DNA of 64,000 nucleotides from Linnemannia elongata (taxonomy: Eukaryota > Mortierellomycota > Mortierellomycetes > Mortierellales > Mortierellaceae), in contig JAXBDG010000016.1 in NCBI GenBank assembly GCA_036320915.1, positions 124,001 to 188,000 of the forward strand, in the 5' to 3' direction. The notes beneath the pieces are model-generated. The model was not told where the DNA came from, did no database searches, and saw only the letters and a program-made list of their open reading frames with translations. The position numbers and the translations under genes were made by a program. Of the stretch, positions 1-64,000 are shown in pieces; the stretch's first letter is position 1, and every line of letters begins with the position of its first letter.

Positions 1-3000
1 CAAGGACGACATGGAAGAGGAGAGTCCAAGAGGCAGTTGTGGGCATGAGGTCGATAAAATCGAAGAAGATGCCGCAGTTGTCGCTCCGTGCTGCTGCTGC
101 TGCTGTAGAGTTGGTAGAACCTGCAGTGAGGCACGCTTCCTAGGATCCCTGTTCGCAGAAGTGCTCATCCTGCTACTAACGCCGGTCGCCGACATGGACG
201 ACGATGAGCGTTGCTGACGAAGTTGCGGACGACTCTGTTGATGATGCCCACCCCTCTCTAGCTTATTCAACATCCTCGCAGGCGCTCGGTTGAGCAATCT
301 CTGTAACAACGCCACAGCCTGATCCGGATCACGTCTCAGAATCACCTCCCCCTCCCGTGTCTGCACACCCTGTCGACACAAAAGGGCCAAACACAGGACC
401 GCAGGAAGGTATGCCACAAAAGGCCCTCCACCACTAGCACCGCCCTCAGGTCCTGAAGAATGATCTCCCATCATCAGCATATCTTCTAGCTCGTGCGGGA
501 GGATCGTCGCTTTTGGTATCGGGCATTCCAGTACCGGCCCGCTCGCCTTTCTCACGCTTCCTGCAGATGTCGAAGAGGAGGTCGACGACAACACTTCAGG
601 ATCAGCCATCAGGCCCTGAACACTACACTTCCCCGCACTCTCAAACCAGGCCATGGCTTTCGAGATCTCGCCCTGGTTGTAACAAATACACCCCAGGTTG
701 TAGCTAGCCTTGGTGTGGCCCTGATCTGCAGCCTGCTGATAGAAATAAAGCGCCTTGGTCAGATCCTGTTCAACGCCTCCTTGTCCATGTTCATAACATA
801 ACGCCAAGTTGAACTGCCCGGGTGAGTGATGTTTGAGAGAGGAGAGGTGGAAAAAGTGTGATGCCGAATGTGATCGACGGTGCAGTCCCTTTGCCGGTGT
901 CATCGGTCCTCCTTGAGAAGCAGTAGCATCAGTAGTAGCAGGGGTGGTAGAGGTGGAGAGGGTTGTTGCAGAAAGCGAAGATCCGGAGATTCGAGCGCCA
1001 TCTAGAGCTAACGTTGTAGGAGTAGAGGTTTTCCCCAGGTCTGCTGCGGTAGGGACGGAAGAATAGTCCACGACAGGCGATCCAGTACTTGTCACAGCCC
1101 TCGTCCGCTTCCATGGCTGACCATCCTTGCCATCTTCCTGCTGATGATGTCCTGCTGAACCTTCCATACTGTCTCTCTTGGTCTGGTTGTTCATCTGCTT
1201 GGCGAAATAAAGTCCCGTAATATTCTCAGCCTTGGCAGTCGCAAGATCTAGCATATTCGAGAAGGGCATCCCATGCGCAAACGACCCCGCCAAGGACTGA
1301 AACTGTCCATGATGCTGATCGGGCGGGGAAGAAGGTCGAGTGAGCGGGATGGTCGCCGTAGAGGTGGAGGAGGTGAAGGCAGAGGACAACGAGCCAGTTG
1401 AATCATTCGAAGGTGGTTGCGAAGGTCGGCGTGCCGTCGAGTCACGACTAGTACTGGAGCCACTACTGTTGCTACTGTTGTCGGACGCGCTGTCGTGGAG
1501 AGAGGGTGAGCAAAAGAAGGATGACCTCTGAGGCTTGAGAGTGGTGGTTGTAGTAGTGTTGAAGGTGCCACTGGTGCTGGTAGCCAGAGGAGGCAGGGGA
1601 GGCAATCCGTGGGCTCCCATGAACGGATGCTGGTGTTGGTCTCTGCTGATAGACATGGATGCAACGCGCTTGCTCCTCCTCATGGCTTTCAGATCTGCTT
1701 TGGATGCAGTCGAAGATCCTGAAGGTTCTGGCTGGACGCGGATATTGTTGGTGCTGTTGAGAGTTGATGTGCTGTGGTCCTTGATGCCGGAGTCAGTGTC
1801 GTCGTTAGATCGGGAAGCTGTCTCGTCCAGTTCTGTCTCGCGCGGCGTTTGGGGATAGATCATCGACTGACACCGCTGTCTCCGCTGTGACTTTTGGTCA
1901 CTTGGTTCTCTCCTCAAGATCTGCGGATCTATAACAATGTAACAAATAAAAGCACGGAGAGTTAGCAGGGAGTCACTTGTGGTCGCAAACAACATTCTCC
2001 TAGCAAGCAGTCTCATACCGAGAAGGTCTAGGTTGGGTTGAAAGAGTTGGTCAAAGCTTGGGAAGGGCTGTCTTAGCGGCTGCGGCTTAGGATTTGTCTC
2101 TGGCTTATGTGGAATGGCTTCTCCTGAGGAGCGGATACCATGCTGTTGCTGTGATTGATCGCGCTGGTGCTGCAGCAGTGGCTGGTCCCAAGACTCCAAC
2201 ACAACGCCACTGTCCCGAGCCTCCTCCTCGTCGCTGCTACAACCGCTCTCGCCACCACTATCACCGTTCTTCCGGTATCCTGCAGCAAAGACCTTCAAAA
2301 AATCCCCATTCACCCCACATGTCCCAGGCTGAGTAATACAGTCCGTGCTGTTGTTGCTCTCAGTCGAGAAACTGTCTGGTTGCTGTGCTTCTGTAGAGGT
2401 GCTACTGTTGTGGCTCAGGCCCAAAGAATTCGTTCTCCGGGGGAGGGACTTTGTCGCAATAGGGTACGGCTTTGGCTTGGAGCGAGGCGCGGGCGGGTGA
2501 ATGACGGCCTGTTGTTGCTGTTGCTGTTGGTCTTCCAAATTTGTATCGTGCATAAGCAACGTTGGCCCAATGACCTCTCCTATAAGGGGTATTGTTGTCG
2601 TTGTTGGCATTGCTGTTGTAGGGCTGGTCGTTATTGCTGTTACTGGAGGCTGCTGATCCGGTGAACAGTAGGTCGAGGCAATGACAAACTGGGAAGGAGA
2701 AGGAGGGGGTGTCATGCAGTCGGAACTGTCCGAAAATGAAATCTGCCGCTGCTGCTGCTGCAACGATGAGAGAAGAGAGGGAAATGAAGAGGAGGAGGAT
2801 GATTTTTGGAGGGCATCTGTTGGGATTGGGGTCAAGGGAGAAGTCGGTAGCTGTTGAGGCTGCTGAGGTACATCTGCAGTCGCCATCTTGGCTGCATTCC
2901 ATCGAACTGCATCATCGTTACCCCCATCGTCGCTGTGAAAGCCTTCATTACCGTCAGTACCATGAAAGCCCTCGTTCGCACCCACTTGCCCCTCGCCTCC

Positions 3001-4062
3001 GTCCTGGCTGTTTCCGGTTTTGCCCTCTACCTCAATCATACTGCTAAATCGAGACAGGCCCCCGACAGCCATGGACGTCGCCATGGTTGTTTCTGCTGTA
3101 ACGATGATACTGGTGGTGGCGTCGGATGTGGTGTTTTGTAAATCGGTCGAACATTGTCGGCTCTTCTCTATCCAACCATGTGCAGTCTTGGAAGATTCCG
3201 CTCTGTCCGAATGATCGTCTTCTCCATGACGTGTTCGACCTTGTTGGTGTTGGTGACAAAGTTGTTGCAGCCGGTCGCCTGATGCTGTTCTTCCACCACC
3301 TCTTGCCGCTGAGAGCCATGGTGGTAGAGAAGAAGAAGGAGGGAGAAGGGGTTGATGATGAGACGATAGCTTAAGCAGCTGGGGCTGCCCCCGCTCGTCT
3401 AAAAAATGAGCCGTGTCAGAAGCACCTTTGATGCCTACAAGAGCACCGGTCTGTACGCCAGGCTTCGAAGATCGAGTTGCTGTCAAGCCTAGAGAATGTT
3501 GTTGTTGTGCTGCGTATATTCGTCGGGGAGAGCGACTGAGCAATAGCGAAACTGTTGAACAAGAGGAGGAGAGAGTCGGCGGAAGTAAAAGTGGCGAAGG
3601 AGACGAGAAGGTGCAGAAACCAGAAGAGGAAAGCCGTCTGTGGAGGTCGGGTCGAACTTTATGTGTATTATTCCTGATTGTAAAGGGACGATGTCCTGCA
3701 GGAGAAGGAGAAGGAAGATTGAGGTTGTGGTACTGGGACTGGGACCAAGGAATAGGAGAGGTATGCGGACAATTGGTACTGCTGCTGGTCGGTTGAAAGA
3801 TCGCTTTGGTCGAAGAAGTGCCGCCTGTTGAAGGTGGTGAATATGATGCTGGTGTTGAAGAGGACGAGGAGAGTGGTTGAGGTGATGAGGGCGAGAGTGA
3901 GGATATTGGTGCTGTGTTGAAGGCAGCGGTGGTGGTAGCAGTAGTGCTTGCAGGTGTTCTGGTAGACTTGAGCTGGGTGTTCTTGTTCTTATTGGGATAC
4001 GATGAAGAGATAGCTGGAGTAGATGATGCTGTTCGGGAGGATAAGGATATGGAATGAAGCAT
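1..4062 (-). CDS. Sel1-repeat (HCP-like) protein, 3' end off window
   Basis: The start ATG is at 4062 and the frame stays open to position 1, so the protein continues beyond the window (at least 1,324 codons). The N-terminal ~1,000 residues are Ser/Thr/Pro/Gln-rich and probably disordered. Around nt 690-830 there are Sel1-type helical repeats: GQFNLALCYEHG, then DLTKALYFYQQAADQGHTKA, then SYNLGCICYNQGEISKAMAWF. A likely intron spans 1929-2018 (donor GTATGAG, branch-like CTAAC, acceptor ATAG). It is 90 nt with no stop, so unspliced mRNA would also be open. Sel1 proteins are scaffolds, in fungi often linked to cell-wall or morphogenesis signalling (Dsf2- or Chs4-like proteins). Which ortholog this is cannot be decided. 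The protein family is confident; the exact start is moderately so. Confidence 0.8.
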   Translation of the reverse strand, partial: MLHSISLSSRTASSTPAISSSYPNKNKNTQLKSTRTPASTTATTTAAFNTAPISSLSPSSPQPLSSSSSTPASYSPPSTGGTSSTKAIFQPTSSSTNCPHTSPIPWSQSQYHNLNLPSPSPAGHRPFTIRNNTHKVRPDLHRRLSSSGFCTFSSPSPLLLPPTLSSSCSTVSLLLSRSPRRIYAAQQQHSLGLTATRSSKPGVQTGALVGIKGASDTAHFLDERGQPQLLKLSSHHQPLLPPSSSLPPWLSAARGGGRTASGDRLQQLCHQHQQGRTRHGEDDHSDRAESSKTAHGWIEKSRQCSTDLQNTTSDATTSIIVTAETTMATSMAVGGLSRFSSMIEVEGKTGNSQDGGEGQVGANEGFHGTDGNEGFHSDDGGNDDAVRWNAAKMATADVPQQPQQLPTSPLTPIPTDALQKSSSSSSFPSLLSSLQQQQRQISFSDSSDCMTPPPSPSQFVIASTYCSPDQQPPVTAITTSPTTAMPTTTTIPLIGEVIGPTLLMHDTNLEDQQQQQQQAVIHPPAPRSKPKPYPIATKSLPRRTNSLGLSHNSSTSTEAQQPDSFSTESNNSTDCITQPGTCGVNGDFLKVFAAGYRKNGDSGGESGCSSDEEEARDSGVVLESWDQPLLQHQRDQSQQQHGIRSSGEAIPHKPETNPKPQPLRQPFPSFDQLFQPNLDLLGMRLLARRMLFATTSDSLLTLRAFICYIVIDPQILRREPSDQKSQRRQRCQSMIYPQTPRETELDETASRSNDDTDSGIKDHSTSTLNSTNNIRVQPEPSGSSTASKADLKAMRRSKRVASMSISRDQHQHPFMGAHGLPPLPPLATSTSGTFNTTTTTTLKPQRSSFFCSPSLHDSASDNSSNSSGSSTSRDSTARRPSQPPSNDSTGSLSSAFTSSTSTATIPLTRPSSPPDQHHGQFQSLAGSFAHGMPFSNMLDLATAKAENITGLYFAKQMNNQTKRDSMEGSAGHHQQEDGKDGQPWKRTRAVTSTGSPVVDYSSVPTAADLGKTSTPTTLALDGARISGSSLSATTLSTSTTPATTDATASQGGPMTPAKGLHRRSHSASHFFHLSSLKHHSPGQFNLALCYEHGQGGVEQDLTKALYFYQQAADQGHTKASYNLGCICYNQGEISKAMAWFESAGKCSVQGLMADPEVLSSTSSSTSAGSVRKASGPVLECPIPKATILPHELEDMLMMGDHSSGPEGGASGGGPFVAYLPAVLCLALLCRQGVQTREGEVILRRDPDQAVALLQRLLNRAPARMLNKLERGGHHQQSRPQLRQQRSSSSMSATGVSSRMSTSANRDPRKRASLQVLPTLQQQQQHGATTAASSSILSTSCPQLPLGLSSSMSSL

Positions 4063-6470
4063 GCTCCCTTGCTTGGTTGATGCGGCGGGTTATGGAGATG
4101 GAGGTGGATGAGGAAGGGGAAGAGGGGGTGGGGAGGGTATCAATGGGCGAAGCGGGGGTATATATACAATGAAGTTGCAGGCTTGTAGGCAATTAGGTAT
4201 GGGGAGTAATGTGCGAAAACAGAAAAGAGAGCAAGTGGCTGAAGGGAACAAAAAGAAGAAGGCTACGAGAGTTGTTGAGGGTCGCGTTATGTATATGAAC
4301 GAAAGAAGAAGGGGGTAAGAAAGGTTAGAAAGGGATGAATGTAGGAGATATATGGGTTTGTGGGATGTAAGGAGGGAAGGGAACAAGAAGGATAGGAAGA
4401 AGAATTGAGAGAAAGAAGAGAAACAAACAAAAGAAACGAAAGAGGGGGAAGGCAGGGAAAATGCAATATTAAAAAAAAAAAAATAACGTGGTCTGGGGTC
4501 AATGCTATCGGATATGCCCATCTCTTTTTCATACAAAAGAAGAGGAAGAAAGGGGAAGGAAAGTTAGCAAAACAAACAGACAAAGGAAACAAATAAGACG
4601 AGGGCATTCTCTTTTCTCTCATTTCCTGTCAACAGTAGGGGACAGAGTGAAGGAGAAAGGAAGAGGGTGAACATGTTCACAATCATCATCAATTAAAGGA
4701 AAGGAAGGGGGGTGCAAGGGACATTTTCTTTTTTTATTTTTTGAAGGCGGTGGATTAGTAGACATACGCATAGTTGCCGAGAGGGAGAGGCGAACCTATG
4801 GTGTCTTCTCTTTCTTCCCGCTGGTTGTTCCCAGCATTGGGTCTGTGGCACAAGAAGAATGAGAACAAAAAATGGATGCCACGAGACTGTGTAACTCCAT
4901 GGAAAAACGGGAGAATAACTGCATGTATACACAAACATGTACGCCCAGTCATGCCATGCCTGGGATCGTGGGGTTGTAAATAGGAGGCATAGGGGACAAG
5001 AGTGCAATGAACAAGGAACCCAAGACGAGTAAAGTGGGGGCAGATGGTAGGAGGCATTGGCGACCCATTGGCACTCATTGGAGCAACAGGCTTAATAGCA
5101 AATCAGCACAATGGCTTAAGAGCCGATGGGGGGGGGCACTGACAAGGGGGCCATGGCAATAAGGATGCAGAGAGTAGGGTACAGGACAGGGAAAGGGGCA
5201 GTGATGGATTGGGGTTCAAGTTGAAGGGGATGTTGCCACTAAAAGGGTGTACCAGTCACTCTCTCTCTTCCCAATAGTTCCCACACTCTTTCATACTTAC
5301 ACATGCAAACGACGGACAAACAGTCAGGAATGAGAGTTGTTGAGGAATGGAGAGTGTATGTTCTTCAAGGAGAGATGGTGGAATGCGGGTGAAGACTCAT
5401 GAGGGGAAAAGAGAAACAATGGTTGATGGGGAAGATGGAGGAAAGGAGAGAGGAGAGAAGGAAAAGGAGTGAAGTGGAAGAGAACAGACAAAAGGGTGCA
5501 CCTAGTCCTTGTTTGTTCACTTGTTCCCATTGTTCTCGTGGTCCAGTCCACATTTAAAATAGTTGCTGCTGTTCCACCTCTCCCATTCGACAATGGCAAA
5601 GACAGTGAGAGGACGAAAAGTAAATATGCATTCTCCAAAGGTACCCACTGAAAAGTACCCTCAATGAGTCCTATTGCTATCACACTTTCCTATTTTTCAT
5701 ATACCTTCCTGACCCATTCTTCATCATTCTGGATGTTGTCAATTTGCTTTTTTTCACACTCTGCCAATGTACTCTCTCCCACATTTGGCCACTCTTTCAC
5801 GTCTTTGCTAAGAAAATCACGCCCATAACTTTTCATATAACCACGTTTACGCTATTAATATAACCAAAAGGAAAGACGCCATATGTATAGATGAGGCTAG
5901 TGCGCTTTTCTCTTCTCCCGGCGCCCCCGCCCCCGACCCAAAATAGGGGACTCGGGTACTTCTCCATCCGGAACATAATACCAATTGAACTTTTTTTTAT
6001 TAATACTCTTCGTCGCGTGGGCACTTGACCGTAGCATACACAAGTACTTCAGCTACATTCCTGCAGGGTCACTCTTCAACTCACAAAGACACCTCTTCTT
6101 GATAATGAGAGGATGATTCTTCGCTTTCGACTAGTCAAGCATTTGTTCCTGTTTGATTTCAATCATTGCGAAGAGAATGTCTATAACCACTCAGTTTCAC
6201 GGGTTCAGACCTGGCTAGCAACGGTCCATACAAATACCTCTGCTCGTTCGTTTCCCCAGCATCGGGTAGAATGATGTTCAAGTCTGTATGTCGATCTTCT
6301 TACCAATTGACGATAGCTCGGCGCGTGTGCGTGTTTTGATCAACAAGACCGCGTTAAGAACGCGTAATCATCATCATTGATCAGTTATTTGTCGTGCTTT
6401 TCTGATGTGTGCGTGTCTGTTTTCACTCTTTCTTCCTTGTGACCTGTCTGATTTCCTTACAACTTCGCCA

Positions 6471-6504
<34 letters not shown>

Positions 6505-6683
6505 GCCACTGCATTCAAAAGAAACTACTGAGACCGTCTGTCACGTACTCTTCCTCACTTGTATTCTTACTTCTCTCTTTCCTTTCTCTTCTTCCTCTCC
6601 TCATTCACCACCCTCGCATTCATTCACAACCACAAAACTGAACGACCACCGCTACATCACCTCAGTAAACAACTGATTCGACA
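4063..6683. other. Intergenic region between divergent genes
   Basis: About 2.6 kb separates the minus-strand Sel1 gene from the plus-strand UBA-UBX-LRR gene. The plus strand is strongly purine-rich at 4200-4700 and 5390-5480, and there is a poly(T) run at 6475-6502. Reading frames here are low-complexity shadows. I see no convincing gene. Confidence 0.6.
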
Positions 6684-9600
6684 ATGAACAGCGACTTACG
6701 TGCAAGTCTCCTCGACCTTGGATTCAACCTCAGTCAGGCCAGAGCCGCAGTCGCAGCAGGAAACACGACCATCGAAGCAGCAACCGAATGGTACATTTTC
6801 TTTCATTCACACTCTCACGGCAATTACATCCATACTTTTCTTCTAAACAAAACACCCTCGTCCATGTAATTGTGTATGAGTGACAAAAGTGTCGACAAGG
6901 GTTAACCTAACACTCCCCTTCTATCTTCATACGTGACGAATATAGGATTTTTGCGAACAACGACGCAATCCCCTCACCCCAGGCAGCGACACAGGCCAAC
7001 AGCAACACGCTACGCCTCCGCACAGGAGAAGATGACGCTTACGATGCTGACCTCCAACGAGCACTCGCAGAGTCAACAAAGTCACCATCCACACCACCAC
7101 CACCACCACTAACACCTCTGACCTCGTCGCACCAGCAGGACCACCAACCACCAACGGACGACACGTCCAGCACACATCAACTTGAATCGTCGTCAAAAAA
7201 GATAAAAATCAACATCATCAAAGCACCCACATCATCAGCAACAGCACCTGATACCTCTCTGGTGATTGCCCCGCTTCCTCTCACCTCGCGTCATAACGAA
7301 CAGGAGGCCGAAGCGCAGAATGCGACTCGACTCGCCGAGGCCAACAAGCGGGCAGAAAAGGCCAAGAGGGACAAGATGGAGGCCCGTATTGCGCGTCAGA
7401 GAGCCCTGGATGCCCTCAAGGAAGACCGTGAGAACCGAAAGCTGCGAAACCAACCCCCTACCCCTACTACGACATCGTTTTCTTCGACTTGTACCAGCTC
7501 AGGTCAACCTTTGGCAGCGAATATTCAGGAACCAGCTGCAGTGGCCAGTACGCCAGCGGCATCAACACCAGCGCCCACGCCAGTCGCTCCATCGAATGCC
7601 ATGGTCCAGGTAACACAATCATTTAGCCACTCTTACGTATGCTTGTCGTCGTTTCAGGAACTAAGAGATAATTTATCACTCACACTAAATCTACATCTCG
7701 TCCTTGACGGTATATGCTCCTTTTAGCTGAGAATGAAGAATGGATCTGTGTTGAAGCGGACTTTTCAGAGCACCGCCACTGTCAAGGACTTGTTTGACCT
7801 TGCCCGTTCGGAGGATAGGAACATTGGAAACGCAGACATTAGTTTGATCCAGGTATCCTCATTTGCACACTTATCTCGAAGTAGAACACCTTTCCCCTCT
7901 CTTGTGATCCAACTTTACATGTTATTAACCATTGCCCTGTGCCACGTATGTAGCCATTCCCTCGCAGAGAGTTTACCGTCGGGGATAGCGTTCTCACACT
8001 GTTCGAGGCTGGTCTGTGTCCAAGCTGCTCGCTGAATGTTCTCGTTCAGACGCCTATTCTCGCCCCACAACCTGTCACCCCTAACCCTGGTGCATGGATC
8101 CCATCGACTGATGCAGAATCTCAGGGACCAACGCCCATGGATATTGATCAGGATGAAGGCACTGTCCACTATTTACCTCATTTTGGGGACAATGGCCAGA
8201 ACAACAATGACGACGAAGAGGATGAGGATGAGGGAGAAGGCAGTACCGACGAGGAGGACGATGAGGAAGACGAGGATGAAGATGAGGAAATGCACGCTCT
8301 ACCAGTCATTGATCATATCAACCCCAATCACCCATTCGCCATTCCTGGTTTGGGACGTGGGCGCGGACGTGGGCGTGGACGTGGACGAGGCGGGAACGCA
8401 TTCTCTGGTGCAGGACACTCACTCAGCTCCAGTGGGCCTGCCTCTGCAACAAACGATCAAGCTCCTGACCAGCCCGAGATGACGCCAGAGGAGAGAGATC
8501 AACAGCGTCGGCAACGTGTTCTTGAGGCGATGGCTAACCGTGCGAAGGCGCAAGAGGCAGAAAAGAATGCTCCAGGTCTGATAGCTGGCATCAAGAGAGT
8601 CAAAGAGCGCGAGATTCCCAGCCTCCAGTCCCTCTGTTGCTACCAGGTCGCAGGTACATCTGTCGGGTCCAATACACGTTCTTACATGCCGCTCCCGTCT
8701 CGTTATGACATGACCTATTTATCAACTATTACTTTTCCAATCACTGCAATAGTCATGTTGACGGCAAAGGATTCAAAGTCAAACTCTCATTTGAAGCTGT
8801 GGGGCGAGAATGTAGGATCGCAGGTTGGAGAAGCTGTCATTCAAGAACTTATCCGACTGAAGCAACTCGACCAACTCACATTCAAGCGCTTTTACACCTG
8901 GTATGAGGTTGACTAATTTCTTGTCGCATTATTGGCTTAACCTGATGTTGTGCGAGTGTACTCAGTCTTAACCACACTCTTCTGCTATACCATTTTAGCC
9001 CCATTGTCAACATGGTTCTGGATGCGTATTCGCGTGCGACGGATTCGTTGATGGACGTGATTGGCGGCTCTCAGGCCCGCTCGTTACAATACTTGAGTTT
9101 GAAGGAGTGTACATTCTTGACGGATACTGGATTCAGAAACATTGCGCGCTTTGAGTTTTTGGAGTTCCTTGACCTCTCTCACTGCCGTATCACCGACAAG
9201 ACTCTAGAGTTCACCCTGAGTAGGTTTTTTGCAGAGTGCCCTCCTTGTATTCTCAGCCTGTAACTTCCATGCTAATTTTGTCCGCGCCTTGTTTTCACGA
9301 TAGACCTGCCATACTTGTCGACGCTCAATCTGTCGGCGACCAAGGTGACGACGAAAGGGCTGGCAAGGGTCATTGCCGATGCAGAGTGGAAGTCCAACCT
9401 GCAGACTCTTGATCTGTCTTACTGTCAAGGAATCGCTGGTCCGCTTGTCTTATACAACTTACAAGGTAACTGCTTGATCCTTACCTCACCGCATGTATGT
9501 ACACCATTTCCTTCCCGACAGTTCGCTAATACTGTGGCTGCTTTGTAATACATAGAACTGGAGAGGCTTCGTACGCTAAAATTGAACAGTTCCAAGGCGT

Positions 9601-10802
9601 TCAACATGTCGCCTGTGCGGATTCCAGACAGCAAGGCATTCTCTCAGCTTCTCAACTTGGATCTGGCGTCAACATCCATTGAAACGTCAGACGTGATCGC
9701 TCTTCTTCCTGTCATTGGCAAAGTCGAGAAACTGAACCTGACCTCTTGTGCGAGAGTTACAACCGAGGCTCTAGAGCAGGTTGTATCAAGTAAGTAGGAT
9801 ATTTACCTCCTGCTGGACACCATTTTTCCTGATACAACTTTCATGCTACGAGGGCGCTAATTTATGACCACTCATTTAACGCTTTAGACCTGCAAATGCT
9901 TCAGGATCTCAAGTTCCCAAGTCGTAACCATCATCTGGTGACCGTACTGCCGACTGCAGCAGGTAATTGATCCAGTTTTTTGTCCCTTGTTGCGATGTAT
10001 GCGAACGTGTTTGCTTTGAGTCGTTTTACTGACGAGGAACCCTTTCATTGTCGTTGTTGAAATGACAGTGCTGCCGTTGACACACTTGGACCTTTCAGAT
10101 TTCAAGTTTATTGCGGATGATGCTATTCTGTCGTTGGCGGAGGCCAAGACTCTACAGATGCTGTCACTCTCAGGAACCATGCTTACGGATGCAGGAGCGG
10201 CTGTTCTTGTTCATATGTCATCTCTCAAAGAGCTCTCGCTTGATCGCACCCACATTGGCGACAAAGCCATGGAGTACCTCCGAGGTCAGTCATTATGTCT
10301 TGCAGTGTTTACTCATATTGACACGTCCGCAAAGCTCCTCCTCGGGCTATTAACTTTGAACCTCGTTTACGTATGAAAACAAATAGATTTGGGAAGAATT
10401 GAGATTCTATCGTTGTCACAAGTTCAGCGACTGACAACAGTTGGAGTAAACCTTTTGGGACGATCGGCCTTCTTTTCGTTGAAGCTCAAGCGTCTCAATT
10501 TGAAAAACAACCCGTTCATTCATGATGAGGCCTTGGCTGTCTTTTCGCACTGCAACAGTCTGAACACACTTAACCTTGATAACACTGATGTCACTGAAGT
10601 TGCGGCCCTGCGCCTCCAAGGTAACCTACATTGGTATTCAGAATACCCTTTTTTTTGTTCAAATGTTTTGAAGGCACACACCTGACTCTTTTTTGTCCCA
10701 TCGATAGACACTTTGCCCAATTTGACGCAGCTGAGGATCCAGGGGGTAACAAATGGCGAGATCTATCAGCAGAATCCGCGAGCCCTTTTAACCCTTGCCT
10801 AG
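6684..10802 (+). CDS. UBA-UBX-leucine-rich-repeat protein, 12 exons
   Basis: Exons: 6684-6790, 6946-7609, 7727-7852, 7954-8653, 8753-8900, 8999-9219, 9304-9465, 9556-9789, 9888-9962, 10069-10284, 10387-10620, 10708-10802. All junctions keep phase, giving 993 aa. Residues ~3-36 form a UBA-like helix bundle (LLDLGFNLSQARAAV). Residues ~115-180 are a charged coiled coil. Residues ~258-330 are a UBX domain with the p97-contacting FPR loop (PFPRREF). An acidic Asp/Glu tract and an RGRGRGRG basic stretch follow. The rest (~560-993) is RNI/AMN1-like LRRs (LSTLNLSATKV, LTHLDLSDFKF, LKRLNLKNNPF). UBA-UBX proteins are Cdc48/p97 adaptors that bind ubiquitin; the LRRs probably select a client. The 99-nt intron 8654-8752 is stopless and may be retained. 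Confidence 0.85.
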
Positions 10803-10967
10803 CCTAAACGCGTTTAGCCAGAGTCCGTCACACTTTGACTATACCCATCAAGAGCTGTCAGCAGAACCTTTTGCTTACACTTCTTACAAAATGGAACGGC
10901 AATAAAGCAATGAATAAAAAGTGGTTACAGTTCTCATCATCCTTGTCACGAAACGCGTACCTTTTTT

Positions 10968-11228
10968 TCCATCGTGTACAGTTTATTTATCTGGTAAACA
11001 ACATCAAGGAGGCATTTGGGAGTAAAATGGACTACAGACCAAACTCTTTAGTGCGCCATTCACCAGTTATCGTCCGGTGCAGAACCTGGCTCTACACTAC
11101 AATTGTCGCTGCTCTTCACAGCAATAACGGAAGAAAATAAAACTAGATACGAATGAAGGGGATTCTTCCCCATTTTTTTTTTTTGTACATTTTTTTCAGG
11201 CACCCATATATGTCATACTTACGGGGCG
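10968..11228 (-). mobile_element. Internally deleted non-LTR retrotransposon next to tRNA-Gly
   Basis: Read on the minus strand, it starts with CGCCCCGTAAGTA at 11228. This is the same 13-mer that begins the element copies near the tRNA-Ser genes. After a large deletion and an A-run it resumes at ~11174 with codons ending GRIPFIRI-stop, then the same 3' UTR as the copy at 28790-29028, ending in a short poly(A) near 10968. The element points away from tRNA-Gly, leaving 83 bp between them. Confidence 0.75.
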
Positions 11229-11311
11229 CGTCAAGTCACGTGAGAAATTCGCTCTCTGAATCTCCTATGAACCAGGTAGGCAGCCAGGAACCGGTTTCCA
11301 TCAATTAACAA

Positions 11312-11382
11312 GCGTGGTTGGTTTAGTGGTATAATTACCGCCTGCCACGCGGTAGACCCGGGTTCGATTCCCGGACCACGCA
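11312..11382 (+). tRNA. tRNA-Gly (anticodon GCC)
   Basis: The 71-nt cloverleaf has acceptor GCGTGGT (11312-11318) pairing with ACCACGC (11375-11381). It has A-box-like TGGTTTAGTGG, anticodon GCC at 11344-11346 and B-box GGTTCGATTCC. Discriminator base is A. There is no intron. Confidence 0.95.
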
Positions 11383-11965
11383 ATCTTTTGCCTCGCGCTG
11401 ATTCAGAGGCGCATTCGTGTTTTTTTGTTGTCAACGCGCCGTGATTGCATTTTTGTTTTGTTCTGTGGTCGATGGTGACACTATTGCACAGGAGGAAAGG
11501 GAGCTCGAAGCGAGGGGTCTTGTGAGTGGAGTCAAGAAATGGCGAAGGCAAGGAAGAAGAGAGCCGCAGGCGAACAGACGACGAGGGACTAGGGATGTAT
11601 GTATGAGTAACAGAGATACCCATGTCGTCATCTCAGCGAAGGGGTTTACCTGTGGTATTGCGTCTTTCTCCAACTTTATCTCACACCCTCGCACCCTTTG
11701 ACTTTCCTTTCTCTTTTTTTTTCGCTTTTGTTCTGGTCACTTTCACACCTCTCTTATAAAAAATAACATCAACTCCACTTAACTTCTTTACTACTCTTCT
11801 CTTCTCTTTTCTCCTCTTTCTTCTCACTCGCCATTCCCTTCCTCTTCTCCCTCCCTCTCCTTTCTTCACTCCTTCGCTCACCCACAGCACTCCTTCCCGC
11901 TCACCCCCCTTTCCTCTCTTTTCTCGGACATCTCATTCAAAAAAAAAACTGATCACCTTTGCCGA
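11383..11965. other. Upstream region of the Hsp70-like gene
   Basis: The stretch is strongly pyrimidine-rich from ~11700 to 11930, as is common for 5' leaders in this window. No gene is supported. Confidence 0.5.
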
Positions 11966-13284
11966 ATGAGCCACTACCCATACCAAGGCCAAGGCGGTCA
12001 AGCCCAAAGCCAATACTACGACCAAACCGCATACGCACCCCAGCACCAACACTCACAATACCAACAACAGTACGACTCAAACGGATACGGTAGCCCTGGA
12101 GGTGGAAACGGAGGTGTTAGTGCACCACCTTACTCGGCACACCCCGTCGCTTCTGGGATGATGGCCGCCGGCGGTGGTCCTGGGAACGGGTACACGCCAA
12201 ATCCGGCGTTTAACCCAAGTTACACCAACGGAGGAGGCGGCGGAGGGGGAGGGTACGATAACTATAATGGCAACGTGAACGGGAACTATAACAATGGAAC
12301 GACAGCGGCGTATGGGAGTGTACCGGTGCCAGCAGCAGGACATAACTACCAAGGAGGTGGGTTGACGTATCAGCAGACCCTTCCTTCGACACAGCCTGGA
12401 GGAGCAGCAGGAGTGTCAGGACAAGGAGGAGATGTGAGGGCACAAGCGCCGCAGCCTGAGGGTGATTACCCTGTCGTCATGGCTATTGACTTTGGTATGT
12501 TGTTCTTACTGTCTTGTCATTGTTATTTTTTTTTGTTTTTCTGATCCCGCCCGTACTTTTTGGATGGTAGTTGGATAATGGTGTTCAGTAAGTACTATTC
12601 GGTTGGGCTTGCGAAGGATTGACGAAGGAGGAGGAAGAAAGGGCTTCGGATCTTTGTTTTTCACTTCCTTCTACAGCAGCATGAATGAAGTGGAGTGGAA
12701 GGTGAAAGAAACTTATTTTTGGATAAAATGGGAAGATTGAGACAATGGATGAACTCGCTGAGGTAGGGCGCGGCTTTGTGAGGGTGTGGCGCGACTCAAG
12801 TCCTGAAGACCAAAAAAGTGCGACGCCTCGGGAACTTTTTTTTTTCTTTTGGTTGTTTATTGGTGCTCAGCCATTCCTGCAAAATTTTCGGCTCTTGCCC
12901 CCATGAAACCTTGTACGGCGGGAAGAAAAAAAGAAACGTAACAGAGCAGCATTGGAACAAGTAGCTGCGGGAAGGAAAATAGTAACGAAGGCAAACAAAC
13001 GCCCCCCTCTCAATGGCGAAGAAAAGATACACCCATTTCTCGGCTGAGGCTGAATTGCCCTTTTTTTCGTTTACTTGGACTAACATACCATCTCATTTTC
13101 ACATACCTTTTGCTTCCAGGAACGACGTTTTCGGGAGTGGCCTTTGCACTGAAAGCAGATGGCGAGGTCCACGACGTGCTGAAATGGTAAGACACACACA
13201 ACCATCCTTTTTCAAGCATCTCTCGCCCTTCTACACCGATAGGAAACCAAGCCCGACTCTGGAAGATAAAAGAAGGGAAAATGG

Positions 13285-13321
<37 letters not shown>

Positions 13322-15338
13322 AGGAAGAAGAAACGACTCGTCGGCAGAGCAGTAACAAAGGAAAAGGGGGTGTAGGACTCTCTCCTTCCCAGGGCGCAGA
13401 CATGCGCAGGGCAGGACAGGACAAAACGGGACAGAAGGATAGACGGACGGACGGACGGGCCACACCTGTCCCCTTTCCCTCGATCCTTCATTGACGCATG
13501 ATCACAGTACTTTTTCGCATGTCGTCAACAAAAAAAAAAACAATGACACATGGTTTTCCATATGGCGAGTCAGGAACAATCAAAAAGCAACAAATGGCAA
13601 CACATGGGCTGAGGTTATTTCACCCTTCATTACCTTGATCACATCAATACTAAATACACCTATTCCTTTATTCTACAAAATAGGCCTCGCCATCTTGGGC
13701 ACTACCCAAAGACACCGACACTCAGCTTGTACAAGAAGGACTCGAAAAAGATTCTGGATTGGGGCCATGCAGCGCGTCTTGCGATGCTCAAACCCGCCGC
13801 TAAGGACTACACGCTCCTCCGCAAATTCAAACTGCAATTGGATGAGACTCTGGCAGCTGCGCCACTGGAGAACGGAGCGACAGCCCTCCAGGCCGTGACG
13901 GATTACCTCAAGAAGCTGCATGGATATGTGATGATGGAGTTGATGAAGGGCATGCTCAAAAACTTTGAACCGGATCAGTTCCAGTACTGTCTGACCGTGC
14001 CTGCGATGTGGTCCGATGCTGCCAAGAACACGATGCGTCAGGCTGCAATTGGCGCTGGATTGATCCAGGAGGGCGACCCACCTAACCGATTGACGTTGAT
14101 TTCTGAACCCGAGGCTGCGGCCATGTATTGTGAGCGGAAAGTCGATCATTTCCAGCTAAAGGACAAGGACCGGTTCATGATCTGTGATGCTGGCGGCGGA
14201 ACTGTCGATCTGATTGTGTTTGAGGTCAGCGATACCCCAGGCAAGGAGCGGCATCTGAAAGAGGTGACGCGTGGGCATGGCGCGTCCTGTGGATCGACTT
14301 TTCTGGACGCCAACATGGAGAAGTTGTTGGAGCGCAAGTTCAAGAGGTACCGCAAGACGATCAAAGCCTGTGGGTGGGCGTCGCTGATGGATACGTTTGT
14401 CGATATGGTCAAGCCCACGTTCAACGGACAGGAGGATGTACTGATGCAGATCCCACAGGCGACTGGACTGGAAGACCTAAACGACCCGGACATCGGCCTA
14501 GAGGAGGGAGTTCTCTGTGTGTCGGCCGAGGAGATGAAGGCCGAAGTCTTTGAACCCGTCATTTCGGATGTGTTGAACCTGATCCGGGAACAGTTGCACC
14601 AAGCCCAAAACTGTTGGGCGATTTTCATGATTGGAGGGTTTGGATCGTCGCGGTACCTGGAAGAACGTGTCCGTCAAGAATTTGGACACCTGGTCGGCCT
14701 GGTCGCCGTCCCACCGCGTCCTGAACTGGCAGTAGTCCGTGGAGCAGTGTACGCAGGACTTAATACAAAGACGATCAACATGCGCGTCGCTCGACGATGG
14801 TACGGCGTCGATGCCAACATGCCCTTTGAGGAAGGGATCGACCCGGAATCGAAAAAGATTATATCGCATGATGGACATGTCCGATGCAAGGAGCGATTCT
14901 CGGTTTATGTCCGTCCAGGGCAGTCGATTGGGGTGGACGAGTGTGTGTCGAAGGAGTATGTGACATGGTCGTATCCCAAGGGTCTGGACTCGCCACTGTA
15001 TGTCTGTAACTCTCCGAATCAGCCCAAGTATATAACTGATCCGGGCGTGCAAAAGATTGCGGATTTCCATATCCCTATGCCTGAGATCCCAGGCGCCCAA
15101 CCCCGCACCCGCGTCGTCTTCAAACTCAACATGTACTTTGGTAAGTTCCTTCATCTCATTTTTGTTAGCCTGGTGCGTTTTCGAGTTACAAAAGTGAGCG
15201 GTTCTAACCATCTTTTTTTTTTTTTTTTTTTTTTTGTTTTTGTTGTGAATAGGATTGACGGAAGTGCGTGCAGAGGCCGTGATCAACGGAAACACATACA
15301 CGACCATCTGTTCCTTTGGTCAACAACCCAGCCAGTAA
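11966..15338 (+). CDS. HSPA12-like Hsp70 family ATPase, 4 exons
   Basis: Exons: 11966-12494, 13120-13186, 13684-15140, 15253-15338, giving 712 aa with all phases kept. The first ~165 residues are a Gly/Asn/Gln/Tyr-rich, prion-like segment. The actin/Hsp70 ATPase fold follows. Phosphate-1 motif MAIDFGTTFSGVAF starts near residue 172 and is split by intron 1. Phosphate-2 motif is CDAGGGTVDL. The adenosine motif is MIGGFGSSRYLEERV. No classical Hsp70 peptide-binding domain or EEVD tail is present, which fits the HSPA12 class of atypical Hsp70s expanded in fungi and metazoa. Introns 1 (625 bp) and 2 (497 bp) are unusually long here, and intron 2 holds a 35-nt poly(A) tract. The client is unknown. 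Confidence 0.88.
13285..13319 (+). repeat. Poly(A) tract inside an Hsp70-like intron
   Basis: An uninterrupted run of about 35 A within intron 2 of the Hsp70-like gene. Read from the opposite strand it is a T-run. It could be a retroposed tail remnant or simple slippage. Confidence 0.7.
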
Positions 15339-15689
15339 CATCATTCTTTTTTTTCCTTTTACATTACTCCTGAGCATATTTTTTTATATATATACCTCAG
15401 ACGTCCTGTCAACACCAAGTACAGCACACATACACTTTTTTTTCCCACACTCAGATACCAAGGCATCATCATCATCATCATACTCATTCTTTCCACAATG
15501 AAAATAAAAAAAAGCATAAAAACAGCAAGATACGAGAAACATGGTTATGTTTATGCATTGTTTTTATTTGTTTTGCATGAGAGAGAAATTTAGTATTGTA
15601 CAAAAAAAGGTGCGGTGTGTGAGTGTAATATTACAAGGGGATAAAAGTTGGAGGGGAAGGAAAAGGGAAGGGGGGATTATTGTCTGGGC
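15339..15689. terminator. Convergent 3' regions
   Basis: AT-rich spacer between the plus-strand Hsp70-like gene and the minus-strand Arg-rich gene. AATAAA-like signals appear near 15497 (plus), and A/T-rich stretches at 15530-15600 would serve the minus strand. No gene is seen. Confidence 0.4.
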
Positions 15690-16124
15690 TTAGTAGCGGG
15701 GACGCATAGGGGCACCTCCATAGGCACCATGACGATGACGATGCTTCCTGAGGGACAAGGCTGCTAAAACAGTGGCGAAGGTTCTGCCTTTACCATGGTG
15801 GTGGTGTTGGCGAGGAGCAGGAGCGACGCGGGTCCGTCCATAATGACGACGAGGTCTAAGGCTTGCAAACAACCCACCACGTCGACGCTGTGGGGTCACA
15901 ACTGTCCTACGAGCACGGGGGGTTCTTCTGAACAATCCAAAGCCACCACCAGTCTTACGTACGGGTTGGCGGACGGGTCTGCGACGACGTTGATGGGTGG
16001 TTCTGGTTGCGACGGGGACTGCGGTGCGACGGCGAGAGGAGAAGAGAGCTCTGAGGCGTGACATTGCCGAGGGTTTGTAGTATGTTCTTTGAACTGTTAC
16101 TGGGGTGCTGTGGAAGAGCGACAT
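15690..16124 (-). CDS. Small Arg-rich basic protein (144 aa)
   Basis: A single-exon ORF with ATG at 16124; an in-frame Met at codon 21 (MSRLRALFSS) is an alternative start. The protein is extremely basic, with clusters such as HQRRRRPVRQPVRK and QHHHHGKGR. It has repeated short modules of the form G-G-x-F/G-L-F-R-R. No enzyme motif or clear membrane segment is visible. A TATA-like box lies 134-141 bp upstream, which supports it as a real transcription unit. A nucleic-acid-binding or protamine-like role is possible from charge alone; the function is unknown. Confidence 0.6.
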   Translation of the reverse strand: MSLFHSTPVTVQRTYYKPSAMSRLRALFSSRRRTAVPVATRTTHQRRRRPVRQPVRKTGGGFGLFRRTPRARRTVVTPQRRRGGLFASLRPRRHYGRTRVAPAPRQHHHHGKGRTFATVLAALSLRKHRHRHGAYGGAPMRPRY

Positions 16125-16257
16125 TTTTTTTGTGCTGGCTTGTTTTTGTTGAAAGGGGGTGTTGAAAGGAGTTTTTAGCTTTTTGGTTGTAGAATTGTTG
16201 TTTTGGTTGAAATGGTTAATGAAGAGAAGATGGGTGAGTGTCGGCAGAGGGGGGCGG

Positions 16258-16265
16258 TATTTATA
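16258..16265 (-). promoter_or_regulatory. TATA-like box of the Arg-rich gene
   Basis: TATAAATA on the minus strand, 134 bp upstream of the ATG at 16124. The distance leaves room for a ~100-nt leader. Confidence 0.45.
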
Positions 16266-17132
16266 CCTTTGTTGTCATTTTGTTTTGTTCATAGTGGAAA
16301 CGTTGTCGTCAATGGTAATGGTCTGTGGGGTAGGGGTGTTCGTTCAGGTAGTTACGCCACAAGGGGGGTTGCAGGGGGCGAACATGTGTGATGAGATAAT
16401 GGCTCTCTGCTAGGGTCGTAATTATCTCAAGTGCGCGATCTAACAAGAACGAGCCTAGATCGGGTATGGGTTGTTGTCACTTGTCACCCTCTGTCAGGGT
16501 ACGAAGAAAGGCGCGCTCAGGGAGACCCTGGCTGGGGGATTGATCAGACAACTTTAATGGTTTGAATCAGTGATATGATTTTGTGTGAAATCATGACATC
16601 ATTGTTTTTTGTTTGGAGAAGAGGGGGGGAAGGAGATAATTTTTGCACTTTTGTCGAGTAAAAGACCTATCGTCATGGAAGTGAATAGCACAGAGCACAC
16701 AAGTCGTCATCATTCACAGTGGAATTGTATACGGTGTTAACAACATGGTTTTTGTTCCTCATTCACTTTGAGAAAGAAAGTGGGTCTTCGTTATGACGTA
16801 CCAAAAGATGACCAGTTGGAGTTGAGTGAATGAATGGGTCGAGGCAGAGGAGTGAAAATTCCAGCGCAAGCCAAGAACTTGGTTCTCTCTCACTTGTCTC
16901 TTGTCTCTTGTCTTGCATGAACAACTGTGAGAAGAAGAGTAGTCACACTCATTTGATCTTCTACTTTTTTTCTCTTGGCATTTTGGTCTTCAAAAAGCAA
17001 AGTGAGCCAAAGCCAAGTCGTTTTCTTTTCTTTTCCCTTCTTTTCCATAACACCCACAACAACACGACCACTAAAACAACCCACCACTCAAGCAAGCAAG
17101 CAAACCAACCTACCAACAAAAAACAACAAAAC
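16266..17132. other. Divergent intergenic region
   Basis: Spacer between the Arg-rich gene and the 81-aa gene. The 17030-17130 part is A/C-rich, matching a 5' leader for the plus-strand gene. No further gene is supported. Confidence 0.45.
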
Positions 17133-17378
17133 ATGTCAGACAGAGGTCCAGGAAAGCACGAGAAGGGCGAGTTCAACATCCTGCCCGTCGACGAGGACAA
17201 GAAGAACCCCCCACCCCCCAAGGGTCGTCACTCGGAAGGTCATGGACCCGATTTGCGTTCAGAGTTCCATGTCGGTCCTGCCTTGATGCCCGGCGCGTTT
17301 ATGAACTCGATGGGAACTAATGCTACGGCTTTTGAGCGTGAGCATGCTTCTAACAAGGCCAAGAAGGAGGAGAAGTAG
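17133..17378 (+). CDS. Small hydrophilic protein (81 aa), unknown
   Basis: The ATG at 17133 follows an A/C-rich leader (CAAAAC before ATG), which favours it over an upstream in-frame start in low-complexity sequence. The protein begins MSDRGPGKHEKGEFNILP, has a PPPPKGRH stretch and ends in a Lys/Glu-rich tail (NKAKKEEK). It is charged with no membrane segment, signal peptide or Cys. A poly(A)-signal-like AATAAA lies near 17486. I do not recognise the family. Confidence 0.6.
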   Translation: MSDRGPGKHEKGEFNILPVDEDKKNPPPPKGRHSEGHGPDLRSEFHVGPALMPGAFMNSMGTNATAFEREHASNKAKKEEK

Positions 17379-17609
17379 AATTACTTCTGTGCGTCATGTT
17401 TGCATTTTCTCTTGTGCTACCAACACACACACAAGTTCCACAGCTGTACACAAAACATGACAACACACACAAATACTTTTCTGTAAATAAAACAAAAACA
17501 AGACCCTTGATCATAGTGCATTAACACCATCGTCATTGTACAATTCTAACACTTTTTTTTTTACAAAATGCATTATTTGAGTACTGAAGTATGCAAGGGA
17601 AAGAAAGGA

Positions 17610-19627
17610 CTAAGGACGTTGAGAAACAGCAATGCCAACACGTCGCTTTAAATGATCAAAAACCATATAATTGCCCATAAACCAATTCGTCCCAAACACC
17701 CAATCATCATCCTCACTCTGACTCGCCTGGACACCCGAAAAGCAGACCCCAAAGGCTCCAAACACGGGCACCCTCCCCCTCACAATATCTTTGGCCTCAA
17801 TCTTGAACCATCTCTTCTTTACTCCCTTCAACTCTTCTTCTCCAGGACTGGGTGGAGCACCACCAGCAATACCCGAGGTTCCGACAACGTCGGGAATTGC
17901 GGGGCCGAGGTCAACCCAGAGGTCCGTGTCGAGTGAACAGGAGACTGTGTAGGCACCCGAGAGGTAGGAGTATCCCGAATACCAGCCAAAAAGAAAGTTG
18001 TGGAGGTATTGGTGTGTTTTGAAGGCGATGTTGGGCGGGAGGAGGATGAGGTCTGAGGAGGTATCAAAGATGATGGAGGGTTGTTGGTTCGGCTTTTTGG
18101 ATTTCTTGGGGTCTCGTTTTGCCGAGACAACTGGTGGTGGAGTTGATTTGGCTGGTTGCGCTGGTGCAGGTGTGGGCGTGAGAGGTTGTCCTGGTTTGGG
18201 AGGTGCTTGTAGAGGAGGAGGTGGGGGCGGTTTACGGTTGATGAGGATGGAGCGAACGGGGACGGACCAGTAGACTGCCTCTGGGGGTAGGTCGATGTAG
18301 GTCATTTCGCCAGTGTATCGGAGTGGGTCTGCTTCTCCGAATGATAGTTCTCCACCGGTGTTTCTCGACCCTAACCATACTCCGATCTTAAGAGGAAGGA
18401 AAGCGTAACATGTTAGAGTGTTGCTTGTGGACCATGTGGGGTGTATAGCATTGGTTAGAGCAGTGTTGTGTGTGTTTTGTTCTTGTACCTCGGATTTCAT
18501 GTCACTGGTCGCAATCAGGTTTTCCGCGGGTGTCGCATCACCTATTAAATGCGGCCAGGCAACGAATATATGGTAAGTAATCACATCCGCCTGTTTCCTT
18601 ACAACCCAAAACATCAAATAAAAAAATGGTGTTACCATGTGTAGAGAGCTGATGAAGGCCCAATCCAAAAACACCATCCACACCTTTCTCCCCAAAGCCC
18701 ACCACCATATCCGCAACCCCCACAACCTGCCGATCAACAACAAACCCCGCAACCTGAACCACATCCGTCCTCAACTTCCCCCTCGCCTCATTCTTCCCCT
18801 CCCGACCCGACCGAATCCCCGTCCCTGTGGCCGTTGTCGTCCATGCCAAGTCTGGAGAGAGCTCAAATGTAGAGGAGCGGGCAGGGTTGAAGAGACGGCG
18901 TTTTGGGGGGCAGGGTGTAGGGTTTGTGCAGTTAGCTCCGAGTTGGGTGACCCATGTGTCGGCGGTGGTGAGGCTGAATTCGAGGTGGAAGTATTGCGGT
19001 GGGCTTCCTATACCTACTTGCCCCACGTACTGCGAGGGCAGGGGTTTTCACAAGAAGAAGATTAGTGTCAAGGTGCCATGAACAAAACAATAATGAAGAA
19101 AACATAAAGGAGGGGAAAAGAGTGGAGGCTTACAGCAACATCTTGAAGGTTATGTTGAAGGACAATCCTCTCGCCATCAATCTGAGGCGACCGCCTGGAA
19201 GAGATCGAGAAATTGCCTTCATCATCATCCTGGTCGTGCCGTTGAAAGGATTTAGGCACTCCTACGACAGACAAGAGCCGCTGTCGTTGTCGTGGGTCGA
19301 TCCTGGATGGGATGCATCCTTTGTCGGTGCAGGTGGAGGTGGTGTCCTTGAGTCTGTTGATGGGCTTTAGGACGGGGTTCCTGGATGCTAGCCGCTGCAC
19401 GGTCGATTGGATGCTTTCTTGGATAGTTGGTAGTACACCACGGTCCAGCCTTTCAATGGATACCCTAGAGTTGTGATGCATTGAGAGTGTTTAGAGGTGT
19501 TGTTTCGGATGCATTAGCAACGAATATTTTGTGATTGTGAGAAGCATGGTGGTTACCGATGGATATTTGCGGCTGTGGTGGCGGATATGATGGTGACGAG
19601 TATGCATCCGATGATTGATGGCTTCAT
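17610..19627 (-). CDS. Secreted pepsin-like (A1) protein, probably catalytically impaired, 5 exons
   Basis: Exons (minus): 19627-19557, 19464-19134, 19029-18636, 18541-18489, 18386-17610; 541 aa. A signal peptide (MKPSIIGCILVTIISATTA) is followed by a ~110-aa propeptide-like region with Arg/Asp-rich stretches. The mature start is YVGQVGIGSPPQYFHLEF, as in pepsins. At the first active-site loop, where A1 proteases have F-D-T-G-S, the sequence reads F-S-L-T-T-A-D-T-W-V, so the catalytic Asp aligns with Ser. The second loop keeps Asp (IIFDTSSDLILLPP) but has DTSS instead of DTG. The flap-region glycine-rich segment GELSFGEADPLRYTG is present. A Pro-rich insertion sits before the second loop. Most likely a secreted pseudo-protease or binding protein. 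The 102-nt intron 18387-18488 is stopless. Confidence 0.82.
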
Positions 19628-20202
19628 GACTAAGGAATATTTGTCGAGTGCTGAGGAGACGAAGGAGCAAAGGAGAGACGGGTGTTTGAAGTCAAGAGTG
19701 TTGAAGTAGGTGTTATTGTTCCAGTCTGTTATGTTTTCCTTGTCGTAGAAGATGAAGAAAGGGTGATATTATGAGAAAGAAAAAAAAAAAAGAAGGAATT
19801 GTAAGGAAAGGAAAAATCATGGTAGGGTTTCGGGTCAAACAGAGATCGACAATCATTCATTCCCAGGTGTGCTCACTTTGGCTTGCCCTTTGATTTTTCG
19901 CCTGTGAGTTGATACTTTTATTTGCCAAATAGAAGCCAAAGGGCATTTGTACTGCTCTTAAAATTACGCCTGGAAGACGTGGCTGCACTTTTGGGATGAG
20001 CGCATGAATAAGAAACGAAGCGCGTTGACAGCCTTTTTTTTTCACGCGTTTGATCAGTTGTGCACGTGATATCATTCAAAAATTGCCCTTTTCGTTTCTT
20101 GCACCTTGGGCGCACCCGGCTCACCGTTTGGTCATTCTTCTTCCTTCTCTTCAGCCAACTGCAGACACCTGCCACAGACAACAACGACAGTCATAACCAA
20201 CC
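19628..20202. other. Divergent promoter region, pepsin-like and carrier genes
   Basis: About 0.6 kb shared by two oppositely oriented genes. Short T- and A-runs occur, with no ORF of note. Confidence 0.5.
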
Positions 20203-21545
20203 ATGGCAACATCAACACTACCATCAACAACATCAACTAAGAGGACACCCCTGCCATTCGCATACCAGTTTCTCGCAGGCTCCATCGCAGGCGTGACAGA
20301 GATCGCCTGCATGTACCCTCTCGACCTTGTCAAGACCCGCTTCCAACTCCAAGTCATCCCTCCTCCCTCAAAAGTGCCCCTCGTCCAACCTCATGGCACT
20401 ACCACCTCCACAACAACCACGACACCTAAAGGACATCCCCTAACGGCACCACGACCGTACACGTCAATCATTGGCTGTCTCCAAAGAGTCATCAGACGCG
20501 AGGGAGTCCGCCACCTCTACCGTGGTATCCTTCCCCCACTCATCGCCGAGGCACCCAAAAGAGCTATCAAATTTGGCGCTAACGAACAATGGGGCTTTGT
20601 GCTCAAGAAGCTCTTCTCTCTCGACCGCCTCACGGCGTTCCAGGCCGGATTTGTGGGGTCCATGGCAGGCGCAACAGAGGCATTCTTCGTCACCCCTTTT
20701 GAGCTCGTCAAAGTCCGTCTCCAAGACCGCGGAAGCCTCAAACTTTACACAGGGACGGTCGACTGTATGCGGAAAGTGGCGTCTCAGGAAGGAGTGCTCA
20801 CCTTTTATCATGGATTAGAGTCGACGATCTGGAGACATGCTACATGGTCCGGGATGTACTTTATGACCGTCCACGGGTTCCGGACGGCGTTCCCTGAACG
20901 GTCGACGGCGTCCAAGGAGGAGAATATGATGCGAAATTTTGTTGCGGGAACTCTAGGAGGAGTTTTGGGGACTTTGGTGAATACGCCGTTTGATGTTGTT
21001 AAGAGTCGGATCCAGAACCAGCATGCGGGGCCTATTGGATGGGCGTTCTCCCGAGTAGCGCACCTTTATCGTGAAGAAGGGTAACTTTTTTGTTGTTTAC
21101 TGCTATTGTTGCGTTGGATGATAGTGAAGGTGACATCATTGCTCAGTCCAAATTCCTGGGTAGAATTTGACCCATTTTGTTCCATTGTTCTCTCTCTCTC
21201 TTCTTTGATATGATATCACATTAGGTTCCGAGCATTATACAAAGGGTACGACTTTTTGTTTTAATTTTTCGCTCTCATTGTCAAGTGCAGCAACACGAAA
21301 GGGTGCATTGACCCTTACATATATCGCCTTTCCAATAACCCATCTTAACCTTCTCCCTCGCTTACACACACTCCCTCATTTCGAACAATTTTTCTGATTC
21401 ATATAGATTGGCCCCAAAGCTGGTGCGTCTGGGTCCAGGAGGCGGGTTGTTGCTGGTGGTGTTTGATCGCACCTCTGAGCTCATGCGGTCCTTCGTCTTT
21501 GAAGACAGCAACAACAACAAGTCTGCTGTCATTGTAACACTTTAG
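20203..21545 (+). CDS. Mitochondrial carrier, 2-oxodicarboxylate type
   Basis: Exons: 20203-21080, 21225-21245 (a 21-nt microexon), 21407-21545; 345 aa. Three ~100-residue repeats carry the SLC25 signature P-x-D/E-x-x-K/R-x-R: PLDLVKTRFQLQ, PFELVKVRLQDR and PFDVVKSRIQNQ. The G-x-x-x-G helices (FLAGSIAGVTEIA, FVAGTLGGVLGTLVNTP) and the LYRGILPPLIAEAPKRAIKF loop are most like Odc1/Odc2 (SLC25A21). Those exchange 2-oxoadipate and 2-oxoglutarate across the inner membrane for lysine metabolism. A Thr-rich insertion lies between helices 1 and 2. The carrier family is certain; the substrate is inferred. Confidence 0.88.
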
Positions 21546-21747
21546 CCCCATACAAACAATAAAACTCGTAGGCTCCGAAAGGTAATAGAACACCTGCACC
21601 AAAATATATCGAGCAGCATGGCCAAAACGTTCTTGGTTTGGTTTTATTTCAACTGGGAGGGTGCGAGGGAGATGGTATCGTGTCCCCTTCTTCCAAGCCT
21701 CGCCTCTCTCTCTCGTCTCGCTACTCGTTCTCTTAATCCTCTCATTA

Positions 21748-22089
21748 TCAATTACATTTAGATCCAATGGGACAGCATCCATGAGGCATATTGGGACGGG
21801 AAATACAGTAATGGTTGGGCGGACAACAGTTTCCGGCAGCGCAGCATGTGCTGCCAATGGCGCAACAGCGTTTCTTGTCGGCACAGAATCCCATGTCTTT
21901 TGGGCAAGCCTGAGGAGGTGAAGAACCTCGACGGAGCAGCGGGAGGGATTCGTGCTGTGGGAGGTGGCGGCGGTGATGACTTTGGCTTTGGCTTTCTTTG
22001 ATGGATGAGGGGGAGGAGGCGAGTGTGGTGGTGGTGATGATGAGGATGATTAGAGCGGTGATGAAGAGTACAAGTGAGGTAGTTCTCAT
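21748..22089 (-). CDS. Small secreted Cys-rich protein (113 aa, 12 Cys)
   Basis: The start ATG at 22089 gives a signal peptide (MRTTSLVLFITALIILII...). A His/Ser/Arg-rich linker with a possible Kex2 site (LLRRG) follows. The C-terminal ~53 residues hold 12 cysteines, including four CC pairs, in the order C-x6-C-x5-CC-x5-CC-x4-CC-x5-C-x10-CC-x5-C. The doubled cysteines recall granulin-type stacked hairpins, but the spacing is not the canonical one. An in-frame upstream start at 22338 would bury the signal peptide and is less likely. Probable apoplastic or cell-surface role. Confidence 0.72.
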   Translation of the reverse strand: MRTTSLVLFITALIILIITTTTLASSPSSIKESQSQSHHRRHLPQHESLPLLRRGSSPPQACPKDMGFCADKKRCCAIGSTCCAAGNCCPPNHYCISRPNMPHGCCPIGSKCN

Positions 22090-23015
22090 GATTGAGGGTT
22101 GTATATGTTTCAGGGTGGGAGGTTGCTGGTGGTTGTTGAGCGGTTGGGCTACGAAAGGATGAGGAATGACAAGAAAAGAGAAAAGCAAAGTGGGACAAAA
22201 AAAATGTCGTTGGCGCCTGTTAGGATGTTGTATGTTATGTACACCCAAGTAAAAGGAAGAGATACCGACAAAGCGAAGAAAAGGAGCACGTTGATTATTG
22301 TCTGGAAGTCGAGACCCTATGTGGTTACCCTCCCCCATCCCCCTTTACTTCGTCATTTTTTTTTCCGCGCCTCCGTGATTTTTTTTTTTTTATGTTCTTT
22401 GACAGACAGGGTCGCGTAATCTCTCACCCCTCTGCCCTTCTCTTGCCGACCCCTTGGAGCTGGATTGTTGTTGGTATGGAAGTATTTTCTCCCCTTTCTC
22501 TCCTCGATCCCGTCTCTGCACCTTTTCCTTTTTTTTCAATCCCATGGAGCATTCCTTTCGTCTGCCCCCTTTGTTTTGTGCATGACACCTATCAAGGGTC
22601 TCTTTTTCTTTCCTGCAACCACATAAACACATAAACACATAAACACATAAACAGAAGGACAAAGCCCAAAATGCGTAAGACAGATTTTGTAAGGAATGTG
22701 TTTCAAACATCAAAGTTCGACAATATCACTTGGGTTACTTTTGACCCTCTTGCGACAAATCACAACCCTTTGACCGCCGCGGACGGCATTAGGATTTTTA
22801 AGAAAAGAAAGAAGAGTCAGTATTCAATGAGTAGATGGACTCTTGATGGATGGCTTTGTAGTGAGTTGAATTAAGGTCAGTGATCTTCTTCAATGGGTGA
22901 TTGATGCAGTCTGAAGATTTATTTAAGATGAGATATGTGCATTATGTGAAATGATGAAGTAGAGAGGATATATGAGTTATGAAAAAAAAGGGAAGAGAAA
23001 AGCCCGTCCTCCATT
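22090..23015. other. Intergenic region
   Basis: Holds the 5' flank of the small secreted gene, T-runs near 22380 and a short tandem ATAAACAC repeat at 22621-22653. No gene is supported. Confidence 0.5.
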
Positions 23016-25036
23016 TTACTCGGCAACCATGGGTGCAGGCGCATCAGACCCCTTCTTCGCACCCATCTTGACCTTCCTGATCGCAAACGACGCCAACAAA
23101 CCCAACCCCGAGAAGGCCGTCATCAGAATAAAGAAATGCTGCAGTCCCACCACAAACGCATGCAAGATCGGGGCACGAATGTCCTCAGGCAACTCGGCGA
23201 TTCCCTTGATGTTCTGTGCATACTCGCTTGCGCCCGCGTTACTCAGACTGCTCTGCACAAACGTGCCTCCGATAGCGATACCAAACACGCCACCACAAGT
23301 TCGCAGGAATGTCCAGAGGGAGGTGCTGAGGGCAAGATCGGACTTGTTGACCAATTGGGCATGGACTCCGAGGAGGAGGGTATTGACGGTCATGCCCATG
23401 CTGAGACCTTGGAGGAGGAGGATCCCGACGATTTTTCCCTTGGATGTGTACTCGTCAAAGGTGATCAACAATCCTGAGGCGACAGTTCCGCAGGCCCATC
23501 CAATGACGATGAACTCCTTGTAGGTTCCCCAGCGACTCATCAACAGACCGACAACGACAGCAGATAGAGAGCCGACGATGACATATGGCAAGAGATCGAT
23601 TCCCGATTGGACCGCAGTGGCGCCATTGACGGCCTGGAAGTACAGGGGCAAGAAGAAGAGGAGACCCAAGAAGACAAAGCCCTGGAGGAAGACTTGGAGA
23701 TATGTCATAGCGAGGGAGAAGGTACCAAAGAGACGAAGCGGGATAATAGGCTTCTTTGCAAACTTCCACTCGTTGACCAAGAAGGCAGCGCCGACCAAAA
23801 AACCAACAATCAAGAGTGACAAGATAACAGCCGAGTCCCACGCATACCTGCCATCCGCCCCCCAGTTGAGTCCCAAAAGGATCATGACGATCGAGATGAC
23901 CATGAGAATAATGCCAGGGTAGTCAAGCGACTTGAGATTGGCGGCAAGGGTGACATTCTTGCGCCGGTTCATGTGCAGGAAGCAGATCAGGAGGAACAAG
24001 GCCACGGCGCCGACGGGGAGGTTGATGTAGAAGGCCCAACGCCAGGTGATGTTATCGGAGAAGGCACCACCGAGGAGGGGACCTAAGACGGCGGCGATGG
24101 CAAAGATGAGGGCGATCAGGGCTTGGTATGTACCTCGTTCACGGAGAGGGACAATGTCTGCGACTAGAATCATGCTCAGGGCAATGATTCCACTTCCTCC
24201 AAGACCCTGAACTGCGCGACCGATCTAATACGTATGAAGGTATAAAAGAGAAATAGGTTTAAAACAACTGTGCATGAGTCAAACGGTTATATTCGTCCGA
24301 ACATGAGAGGGAAAGTAGGAATTGGGGCAAGAAAAGGACGCTAAAAGTAAGGGATCATGGAAGTATTAGGGAAGAAAGGAGGAATGGAGATGCGGGGAAG
24401 GAGGAACGATGTTCTTACAATGAGCATAATCATGGACTGGGCAGCCCCACAAAGAGCGGAGCCCAAAAGGAAGACAATGCATGCGAACATCCTAATCATC
24501 CATCGGGACACCAAAAAATAAACATTTCAGGGTTAGCTTCGCAAAGTGGGGTTTAAGCGACATTCTAAAAAGCCACCGGTTAAACTTATAATACAAGTGA
24601 CATACATGGCTCGTTTGCGTCCAGCGAGATCGGCAGCAACACCATAGAGGGGCTGGACAGCGGTTGTGGTGAGGAGATACGCAGTGCCGACCCAGGAGAT
24701 GTCTGAAAAGTTGTTAAAGTCCTTGGCGACCGAGGGTAGAGTGGTGGTGACAATGGTCTGGTCGAGGGCTGCGAGGAACAACGTTACAGTGATGCCGAGG
24801 AAGACCAGGAAGCGACGGATAGGGGTTAACGGTGTCTTGGGACCAAAGTCTTGCGGCGCCTGCTGTCCTTGTGGAGGAGAAGGAGGAGAAGCGGCCTCGA
24901 GGTCTTTGTCTTGGGGCTGTGGAAGGGTTGCGGCAACAGCATCATTGGGTGATGTCTTTTCAGAATCGACGGGAACGACAGGGTCTTGAGTGGTTGACAC
25001 AATGGTCGAGCGGGACTCGTTCGTGGAGGACGCCAT
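23016..25036 (-). CDS. MFS transporter, DHA2 (14-TM drug:H+ antiporter) type
   Basis: Exons (minus): 25036-24606, 24491-24419, 24224-23016; 570 aa. A ~75-residue cytosolic N-terminus rich in Pro, Gln and Ser leads into TM1 (FLVFLGITVTLFLAALDQTI), with the conserved LDxTIV motif. Motif A-like GVAADLAGRKRAM, then GRAVQGLGGSGI and PLLGGAFSDNITWRWAFYINLPVGA, are hallmarks of fungal DHA2/aflatoxin-efflux-like pumps. About 14 hydrophobic segments are visible, ending in a basic tail. Likely exports drugs or secondary metabolites at the plasma membrane. No biosynthetic cluster is next to it. Confidence 0.9.
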
Positions 25037-27300
25037 GGCTGTTCTTTGTTTGTCTTGGTTTGGTCTTGGTTTGTCTTGGTTATCTGATTTGCTCTTGCTT
25101 GATTCTTTAGAGGAAAGAGAGAAGGAAAGAGGATTAGAGGGGAGCGAAGGGGGGTGTGTAAGGATGAGAGCGAGTGTGAGAATTAATGTTGGTATGAGGG
25201 TGACGAAAAAAAAAAAAAATGGGAGAGACCCCTCTATTTATTAGTTTTAGCACCTTTTTTCAGCAGTCTCTAAAAACGATAAAGAAGATTAAGCGCGGCG
25301 GGGTTAAGATGAAGATCCACTCCCGTCACAAACACACGCACTCCCTTTTTCCTTTTTCCCTCTCTCTGTGTTCTCTTTTTTCATGGACCGCTCAATTGAC
25401 ACATTCTCAAAACAAAGGCTGCGCTGTCCTGTCAAAACAGAACGTAAGCTGCTCTTCTCCTGTCGCCGTCAACAGAACCCACATACACAATACCCCTTAC
25501 GTTTTCCATGCACCTCCCTCCTTCCTCCCTCTTGTCTACATCTTGTCCCTCTTTTTTTTTTCTCTTTACTTTGCCACCCTCTCATTCCACCATCACAATC
25601 AAGGGAGAATGGAAATAAGCGGGCGAACCACGACAACGCTGGTTCGACACCCCTGGAACAATGAGTGTCGATTTGTCAGACTTGGGGTGGTGGCTTTCTT
25701 TTCCTCTCTCGATGGTGGCTCATCATCATCATCAACACTCAGCTTACAATTGTTCCGCCGAGCAGGGTCAAAAGGACAGAAACATAAACACAAAAACAAA
25801 AGCCAGGGTATAATCCCTCAAGCTGCTGGTTTTTATTTCTGTCGCAAGAGAGAGGAGTGATGCCAGTGGCAGACCGGATAAATCATGCGCTCATAGGAAG
25901 AAACAGCAGTTCTCCTCTCCTCTCCTTCCTCTCCCCTCCTTCCTCGACCTCCCCCCTCTCTTCGTTCCTTTCCAATGCGGGGAGAAATCGTCCTGTCGGA
26001 CCACGGTCGTCAACTCTTCAATTGCGCAGACCCATCCTCCATCATGGTATTGAGTGGTTGACTGGAATGACTTGGAGCAGAACCAGGCCAGCGAGAGAAA
26101 CAAGCATTGCAATTCTTCTCCGCTCACATCTCATTCTCTCTTTTTTTATTTTTTACTTTTTGGCTCAGATCCAAACTCAGCTCAATCCATCACACGCTGT
26201 GTACTATAAACAGGGGAGAGAGAGAGAGATACGTCTTCAGAAAAAGGGAATTCTGAATCAACATCCACCCCCCTCTTTTTCATCCTCTCCTCTCTTTTCA
26301 ATATCACCCTAACCTCTTTCCTTATTTCCACTCACACAAATTGCACAATCCTTTATCAAAACGATGAACACTAAATACCCTCCTATTCCATTCTATCATT
26401 TTCCTCTTCTTGTCCTTTCCTCTCTCCCAGTGCTTCTTGCTCTATCACTATTCTGAAGAAATAACCTAATAGATGAGGTATGGCAGCAAGCGTATTCAAA
26501 AACATGTAAAAGGTCTACCCTTCTATTGGACAAACAATCAACCATACCGTCCTTTGTTGTTCTTGTTTGCTTTCTCAATTTGCTCAATTTGCTCAAATTG
26601 GGAGGAAAAAAAAAAAAAAAAAAAAAAAAAAGGAACCACATGGATAAGTCAACAATACATTGCATGAACACAAACCCCCTCCTCTTCTTCCAAGGGGGCG
26701 AGGAAAATAATAAATAGAGGCCAAAATAAGTAGGAGACCCCAGAAAAATGTCAACCACTGCTACAACTGCGTTTAGAAGAATGGAAAAGAGAACACAATC
26801 AATGATAAAAAAAAACGTAGCAAGAGAGTGCCATAGCATGGTCACACCTCTTCCCTCTTCACAGATAAATGGTTAGTTGTCTACCTTCCTATTCCCTTTG
26901 ACTGATTTTTGAACATTCACCTCATTAAGTCATTTCGTATTCATATCCTTGAGGTATTGCAGAGAGAGAGAGAGAGAGATGGAGAGATGGAGAAAGGTAG
27001 GGTGGCGAGGAAAGGGTACGAGACAGAAATGAGCAGGTGTCGGACACACGCGTAACACTTGATTTTAGGCTTGGATTGTGTTCACAAGAACCATGACCAC
27101 AACAAAAAAAGGTCTGAGAGGAAGAGACACCATTGACCGACTATATCAGTTTTATAGACGGTATAACTGCTTCAACCTGAAATAAGAAAATAGAACTGAA
27201 TGAGGAAAAGAAAGTAACTATGCATAACATGCTAGAGACCAAGGCAATGGTGATGTGCTGGTAGTGGACATGACTCTGATATGAAAGGCAGACTTTTTGA
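25037..27300. other. Intergenic region with simple repeats
   Basis: About 2.3 kb upstream of the MFS gene. It has T/C-rich stretches, a 24-nt poly(A) run near 26608 and a short GA repeat at 26959-26976. Reading frames are short and low-complexity. I see no gene. Confidence 0.5.
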
Positions 27301-27812
27301 AGATCATGACCCTGGCAGTTCTCAGTTGTCATGCATGGCAAAGTATCATGGCATGTTCTCTGAACTAGAAAAGAAGGACGAAAGGTGTGAAGGACAACCA
27401 AAAAACAAAAATAGGAAACACCAGATGTGAATGTGTGTCTTGGAAATAAGATACTTCGCTCTCTCACTCTTACGCTGACCTTGTCCCAGCGCGTTTTTCA
27501 TCCCATCTCATTCACTCGTCCTCGAGAGACTGAATAAAAGAAAACTCCACCGAAGTGAAGAAATGCAAAAAGATAGCGTCAACAGCAGGATTTGAACCTG
27601 CGCGGGAGAACCCATGTGATTTCTAGTCACACGCCTTAACCGCTCGGCCATATTGACAGTATTTCATGATGAAACCAGTCCGTCCCAGTCACCGTTGAAT
27701 GTATGGATTCAGAGTAGCATTACACGCCCCGTAAGTAAAAACGCGCCTGGCGCCCGGCGGTTAAAAAAAAAAAAAAAAAAAAAGAAATGGCCGTTGATCC
27801 TGCAATTCTAGA
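27301..27812. repeat. Inverted duplication, left arm (contains tRNA-Ser)
   Basis: About 510 bp recurring in inverted orientation at 30398-30909 with very high identity. It includes the tRNA-Ser gene, both flanks, and the 5' end of a non-LTR element up to its ATGGCCGTTGATCC start. Confidence 0.85.
27577..27657 (-). tRNA. tRNA-Ser (anticodon AGA)
   Basis: Acceptor GTCAATA pairs with TGTTGAC. A-box-like TGGCCGAGCGGTTAAGG, anticodon loop CTAGAAA (AGA), a long variable arm of class II type and B-box GGTTCAAATCC are all present. Identical to the copy at 30555-30635. Confidence 0.95.
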
Positions 27813-29030
27813 AATTCCTCAAACAACAAACGACAATCCGACACCACCAGGCCTGGACGTCGCAGAGACGGGTGAAGAGGGCGATCCCTGACATTGACGA
27901 CGTGGAGTGGACCTCGACCTTGGCTCATGTTCACGACAGGCGAGCAGTCTTCACCTTTTACAGTAATAGCAAAGACTCTCATCAACGGACACATCACGTC
28001 AAAAAGCTGCATGGAATGTTGCCCACCCTGAACTCCATGCAGGCCCGCAAGCCCAACCTGTACCCAACATGCCTTTGCCGACGATGCGAGCTTAAGAAGG
28101 AGGATAACGAGCATGTCTGGAACTGTTCCTCGGCAGCTGAGACCACCACTACGATCTGGAAGGAGGCTATGGGCAAGATCGACGATTGGGGTGTACAGGC
28201 GACAAACAACTACAATGCAGCCAGGAAGCGAGAACACCAACGCGCGGTGGATAACGGTCGTCAAGCCCCGCGACCAGTACCCATACACTGGCGACCCCCC
28301 CGAGATGCAGATCATGTGCGGGGATTCTCCTCTATCGGTGGAGCTCGAGCCGTGCACAGCGGTAGTCCTGCTCCCGATCGCGATGAGAACCCCAAGTGGA
28401 ACGTATCGGACCTACTCCGCGGCATCACCCCAAAGAGCATGTTGACCGAATGGTGCGCGGTCTTCAGAACCCCACAGTCCATCGCCAAGACGGTCCTCCA
28501 CAAATTTGTTGGCTACCTGGAGACGCAGGCCTCAGAGCGGATCTGGAAACCCCGATGCTCCGCGACGATCGCGTGGGAGCAGACCCAGGGCATCTCTGTG
28601 AAGGACAAGACATCCAAATACACAGGTCCTCGTGGTGACTGGAGTCAAGGATATGGCTACATCACGCGCGATGGTTTCTGCCCGTGTGGCGCTTCGCTAG
28701 TCACACATGAGGATCGGACATGCCCTGGAGCGACCAAGAATCCACGAGCAGCTGATGAACGGCTGTTAGACAGCTTGTTGGGAAGGAGGAGGTTAACATT
28801 GATGGAGAGGATGGGAAGAATCCCTTTCATTCGTATCTAGTTTTATTTTCTTCCGTTATTGCTGTGAAGAGCAGCGACAATTGTTGCGCAGAGCCAAGTT
28901 CCGGACCGGACTTTGACTGGCGTATGGCGCACTAAAGAGTTTGGTCTATATTGCCCTTTATTTCCAAATGCCTCCTTTGTTCTGTTTGTCAGAGAAGTAA
29001 AATTATGTACGAAAAGATGAAAAGGCGATG

Positions 29031-29061
<31 letters not shown>
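27725..29061 (+). mobile_element. Internally deleted non-LTR retrotransposon upstream of tRNA-Ser
   Basis: The 5' end (CGCCCCGTAAGTA, 27725-27737) lies 67 bp from the 5' end of the tRNA-Ser gene and the element points away from it. A short GC-rich leader, an A-run and an ATG (27786, MAVDPAILEI) follow. The frame soon ends and a separate frame encodes an ORF2-like C-terminus. A ~190-bp 3' UTR and a 31-nt poly(A) tail (29031-29061) close it. The reverse transcriptase core is missing, so this copy is non-autonomous. Confidence 0.8.
27872..28840 (+). pseudogene. LINE ORF2 C-terminal fragment with zinc-binding motif
   Basis: An open frame of up to 322 aa matching the region after the reverse transcriptase of fungal LINE ORF2 proteins. 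A zf-RVT-like motif lies at ~69-85 (C-x2-C ... E-D-N-E-H-x3-C). Further Cys pairs appear near the end (FCPCGASLVTHEDRTCPG). The terminal GRIPFIRI-stop is shared by the other copies. The start is arbitrary because upstream coding sequence has been deleted. Confidence 0.7.
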
Positions 29062-29063
<2 letters not shown>

Positions 29064-30039
29064 TGATAGGGGAGTAAAAAAAACGAGGACAAGGTTTTAA
29101 GCAGACAACCGCTCTGGCGCTTTCTTTGTTCGTTTCTGTTCCGTGCTCACCAAGGCAGCCTTACTTTTTTGCCTTTTTTTAGATCAAATTCCATGGAAAT
29201 TTTAGAGAAAAAAATAATGTTGTGGCACGCGCACGCATCATTGAACATCATGGACCATCTAACGTTGCTTTTGCTATCCTGTGCTCAAAGGTTATCCATG
29301 GCTCCCTTGTGTAATTCAATCTTGTGTATCGACCAACACTGACCAACATCCTACTTTAGCCATCACGCAAGTACTATAGACCATACCGAGAAGCGGAATG
29401 GTGTACATTTTCTTTCTTTGACAAATAATACAAAGAGAAATTTGAAAGGAAATAGAACTACAGAGCAATTCTCCAGTGCACTATCTATCAGTTATCTGAA
29501 GGGGGCAATTTGAGCTTGAGTTGACCCTCGTCCCTTCGATGTATTTGTTAGTTCAACCAGGGAGCGAAATGCTTAATTTTTGGTGGCGCTCATTTTTTTT
29601 CGTGTCCAAGAAATAGAAGGAAAAATGCAACGCCATCTTTCCGACCGCGCCTTCCACTTTTTCCCTTTCTTCACAAATCCCCGCGCCTTTCACGCGTTAT
29701 TGATTAAAACAGTCGATGCATAAGGGCTTTCATACATTTTGAACCATAAGGATGTGTTAACAATACTACAACCACTTTAGCAATTGAAAGAAACTGCAAG
29801 GGTAAAAACCAGGATCGGTCCCATCCCTTGCAGCAGGATTTTTTTTTCTTTACTTTACAATTCACCGCGCCTTTCGTGCCATCTTTTTGCCACAGGAGTT
29901 AGTGAGCCAGTCGGTACATAGTCATTTTTTTGACCATCGGTTGCAAGGATGTGAAAGCAACATGCTTTTTATAATGTTTTTGGATTCAAGTCATTGAGAA
30001 TATATAAAAGGTTTGGCCTGTTCCACCACATCCCACTTA
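29062..30039. other. Non-coding spacer between retroelement copies
   Basis: AT-rich sequence without an ORF. Two diverged stretches (~29650-29760 and ~29835-29960) share the pattern C(C/A)CCGCGCCTTTC ... GTCG(A/G)TACAT, suggesting old repeat copies. Confidence 0.4.
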
Positions 30040-30249
30040 TTTTTTTTTCGTACATAATTTTACTTCTCTGACAAACAGAACAAAAGAGGCATTTGGAAAT
30101 AAAGGGCAATATAGACCAAACTCTTTAGTGCGCCATACGCCAGTCAAAGTCCGGTCCGGAACTTGGCTCTGCGCAACAATTATCGCTGCTCTTCGCAGCA
30201 AAAGCGGAAGAACATAAAACTAGATACGAATGAAGTGGATCCTTCACAA
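30040..30249 (-). mobile_element. 3'-end fragment of the same non-LTR family
   Basis: Reading minus, it begins near the end of ORF2 (TCATTCGTATCTAG) and continues through a 3' UTR ~85-90% like that at 28840-29028. It ends in a short poly(A) (T-run at 30040-30048). It sits directly after the poly(A) of the neighbouring copy. Confidence 0.75.
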
Positions 30250-30283
<34 letters not shown>

Positions 30284-30487
30284 TACACATTTTTATTTCT
30301 CTGAAAATCTCACCATTATTGAAAACTTCCTCCTTCCCAACAAACTCTCTCTAAAAGCAGCTCGTCAGCAGCTCGCGGGTCAACGGCCAGGTCATTTTAT
30401 TTCTAGAATTGCAGGATCAACGGCCATTTTTTTTTTTTTTTTTTTTTTTAACCGCCGGGCGCCAGGCGCGTTTTTACTTACGGGGCG
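30250..30487 (-). mobile_element. Heavily deleted non-LTR copy upstream of tRNA-Ser
   Basis: Minus orientation. 5' end CGCCCCGTAAGTA at 30487, A-run, ATGGCCGTTGATCC..., then a jump to ORF2 C-terminal codons (TTGTTGGGAAGGAGGAAG). It closes with an AGAAATAAAAATGTGTAC 3' end and poly(A) (T-run 30250-30282). The 5' end is 67 bp from tRNA-Ser. Confidence 0.75.
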
Positions 30488-30909
30488 TGTAATGCTACTC
30501 TGAATCCATACATTCAACGGTGACTGGGACGGACTGGTTTCATCATGAAATACTGTCAATATGGCCGAGCGGTTAAGGCGTGTGACTAGAAATCACATGG
30601 GTTCTCCCGCGCAGGTTCAAATCCTGCTGTTGACGCTATCCTTTTGCATTTCTTCACTTCGGTGGAGTTTTCTTTTATTCAGTCTCTCGAGGACGAGTGA
30701 ATGAGATGGGATGAAAAACGCGCTGGGACAAGGTCAGCGTAAGAGTGAGAGAGCGAAGTATCTTATTTCCAAGACACACATTCACATCTGGTGTTTCCTA
30801 TTTTTGTTTTTTGGTTGTCCTTCACACCTTTCGTCCTTCTTTTCTAGTTCAGAGAACATGCCATGATACTTTGCCATGCATGACAACTGAGAACTGCCAG
30901 GGTCATGAT
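30398..30909. repeat. Inverted duplication, right arm (contains tRNA-Ser)
   Basis: Inverted copy of 27301-27812. Identity stops at GGTCATGAT near 30909. Confidence 0.85.
30555..30635 (+). tRNA. tRNA-Ser (anticodon AGA), second copy
   Basis: Same sequence as the minus-strand tRNA at 27577-27657, including class II variable arm and B-box. Promoter boxes are intact, so both copies should be transcribed by Pol III. Confidence 0.95.
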
Positions 30910-31025
30910 ATTGCAATAGTGTAACGATTTTTGGAGTATGTTGTACTGCTTGAGTGTTTAATAAAGGAATGAGTTATGAGCTGATGAACCACCTAGGCGC
31001 TGAGTATGGATATTTTTATATACTT

Positions 31026-31123
31026 AGGGACCAGCTTAGTAAGCTAGTCCCTACGTTGAGCTTAGTAATCACGGCTCCCGTAACCTAGCCTTGTAACCTT
31101 GGCTAGACGTGTTAGTTCGTCTA
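31026..31123. repeat. Cluster of three adjacent hairpins
   Basis: Three inverted repeats lie in a row: 31026-31052 (AGGGAC-C-AGCTTA / TAAGCT-A-GTCCCT, one mismatch pair), 31085-31106 (CTAGCC / GGCTAG) and 31104-31123 (TAGACG / CGTCTA). The last two share bases, so they would be mutually exclusive folds. Confidence 0.6.
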
Positions 31124-31255
31124 GGCTGGTCTTACTAGTTTGGCTACTCCTAAACAGTCAGAGTTGGACTATTCATCATGTCATGGCATTGAGTTGGTGG
31201 CGGGGGGCCATGTACTATGCGTATCCAAAGTGGCACTCTGACGTATACTCAAGCA

Positions 31256-31350
31256 TTTATAGCGACTTTGCTTATATATCCATCGATGTCAGCTCTCTCA
31301 ATCCTTCCTTCTGCAAGAAAGTTCCCATTGTTGACTGTCCACCAAGTGGT
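31256..31350 (+). repeat. Dispersed repeat, copy 1 of 3
   Basis: Shares the core ATAGCGAC ... CGATGT(C/T)(A/G)GCTCT(C/T)TCAA(T/C)CCTT with 32648-32745 and 34246-34340. It lies in an ORF-poor region. Confidence 0.6.
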
Positions 31351-31394
31351 TTAATTGTAATTGTGTTGAGGGACTTTTCGAACCTCAACTTCGA

Positions 31395-32213
31395 TTAATA
31401 GTCTATATCTCTACCAGCCGTTCGCATCTTAGACAGCGCAACACCTCCGTTGTATCCGATCGAGTTGTTATACAAGTTCAAAGTGGTTAAAGTCGAGTTA
31501 GTCTTGAGCGCTTCAGACAGCGCAACAGCGCCGTTGTCTCTAATCGAGTTTTTAATCAAGTACAAAGCGGTTAGAGTCGAGTTGGTCTTGAGTGCATCAG
31601 ACAGCGCAACAGCTCCGTTGTCTCCGATCGCGTTTCCAGCCAAGTACAAGGTTGTCAGAGTCGAATTGGCCTTGAGTGCATCAGACAGTGCCGCAGCTCC
31701 GTTGTCTCCGATTGAGTTGTATTGCATAGCCAAAGTGATTAGGGTCGAGTTGGTCTTGAGTGCCTCAGATAGCGAAGCAGCTCCGTTGCTTCCGATTGAG
31801 TTGTTATACAAACTCAAAGTGGTAAGAGTTGAGTTGGTCTTGAGTCCCTCTGATAACGCAACAGCTTCGTTGTATCCGATCGAGTTCTCATCCAGGATCA
31901 AAGTAGTCAGAACCGAGTTGGCCATAACGCTAGAAAGCACTTCTTCTCGTTCAGATGTTGACGATAGGTGTCCTTCATAGGGAGAGCTCTGAATCTTCAG
32001 GTCTTGTATAAGGTGCTTGTTCCTCTCGACTGATTCCATGCTGGGGCCATGTTTTGACAACACGACGGACTTGTAGAGTGGCGGTGTAAATGATTCGTTC
32101 CAATCCCGACTCACACGCGCACAGGATGCAAGGTCTTTAAGGCCAAGACGGCTGGCAATGATTGAGCGAATCTCATGTAGATCGAGGGGATGTGTCCGGA
32201 ACATCTTAATCAT
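31395..32213 (-). CDS. F-box / RNI-like leucine-rich-repeat protein (272 aa)
   Basis: Intronless ORF with ATG at 32213. Residues ~8-55 form an F-box-like segment (IIASRLGLKDLASCARVSRDW). From ~105 there are six near-regular 28-residue RNI repeats of the type N-S-T-L-T-T-L-x-L-x-x-N-S-I-G-x-N-G-A-x-A-L-S-E-A-L-K-T. The LRR array is highly self-similar, implying recent internal duplication. A TATA-like box lies ~111 bp upstream. F-box/LRR proteins usually supply substrate choice to SCF ubiquitin ligases. The C-terminus ends soon after the last repeat, so truncation is possible. Confidence 0.75.
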   Translation of the reverse strand: MIKMFRTHPLDLHEIRSIIASRLGLKDLASCARVSRDWNESFTPPLYKSVVLSKHGPSMESVERNKHLIQDLKIQSSPYEGHLSSTSEREEVLSSVMANSVLTTLILDENSIGYNEAVALSEGLKTNSTLTTLSLYNNSIGSNGAASLSEALKTNSTLITLAMQYNSIGDNGAAALSDALKANSTLTTLYLAGNAIGDNGAVALSDALKTNSTLTALYLIKNSIRDNGAVALSEALKTNSTLTTLNLYNNSIGYNGGVALSKMRTAGRDIDY

Positions 32214-32323
32214 ACAGATGGAAAGCTTGACAAGCGTGACGGGGATGATGACGAGGATGGTGGTGATGGGGTTACAAAAAGGTAAGTTAACGAAGAAGGA
32301 ATGAGGAAAAGAAGGAGAGGGGC

Positions 32324-32330
32324 ATTTATA
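32324..32330 (-). promoter_or_regulatory. TATA-like box of the F-box/LRR gene
   Basis: TATAAAT on the minus strand, 111 bp before the ATG at 32213. A doubled GGCGCGGTTAATAG motif lies just further upstream (~32352-32381). Confidence 0.45.
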
Positions 32331-32381
32331 CTAGCACATAGAAGGGCAGAGGCGCGGTTAATAGAGGCGCGGTTAATAGGC

Positions 32382-33127
32382 ACGGCAGTGAGGGCGTAGT
32401 AAACATTCTAAAATACTGTGGCATTAATTCTATGCATCAGTTGCTCTCAAAATAAGCAATCATGAATGGTTCATGTAATTCGTACGATTTGGCATCTTTA
32501 ATAGGCCCTCCTTTCTTTCAGAGCGTCACGAAGAAAGCTACCACTCTTTGGTATACGGCAAACAAACGGAAGGGATGGGAGGAGTGTCAGAAGGGCAACA
32601 CAATGCGGGAGTACGATGCAACAGGGATACATGGCTTGTGGCAGCCAGGCGTTCATAGCGACGTTGCTTCTTGATCCTTCGATGTTGGCTCTTTCAATCC
32701 TTCTGTAGCAGAATTCAGTAAGCATTGGATTGTTCACCAAAAGACTACCCCTATGGACACCATCAAGGGACAACATCAAGGGATGATGGAAAAAGATCAA
32801 AGGCATTCAGTGTGGAAAGACAGGAAAAAATCAAGGGATGGATCAAGGCATAAAAATCAAGGGACAACACCAAGAGACAACATCAAACGACAACATAAGT
32901 TAGCTAAAGAAAAAGAAAAAACCTAGCTCATTTGTGGTAATGTGTGGAAGTGCGCTTGTTGCACTGATCAGGATATATGTTTTAGATTTTTAGAACTTGA
33001 TTTGATTACAGCTTGTGCGACAGAGGTATCTCTTCCAGGTCCAATTCACGAAGGGTCAAACCACTTTTTTTTTGTAGAGAGAGAGAGAGAGAGAGAAAGA
33101 GGAGAAGTGTGCTTGGTTAAAGTGCTA
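32382..33127. other. Intergenic region with degenerate short repeats
   Basis: Contains dispersed-repeat copy 2 and a CATCAAGGGA-type tandem motif at ~32760-32900. A GA-repeat lies at 33077-33105. No gene is supported. Confidence 0.45.
32648..32745 (+). repeat. Dispersed repeat, copy 2 of 3
   Basis: Similar to 31256-31350 and 34246-34340. The upstream ATGGCTTGTGGCAGCCAGGC resembles GGCTGACTTGTGGAAGGCAA at copy 3. Confidence 0.6.
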
Positions 33128-33616
33128 TCACATTTTATTCTTTAAATGTTCAGTGACTGCACATTGCACTAATTTTACGATTGTGATCACTAGGTACATA
33201 TCACTGGAGTGCAACTGCTTCGTCATCAATGCAGACCTTGAGGGTTTGTCTGCAAGATTAGATTCAGATGGAATCCATAAAACAGATACTGTGATGTTTT
33301 GTGATTGCATCCATGACAACAGTTTCGTCAGAAGCGCACTGACGCGCGGGTATTGCAGTGGGTGCTTTGCGGCGCGGTTGTTCAGCATTGAGCAAACACC
33401 CTTGTTGTCACAGTAAAGGTCAACGTGCTCATTGTTTCCTCCATTGTCCACAATGGCACGGTAAGCCGCATAGAACTCGGCATGGAACATGTCAAGCTGG
33501 AATCTATGGGGAAGTGGAAAGTTCATAATATTGCCTTTGTGGTTCACCCAAGCACCTTGTGTTAGGGTTGCGTCGCTGTAATACAGCTTATGCGAATTAT
33601 TTTTTTTGGTGGACAT
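33128..33616 (-). CDS. Free-standing RNase H-like protein (162 aa)
   Basis: Intronless ORF, ATG at 33616, with a TATA-like box ~58 bp upstream. The four acidic positions of retroelement RNase H are present: D in YYSDATLTQGAW, E in MFHAEFYAAYRA, D in DLYCDNKGV and D in ESNLADKPSR. The LWIPSESNLADKPSR ending is typical of RNase H from DIRS/Ngaro or Ty3-like elements. No reverse transcriptase or integrase lies beside it. It is either a domesticated RNase H or a well-preserved fragment. Confidence 0.65.
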   Translation of the reverse strand: MSTKKNNSHKLYYSDATLTQGAWVNHKGNIMNFPLPHRFQLDMFHAEFYAAYRAIVDNGGNNEHVDLYCDNKGVCSMLNNRAAKHPLQYPRVSALLTKLLSWMQSQNITVSVLWIPSESNLADKPSRSALMTKQLHSSDMYLVITIVKLVQCAVTEHLKNKM

Positions 33617-33673
33617 ATTGATTAATGCTTCAGTAATCGAGGAAAAGCACTGTAAAAATTCATTTCTGGATGA

Positions 33674-33681
33674 CTTTTATA
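33674..33681 (-). promoter_or_regulatory. TATA box of the RNase H-like gene
   Basis: TATAAAAG on the minus strand, 58 bp before the ATG at 33616. Confidence 0.5.
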
Positions 33682-34245
33682 CTCTCGTTCTTGAAGTTAC
33701 TCAGAAGGGCACATGCATAGATAACCAAGTGGACAGTGCTATATATTCAAAGGCCGTTGCAGGAAGAAACAAAGTATAGTTAGTGCTCTACATGGCGTCT
33801 AAAATATTATGCGTTAGCAAACGAAAAGGGCCTGTGCTTTCCCTCTATCGTTACAAAAGAAGTGGTCAGTTCTTTGCCTCTAGCACTAGATACCAGGTGG
33901 TCAGTGCTTTACATCTATGTCATAATCTAAGGTGGTCAGTGCTCAACTCTCAAGGGCCGTTGTGTGAAGATAACCATATAGTCGGTGCTCTGTATTACCC
34001 ATAACTGGACTGTAAAACGTATTTGTCAGCACGCATTAGTGATATCTCAATAGGAGTAGCATCCTTATCACTTCTCGCACGTTCCTCTGAGCCGCCTTAT
34101 TCCATCCTCTCCTGTCCTTTGCCTTCTACCTTGCTCTATATCTGCTGCAATTTAGCCGAACTTCGTCTCTCACGCGTAATAGTGATGGCTTCACTATCGA
34201 TAAACTAAATGGGAATGATGAGTTATGACGGATGGCTGACTTGTG
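33682..34245. other. Spacer with degenerate GTGGTCAGTGCT repeats
   Basis: Between ~33737 and 34000 the motif (G/A)GT(G/C)(A/G)GTGCT recurs at irregular 50-60-bp spacing (near 33780, 33860, 33897, 33933 and 33980). No gene is supported. Confidence 0.4.
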
Positions 34246-34340
34246 GAAGGCAAGCATAGCGAGGTTGAAATACGATCCTTCGATGTCAGCTCTTTCAACC
34301 CTTGTTTCATCACGATTCCAGGTTGCATTGTTGATACTTT
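34246..34340 (+). repeat. Dispersed repeat, copy 3 of 3
   Basis: Best matched to 32648-32745 and 31256-31350 (CATAGCGAGGTTG ... TTCGATGTCAGCTCTTTCAA). The giant transposon inserted ~150 bp downstream. Confidence 0.6.
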
Positions 34341-34490
34341 GTTCAACATTGTCGAAATTGATATGCTATTTAATGATAGAATTGCGGTACAATGGGTTGG
34401 TACTATCGATATGCATGGGCAGAGAAGGAGTGTGACCAGCAGTTGGCAGTGCCTAGAGACATGGAAGAGAATAGGAGGCCCTCTCATAGC

Positions 34491-34499
34491 GACAAACAT
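34491..34499. other. Target-site duplication, left copy
   Basis: GACAAACAT immediately outside the left TIR; the identical 9-mer is at 51161-51169. Nine bases is the standard duplication length of Mutator-like elements. Confidence 0.85.
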
Positions 34500-35520
34500 C
34501 AAAAAAGAATTTCTTACAATACTCTGTAAATTAAATGCTTACAAGGGTGTAAGCATGAAAGTGTACTATGAGTAAAGATTCGATGAAAGGGGGTCTTTTA
34601 CATTAGTGTAAGACGCACTCAACGAGTGAATAAACACACATAGGTAAGCATTTCATAAAACGAAGGTCGAACAACCCAGTAAGGCTCTGGTTTTTTTGGA
34701 ATGTTTACAATGGTGTATCAATTAGCCCCAAATCCATTTTTTACATACTTGTAGGAACATACGGCATCGCCTTTTCTTACCCCATTGTAAACAAAACTCG
34801 ATTCTGCTTCCTTTACAACTGAGTAAGGATTACAGCAGAAAGGAGGCGGTTTTTATTTGCCGACAATTGGTCTAATCCTGGTTTGACCAGCGCTGCTGGA
34901 TGCCTTAAGTCATTTGACTAGGCGACGCCCTTATCTGTGAATTGTCCATTTTTTTTGTTTTTGCCTCATTGATTTGACAGAAGGCAACAAAAGGTGTTTG
35001 ACGCCTTGAGTGTCCATTTTGCTGGCGAATTTTTTTTTGTCTTCAGGATGCCGGCCATCTTGACCTGACTTTTACATCCTTGTTACACTCATTTTTACAC
35101 CCGTTCACACTTGAACCTGGCCAGAGTCGAAACACAAATTAGCCTCATCTTTCAGGCCATTACTGAACATGAACCGTCATTCGCTTTGTCTTCTTTTCAG
35201 ATCTCGTCTCTTCAATCTCTCTTTATATTCAAACACAAGGAAACAAGGCTAAATCAAGCTCCACCAAGCTCAGGATCCTACACAGTCCTTGTTTGCTCGT
35301 TTGTTTCTTTGTCAAATATGTCATACAGGACGAATAAAATAAGCAAAATATAGTTTATTCTTCGAGGTATCTTATGCCTTGCCGTCCGTGTAATTCTGCA
35401 CTCAAAGAGGAAGTGATTACAGGGAGAGGTGCCAAGGACCTGATTGTGCATCTAAAGGTAGAAGAGAATAAGAATTGGTGAGAGATGAAAGGTAGAAGGA
35501 GAGGCTAAAGGAGGGCAGAG

Positions 35521-35748
35521 GGAAGGTGAGGAGGAGTAGAGGGAGCAGCTAGAGGGGAGTAGAGGGGAGCATCTAGAGGGGAGTAGAGGGAAGCAGCAAG
35601 AGGGGGGTAGAGGGGAGCAGCTAGAGGGGAATAGAGGGGAGCAGCAAGAGGGGGGTAGAGGGGAGCAGCTAGAGGGGAATAGAGGGGAGCAGCTAGAGGG
35701 GAGTAGAGGGAAGCAGCTAGAGGGGGGTAGAGGGGGGTAGAGGGAAAG
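35521..35748 (+). repeat. Minisatellite in the left TIR
   Basis: Tandem ~24-bp units built from GAGGGGAGCAGCTAGAGGGG with (G/A)(T/A)AGAG variants, about nine copies. Mirror copy at ~49913-50140. Confidence 0.8.
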
Positions 35749-36074
35749 GGGGAAGGGTGTTAAGAAAAAAGAAAAGAGTGAAGGAGAAAGGGAGACAAGG
35801 GATAACGTGCGTGGAGGGAATGGGGGACGGATGGAGGGATAAAGAGGAAGAGGAGAGTTGAGTGTCATAAGGCGATATAATAATACGAAAGAGAAAAGGA
35901 AAATGGAACAGAAGGGAGGAAAAGTCCAATTCGGACTGTAAGCTCTTTTTAAAACGTTGTAAGAATTCTCAACAGCTGAGCTGTGTACAATGAGTCGTTT
36001 TTCTAATGACAGTCGTCCATTGCTCCCTCTCTCTCCTTCCTCTCCGCTCCCTGTATCTCTCATTTCGTAAACTT

Positions 36075-36092
36075 GCACCCGTGCACGGGTGC
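36075..36092. repeat. Perfect 18-bp palindrome in the left TIR
   Basis: GCACCCGTGCACGGGTGC is a perfect palindrome, conserved at 49569-49586 in the right arm. It could bind a dimeric protein such as the transposase. Confidence 0.7.
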
Positions 36093-36774
36093 TTCGAAAA
36101 GATAGAAAACAGAGAAAGGCAAGCGATACTAATCACCTGCATGCTCTTTTCTTACCCACACAATTATACATAAGAAAAACAGTTAAGCAAAAACAACAAC
36201 GATGAGGTAGCAGGAATGAGTGATTAAGTTAAGGAACAACCACCTCCACCATCAATCCAACAGAAAAACAAAAGATGGTGAGGGGCAGAACGAGAGGAAG
36301 CCAAGGAGGAACGATACAAGCTTTCAAGTAGACAACTTCCTCCTACTCGTGTTATAAAAAAAGAGAGAATTGGGCAAAAACATGTGCCTACGTCGCTTTC
36401 TTTTTTTTTTTTTTTTTTTTTTTTTGTTTTCTTCTTTTACAAAGTGGTCAAAGCATAACGGCGCGAATGGGCCTCCATAACCTTATACTTTTCTTAGGCC
36501 TGGATCTTGATAGAAACAACAAGGTGTACAACCAAGGACGAATATCCCCAAATAAAAAGCTAGCGTGGGGTGAGAGAGAGGGCGAAAGGCAAGCTCGTGA
36601 GAACTCAGAATACGAGCCTTGCAAAGACTGACCTGGGATCAAAGGGTGCATGATGTGACGTATGCCTCTCCCCCTGTTGCGGTACGGGGTTTTTATTCTA
36701 TTTTACCCCGTCTTTTTATTTAACGAAGTGCTGCTAGCGACCACATCACCACATGGCGGATGGTCGCTTCTCAA

Positions 36775-36876
36775 CTACCACCTCCGTGATTGTTTATAAC
36801 AATCATCATCTCCGTGATTATTTACCACCTCTGTGATTAACTATCACATCTGTGGTTAAATATCACTCCGGTGGTG
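36775..36876 (+). repeat. Short tandem motif array in the left TIR
   Basis: Five degenerate ~20-bp units of the form (C/A)CACCTCCGTGATTATTTA. The mirrored array is at ~48784-48886. Candidate transposase-binding sites. Confidence 0.6.
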
Positions 36877-37049
36877 TAAAACAATAAAACAACTCTTTTT
36901 TTCTCGTTAACTTAGACTGCATACTTTTCACCCCTTTCTTTTCCTTGACTCTGGTCCAGCAATTGCTTGGTCGATATAGGCGATACCAACCTCGCAATCA
37001 CGTGCATAACACGCTCGGCCTCGACCCTCCATGAAAAAGGAGATAGAAG

Positions 37050-37056
37050 TGTGTGC

Positions 37057-37132
<76 letters not shown>

Positions 37133-37146
37133 AAGAGAGAGAGAGG
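37050..37146 (+). repeat. GT/GA dinucleotide repeat in the left TIR
   Basis: (GT)n followed by (GA)n. The mirrored tract lies at ~48510-48607 and differs slightly in length between arms, the main visible difference between the TIRs. Confidence 0.85.
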
Positions 37147-37364
37147 GCGAGACAGAGAGAGGGCGAGACAGAGAGTACAAGAATGACTGAGGGACTCGAA
37201 AATGAAAAGAGTGTGAGAAGTATGGGTAGAATTAACGAGAAGAAAGAGTGCGTTTTCTTTATTTTGCACCACAGAGCAGTATCGGCTCGTGTGGCTTGAT
37301 CGGTTGAGCGTTTCTTCGTTAAAAAAACGGATAAATAAAAATAAACCCGTACCACAACAGCTGC

Positions 37365-37841
37365 ACATGTTTGCACGGGCCTTTCATTGATTTTCCTTCC
37401 TCTTTTTTTGACCACATCCTCTTCCCTTTATTCCCTCGCTTGCCTCTTTTTTTTTCTTGGATTCTGGCGAAGCGAATGCTTGACCGATATGAATAATACC
37501 CAATTAGTATAGCCATCTATTTACCCACAATCACTTACGTAACACGCTCGTTCGCGGCTCCGTGAAAAAGGAGATGGAGGTGTGTGCGTGTCTGCGTGTG
37601 TGTGTGAGAGAGAGGGCGAGGCAGAGAGGACAAGCATGACTGAGGGACTCGAAAGAGAAAGGGTGCACATGTTTGCACGGGCCTTTCATTGATTTTCCTT
37701 CCTCTTTCTTGACCACATCCTCTTCCCTTTATTCCCTTGCTTGCCACTTTTTTTATTTCTTTGATACTGGCGAAGCGACTGCCCGGCCGATATGAGTAAT
37801 ACCCAATTGATACTGCCATCTATTTACTCATAGTCACTTAC
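37365..37841 (+). repeat. Tandem ~300-bp sub-repeats at the inner TIR edge
   Basis: Two units share TGCACATGTTTGCACGGGCC and TTCATTGATTTTCC, a CTGGCGAAGCGA motif and an AATACCCAATT motif (starting ~37365 and ~37665). A third, more diverged unit is at ~36918-37070. The right arm has the mirror set plus one extra partial unit at ~47700-47816. Confidence 0.65.
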
Positions 37842-38077
37842 ATGATACGCCCGTCCGCGCCGAAGCCAACAGGACCACATCAGAAGAAGCAGAATCGCGT
37901 TTGTCCTTGCAATGCACACCCAACGAACCACAAAATAAATCTCGTACAACAACGACATCTATATCTCTTTTTCTTTTTATTTATTTGCATACTGTTCATA
38001 AGCAAACCAATTCCAACACTTCCATATCACAACAGCAGAAAAGTATTCTAGACACATTTCCACTCATAACTCCCTCG

Positions 38078-39187
38078 ATGCCTACCGTCCTCTGCCCACA
38101 CTTTGATCGAAGACTTTGCCGGATCCCTCCGGAGGAACAAACCGAGGAGCATAACAAGAGATACCATGAGAAGATTGCGGTTCTTGTTCAACGACCTGGA
38201 CTCCCCGATATCATGGTTGAACGCAGCGAGGAACACGATAATCATTATCCATGTCCGTCGACCCAATGCCAAGTAACCACCAATGTTCGTCAGAATGTGT
38301 TGAAGCATATTGCTGTCTGCCGTTTTGTACGCTCCGATGACACCGCTCGCTTCCGTTTACTCCGCCAACAACTAGGACGACAGCAGCGGGCGCGTCAGGC
38401 TCCCTACCCAGCGACAAGTGCCTCTTCAAGCGCAAGCTCAGGCCATCGAGCTCCCATGAGTCCATTTCTACAGCCCGACATCGACATGGACGGCTCCAAC
38501 GAGGAGCAAGTGCAAGGCATAGTTCGGTTCCAGAACACCGTTATGGCCCTTCTTGGGTACAGTCAGATGGGGTCTGAGCGGCTATATCAGATCGAGGACA
38601 GCATCGATAGTCTCAAGGCCGACCTTTCGACATCGTTTAAACAACTGATGGATAATAACAAGGACCTTTCCGCCAAGCAAAACAAGATCATTGAAAATAT
38701 TGTGAAACTGATGAACAAGACTGAGGGACTGCTTAACAGGATCGAGAGGTTCACATTTGAGAAGCCTGGGTGGCAGACAGGTAAACACTTGATCTCCTTA
38801 TGCATGTGGCTGTGCGTTTTCTCAAATTAACTTAACTCTTACGTTTTTTTTTTCTTAGATTCACAGGAAAGATTCACCATGCCAGGAAGTCCTGTCGATG
38901 GACACTTTAGGCTTGGTGTCGACCTGAGACGCTACATCCCGCATCTTGATGACCACGATCAAGTTATCTCAGAGTCCGAGTCCCCAGAGTATGAAAATAG
39001 CTTGGAAAGAAACATGGCGCAGGCTCAAGTTACTGCACACCACAATGAGGAATTCTCGCGTGGGATGGCTGGAGAAGAGAATAAAATGAAGATAGCGAAG
39101 AAGGACTCACAGGACATGGAGGATGCAGCTGAGGAGATGGGAGAAGTGCATAAGGATGAGGATGTGAAGGAGGAGGCGGAGGAGTGA
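38078..39187 (+). CDS. MULE accessory gene A: zinc-motif, coiled-coil protein (343 aa)
   Basis: Exons 38078-38780 and 38859-39187 (donor GTAAAC, acceptor TTTCTTAG), in phase. The ATG at 38078 (MPTVLCPHF) is the first good one after the TIR. Residues ~60-90 hold a C-x4-C ... H-x3-C element (YPCPSTQCQ ... LKHIAVC). A Gln/Arg/Ala-rich linker follows, then a long coiled coil around ~165-230 (SLKADLSTSFKQLMDNN, KLMNKTEGLLNRIERF). The C-terminus is very acidic (KDEDVKEEAEE). It lies just inside the left TIR. Probably a DNA-binding or partner protein; the family is not recognised. Confidence 0.72.
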
Positions 39188-40106
39188 AAGGAGGTGCGCA
39201 AAGGAGAGAGTGTAAAGGAGGAGAAGGCTATATGCAAACAACAAGAGTCGTCCTGAACCCCACCATCATGCTCGTTATTTTTCTGATTACGTTTGACCAT
39301 AGTATACAATGTAAACCCCCCTTTCAAAGCCCTTGGCACCAACGCCTTTACACATTGCAGATGGTTCTCTTTCTCTGTGCCGTTGACCCGTTAGTACTCA
39401 CTCCCGACCTACGCCAACCACTCGGTCAAAATTACACTTACTGACACATAAACACAGTTGATCAACAGGCCTTACCCGTCTACAAGTGCGTGCTACGAGT
39501 CTAAGATAGTCAAAAGGGACACATGCCTACTTTTACTTGGGCCGGGGAGGGGGGGTGGGGGGTGGTGGAGAATACCACAAAGAAAAGATAGTGTCCCTCA
39601 CAGTACAAACGTAGCAAGCAATGTGCAACCCATCCCTTAACTACGATCGGCAACGGTGTCTTATTTTATTCATAATCACACAAAGCAGCACATATGAAAC
39701 CGTCGAAAGAAGAGTTTCCCTAACCATACTTTATCGGGTGGGCGCGCAGCTACGAGAGTAAAGGGCCTGCAAAGAAAGAGTCGTCTACAAACCAGTTACT
39801 TTTCGCCTAAATTCCCTTCCCTTCTTCATTTCTTTCCTTCTCCCGCTGCCAAAACACGACCGTAGGCACATCCTTTACCCATCTGTTAACACCCGCAGCA
39901 CGATACACATCCATGATTTGCTCCCTTCTTTTACCATCTTACAACCTCAATTTAGACCACGTCAAAGACTTTGTATTTGAATAAAAAAAAAATCAAATAA
40001 TATCATATGTCTTTAATTGAGTATTCTTCAGGCTTCATTCTCTTGTTTCATATTTTACCATTTTTTCGCCTCCTCCTCAACCCTTTCTCTCCCTTCACAT
40101 GCACCA
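39188..40106. other. Spacer between convergent MULE genes
   Basis: Contains the 3' regions of accessory gene A and the transposase gene. A G-run (GGGGAGGGGGGGTGGGG, ~39543-39560) is G-quadruplex-like. No gene is supported. Confidence 0.5.
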
Positions 40107-43100
40107 TTACTGGCCAGGGGCATCCATACTCCCGCTTCTCTGCCTTCTTGAACCTCGCCCCTCGCCGGACTTTGACTTTGGCCCTCTCTGCATCTTCTTT
40201 GGCAAGTCTACCTCCTCAACATCACCGCCGTCGCTGCCATCATCGTCTCCCGTTCTTGTTCGTTTGACAGCAACGCGAACACCATTTCCATTGGCTGCTG
40301 TAGATTTGGCCGCCTTGGTCGCTTTGGTCGCCTTGATTGCTTTGGTTGCCTTGATCGCATTGGTCGCCTTGGTCGCTTTGGTCGCTTGGATTGCTGCACC
40401 AGTGGTAATAGTCTTGCTTGCTTTCTTGATGGCCTTGGACTTCCAACCGTGCGGAAGGCTGACTCCACGTGGACGACCTTCTCCTTTCAGGTCATTTTCG
40501 GTTCCATCGACTATACTGTCTAGATCCAATCCCTTGCTCAAATCTGCGCCCACTGTTCCAGGCACTTGTGACTGTTGAACTAGAAGGCGAGCACCCTCTT
40601 CAAGGGCTTGCATCGTCTCCGCGATCCCGTCCAGCTTACTGGTGTTTTTGACGAGACTTTTGGCGGAGATAAGGATCCTGTTCCCTGGGGCTTTGGGTTG
40701 TGTTGAATGACGAGCAACAGGTGGAGGTCGAAGGATAGAGTTAGAGTCGTCCATAAAGGTATCGATGGATAGATCCGTGCCGACCGGGTCTTTGCTGGCA
40801 CCCTCGTTGACTGTTACCGTCTGTGCGCGGAGGAAAGGTTTGTCGGAGAGTTGTTGCTTGAGGTTCGGATCAAATTGTTTCCCCTCTTTGTACCAGCGTG
40901 GCAGAATCATGCAAGGGTGAAAAAGGAATCGTGCATCCTCCATCATCAAACAAAAGAAATGCCTACAAACAATGCCCTTATTCTGTTGCAATGCGCAGGT
41001 ACAGAAGTAAGTGCGGTTTGTTCGTAAGATCACATACTCTGGGCGCGTGCTTTTTCCTGTGTCAGCCATAGAAGAGACACGGAAAACCCCTTCCGATGTG
41101 TGCCTGGGGATGGACGCGAGCAAAGCATGAACCGAGCCACGCTGAAGTTGTTCGGCGCGGGATAGTTTTGACTGGAGGGAATGAATGGAATAAACCGGCG
41201 ATTAGTGCATTTTCCTTTGTGTTACATAAACCAAGGAAAAAAATGCTCGTAAAAGGAATGAAAAAGTAGCAAAGAGGTTAAAAATAAGGCAAAGGATCAT
41301 TAAAAAACTCACCAAGCAAAAATCACCATCCTGGACATAAGGAACCGCTCCGAAATTAACGACTGTGAACTTGAGGCCAAAGGAATAATCCATCTCGGTT
41401 CGCAGCTGACCTTGAGCCCACTGGCTGAGGAATACCTTGCTGGCATCGAGGACTTGACCAAAGATATCGTAGGTCGTATCGCTGACGCCTAAGCGTCTCA
41501 TCGGTTTGGCGTCATTCGGATCATTCGACAAAATGGTGAAGAGATCGATTTCATCTTCAATCTTGTTCATGATCGCTTTGAACAGATCCGATAGGGAAGT
41601 CTTGCTGTTGTGCAGAAACATCTTGAGCACATCGTGGTTCTTTTCAACGCGCTGCGTGGAGCGCATCCCTGCGGTGAAAGAGGCTTGCACCCATGGTCCT
41701 GCCCAGAAATGACGACGGTTGTAAAGCCTTGCAAGATGTACTCCAACTTCGCCAGATTCGAGAGTATCACGCTCCTGTACGGACAAGATGGGGTCAGCAG
41801 CGATGTGGGAAGTGGCGACATTTACTGGAGTGGAAAGGTTGGGTGGAGTGGAGAGGCTGGGTAGAGTGTTGAGGTTGTTGTTGCTGTCGTTTTCGTCGAC
41901 GATGGTAGTGGCGATGGTGGTGGTATCGATGCTAGGAGTAATAGTAGAGGTGATAGAGATGCCAAAGCCGTCTCCTCCAAAGTTTTGAAGGATGCGTGCC
42001 CAGATGCGTTCAAACTCGCCGGCTGTTAAGGCACAACAGGCGGTTTTGAACATACTGAAAAATTGACTGTATCTGTCATTCAATCTACAAGACAAATGCT
42101 TCCTCAGATTTTCCTGGATATGCCATATGCAGTTAATCACATGGACACCCTGAAACACCAAAGGAAGCGTTCTATCCATTGCCGCATCTTGATCAACCAT
42201 CATAACCTTGGGCAGTAGTCCTTCGGTTGCGTCTTGAAGCTTGGAGAGAACCCATTTGTAGTCCTCTTTTGTCTCATGACGAGATAGAGCGGTCGCAACG
42301 AGTCGTGTCTTGAATTCGCAATCGACGACCACAAAGTTGTGCAGCGGGAGGCCAAGGCGATTGGTGCGGTAAGTATTGTCATGCACTAGCACATCACCAT
42401 AGCGACGGAAAAGATCCCTCTGTCCTGGGGTCATCCAAAAGACCCGGACAAGCTGGTTCTTGTCATCAACATCGGTGGCAATATACCATCCCTTCTCCTG
42501 ATTTGCTCTCATACATAAGGCGATTAGGAGCTGGACCGTCTGAGGGATCTGGATGGCATGGAGTAAAGTCCTAAACTCCTTAAGACGGTTGAGGACCTTT
42601 TTTTTTTTTTTGTGTGTAGAGAAAAAATGTGTATGAGAAAATTGATTTGAGTCGAAATGTAAAGTTGTCACTCAAACCGTAACTGTCCACAACAATACCT
42701 GATATTTGCAGAACTTTGCATCCCGAAATTCGATACGCAAAATGTCCAGTGTTTGCTTGTAGGACAGTCGAATCTGGGCACATTTCCCAATAGAAGCGAT
42801 CATAGGGGCCGTCAAGGGGTTGGTTCGGCCAAGATTAAAATCGAACTGGTGCTCACAGTGATCGAGGTTGAAGGAGGTGATGTGGTAATCAGGAGCGATG
42901 GACAGAGGGGAAGATATGCTGATCGCGAATGGGCAACCACAACGTGGACTCTCACGCTTGTTGTGCTGTCGATCCTCGTCAGCAACTTTCTTGGATGTAT
43001 AGAACCCAAAGAAGCTGCAAACGTACTTGACTATTTAGTGGTGAGGAAAGAGGATAAGGAGGTAGAAAAATGAAAAAGACGATAAGGTTCGCGATTTCGA

Positions 43101-45654
43101 TTTCTTGCTCAACTCTATCTCACACTTGATATAACATGTACAAACCAATATTGCTTACCGGCATTGACAGTCGAGGTGCGAATTATAAGCTTGTGCCCCT
43201 TTTTGAGTGCCCAAGACCTCAAAAATACGTCCGCAGCCGACCTTGATCCAAGACAATAGTGAAAGGTGGGCACCCAGCCCACCAGCAGTTCACTAGCAAC
43301 ATCGCCAACCTTGACCGGAACATGAACCGACCCATCCTCTTCATATCTGCACTCGTCCTCGTCGATCTCATCCATGCTCTCATCCTCCCTCATACGCTCC
43401 CGAGCGGAAAATACAGGTGTTGAGGATGTGTTGTAAAGAACGGCACTGACAGCTGCTGCGTGATTGTAAGACGAAGTGATGTTTTTGTTTTGATTACTGG
43501 AAAGAGTGGTTGATGAGGCGTTGTTATTGAACGACGAATATAACTCTTCTTCCGTCTCAACGTCATACAGCTCGTCCTGGTCCTGGCCCTCGGCCTCGTC
43601 ATCGTCTTCGTCATCGTCCTTGAACGTTTCCTGTTCATCCGAGTCAGCAAAAGCATTGTCCGACCAATGTTCACCCTAATAAAAAAGAATGATAGAGGAG
43701 AAAGTGGTAGAGGCATTGAATACACAAATGCAATAGGGCAGGATGCCAAAATGTAATGAAAGCACCGTCTTGATTTTATGTTACCTCCTTTTCGAGGTTG
43801 TTATGAGAGAACATGCTCTCGAATTTGTCGCCAAGTTCCTTAGCCTAAAAAAACCATGAAAAAAAAGTTAGCAAAATGGGCCACGTCACTTCATACTCTT
43901 CTGGGTTATTGTTTTGAGCGACATTAAGGTACCTTTTGCTGCAAAGGGCTGGGAAGCGTAGTCAGCGGTGTTTTAGGGGGGGCGATGAAAGAGTCTAACG
44001 ACTTATCACTGTTCTTTGAGCTGCTAGAGGTCGGGGAGAGATTCTACGTTGAGAAGCACGTTACATTTTTCAGAAATAAAAATAAAAAAGAGTGAGCCCA
44101 GGTGTTTTTTTTCTTGGTTTCTTGATTATTATCTTTTTTGTCGCGATTTTTTTTTTTCATTACCTTGAACTGAGGAACTGGTTGTTGCTCTGTGCCCGGA
44201 GAGGCCTCAAAGGAAGCAGATGAGGGTTCGGCTTTGTTCTTGCTACAAATGGGAGTCTCGGCAAACGCGGCTTCCATAGCCGTCTTTTCCATTTTGAGTT
44301 GGCCATCCTTTGTATCAAGAGAAATCCTAGGCTACAAAAAATTCAAGGTCTATTAAACAAGAGTACACAAGCATTTTGATTTCGTTTACAACTACAAAAG
44401 GCACAGGCTAAATTCTCATTTGTGTACCTTGTCAAAGCCCATCAATCGAGCCAAATACTTGGCACGGTGTTTAACGTTATCTTTTTCAGTCCAGATGGTT
44501 ATAGACTCCTGACCTGTGATATCGTTCTCAATCATATGTGCGGCAATTACGCCACACGAGCTGCCGTCCGACTGCCGAGGTTGGTGTAAGCGTTGAATAT
44601 TCGTTCTAGTCCATTTTTTTGACTTAAGGCTGGATATCCCCAAACTAACCCAGGCCTTGAGGACATGGACGGCGGTGGAGTATCCGTTGTCCGAATAACG
44701 CATTCCGTCTCCAACATAAACTGCGCACGAAACCATATCCAACTTGATCACTCCCCAGTGGCGGCCTAGGTAGACTATGGAATAGACGGCGTCATAGCTT
44801 CCGTTTCTAAGACCATCGACATTCCAGTTGTGAAAGGTTTTGTTGCCTAAGTTAGGGTGCTCCCGCATCCAATCAGACAGCCTACAAGGCGAAATAAACA
44901 GGTTGGTGTTGCTGTTGTACAATCCGTATCGGACCTCAAAATCGCACATGATTGCATCCAGAATGGTTGAGGTCATCCACTCTTGGCCGGCGAGAGGGAG
45001 AAGGGAAGCGAGGGAAACCGACTCCGGACCAAGAGAAAACAGCGCGTCATCAATGCGAATAATCTTCGTCTGTTGCTGGTACCACTCAAAAAATGATGGG
45101 TTCAACGCAGCAACAGAGTTCCTCATCCAACGGCGCGCTCGGTGAAGATGCTCAATAAGGCAGCCAGACTGGACAACCTCCTTCAAGAAGACAAAGTCTA
45201 TTTCTTCGGAGACGCGGAAGGGGACAAAGGTCGATCCAATGTTAATCCAGAGGCCGAGGTTGTTGTTGTTGTCCTTGAACTTGTTATAGGTCGCGGTATA
45301 GGACTGGAGATTGGGAATGGTCCTCAAAGCTGCAAGGCTCTCTTGGTTAAGGACTGTTGCCGGCAAAGTAGTGCAATGCGGTAGCTCACCCGTGTTACGG
45401 GTCGAGGAAAACTGAGGGAAATCGTTCACTTCTAGGAGCTGGGCACAAGGAACACGGTTTCGCCAGATCTTTCCATAAATCCAAGCCGCATCAGACTGCA
45501 ACCGCGGCAAGGCGTCAACGTCGATTGGGGTCGAAGCGGTGTTGATAATCGAGGGCATGCTTTTGGTAATGAAAGATGCAAGGGTAGGGATATCAGACGA
45601 TTGCCATGTACAATTAGTTTCAAACGTGAAGTACCAAAAACTGCAGAGAATCAT
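40107..45654 (-). CDS. Ulp1 protease-FAR1-MULE transposase-SWIM fusion (1,587 aa, 8 exons)
   Basis: Exons (minus): 45654-44428, 44331-44164, 44043-43933, 43844-43785, 43675-43159, 43030-42699, 42596-41313, 41171-40107; every junction keeps phase. Residues ~280-380 are a C48/Ulp1-like cysteine protease with H299 (GRHWGVI), D316 (VYVGDG), Q361 (HQPRQSDG) and C367 (SSCGVIAA). Exons 2-5 encode a Ser/Asp/Glu-rich linker. Residues ~655-760 are a FAR1-type domain (YVCSFFGFYTSKK, PRCGCPFAI, DHCEHQF). Residues ~840-1010 form the MULE core: D878 (VHDNTYRTN), D940 (VMMVDQDAAM), C961-x2-H964, and an E in AGEFERIW. A SWIM finger follows (C1290-x-C-x9-C-x-H1304), then a tail with KAT repeats and basic clusters. 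The transposase should cut and paste the element; the protease may remove SUMO-like tags. Confidence 0.86.
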
Positions 45655-46518
45655 TACATGAATGGTGGGAGTGGTAGCACTAATGGTAGGATTAGCAGTG
45701 GTGTTGGTATAGTGGTGGTGTTGTTATGGTTGTAAGAATTTACAAATTGAGGAATTTTACTTATGAATCATTGTTTTTATAGTCTACCCAATGATATCCA
45801 AAATTTGGCGTTTTAGAGGCAAGCGGGCTTACACCTCTATTATTCTTCACAGATTGCAATGTGAGAAACACCATTGTCGTGCTAAGGTTGTATTCATTTG
45901 AGGTAGGTATAATAGCAACTCGCACTTGATTCATTTTTTTAAAATAAGCAAACAAACATAATCCTTCATTGACTAGGCGAAGCTCCTTTTTACGGCAAGG
46001 GTGACTCCGAATATGACCCTTGTCCTAAGTAACTCTAGGCCTGAAAAAGTCAATCTGGCTTTAGTTTATCCAAAAAAATCTTCGGAAGGATTGTGCGCTT
46101 GGGCATTTAGTAAAATCTTGATCAGTAATTAGCAATCGATTTTTCCACGAGCGTTGACTTACCATGCAGTTGCATTTTTTTAAATAGCTTGCATTGTACC
46201 GGTATAGGAACAAAAAGGCCAATACCCAGGAACCAACAGGATGTACCTCTTACTTACCAGAATTGGATTGAATATGAGGGTTTGATTACCTAAGTACATC
46301 GACCATTACACTTGCGCTAACGCAAGCACTTTAAGCAATAGGAACAGTAAAAACCCAGAAAGTGTTGTTTAAGGATATACTTAACACTTGACAAGACGAA
46401 GAATAACGCTGCCCTGAATGTCTATGCTTTCAGGACTGTATAAAGAGACCAATGTTCATTCCATGTAGATACCATCAACTTTTTTTTCTTCTGGTCCTTC
46501 ACTTTTTAAACAAAAAAT
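45655..46518. promoter_or_regulatory. Divergent promoter region of MULE genes
   Basis: The AT-rich 0.86-kb spacer serves the transposase gene (minus) and accessory gene C (plus). A minus-strand TATAAAAA (45775-45782) lies ~120 bp before the transposase ATG, and a plus-strand TATAAAG (46439-46445) ~75 bp before the ATG of gene C. Confidence 0.5.
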
Positions 46519-47331
46519 ATGGACAACATCCTCCCCACCTGCACATACTACCACTGCGCTATGAAGTGGCCAGCGCGACCTCATTCTCCTCTCATCATTG
46601 AAAAAAAAATGCTTCATTTTCACGACTATCACACCCCCTACTCACTGTCTCTCAAAAACAACCACCCCACCGCGCAATCTCCACGTACTGAGATATTTGT
46701 CCGCAAGGCTAGCAAATCAATGGAGTTTGTTTGCTATTGTGGTGCCTCCAGCCCAGGTCGATCAGTCCTTCAGCTTCATCGCTCGTCTTGTGTAATGCCA
46801 GCCCCTGATATGACTATCCTCTCGCTCTTGCCTGCGGAGGTCGTTGAATTAGACGCGTTTTTGGACGAAGGACTGGTCGACACCAAGCCAAAAGCACACC
46901 CCTCTGATCACTTTGGTCTGTCGCTGGGGGATGTTGATATTGGTAGCCTACGTCGATGCGATGAAACATCCCCCCTGTCTCCTGGATACATGGACGATAC
47001 TTCCGAGGAGTTGTCCGGAGACGACACCGATGTTACTTTGCCTCCAATTCAATCACCAAGCCTATCGTTCGAAAAGCCTTTTCAGCTTGCGGGTCAAGAA
47101 CTCGACCATCCCTTCTTCACCTTTTACGACATGCGTGGATCGAATACCAATGAGGTTCGCAATTCCTCTCCAAGATTCGTCAAGAGGCGCCGATCGGAAA
47201 GAACAAACAATAGAAAACGTCGTATCCCTCAAGGAACCCGCTCGAAGAACAGTAGACCTTGTTTTATGGATCCCACCAGTTACATTGCAAGGCAAGACTT
47301 GTTGAATGTGAAGAGACCAAAACATCAGTGA
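46519..47331 (+). CDS. MULE accessory gene C: Cys/His-motif, basic C-terminus (270 aa)
   Basis: Single exon, ATG at 46519; a second Met at codon 15 is possible. Residues ~70-95 hold a compact C-Y-C-G ... H-R-S-S-C motif (CYCGASSPGRSVLQLHRSSC) that could bind one zinc. The middle is acidic and Ser/Pro-rich. A bipartite-like nuclear signal follows (FVKRRRSERTNNRKRRI) and the end is again basic (NVKRPKHQ). It lies just inside the right TIR. It resembles gene A in layout (zinc-like motif near the N-terminus), but no direct sequence identity is evident. Likely a nuclear, DNA-contacting accessory factor. Confidence 0.7.
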   Translation: MDNILPTCTYYHCAMKWPARPHSPLIIEKKMLHFHDYHTPYSLSLKNNHPTAQSPRTEIFVRKASKSMEFVCYCGASSPGRSVLQLHRSSCVMPAPDMTILSLLPAEVVELDAFLDEGLVDTKPKAHPSDHFGLSLGDVDIGSLRRCDETSPLSPGYMDDTSEELSGDDTDVTLPPIQSPSLSFEKPFQLAGQELDHPFFTFYDMRGSNTNEVRNSSPRFVKRRRSERTNNRKRRIPQGTRSKNSRPCFMDPTSYIARQDLLNVKRPKHQ

Positions 47332-47816
47332 AATGAGCAAGTTTGCATGAATAAACTGCAGGTGTTTTTTATTTGTACTACATCACTATCAATTATGAAA
47401 ACAATAGGGGAGGTATGTGCATGAGCAAAAGTGTCTTTTGTCGGTGTCAATCTACTAGATGAATCGACGGTGTTGTAAAATTGCAGCTGCCTTAAACGCC
47501 ATATGCTTGCGCCGCATGTAGGTTTGAATTCTGATAGGGCTCAAAGAATGTGAAGGATGCAGAGTCAGAATAAAGAATATGTCCGATAGAAAATGGAATA
47601 GAATGAGAAAAATGGCCACGGCTATTTTTTAAAACAGAAGGTAGAATCAATGGGAAATACATGTAAATATGCACACGATATCGTGTTCCAAGTCTATGTC
47701 ACATTCCTCCTCTTTGTCTCGCCCTTTGTCTCGCCTCTGTCTCGCCTTCTCACACACATACACGCGCACACACTTCCATCTCCTTTTTCACGGAGAGCCG
47801 CGCTCGAGCATGTCAC
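47332..47816. other. Spacer between gene C and the right TIR
   Basis: 3' flank of gene C, plus a partial extra copy of the TIR sub-repeat (CACTTCCATCTCCTTTTTCACGG and following, ~47700-47816). Confidence 0.5.
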
Positions 47817-48525
47817 GTAAGTGACTATGAGTAAATAGATGGCAGTATCAATTGGGTATTACTCATATCGGCCGGGCAGTCGCTTCGCCAGTATCAAAGA
47901 AATAAAAAAAGTGGCAAGCAAGGGAATAAAGGGAAGAGGATGTGGTCAAGAAAGAGGAAGGAAAATCAATGAAAGGCCCGTGCAAACATGTGCACCCTTT
48001 CTCTTTCGAGTCCCTCAGTCATGCTTGTCCTCTCTGCCTCGCCCTCTCTCTCACACACACACGCAGACACGCACACACCTCCATCTCCTTTTTCACGGAG
48101 CCGCGAACGAGCGTGTTACGTAAGTGATTGTGGGTAAATAGATGGCTATACTAATTGGGTATTATTCATATCGGTCAAGCATTCGCTTCGCCAGAATCCA
48201 AGAAAAAAAAAGAGGCAAGCGAGGGAATAAAGGGAAGAGGATGTGGTCAAAAAAAGAGGAAGGAAAATCAATGAAAGGCCCGTGCAAACATGTGCAGCTG
48301 TTGTGGTACGGGTTTATTTTTATTTATCCGTTTTTTTAACGAAGAAACGCTCAACCGATCAAGCCACACGAGCCGATACTGCTCTGTGGTGCAAAATAAA
48401 GAAAACGCACTCTTTCTTCTCGTTAATTCTACCCATACTTCTCACACTCTTTTCATTTTCGAGTCCCTCAGTCATTCTTGTACTCTCTGTCTCGCCCTCT
48501 CTCTGTCTCGCCCTCTCTCTCTCTT

Positions 48526-48603
<78 letters not shown>

Positions 48604-51160
48604 GCACACACTTCTATCTCCTTTTTCATGGAGGGTCGAGGCCGAGCGTGTTATGCACGTGATTGCGAGGTTGGTATCGCCTATATCGACCAAGCAATTG
48701 CTGGACCAGAGTCAAGGAAAAGAAAGGGGTGAAAAGTATGCAGTCTAAGTTAACGAGAAAAAAAGAGTTGTTTTATTGTTTTACACCACCGGAGTGATAT
48801 TTAACCACAGATGTGATAGTTAATCACAGAGGTGGTAAATAATCACGGAGATGATGATTGTTATAAACAATCACGGAGGTGGTAGTTGAGAAGCGACCAT
48901 CCGCCATGTGGTGATGTGGTCGCTAGCAGCACTTCGTTAAATAAAAAGACGGGGTAAAATAGAATAAAAACCCCGTACCGCAACAGGGGGAGAGGCATAC
49001 GTCACATCATGCACCCTTTGATCCCAGGTCAGTCTTTGCAAGGCTCGTATTCTGAGTTCTCACGAGCTTGCCTTTCGCCCTCTCTCTCACCCCACGCTAG
49101 CTTTTTATTTGGGGATATTCGTCCTTGGTTGTACACCTTGTTGTTTCTATCAAGATCCAGGCCTAAGAAAAGTATAAGGTTATGGAGGCCCATTCGCGCC
49201 GTTATGCTTTGACCACTTTGTAAAAGAAGAAAACAAAAAAAAAAAAAAAAAAAAAAAAAAGAAAGCGACGTAGGCACATGTTTTTGCCCAATTCTCTCTT
49301 TTTTTATAACACGAGTAGGAGGAAGTTGTCTACTTGAAAGCTTGTATCGTTCCTCCTTGGCTTCCTCTCGTTCTGCCCCTCACCATCTTTTGTTTTTCTG
49401 TTGGATTGATGGTGGAGGTGGTTGTTCCTTAACTTAATCACTCATTCCTGCTACCTCATCGTTGTTGTTTTTGCTTAACTGTTTTTCTTATGTATAATTG
49501 TGTGGGTAAGAAAAGAGCATGCAGGTGATTAGTATCGCTTGCCTTTCTCTGTTTTCTATCTTTTCGAAGCACCCGTGCACGGGTGCAAGTTTACGAAATG
49601 AGAGATACAGGGAGCGGAGAGGAAGGAGAGAGAGGGAGCAATGGACGACTGTCATTAGAAAAACGACTCATTGTACACAGCTCAGCTGTTGAGAATTCTT
49701 ACAACGTTTTAAAAAGAGCTTACAGTCCGAATTGGACTTTTCCTCCCTTCTGTTCCATTTTCCTTTTCTCTTTCGTATTATTATATCGCCTTATGACACT
49801 CAACTCTCCTCTTCCTCTTTATCCCTCCATCCGTCCCCCATTCCCTCCACGCACGTTATCCCTTGTCTCCCTTTCTCCTTCACTCTTTTCTTTTTTCTTA
49901 ACACCCTTCCCCCTTTCCCTCTACCCCCCTCTACCCCCCTCTAGCTGCTTCCCTCTACTCCCCTCTAGCTGCTCCCCTCTATTCCCCTCTAGCTGCTCCC
50001 CTCTACCCCCCTCTTGCTGCTCCCCTCTATTCCCCTCTAGCTGCTCCCCTCTACCCCCCTCTTGCTGCTTCCCTCTACTCCCCTCTAGATGCTCCCCTCT
50101 ACTCCCCTCTAGCTGCTCCCTCTACTCCTCCTCACCTTCCCTCTGCCCTCCTTTAGCCTCTCCTTCTACCTTTCATCTCTCACCAATTCTTATTCTCTTC
50201 TACCTTTAGATGCACAATCAGGTCCTTGGCACCTCTCCCTGTAATCACTTCCTCTTTGAGTGCAGAATTACACGGACGGCAAGGCATAAGATACCTCGAA
50301 GAATAAACTATATTTTGCTTATTTTATTCGTCCTGTATGACATATTTGACAAAGAAACAAACGAGCAAACAAGGACTGTGTAGGATCCTGAGCTTGGTGG
50401 AGCTTGATTTAGCCTTGTTTCCTTGTGTTTGAATATAAAGAGAGATTGAAGAGACGAGATCTGAAAAGAAGACAAAGCGAATGACGGTTCATGTTCAGTA
50501 ATGGCCTGAAAGATGAGGCTAATTTGTGTTTCGACTCTGGCCAGGTTCAAGTGTGAACGGGTGTAAAAATGAGTGTAACAAGGATGTAAAAGTCAGGTCA
50601 AGATGGCCGGCATCCTGAAGACAAAAAAAAATTCGCCAGCAAAATGGACACTCAAGGCGTCAAACACCTTTTGTTGCCTTCTGTCAAATCAATGAGGCAA
50701 AAACAAAAAAAATGGACAATTCACAGATAAGGGCGTCGCCTAGTCAAATGACTTAAGGCATCCAGCAGCGCTGGTCAAACCAGGATTAGACCAATTGTCG
50801 GCAAATAAAAACCGCCTCCTTTCTGCTGTAATCCTTACTCAGTTGTAAAGGAAGCAGAATCGAGTTTTGTTTACAATGGGGTAAGAAAAGGCGATGCCGT
50901 ATGTTCCTACAAGTATGTAAAAAATGGATTTGGGGCTAATTGATACACCATTGTAAACATTCCAAAAAAACCAGAGCCTTACTGGGTTGTTCGACCTTCG
51001 TTTTATGAAATGCTTACCTATGTGTGTTTATTCACTCGTTGAGTGCGTCTTACACTAATGTAAAAGACCCCCTTTCATCGAATCTTTACTCATAGTACAC
51101 TTTCATGCTTACACCCTTGTAAGCATTTAATTTACAAGGGTTGTAAGCATTTCCGCGTTG
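47817..51160 (-). repeat. Right terminal inverted repeat of the giant MULE
   Basis: Inverted copy of 34500-37841, about 3,344 bp. It carries the mirrored GA/GT repeat (~48510-48607), short motif array (~48784-48886), poly(A) (~49234-49260), 18-bp palindrome (49569-49586) and minisatellite (~49913-50140). Reading frames inside it are mirror copies of those in the left arm and none looks like a gene. Confidence 0.9.
49569..49586. repeat. Perfect 18-bp palindrome in the right TIR
   Basis: Same GCACCCGTGCACGGGTGC as at 36075-36092. Confidence 0.7.
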
Positions 51161-51169
51161 GACAAACAT
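51161..51169. other. Target-site duplication, right copy
   Basis: GACAAACAT directly after the right TIR terminus (...CGCGTTG), identical to 34491-34499. Confidence 0.85.
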
Positions 51170-52816
51170 ATTTACGCACGGATCATCAAAATGTATGGAT
51201 CATAAGAGCAGATCACAGTCTAATGTTTTTACCTCACATCAGCAAAAGGCTACATAACCATCAACTACAAGACCATGAGGGGTTTTCTTTCAAACACATG
51301 GGCAAAGTTACCTTTCTCTTCTGCCACTCCAATCAACCTCGTAACGACATGAACGTGAACTCTTTATTTACACCATAGCAATGACAACCTTTTGAAGTAA
51401 TGCCAAGAGTTGAGTGTAGATACAATCACGAGCATGTACCAAGGGCGAGTCCATGTCATTCATTCTCTATATATCAAACTTGTCAAATGCCATGGTCCGA
51501 AACGATGGCAAGTGTCCACAATTTGCAACAACAAAAGAAAATCCTTACAAGTCTGGTTATACATATGCATCGAACACGGTAGAAAAAAAAGACACCATTA
51601 CGTTAGAGCAACTGCTACACGAGATATACCCGAAAAAAAGATCAAAGTCAGATGTTTATGGGCTTACGATTGCGACTAGGGTCTCTTAGTGTTCAGCAGA
51701 TCCCGCTGCTTTATACCATCGAATGTGCCGCCTTCCACTGGATTACGAGAAGTGAGCAAAAAAAAAAAAAAAGGTCAATGTCAACTGAAAAGCATCTATT
51801 CCCTCTCATACGGTCGGCGAAGAAATAAACGCGCCAAACATTTGGACTTATGACCGCGAACAGGACGACTTGCTTCAAAAAAAAGGTCCCAGACCAGCAT
51901 TGGACGATCCAGGAGGTTTTAGGTCATACCTTCTTTCGCGACATTCAAGAAAACATCAACGCCAAAAGTCGCCAACTTGGAGCTGAAGGATAGTGTCAAC
52001 GTCAAGGAAAAGATCGATGGTGGCATCCAATTCGAGGAAGGAGGTCCTATCCCCGCAGATCTCCTAAGGGTCTTCAAACCCGATTTTTCTTGAAACACAT
52101 GAAAAGTACAGTACATGCCAATGTTTGACTTTGCTTAATCGCCAATAACCTTGCTCGACCGGGAACACGGTCGGGCTCGAAAATGCGGATCTAATGTTGG
52201 CTGCATTCTTGGTGTTACTAATAAATTAAGTGCATGTCCCTTTCACCTGGAGAAGGGTCCCGTCCAACTCGAAAGCAATTCTAAAGACAATGACCAAAGC
52301 CTTTGATCGTTGCCAGAGAGTGAGTTCTTGTCTTTGCTTCTGTCTCTTTCTTCCTCTCTTCCTTCACACACATGCCATCATGCCCTGATGCCCTCTTTCC
52401 CGGCATACCGTCCATCATAGGATCATGCCCCTGCAGTGCCTCATGTACCGCCCATCAAGTGAAAATGTAGCAGTGGCCCAAACAATAATGCATTTCACAG
52501 ATGCACTTTCAAAGAAAATTTAATCCTGGGGATCAAGTTGTCGTGATCATGATGTAGGATATCTCCCACTTTTGCATGATTAACGATATGGCGGTGCAAG
52601 AGTGTACAGTCCATCACTTATTTGTTTCCAAGATGGCGAAGCAAAGTTAAATTTTCTCGCCAAGCTCTCTCACTCCTTTTTGGTACTTACTAATAGAAGA
52701 AACGTGGCTTGAACCGCTGATATGCGCATAATGTTGGATATTTTTCATGCAACGTGGCTTCGCAATTTGCTAATATGCATAGCATTGGCCATTGAGTAGC
52801 AAGCCATTTATGTTCA
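51170..52816. other. Right flank of the transposon, gene remnants
   Basis: Several short open frames and one conserved-looking stretch (see the pseudogene at 51935-52095). A small ORF at ~51453-51689 (ending KKRSKSDVYGLTIATRVS) has natural-looking composition but no recognisable family. Confidence 0.4.
51935..52095 (+). pseudogene. Protein-coding remnant
   Basis: Preceded by a splice-acceptor-like GGTTTTAG, a ~50-residue frame reads PSFATFKKTSTPKVANLEL ... GIQFEEGGPIPADLLRVF then stop. The composition is that of a normal protein (alternating hydrophobic/charged, GGPIP turn), but no start or upstream exon could be assembled. Probably the last exon of a decayed gene. Confidence 0.35.
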
Positions 52817-52824
52817 TATAAATA
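52817..52824 (+). promoter_or_regulatory. TATA box of the DUF4419 gene
   Basis: TATAAATA, 58 bp before the ATG at 52882. Confidence 0.55.
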
Positions 52825-52881
52825 GTCGCTGGTTTCCAACCCATAGTTTGCAATTACCTGCTTCAGTATCACACCCTCACT

Positions 52882-54021
52882 ATGCCAGTAACAACCAACC
52901 CTAGCGATGTACCCTTTGCGGCCGTCAACATTCGAAACGCCACACCTGAAGCCGCCGAATATTACACCAAGAATCCGTTCGCCATCGTCGAAGGAGACAA
53001 AGCGCTTCAAAACAAGAAAGGCAAGGTTTTGCGATGCTCCTTTCCTTTTCCCTCCAAGGAGTCTTCCGATCAGGACCTGATCTTATCCGCGAGACACAAC
53101 AACGGCTTTGTCAACACGGCTCTGAAGGCGTACAACGAACATCACCATCTTGTCCTCCGTCCCGACGATGTCTGGATAGCGATCCTTTCTCAGTTCAACT
53201 TCTTTGTCAATGCAAACGCAGAGAAGTTGCGCCACCTTCTCGTCGCACATGAGGGTCAGAAAGAGTTGTCAATCGAGACGTCCGGTGCACTACATTCGTG
53301 GGATTTTGGGGACCTGGCGGTGCAGATGGGAGAGTTGATCCAAGAAAATGTTCTCGACCCGGAACTCCGTAAGTGGATTATGCCAGACTTCACCACCACC
53401 ACGACAGACGACAAAATCATCTCGAGCGTAATCATGATGTCGACTCTCAAGAAGTATTTCAAGTACCGTATGTTCACATGCTGTGGTCTACCAGCTGTGA
53501 CTCTACTTGGAGAGAAAAGTGACTGGGAGAAGCTTCTTGTTAGGGTTGAGAAGCTCAAAGGGTATGGCGAGGAGACTACGCAATGGTGCAATCTACTCAA
53601 GGAGGTGCTCACCCGCTTTGTGGAGACTTTCAACAATCCTGATTCTGAAGAAACCAAAGACTTTTGGGGGAGAATCGCGCACATTCGGGGTGGTAGTGGT
53701 CCGTCCTATCTCTCTGGTTGGATCACGGCGTTCTGCTTCTTCAGTTCTGAAGGAGTGTGTCTTTACAGGAAGAACGGCGGGCTGACCCTGGGTGATGTTG
53801 CTTTCCATCGTGTCGAGACTGGCGATATTCCCACAGGATACGCCGATGTACCAGTCTTACTCGACGACAATGGCAGAAAGACCAAGGCAGTCATGGTAGC
53901 TGGTCTAGTTGGGACCAGGGTCACTGGAAACCAGGATACGATTCAGCCTCAACCTGCATGGTGGATATCGGAGGATGCATCAGATGACGATGGGTCAACC
54001 AGGACCAATATCACAGCTTGA
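52882..54021 (+). CDS. DUF4419 family protein (379 aa), intronless
   Basis: A complete single-exon ORF behind a TATA box. Family features are clear: LILSARHNNGFVNTALKAYNEHHHLVLRPDDVWIAILSQF near residues 66-107 (a conserved R-P-D-D-V-W-x-x-I), an H-x-W-D-F segment, GLPAVTLLGEKSDWEKL, and GPSYLSGWITAFCFF near ~285. The SGWI-x-x-F motif is the family's C-terminal core. DUF4419 proteins are abundant in fungi and have no established reaction. The lack of introns contrasts with most genes here and fits an expanded, possibly retroposed family. Confidence 0.85.
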   Translation: MPVTTNPSDVPFAAVNIRNATPEAAEYYTKNPFAIVEGDKALQNKKGKVLRCSFPFPSKESSDQDLILSARHNNGFVNTALKAYNEHHHLVLRPDDVWIAILSQFNFFVNANAEKLRHLLVAHEGQKELSIETSGALHSWDFGDLAVQMGELIQENVLDPELRKWIMPDFTTTTTDDKIISSVIMMSTLKKYFKYRMFTCCGLPAVTLLGEKSDWEKLLVRVEKLKGYGEETTQWCNLLKEVLTRFVETFNNPDSEETKDFWGRIAHIRGGSGPSYLSGWITAFCFFSSEGVCLYRKNGGLTLGDVAFHRVETGDIPTGYADVPVLLDDNGRKTKAVMVAGLVGTRVTGNQDTIQPQPAWWISEDASDDDGSTRTNITA

Positions 54022-55324
54022 GAACACTCTTTGTCGTCCTCCACCATAGCAGTCCATCACTAGATCCCTCTCGGATATTTCGTTCTATTTGTTGATGCTT
54101 CTGTTTAAACTCGATATACTCTGGAAATATCATCACGATAAAAAATCAATTTGATTCTGCCAATCGATCCAACAAAGGATTTTCAACAATAGTAACTTTA
54201 TCTTTTCTCTGGTTCGATCATTTCAATGCAACGTACACGCATGCTCTGCCCTGGTCGTTGCTATGTGCTTTATATGCCTGTGCTGCATGTCCACGTTCTT
54301 AAGGCATAAATGAATTAGAAAGAGGATTTGGGGACTTTCTAGTTATCTTGGCTCTTATCCCTATTCTTTCTTGCCCTTATCTTGTTCCTTCTTCGCCTTC
54401 CTTTCAGTTTCTCTTTAGTTCCTCTTTAATTCCTCTTCTTCTTCTCTACCTCTCCTGTACCTCCTCTGTATCATTTTATCCATTCCTTTCTATCTCCTCT
54501 GCTTCAATGCTTTACGCACTGTCACTACCATTAATGGCATAGTAGTAATGTTACACTATTCAGCGCCGAGGAAGAAAAATTAAAGAAAGGTCGATCTTGT
54601 TCTTTAAAAGGCTTACATACATACATACCTTCACAAATTCAGCACGCAGGCTTTGCTTGAAAGAACGCGCATGGCCGCCTTGACGGCAAGCTGAACAGGT
54701 AACAACACCGGTCGGAACCCCACATTACTTTGCTGCACCTCTGGGCAGCATCCAATATTCCTTGGCTGTAGATGAAAGGTCAAATTAGCAAGTGCCCTGG
54801 TTGAGGTAGATGCAGATCCTTGTTGATTATGTATCACCGATAGGTAATATTACCTTTTAATCAAGAGAATCCTTGATCTTGAAAGTAAAGCGATGATCAA
54901 GAGAGACGTGTGTGAGAAAGATGGAAAGAGACTGAGAGTAAAGCGATTGAGAGCTGTGTGTGCGGAAAGATGAAATGAGGGAACTTGATCTGAAAGTGAA
55001 GCGATGGATGAGTGAGGAAGGATATGAGAAAGAAGAAAGTAAAAGACAAAAGAAAAAAGATGCAACTGATCTTGAACCAAAACGAAGGAGAGACTGCTTA
55101 TTAGAGGGTAGCACAATGGCGCTTCGCGCAAGATGGCTCCCTTCAGTTCGGGATTTGTGCAAGGTAGTGGCGCGCCGCCTGGAAGAGGCCCTCGCCTTTT
55201 TAGTTCGGATTATGCCCTCATGTTATATACCAAACTCATCAAATTGTATTAATAGTTTTTGAGTAAAGGAGTGGACTCGTTCTGGGCGCGCTGTCCATCT
55301 CTACAAGTTCTAGCTGGGATCCCA
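54022..55324. other. Intergenic region
   Basis: AT-rich, with pyrimidine-rich stretches at 54350-54500, an ACAT microsatellite at ~54612-54628 and purine-rich repeats at 54890-55080 (AGTAAAGCGAT... recurring). No gene is supported. Confidence 0.5.
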
Positions 55325-57160
55325 TTATCGCTCTCCACTAATTAAAAAATCCTTTTCGACATCCTTATCGGAGCTTTCAAGGGTCAATCGACGAGAGTTC
55401 AAGGTGACATATGCTGGTTCTCCTTCCTTGCCCGACCTCCAGATCTCCGCGAAAACCTTCTCCTGTGTCTCCTCAGCACAGACGATTGCACGGACATTGG
55501 TCATAAATGTAGTTGTGTAGTACGGAGACACAAGCCAGCGCTCGACGCACAAGGCAAGAACGAAGGCCATGAAACCAACGGCTATGACGATTGCCAGCGT
55601 TCTTGTCCTGATCCAGGGCTTGTTGTCAACGGTGCGGTACTGGCCGACTGGGGCCCGTGCTTGTGGTTTCTGCCAGTCCGAAAGGGTCTTGGATAGAAGG
55701 GCTGTGTACAGTGTTTGGGCCCCAGGCACTCCTCTTGTGTCAGTGTGTATCGTACTGAAGTCTGTCACTCGTGAAGAGGGTGACGACGATTTTCCTAGAC
55801 CCTGATTGAGCACGGATTTCTGGATAGACGAACTACTGGCAATGTTGACTTGCAGCAAGGTGTTTTGCTCCTTGGTGATATTAACGAAGTACATGCTCCC
55901 AACGTCCCTGATAGACAGCATGTCAGAGCCGGCGGCTGTCGGAAAAAAGATGCTATTATGGGTAGATCCGTCTTTGATCCCTGTTGACTGAATGGAAAAA
56001 AGCTGCAGAATATAGTCTACGCATCCCACTTTATAGCCAGTCAGCGAACCCGGAGCGGCACTATGCGCAAAGCTCGCAGAGCAGTATCGCATCATCAAGG
56101 CGTTATCTTCCTCATTATACTGCTGATCCAACGCTTGAAATTCCAACTTATCGTTTGATGTCATGTTTGAACACAATCCAGCATCAAACTTATCCCGGTG
56201 GACGCCCATAACCGACACACACAGTCTCTGGATCCCAGCGATATCAAATGTGGTTGTTGCTACAGAGTCAAATGTCGAATACGTCTCAGAGACTCTGAGA
56301 GTAGAGCCGTTGATCTGCGTCAGGATTTCGCGCTGCTGCATTGTCGTAGTTGGTACAAAGTTGTGTTTCCAGGCCAGCTGGCCCCATGAATCCTCCGTGA
56401 GCCAAATTTCCGAGGGCGCGCTGCCAAACATCAGCCTTGCCATAAGTTCAAATCCATACTGCAAATCGCACCCCTGGGGATATCCTCGGAATGAGCCGCT
56501 TGATGTGTTTTGGTACTCGACTACCAGTCCTGGGCACAGTGAGTTTGCTACAATCTGCCCCATGTAGTCTGACAGCATAGTGGTTGTTCCGTTGTCCGTA
56601 GTTATGGACTTGTAGATCTTGAGTGCGGTTACTTTGGTAGGCTCTGGATCCAGGTCTGTGGACCATGCTGACAAGTTGAGTCTTTGTGTGCTAGAAAGCA
56701 GGTGGACAAACCCCGACGCGGCATCGTTGGCATCCTCTCTGAACAGCAGTGCGGTGGCATTGTATGAAGCATTCCAAATCGGCGCGGCGATGACGACGTT
56801 GTTTGCAAATACATCGATGAACTGTGGCTCGGTGGAGAACACTCCCGTCAAAAGAGTACCGCTTAATCCAACTGCAAAAAGAGCCGCCGAGAACCCAATC
56901 GCTGTGATGTGCCATCGGCTAAAGCTGGCCAACCCATTGACTTTTCTCCCACTTGCGAATAGACATCCAATTTTCCCGCCAGATTCCTGCAGCCACATGG
57001 CGTCGCCCCACCGAGAGTTTGCGTTGTAGTACTTGTACATCAACACGCTGCATATCGACACGATAACATATTTGAATATTTCCACGATGAGGTTAACAAG
57101 GGTCAGCCCCACAGAAACCGTCCCGTTTGGGTTGAAATGGAACGTGAGATCAACTGCCAT
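55325..57160 (-). CDS. Large membrane protein with glycosylated ectodomain (611 aa)
   Basis: I place the start at the ATG at 57160 (MAVDLTFHFNPNGTVSVG). The open frame continues upstream into low-complexity His/Pro/Leu sequence that looks like leader. TM segments: ~22-45 (LVNLIVEIFKYVIVSICSVLMY), ~80-105 (WHITAIGFSAALFAVGLSGTLL) and ~520-540 (TLAIVIAVGFMAFVLALCVERW). The ~410-residue part between TM2 and TM3 has many N-x-S/T sites (NASYNATALL, QNTSSGSF, CSNMTSND) and six or more Cys, so it probably faces outside. A short cytosolic tail of charged residues follows. This layout is common in unnamed Mortierella-type membrane proteins; the function is unknown. Confidence 0.72.
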   Translation of the reverse strand: MAVDLTFHFNPNGTVSVGLTLVNLIVEIFKYVIVSICSVLMYKYYNANSRWGDAMWLQESGGKIGCLFASGRKVNGLASFSRWHITAIGFSAALFAVGLSGTLLTGVFSTEPQFIDVFANNVVIAAPIWNASYNATALLFREDANDAASGFVHLLSSTQRLNLSAWSTDLDPEPTKVTALKIYKSITTDNGTTTMLSDYMGQIVANSLCPGLVVEYQNTSSGSFRGYPQGCDLQYGFELMARLMFGSAPSEIWLTEDSWGQLAWKHNFVPTTTMQQREILTQINGSTLRVSETYSTFDSVATTTFDIAGIQRLCVSVMGVHRDKFDAGLCSNMTSNDKLEFQALDQQYNEEDNALMMRYCSASFAHSAAPGSLTGYKVGCVDYILQLFSIQSTGIKDGSTHNSIFFPTAAGSDMLSIRDVGSMYFVNITKEQNTLLQVNIASSSSIQKSVLNQGLGKSSSPSSRVTDFSTIHTDTRGVPGAQTLYTALLSKTLSDWQKPQARAPVGQYRTVDNKPWIRTRTLAIVIAVGFMAFVLALCVERWLVSPYYTTTFMTNVRAIVCAEETQEKVFAEIWRSGKEGEPAYVTLNSRRLTLESSDKDVEKDFLISGER

Positions 57161-58079
57161 TGGTTTGTTCGAAACGGATGCGTAAAAGAAGCAACGAAGG
57201 AACAAAAAAAGATCAGAGTAAAAGGAATGAAGGAATGAAAGAGTAAGAGGATAAGAGTAAGAGGATAAGAGTAAGAGGATAAGAGAGTAATGATGATGAG
57301 GGGTAGAAGGGCGTGGGGTAGGCAAGAGTGAAGGCAATGAAAGTGGCGACTGTGAGTGACGAAAAAGATGTATGGTGATGAGACAATAGAAGAGCGTAGG
57401 GTGGTGTAATAGTAACAGAGGTAAGGCAAGACAAGGAGAGGAAACGAGAGGGAGAACAAGAATAACTGGAGGAGACAAGTTGGAGGGGGGAAGAAAGGAT
57501 GATGTTTATTGTACAAAGGGACTAGGGTACTTATAGTTACAAAAGGCCGATGGGCTGTGCATGGGGCAGTGAGGGCTGTGCATGGGGCAGTGAGGGCTGT
57601 GCATGGGACAGTTAGAGCTATGATGGGGTATGGATTAACCTTTGGCCTCGCCATTTTGTTTGCAAGGCAAAAGTAGGAGATAAGCATGTCATACAAAAAT
57701 GGGGGACATCCTACACCATCACAAATCCGAACCAACAATTAGGCAATCAGTTATCATCCATGAAGTTCCTGACGGGGATCATCCCTTTAAGTGATATATT
57801 CCTACTCTTATCGCTTTGTCCTTGGAGGACAGTGGATCGAACGTGAAGGAGCTCAGGCGTTGTCCAAAAGTGTGCGAGAACAGTTCGGCGCGGACTACCT
57901 CCGTCTGGGGCAACTTGATCATGACCAGGATTACGATTTCACAGAAAGTGTATATTATTTCCCTCTTCCCTTATTTCCTCTGTCATTTGAATGACACAGG
58001 GAGCGTAGAGACAACATCGATCTGTTTAGTGCACTCTCATTTTCATGTCGTACCATTTATCAAAACTCGCATAAACGGA
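57161..58079. other. Upstream region with tandem repeats
   Basis: Two arrays: (TAAGAGGATAAGAG)n at ~57243-57290 and a 21-bp repeat GGCTGTGCATGGGGCAGTGAG x3 at 57553-57615. A short frame near 57820-57930 (REQFGADYLRLGQLDHDQDYDF) might be a gene remnant. Nothing else is supported. Confidence 0.5.
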
Positions 58080-58196
58080 ATCACAAACCCGTATGAACGG
58101 ATTCACGAACCCGCATAGACGGAAACAAAAATACGTCTGCGACGGAATAAAAAAACCGTTGCGATGGATTTTCCGTTCAGTCGACATGGGCTCTAG
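58080..58196 (-). repeat. CGTCGCAACG repeat family, inverted copy
   Basis: Reverse complement matches 58735-58830: GGTCTAGAGCC(C)ATGTCGAC, then AAAATCC(A/G)TCGCAACGGTT, then ATCCGTT. More diverged than the two direct copies. Confidence 0.6.
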
Positions 58197-58390
58197 ACCC
58201 CCCAACATACACACCCCAACATACACACCCCCAACACACACACAGAAACAGACATGCACATATAGATACACCCTTTGACACACATCAACTGTCAGACACA
58301 CTCACACACACTCACACACACTCACTACCCACACTCTCACATACCCACACTCTTACACTCTACCCTCACTATGCTGCTGATTTTATTTTA

Positions 58391-58581
58391 CCCCTTCCTC
58401 CCACCACCTGCACATTGAGCAAGGCTGTCCTGAATCAGAAAAGAGAGATTAGCTTGCAAGCAGGAAACATACAAGCAGGGGTGTGACACAAAATGTAGTC
58501 TGGTGCCATGTCGACGGAACTGCAAATCCGTCGCAACGATTTTTCCAATCCGTTTACATAGGCACCAGTCCACTTGTTGCT
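58391..58581 (+). repeat. CGTCGCAACG repeat family, direct copy 1
   Basis: About 190 bp starting CCACCACCTGCACATTGAGCAAG and ending CACTTGTTGCT. Roughly 80% like 58640-58849. Confidence 0.7.
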
Positions 58582-58639
58582 ACCAATTTAAACAGAGCAA
58601 TGCTCGAATGTCCCTGGGGTTATTTTACCTTCTTCTAGT

Positions 58640-58847
58640 CGCCTTCCCACCATCTGCACAATGAGCAAGACAGCCCCGAGTCAGAAAAGTGAGACTAGCT
58701 TGCATGCAGGAAACATGCTAGCATGGGCGTAACACAAAGTGTGGTCTAGAGCCATGTCGACGGAACTGAAAATCCGTCGCAACGGTTATTTTTTTCCGTC
58801 GCAACGATATTTTCAATCCGTTTACATAGGCATCGGTCCACTTGTTG

Positions 58848-58849
<2 letters not shown>
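58640..58849 (+). repeat. CGTCGCAACG repeat family, direct copy 2
   Basis: Same layout as copy 1, with an extra internal CCGTCGCAACG duplication. Followed directly by a (TC)n microsatellite (58853-58893). Confidence 0.7.

Positions 58850-58852
<3 letters not shown>

Positions 58853-58893
<41 letters not shown>
58853..58893 (+). repeat. (TC)n microsatellite
   Basis: About 20 uninterrupted TC units. Confidence 0.9.
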
Positions 58894-58896
<3 letters not shown>

Positions 58897-60466
58897 ATCA
58901 AGTAATAAACATACCCTTGGTAGGATGGAAAATCGTTAAGGCGAGATAACTGGGTTGGGTCAACAGGGACTTGAGTGTATTTTGGGTGCAGACGATAATG
59001 ACCTATTGTATAGTGATGAAATTAGAGGAGGTTCTGGGACAGGCTGGGTGGCGCACTTTGGAAATACGAAGGCTCGTCTACTTACGAAAATATTGACTTA
59101 ATAATTATGTTTCTGACAAGGCAAGACAGGGATGAGGATCCTTTAACAGGGTGCGAGAGAGCGAGAAGAACTACAGTGCAAGAGCAAAGAAGGTGGTAAG
59201 TACCATGTACTCACTCACGGATCGATTTGTTAGCTTGGTAGGACCGCATTGTTACTTACAGATGCGATGGATGGGCCGAGTGTTTCTTCGTAAGGCAGGC
59301 GGAGAGAAAAAAGAGGAATGATCATGCAACACGGTCGTTGAGGGCGAATGATGCTCTAGCGAGGACAAGAGGCACAGCCGCGGCAAAGAAGAGGAATGGG
59401 ATAGGTTAGTAATAATGCAACTGCTGTGAATGACCCTCGGAAATAGCCTAGAGGCACAAGGACAGGGACCTACACGATGTGACTCTCAAGCGCTCGGTCG
59501 ACGACTCAATCCGAAGCAGCGATTACAGCGAGGAGATTATTCTCGCTCGTTTCGTTAGTATTCCTACGGCAACAAGATGAGCAGCGATTCGGAGTTTGGA
59601 AGGCAGGGTTAAAACCTTTGCTGTGAAACCAGTGAACGGTGCATAGGCATCGACCAAACGTCTGGCCTCCATACTTGGTACAGTTGGTAGGCGCGTCTAG
59701 CGTCTGTTCTTGTCGAGCTCGAAGACGGTCGTGTTGTCTTTAATGTCTGTGTGTCTGCCGGTTGTCGTTGTGCGGTTCCTTTGCCGTTTGGTGATAGCGG
59801 AATGTCCACCGATGAAAATATTCTCGTGGGGGTAACCGGGAAGGACAAAGTAATGTGAAATTAGGAATTAGGCGACAGGGAAGATGTGTTCCTGGCTGAT
59901 GTGAGCGTGATGAGAGAGAATGAGACGCAGCAAGGAGAGAGGAAGGTAATTAGAGTGCAACGGGAGAACGGAAGAGAGAGAAAGAAAAGAAAGGGAATAA
60001 TGTGTTGCACCTTCCTTATGACTCCTGCTGTGTTGTGTGCGGTCAGAGCCAACACGTTTTGTCGTTCCCACCCCCTGTCAACAAAACAAAGACCAAACCT
60101 CCAGAATCTCTTCATGCTGGCATAGCCGACTTGCCCACTGGAGCATGTGCATTGCATGGAGGATATGTTCTCGATTGCTTCAACCCCCCAATGGCTTGTT
60201 TGTTTGCATGTATGTTGCTTGGGGTAGCTGCAGCTGAGTGTAAATACGCTCACCGATCGAAAAAAGGAAAGGGGACAAGGGGTGACACACTTTATTGAAG
60301 AAACAAGGTTACGCCCTGGATATGGCGATGATGGTAATTACCCCTAAAAAGAAAGGAAGTTTGAGAATGTAATGGCATGTCATCCTTGCACTTAATCTCA
60401 GATTATTACATGAGCAACATCACCAACCTTTCATTCAGATTATTAACGATCCTCCACAGCCTCCGC
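58894..60466. other. Gene-poor region
   Basis: Only short open frames. One on the minus strand at ~59609-59848 (FPVTPTRIFSSVDIPLSPNG..., no ATG) has protein-like composition but no support. No assignment is made. Confidence 0.45.
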
Positions 60467-60646
60467 ATGAACCACCAACTGACCAAAATAATTACAGTCT
60501 TCTGCATCGTCGAAGGAGACTCTTCGTGGAATGCCTTTCCTGTATCCTTCACTTCCAATGGCTATGAAGTTCATTATGTCGGTGAGCTCAAGAACCTCAT
60601 AAAAGCACGCTTGTACAATACCTTCTTACGAGCAGGACAGACTTGA
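60467..60646 (+). pseudogene. Crinkler (CRN)-type N-terminal header, truncated
   Basis: From the ATG at 60467: the ~45-residue ubiquitin-like header typical of CRN-family proteins of oomycetes and Mortierella/Rhizophagus (ITVFCIVEGDSSWNAFPVSF, then VGELKNLIKAR). The frame then ends after 59 aa. The usual DWL region, HVLVxxP junction and effector C-terminus are absent, and I found no continuation exon in the next 600 bp. Likely a decayed gene or header fragment. Confidence 0.6.
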
Positions 60647-62068
60647 AAAGGGACTTCCATTTTATTTTTTAAATATTTGTGCCTCATGATGCCCCATTTC
60701 TCTTCCAAGATGCATAGGTATCCACGTTGAAAAAAAATCAAAAAAACAAGATCAGAGCTGTGCAACAAATTTACCCGAGAACACAATCGCCTAACTGAAC
60801 GGTATCATTCAAACCAAAGAAGCCAATCCCCTAACATCGATCCTCCTTGCTGAAAGACCTTGCTTATATGCATATTGTTGTTGCTGTCTGGAAGAAAATA
60901 AAAAGATAAGGGATAGAAGAGGAGTTTGGTGATCAATGGTTGCAATTCTCTAGTTTCTTTCCTTGATGTAAGGAGCGAGATAGTGCTGACAAAAAAAACA
61001 ACACAAAAAGAACAATTGCAGCTCTCAGCCTGTTAATATAAAGGAATGATCAACGATAAGATATCTTAGGGCGAACAAAAAAATGAAAATTGACATTGGC
61101 CCGTCGAAGAATCCTCTTCCTTTTGAAAATGTGCAGAACACAGCAAAGATTTTCCTTGTCCCACGAACCCTGCTCTCAGCCTTACGGAGCAATCGACTGC
61201 TTAAAAAGGTATGGCAATTTGACGCGCTTAAGGTTGTTCAAGTATGCGAGAAGAAGGATCTGAACAAAGAGGAATGAAGGGGTGGACACACCGTATCCTC
61301 GAAAACAAAGCATGTCAAAAGAAGAGAGTCCATAAAAGAGCATGCGGATATCTTGGCAATTGAAAATAAAAGAAGAATGTCAATCCACCTTCGCCGACTT
61401 ACGAAAGATGAGAAGGTCAGCACTACTTTCGATCGAGGGAGATGGACGAAAAGTCGCCTGTCTATCCTTGCAACTTGAAAAAATAAAACTGACACATGGC
61501 CAAAGGTTTTAGCCCTCGGCGTCAATTCTAGCAATATGGATTTCATTTATTGTATAGTCGATACTCCACAGAAAAGGATGAATGTGATCGACATATCGTT
61601 CACTGTTGAAATTACAGCGCGAAAAAAATGGAAAACGTTAGCCCCTCATGATTAATCACTAGTGTTTGTCGGGGTATTTTTAAGAAATCAACTCCTGGGA
61701 AAACCTACTTGCTCCCAATAGCGCGAAAAAAAGTTGAGACAGAGACAAAGTCATCGTCCATCATTTCGAGAGCCGTGGTGAATGCGCGTTGGGTAGTGGC
61801 ATCCTTAATTGCCAGGTTCAGGAGACGAACGCTGTATATTTTTTTTTCAATAACCTTTCTTCTAGCATTTTTGAATCCGGTTTAAGTCTCGGTTTTACAG
61901 TCCACATATCAATACTTGTTAGGTATTTAGGGTTCGGGTTTTCTCTGAAGTCCAGGGACTGCGTTTCTTTATTCGAAAAAGCCAATCAGAAGGGGTAGTT
62001 GTAGCAGAATGAGGCTCAGTTAAGCAACAAAAAAGTGCTAGAAGTTAAAGAGTGCGCTAGAGTCAAAG
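60647..62068. other. Gene-poor AT-rich region
   Basis: Short frames only. One at 61083-61277 (KNPLPFENVQNTAKIFLVP...) has no recognisable family. A-runs occur at 60730, 60988 and 61075. Confidence 0.45.
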
Positions 62069-62719
62069 CTACTGAAAGCATTCACCTCCGTTGTTCGTCG
62101 GAGGCCATACTGGTGGGGTTGCACCCAGACAGGCAGTTGTGCATCCATTGCACCGTACCAGGTTCCTGTCTCTTCTCCTATTCTCCACCTCTTCACATTC
62201 TGATTGATCTTCCCCCGAAAAATCTTGGCAGGCGTCAAAACGTCTCCGATACAAGCTTTGGACCCTTTCTCCACACTGTTCCGACTCGGGACGGCATATA
62301 TCTTCGTCACAGAACTCCTCGTCGTTCGCAGCCTGCTGTGACAAAGGGAACATCTGGTTGAACAGCTGACCATACGTGCAGTGACCACTCTTTCCTGGTT
62401 TAGGTTCGGCACAGAGAGCAGCATATCTTGCGTCAAAAGTTGAAGCGAGAGTTTGCAAACTGGTTCTACACGCAGGGATACCGTTCGGGTTGCAATGCTC
62501 TGTGAGGTAGGCAGTCCACCGCGACATGCAATTTTTCCAAACTACATCGGAGCAGGCCCAGTTCTCAACGTTGCCATTCCAACATTGACTGTTACTTCGA
62601 GACCAGCAATCATTCGTGAGGGATTGCCTGAGACCGTTAAGCACTTGAACGTTACAATTTGCCGCCACGTGTTGAATAATCAACTGGCAATAAAACGCGA
62701 CTAAAATCAAACGCAGCAT
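62069..62719 (-). CDS. Secreted Cys-rich protein (216 aa)
   Basis: I choose the ATG at 62719 because it opens a clean signal peptide (MLRLILVAFYCQLIIQHVAA); the frame upstream lacks one. The mature protein (NCNVQVLNG...) has about 18 Cys in evenly spaced pairs: NDCWSRSNSQCW, ACSDVVWKNC, HCNPNGIPAC, ALCAEPKPGKSGHC, EFCDEDICRPESEQC, RCNGCTTAC. It is rich in Trp, Asn and charged residues, with no membrane anchor. It resembles unnamed Mortierella-type small secreted proteins with helical disulfide pairs; the function is unknown. Confidence 0.72.
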   Translation of the reverse strand: MLRLILVAFYCQLIIQHVAANCNVQVLNGLRQSLTNDCWSRSNSQCWNGNVENWACSDVVWKNCMSRWTAYLTEHCNPNGIPACRTSLQTLASTFDARYAALCAEPKPGKSGHCTYGQLFNQMFPLSQQAANDEEFCDEDICRPESEQCGERVQSLYRRRFDACQDFSGEDQSECEEVENRRRDRNLVRCNGCTTACLGATPPVWPPTNNGGECFQ

Positions 62720-64000
62720 TGCGTAGAGACTATAAGAGAGAGGATTAGATAAAACGTGGATGATATCGATAAAGACCTTACTATGGGTGGACCAGTGCAG
62801 CATGAGTTATTACCTTGCTTATGGGAGAGGGTTGGGAACGACAGACAAAGAGGATGGAATAGGTGCTTTTGCGTAGGATAATGTAGTTGCCGCGGAGAAT
62901 GGAAAAAAAATCCGAGGAAAAGTTATGTATGGTGGGAAGATATGTGAATGTAAGACTGGGATGAAAGTCAATTAGGAATATAGGACAACGGAGCGGAAGG
63001 CGGGGGTTGCTTACCTTGTTTGTAGGCCGTGGAGAGAGCTGTGGAAAAAAGTGGGGCGGGATGGAGGCTTTTATATATCAGAGGTTCCCATCAAGGATCA
63101 GAAATCGACTTTGCAGAAATAATATACATTGGTGCCATTCTTAATAGGTTTTCCAATATACGATACTCATTGGATATGTGCCATGCGCATGATCGGAAAA
63201 GAAGAGATTTTTCGTTATGAGGAGCAAGCAAATACTTAGATCACCTTGTGGACTTGAAGAGTGTGGAAGACGCGAAGAATCGTTTAGCAGAGACTCCCAT
63301 GCCAAGTCGTAGATGTAGAGGAAACATTCAGAGGAAACGAGTTCACAATGCGCATGCATAGAGAATAGGGGCAAATGTAAGAGCCAGTGCATGCACAATG
63401 AGAGAAATAACTGCAAGCACAGCGCGTAAACAGAGAAAAGGGTCAGGGAAGCATGCAAGAGAATGATTAGCGAATAAGAAAGGAGTGTATGCACAGTGCA
63501 TGAAGACTGAAAAGAACATAGCAGCTTTCCTGGGCTTAAGAGGTAAGAGAATATGAACAAGGAATAGGGACAGGGGAATGTACCAGAGCACAGTAACAAA
63601 GAAAGAGGAATGAGAACGACCGTAGAGACTAGAGACAAAGAAAGGGGCATGGGGTTGTGTGAGGCGTGGATAACGAAAGCCAGATCATAGAGCATTGACA
63701 CCGCAAGAACAACGTAAAGGGCATGGTTAAAAGGGGAATGGGGATGTTAAAGGGCATGAGCAGAGAAGATAAATACTGAGCTCACAGAGCAAGACGGACA
63801 AAAGGCATGTGGGACGTGCTGGGGCATGGGAAGAAAAGGAGAATTGAAACGAAAATGCCTGAACATAAACAGCAGAAGCAATATGGGTATCTGCTGTGGT
63901 ATGGGATAGAAAAAGAAAAAAAGGATGGCGTACAGTGCTTCAACAGGGTAAGTGACGTATGACCTGTGAGGGCATGACTAGCGAAAGAAAAATGATGTGG
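62720..64000. other. Right-end region
   Basis: Promoter region of the secreted gene, then purine-rich, ORF-poor sequence. GCATG-containing GGGCATG motifs recur irregularly from 63640 to 63970. No gene is supported. Confidence 0.45.

Follow-up and report, generated by a model that had tools for sequence, protein, structure and literature searches.

We analyzed a window of 64,000 nucleotides, i.e., the whole stretch of Linnemannia elongata DNA under study, in which a complete Mutator-like element (MULE) of 16.7 kb occupies positions 34500-51160. The element consists of two long inverted arms surrounding several genes, and its features are as follows (window coordinates, with the strand in brackets where one applies).

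34491..34499: left target-site duplication GACAAACAT, identical to 51161-51169
34500..37845 (+): left arm, 3.3-kb inverted repeat, 99.73% identity with the right arm
34500..34524 (+): L tip, side-specific outer 25 bp, CAAAAAAGAATTTCTTACAATACTC, constant in five duplication-flanked copies
34535..34556 (+): sub-terminal hairpin, ATGCTTACA-loop-TGTAAGCAT, from the DNA fold of 34500-34570
35528-35735: 24-bp minisatellite of the left arm
37049-37175: GT/GA repeats of the left arm
37362-37602 and 37664-37859: two diverged repeats of ~200-245 bp, left arm
37901..38830 (+): ORF1, 309 aa, from the ORF lists, with a possible continuation in 38831-39187
40107..41201 (-): transposase C-terminal region, a 364-aa ORF with CTCALQQNKGIVCRHFF, which we take to be a SWIM-like motif
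41202..42671 (-): transposase core, a 489-aa open frame with a DDE MULE domain (PF10551)
42672..43034 (-): putative FAR1-like DNA-binding region of the transposase gene (PF03101, E 0.0012, under the curated cut-off)
43115..43675 (-): likely N-terminal region of the transposase gene, 186 aa, the upstream open frame on the same strand
44416..45723 (-): putative Ulp1-type (C48) cysteine protease, a 435-aa open frame with a weak Pfam match and the tetrad
46510..47331 (+): ORF4, a 273-aa open frame with a small zinc-finger-like motif, CYCG...H...C, seen by eye
47813..51160 (-): right arm, 3.3-kb inverted repeat, in inverted alignment to the left arm
49926-50133: mirrored minisatellite of the right arm
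51105..51150 (-): R-side terminal hairpin, a near-perfect palindrome, from the DNA fold of 51090-51160
51136..51160 (-): R tip, side-specific outer 25 bp, CAACGCGGAAATGCTTACAACCCTT, constant in five duplication-flanked copies
51161..51169: right target-site duplication GACAAACAT, abutting the right end exactly

Boundaries and genes of the element

The analysis confirms that the element is a genuine MULE with the boundaries first described. The 9-bp duplication noted in the preliminary description is exact on each side and lies directly outside both termini, and the sequence beyond it reads ...TCTCATAGC on one side and ATTTACGCAC on the other. The inverted arms (34507-37845 versus 47813-51153) share 99.73% identity over 3342 bp of BLAST alignment, with five mismatches and three gap openings, in agreement with the few indels reported earlier, and the match of 14/20 between the outermost 20 bp of the two ends was reproduced. 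The DNA fold of the L end has a z of -3.5 and that of the R end (minus strand) reaches -15.9 kcal/mol with a z of -5.4; in both cases, none of 200 shuffles was equally good. The arm length was rightly called exceptional, given that it exceeds the span of 14-500 bp stated for the terminal inverted repeats of MULEs in a survey (PMC6446971).

The predicted MULE-type transposase was indeed found between the arms (PF10551, E 6.6e-20). Aligning the window sequence with 15 of the 59 homology-search matches, i.e., 16 sequences in total, shows D98, D160 and E343 and the CxxH residues C181 and H184 to be invariant, and the transposase carries an intact DDE set; a direct search against PDB gave no match. 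Pfam searches yielded no match for the C-terminal region and no relevant match for the 186-aa frame; the former shares 38% identity over 134 aa with the corresponding region of another MULE family of the same genome (family 2). The window protease ORF is below the Pfam C48 cut-off (E 0.087), as is P0060, its 89% relative (E 0.0011); a relative from a third family (family 3) is above it (E 6.7e-6), and the family-2 relative has no Pfam C48 match. The protease tetrad H-D-Q-C (H322, D339, Q384, C390) is invariant in a four-sequence alignment (A3). A profile search of solved structures found no match for the window protease, and a structure prediction from a two-sequence alignment had a pLDDT of 30. 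ORF4, for which a Pfam search found no match, has matches in its own genome. All eight database matches of ORF1 come from Linnemannia or Mortierella, and ORF1 was found in 9/9 long genome copies, split in two pieces in C1 and C13b.

Copies in the genome and homogenization of the arms

A genome search for further copies with duplications of their own recovered four, which have the same two termini, coinciding boundaries and different flanks, and each of which is bordered by an exact 9-10-bp duplication; the pattern is therefore due neither to chance nor to a local error of assembly. Altogether, an exact duplication is present in 5 of the 11 copies with two recognizable ends, and the five are all different (GACAAACAT, ATTCACTCCC, CCCTTCTCT, CTCTTGATCA, CTCAAACAA). 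The duplication-free copies (6/11) are five 23-kb copies at contig ends and the relic C4b, in which the predicted intact L tip and duplication were sought and not found. The four 16.7-kb copies are nearly identical in their interiors, with differences at just 11-27 of ~9960 sites. Copy C4a, with its own duplication CTCAAACAA, consists of 2676 bp of L arm and 1670 bp of R arm around a Helitron-like insertion; the ORFs of this 16-kb insertion match Helitron_like_N (2e-58) and PIF1 (7e-62), which rules out captured host DNA as its interior. Copy C10 is just 970 bp of one L arm. The flanks of C1 and C20 have CAAGGTAACG in common, at one R end and one L end, from which we infer a sixth insertion, split by the assembly over two contigs.

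The arms had been described as mirror images, which holds along the arm but fails at the outermost ~25 bp, where the five duplication-flanked copies are side-specific. In the alignment of the arms of these five elements, (i) every informative column within the outer 25 bp distinguishes the two sides (9/9); (ii) no informative column among 26-3401 does so (0/22); (iii) 14 of the 22 inner informative columns are private to a single element and common to both its arms, it being noted that the choice of informative columns omits single-row variants and thereby favors variants found in more than one row. The window copy and C13a each have one arm-to-arm substitution outside the tips (10 in all, 9 in the tips). 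Judging from these alignments, the arms are homogenized within each element, whereas the outermost tips are not. The sharp border between homogenized arm and side-specific tip would mark the point at which exchange between the arms ends; from it, one would expect that neither end can take the place of the other.

The identity of element-private variants in both arms, together with the end of the copied stretch near the tips, would also be expected if, instead of undergoing rare gene conversion, each element rebuilt its arms with every transposition, during the event or later, by copying one arm onto the other. However, C2a and C2b, located at two sites with separate duplications, retain identical L/R differences (columns 589, 1037 and 1311); therefore, at least one move occurred without remaking of the arms, and we consider this explanation unlikely.

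Related MULE families and contig-end copies

The protease adjoins the transposase, in the same order and on the same strand, at 11 family-2 loci and 2 family-3 loci, and a relative of ORF4 is also located beside the transposase in family 2 (34% identity over 86 aa, E 1e-8, in a single comparison). Because this order is kept in two other MULE families, with ORF4 in one of them, these are family genes and not captured cargo. The number of carried genes, called exceptional earlier, does not represent random cargo. The same arrangement makes it quite improbable that the element is a Pack-MULE-like carrier, with extra genes picked up by chance from the host; furthermore, when the 42.7-45.7 kb stretch was used as a DNA query, all matches among the best candidates scored fell in the nine long copies. 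Pack-MULEs carry captured host fragments without a transposase, and here a transposase is present. Capture is possible for ORF1 alone, for which no counterpart was found at the family-2 loci and which has relatives at other genomic loci, namely C2:2266144 and C12:3919319, each with a single stop, and four stop-free ones, of which three lie on C31 and one on C8.

As read by eye, the family 2 ends have exact 9-bp duplications in three of the four copies read at both ends, and imperfect terminal inverted repeats of ~50 bp; family 2 does not have the giant arms. One genome thus offers a natural series of MULE families with transposase and protease (ORF4 in two), with ends of ~50 bp versus arms of 3.3 kb. 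Variation in MULE arm length is listed as an open question in the survey (PMC6446971), and the series makes this question directly testable.

The five contig-end 23-kb copies were judged unreliable. The outer flanks of C1, C17, C18 and C20 are identical to the C18 inner flank over the 584-650 bases compared, and the contigs of these copies terminate at the same base, 14,384 bp further on; just the first ~2.2 kb of this 14.4-kb tail repeats the C18 inner flank, which rules out a repeat of the whole tail. Because of the common outer flank, the contig-end copies are taken as probable products of assembly or segmental duplication. Three of them (C17, C18, C20) have L tips at both ends and none of the five (0/5) has a target duplication, observations that count against a requirement for one L and one R tip; genuine end switching as the source of the L/L copies was set aside, given the common exact flanks and the shared contig-end base. 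The 23-kb copies are not a longer, cargo-rich form either: their extra 5.2 kb matches parts of the C4a insertion, and by eye its 3' terminus (...CTAG before T) resembles that of a Helitron; their extra 1.17 kb lies inside the transposase gene, with ends TA-CAGT...ACTG-TA. As a practical warning, the element seems to break the assembly at several contig ends. That the inverted arms are a mis-assembled or duplicated genomic palindrome, and no transposon, is barely credible: the contig-end copies, with common outer flanks and without duplications, indicate that the assembly stumbles on the repeat, but the five copies with duplications lie in unrelated flanks and yet end at identical termini, each next to a different exact 9-10-bp repeat, element-private variants are present in both arms, and the copies with their own duplications already contradict this explanation for the window copy.

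Interpretation and comparison with known systems

The DDE MULE frame, 9-10-bp duplications, precise common ends, near-identical copies and deletion derivatives lead us to conclude that the 16.7-kb element is very probably an autonomous Mutator-like DNA transposon of the fold-back type, active until recently in its host, a fungus of the Mortierellaceae. That near-identical copies occupy different sites argues indirectly for mobility conferred by the encoded transposase. In the mechanism that we propose on the basis of sequence comparison, the transposase would recognize one L tip and one R tip, cut there, and insert the element into a staggered 9-10-bp target. We regard the Ulp1-like protease and ORF4 as probable helper genes passed down with the MULE lineage, and the 3.3-kb arms may be an expansion special to this family. 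Arm identity within an element would be maintained by arm-to-arm exchange, whether by gene conversion or by crossing-over via the mirror repeat, whereas selection, or lack of access, would maintain the side difference of the outermost 25 bp. A bolder version is doubtful: the arms would be the working part, actively copied into each other in the life cycle as a self-correcting hairpin with only the tips, or address labels, uncorrected; transposition would need one L and one R tip, and the protease and ORF4 would form a helper module of ancient origin in a lineage of fungal MULEs.

The DDE transposase, the duplications within the 8-11-bp range of MULEs and the terminal inverted repeats assign the element to the MULEs. 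The fold-back (FB-like) class is indicated by the very long, internally repeated arms (minisatellite, dinucleotide runs and ~200-245-bp repeats in both arms), by derivatives consisting mostly of arms (C4a, C4b), and by palindromic termini, which are a criterion of this class. The Ulp1/C48 protease with its H-D-Q-C tetrad, weak as the window Pfam match is, links it to the ULP-carrying MULEs. Structurally, the element is best classed as a MULE of the fold-back type whose tips are asymmetric, a kind already described (Tm1, FARE). Among the literature matches listed, which cover the field in part, there was no fold-back MULE from Mortierella, Linnemannia or another fungus, which is weak evidence of novelty.

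The closest relatives are the fold-back MULEs (FARE, Tm1) and the ULP-carrying MULEs. The FARE elements of Windsor and Waddell (2000) reportedly have 9-bp duplications, imperfectly palindromic termini and large members of up to 16.7 kb with three proteins; they are said to have a plant host and arms of typically ~550 bp, versus 3.3 kb here. FARE, from Arabidopsis, combines a fold-back structure with a MULE transposase, as does the element described here (PMC3169594). Tm1, a Mutator/fold-back family of root-knot nematodes, likewise has a MULE transposase, 9-bp duplications, composite repeated terminal inverted repeats and deletion derivatives; like our tips, its asymmetric 7-bp motifs A1/A2 lie outside the inverted repeat, and, like the L/L copies, one Tm1 element has A2 at both ends and no duplication, which was explained there as a crossover (PMC3169594). 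Tm1 differs in that its transposase is of the Phantom/FLYWCH type and its PCR products measure about 0.9 kb and 2.3 kb, and the passages compared mention no protease gene (PMC3169594). KI-MULEs and other ULP-carrying MULEs also combine a MULE transposase with an Ulp1-type protease; however, KI-MULEs lack terminal inverted repeats and have the protease reverse to mudrA, and in the grapevine ULP-carrying MULEs the protease is downstream of the transposase ORF (PMC2528002). In the element described here, the protease precedes the transposase on the same strand, and the arms are 3.3 kb long. The MULE-Mucorales group shares a Mucoromycota host and a SWIM finger, and has a 10-bp duplication, but differs in its 40-bp terminal inverted repeats and single ORF (PMC6446971). 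Galileo, although its transposase is P-type (PMC3169594), and Tetris, which is without apparent coding capacity, are Drosophila fold-back elements with long arms containing internal tandem repeats, as here; in two of the three complete Tetris copies, the repeats of each element group together, which was read there as possible homogenization, and the Galileo and Tetris arms reach 1.2 kb and 1,735 bp, respectively, compared to 3.3 kb in the element described here (PMC2775673, PMC4079207).

The element and its copies

The element at window positions 34500–51160 is a real, complete Mutator-like element (MULE), ordinary in principle yet extreme. The preliminary description had claimed a perfect 9-bp duplication outside both termini, near-identical mirrored arms of ~3.34 kb and a 14/20 match between the last 20 bp of the ends, and we recovered all three. 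The target-site duplication GACAAACAT occupies 34491–34499 and is repeated at 51161–51169 (an exact 9-mer match at a fixed place has a chance probability of ~4^-9). The inverted arms (34500–37845 and 47813–51160) share 99.73% identity across an alignment of 3342 bases that contains 5 mismatches and 3 gap openings, and the outer 20 bases of the two ends are identical at 14 of 20 positions.

The genome containing the window (C8:124001-188000) comprises 51.1 Mb in 32 contigs, and a 261-bp probe from the element end matched at least 24 places. Besides the window, 12 pairs or single places were fetched for comparison; copies are named by contig. The expectation that each copy is flanked by its own duplication held for the five copies tabulated here; at C1, C13b, C17, C18 and C20 (~23.1 kb each) and the relic C4b, the duplication was sought and not found. 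The C10 and C4c copies have a single end each.

Copies with exact target-site duplications at both ends (copy, length, duplication)
Window element (C8), 16,661 bp, GACAAACAT
C2a, 16,700 bp, ATTCACTCCC
C2b, 16,692 bp, CCCTTCTCT
C13a, 16,773 bp, CTCTTGATCA
C4a, 20,674 bp, CTCAAACAA

Across ~9960 interior sites, the four 16.7-kb copies show 11 to 27 differences, which speaks for recent activity of the family. For the transposase core, the window copy has an open frame of 489 aa, versus 542–543 aa in the other three. C4a is a deletion derivative of this element; a long Helitron-like sequence inserted in its interior contains frames for Rep and the PIF1 helicase (819 and 784 aa).

We treated the 23-kb copies at contig ends as unreliable for end structure. 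The outer flanks of the C1, C17, C18 and C20 copies equal the inner flank of C18, exactly over the 584–650 bases compared, and that of C13b is 99.2% alike to it. Contigs C1, C17, C18 and C20 have a common end point 14,384 bp beyond the element, in a repeat with no fewer than 15 occurrences along C19:2009-128073 and several on C22. The C1 copy starts with the R tip (the outer 25 bp of the right end, 51136–51160 in the window), preceded by CAAGGTAACG, and the C20 copy starts with the L tip (34500–34524), flanked by CAAGGTAACG on the other strand; because of this common flank, the two are best read as one insertion where the assembly broke. The C17, C18 and C20 copies have L tips at both ends; if these are real, the rule of one L and one R tip per element falls. 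The 23-kb copies also carry a 5.2-kb Helitron-like insertion and a 1.17-kb insertion (CAGT...ACTG ends, TA duplications) that interrupts the transposase gene. The first ~2.2 kb of their flank is present without the element from C2:1020239 and C28:7978 onward; therefore, this flank is repetitive in its own right and also occurs unoccupied.

Along C19:2009-128073, a 1-kb probe recurs at nearly 100% identity, with a spacing of mostly ~7.4 kb and otherwise ~11.5–11.8 kb; the repeat is also on C22, C21 and C18, and at the contig ends past the 23-kb copies. The contig-end copies lie inside a copy of a ~6.1-kb repeat with 457-bp inverted ends (C2:1016385-1022485, C28:4126-10224), probably another DNA transposon.

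Left of the window element is a 520-bp inverted repeat, 99% identical (27297–27815 and 30399–30916), with a tRNA gene in each arm (27577–27657, minus; 30555–30635, plus); between its arms lies a second inverted pair (28812–29015/30045–30248), with a related copy at 10982–11184. An F-box and leucine-rich-repeat protein built of 84-bp tandem repeats follows at 31395–32213. A large-subunit rRNA fragment (32634–32776; Rfam RF02543, 61.5 bits, model positions 2833–2984) was the only rRNA match to Rfam within the window. A DUF4419 gene (PF14388, 2.2e-115; 52882–54021) lies 1.7 kb right of the element.

Arms and tips

We aligned both arms of each of the five copies with duplications (ten arms), leaving out 23-kb copies and relics, and counted as informative those columns where the minor allele occurs in two or more rows (n = 32). 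Nine fall within columns 4–25, and all nine split L from R in every element, whereas none of the 22 in columns 26–3401 does so. In the arm body, six columns carry variants seen in the window element alone and eight carry variants seen in C4a alone, both arms alike; in the remaining columns the C2 and C13a arms fall into varying groupings. These include three L/R differences that C2a and C2b have in common (columns 589, 1037 and 1311). At the inner edge, column 3402 again separates L from R in the four copies that extend that far. The contrast between tip and body columns, with element-private variants in both arms, strongly supports arm-to-arm exchange in the body, and the outer limit of this exchange lies ~25 bp from the element end. 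Relic arm pieces C4b and C4c are about 86–97% alike to the window arm, and the first 20 tip bases are unchanged in them (R tip in C4b, L tip in C4c). The R end folds as a near-perfect hairpin (z -5.4); at the L end, the outer half of the hairpin is degenerate (z -3.5).

Staggered insertion over 9–10 bp is standard for the Mutator superfamily. The most probable reading is that the transposase uses one tip of each kind, L and R, and that insertion occurs with this stagger. Arm homogeneity would arise by recombination between an element's own inverted copies, and the tips may be spared either by selection for unlike ends or because exchange never reaches a terminus.

Genes and related families

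Four genes or open frames lie between the arms:
43675–40107, minus: open frames of the transposase, MULE domain (6.6e-20)
44416–45723, minus (same strand as, and upstream of, the transposase): 435-aa protease frame, weak C48 match (0.087)
37901–38830, plus: ORF1, open frame of 309 aa
46510–47331, plus: ORF4, open frame of 273 aa

The transposase is of the MULE type, as first described: D98, D160 and E343, along with C181 and H184, do not vary across the window sequence and the 15 of 59 database matches aligned with it. The gene also has a weak FAR1 match (0.0012) and a SWIM-like motif spotted by eye. Its closest database match is P0001; the only high-identity match with a species name, P0011 from Linnemannia hyalina, is 96% identical over 22% of the query. 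All eight ORF1 matches come from Linnemannia or Mortierella, and these matches point to a Linnemannia-like member of the Mortierellaceae as the probable host. A DNA search with 42.7–45.7 kb returned, among the matches listed, only nine long copies of the window's family. P0060, an 89% relative of the window protease, has a stronger C48 match (0.0011 against 0.087), both scores being under the curated Pfam cut-off. H322, D339, Q384 and C390, the tetrad of Ulp1-type proteases, are invariant in a four-sequence alignment.

The transposase search detected two further MULE families in this genome, family 2 at 11 loci (40% identity) and family 3 at two (42%), plus short fragments. The protease search returned the same 11 (24%, 6.5e-10) and the same two (27%, 1.9e-6); the family-3 protease exceeds the Pfam C48 cut-off (6.7e-6), and that of family 2 gave no Pfam match. 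Retention of the protease next to three diverged transposases speaks for a role in the element. ORF4 matched the 11 family-2 loci (34% over ~88 aa, 1.1e-4); further matches were a relic at C14:894032 and a fragment (82%) at C1:3916457. The genome search found no counterpart at the two family-3 loci.

Family 2 lies at C12:715.9-723.3 kb and 10 further loci, with a variable array of ~100-bp repeats between ORF4 and protease. Its order, ORF4 (minus), protease (plus), transposase (plus), is the window order read on its other strand. Its elements end in GGGTTAATC... with imperfect inverted repeats of ~50 bp (inverted matches of 50–58 bp, 86–88%); thus, the gene set is common to both families, and the long arms are not. 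Read by eye, three of four copies with both ends read have exact duplications; that of the C12 copy is only 7 bp.

Exact 9-bp duplications of family 2
C27, TCCCACAAA
C7, GGAAGCAAA
C32, TGGCCAAAA

Comparison with known systems

FARE, whose large members reportedly reach 16.7 kb, would be the nearest parallel. The arms, at 3.3 kb, are exceptional, as had been proposed, against the 14–500 bp given for MULE TIRs in PMC6446971, where the Mucorales group has 40-bp TIRs and one ORF. TIRs reach up to 1.2 kb in Galileo (PMC2775673) and 1,735 bp in Tetris (PMC4079207), and ULP domains are described in grapevine MULEs (PMC2528002). Tm1 of nematodes belongs to the MULEs; its arms are of the fold-back kind, and its asymmetric 7-bp tips lie outside the repeat. 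The Tm1 authors refer to a proposal that TIR expansion gives rise to fold-back families, and they interpret one element, in which both ends carry A2 and the duplication is missing, as possibly produced by a crossover (PMC3169594). As far as the literature compared goes, the arm size, the border between tip and arm, and the conserved protease module in a fungal lineage are new; none of them makes a new kind of system.
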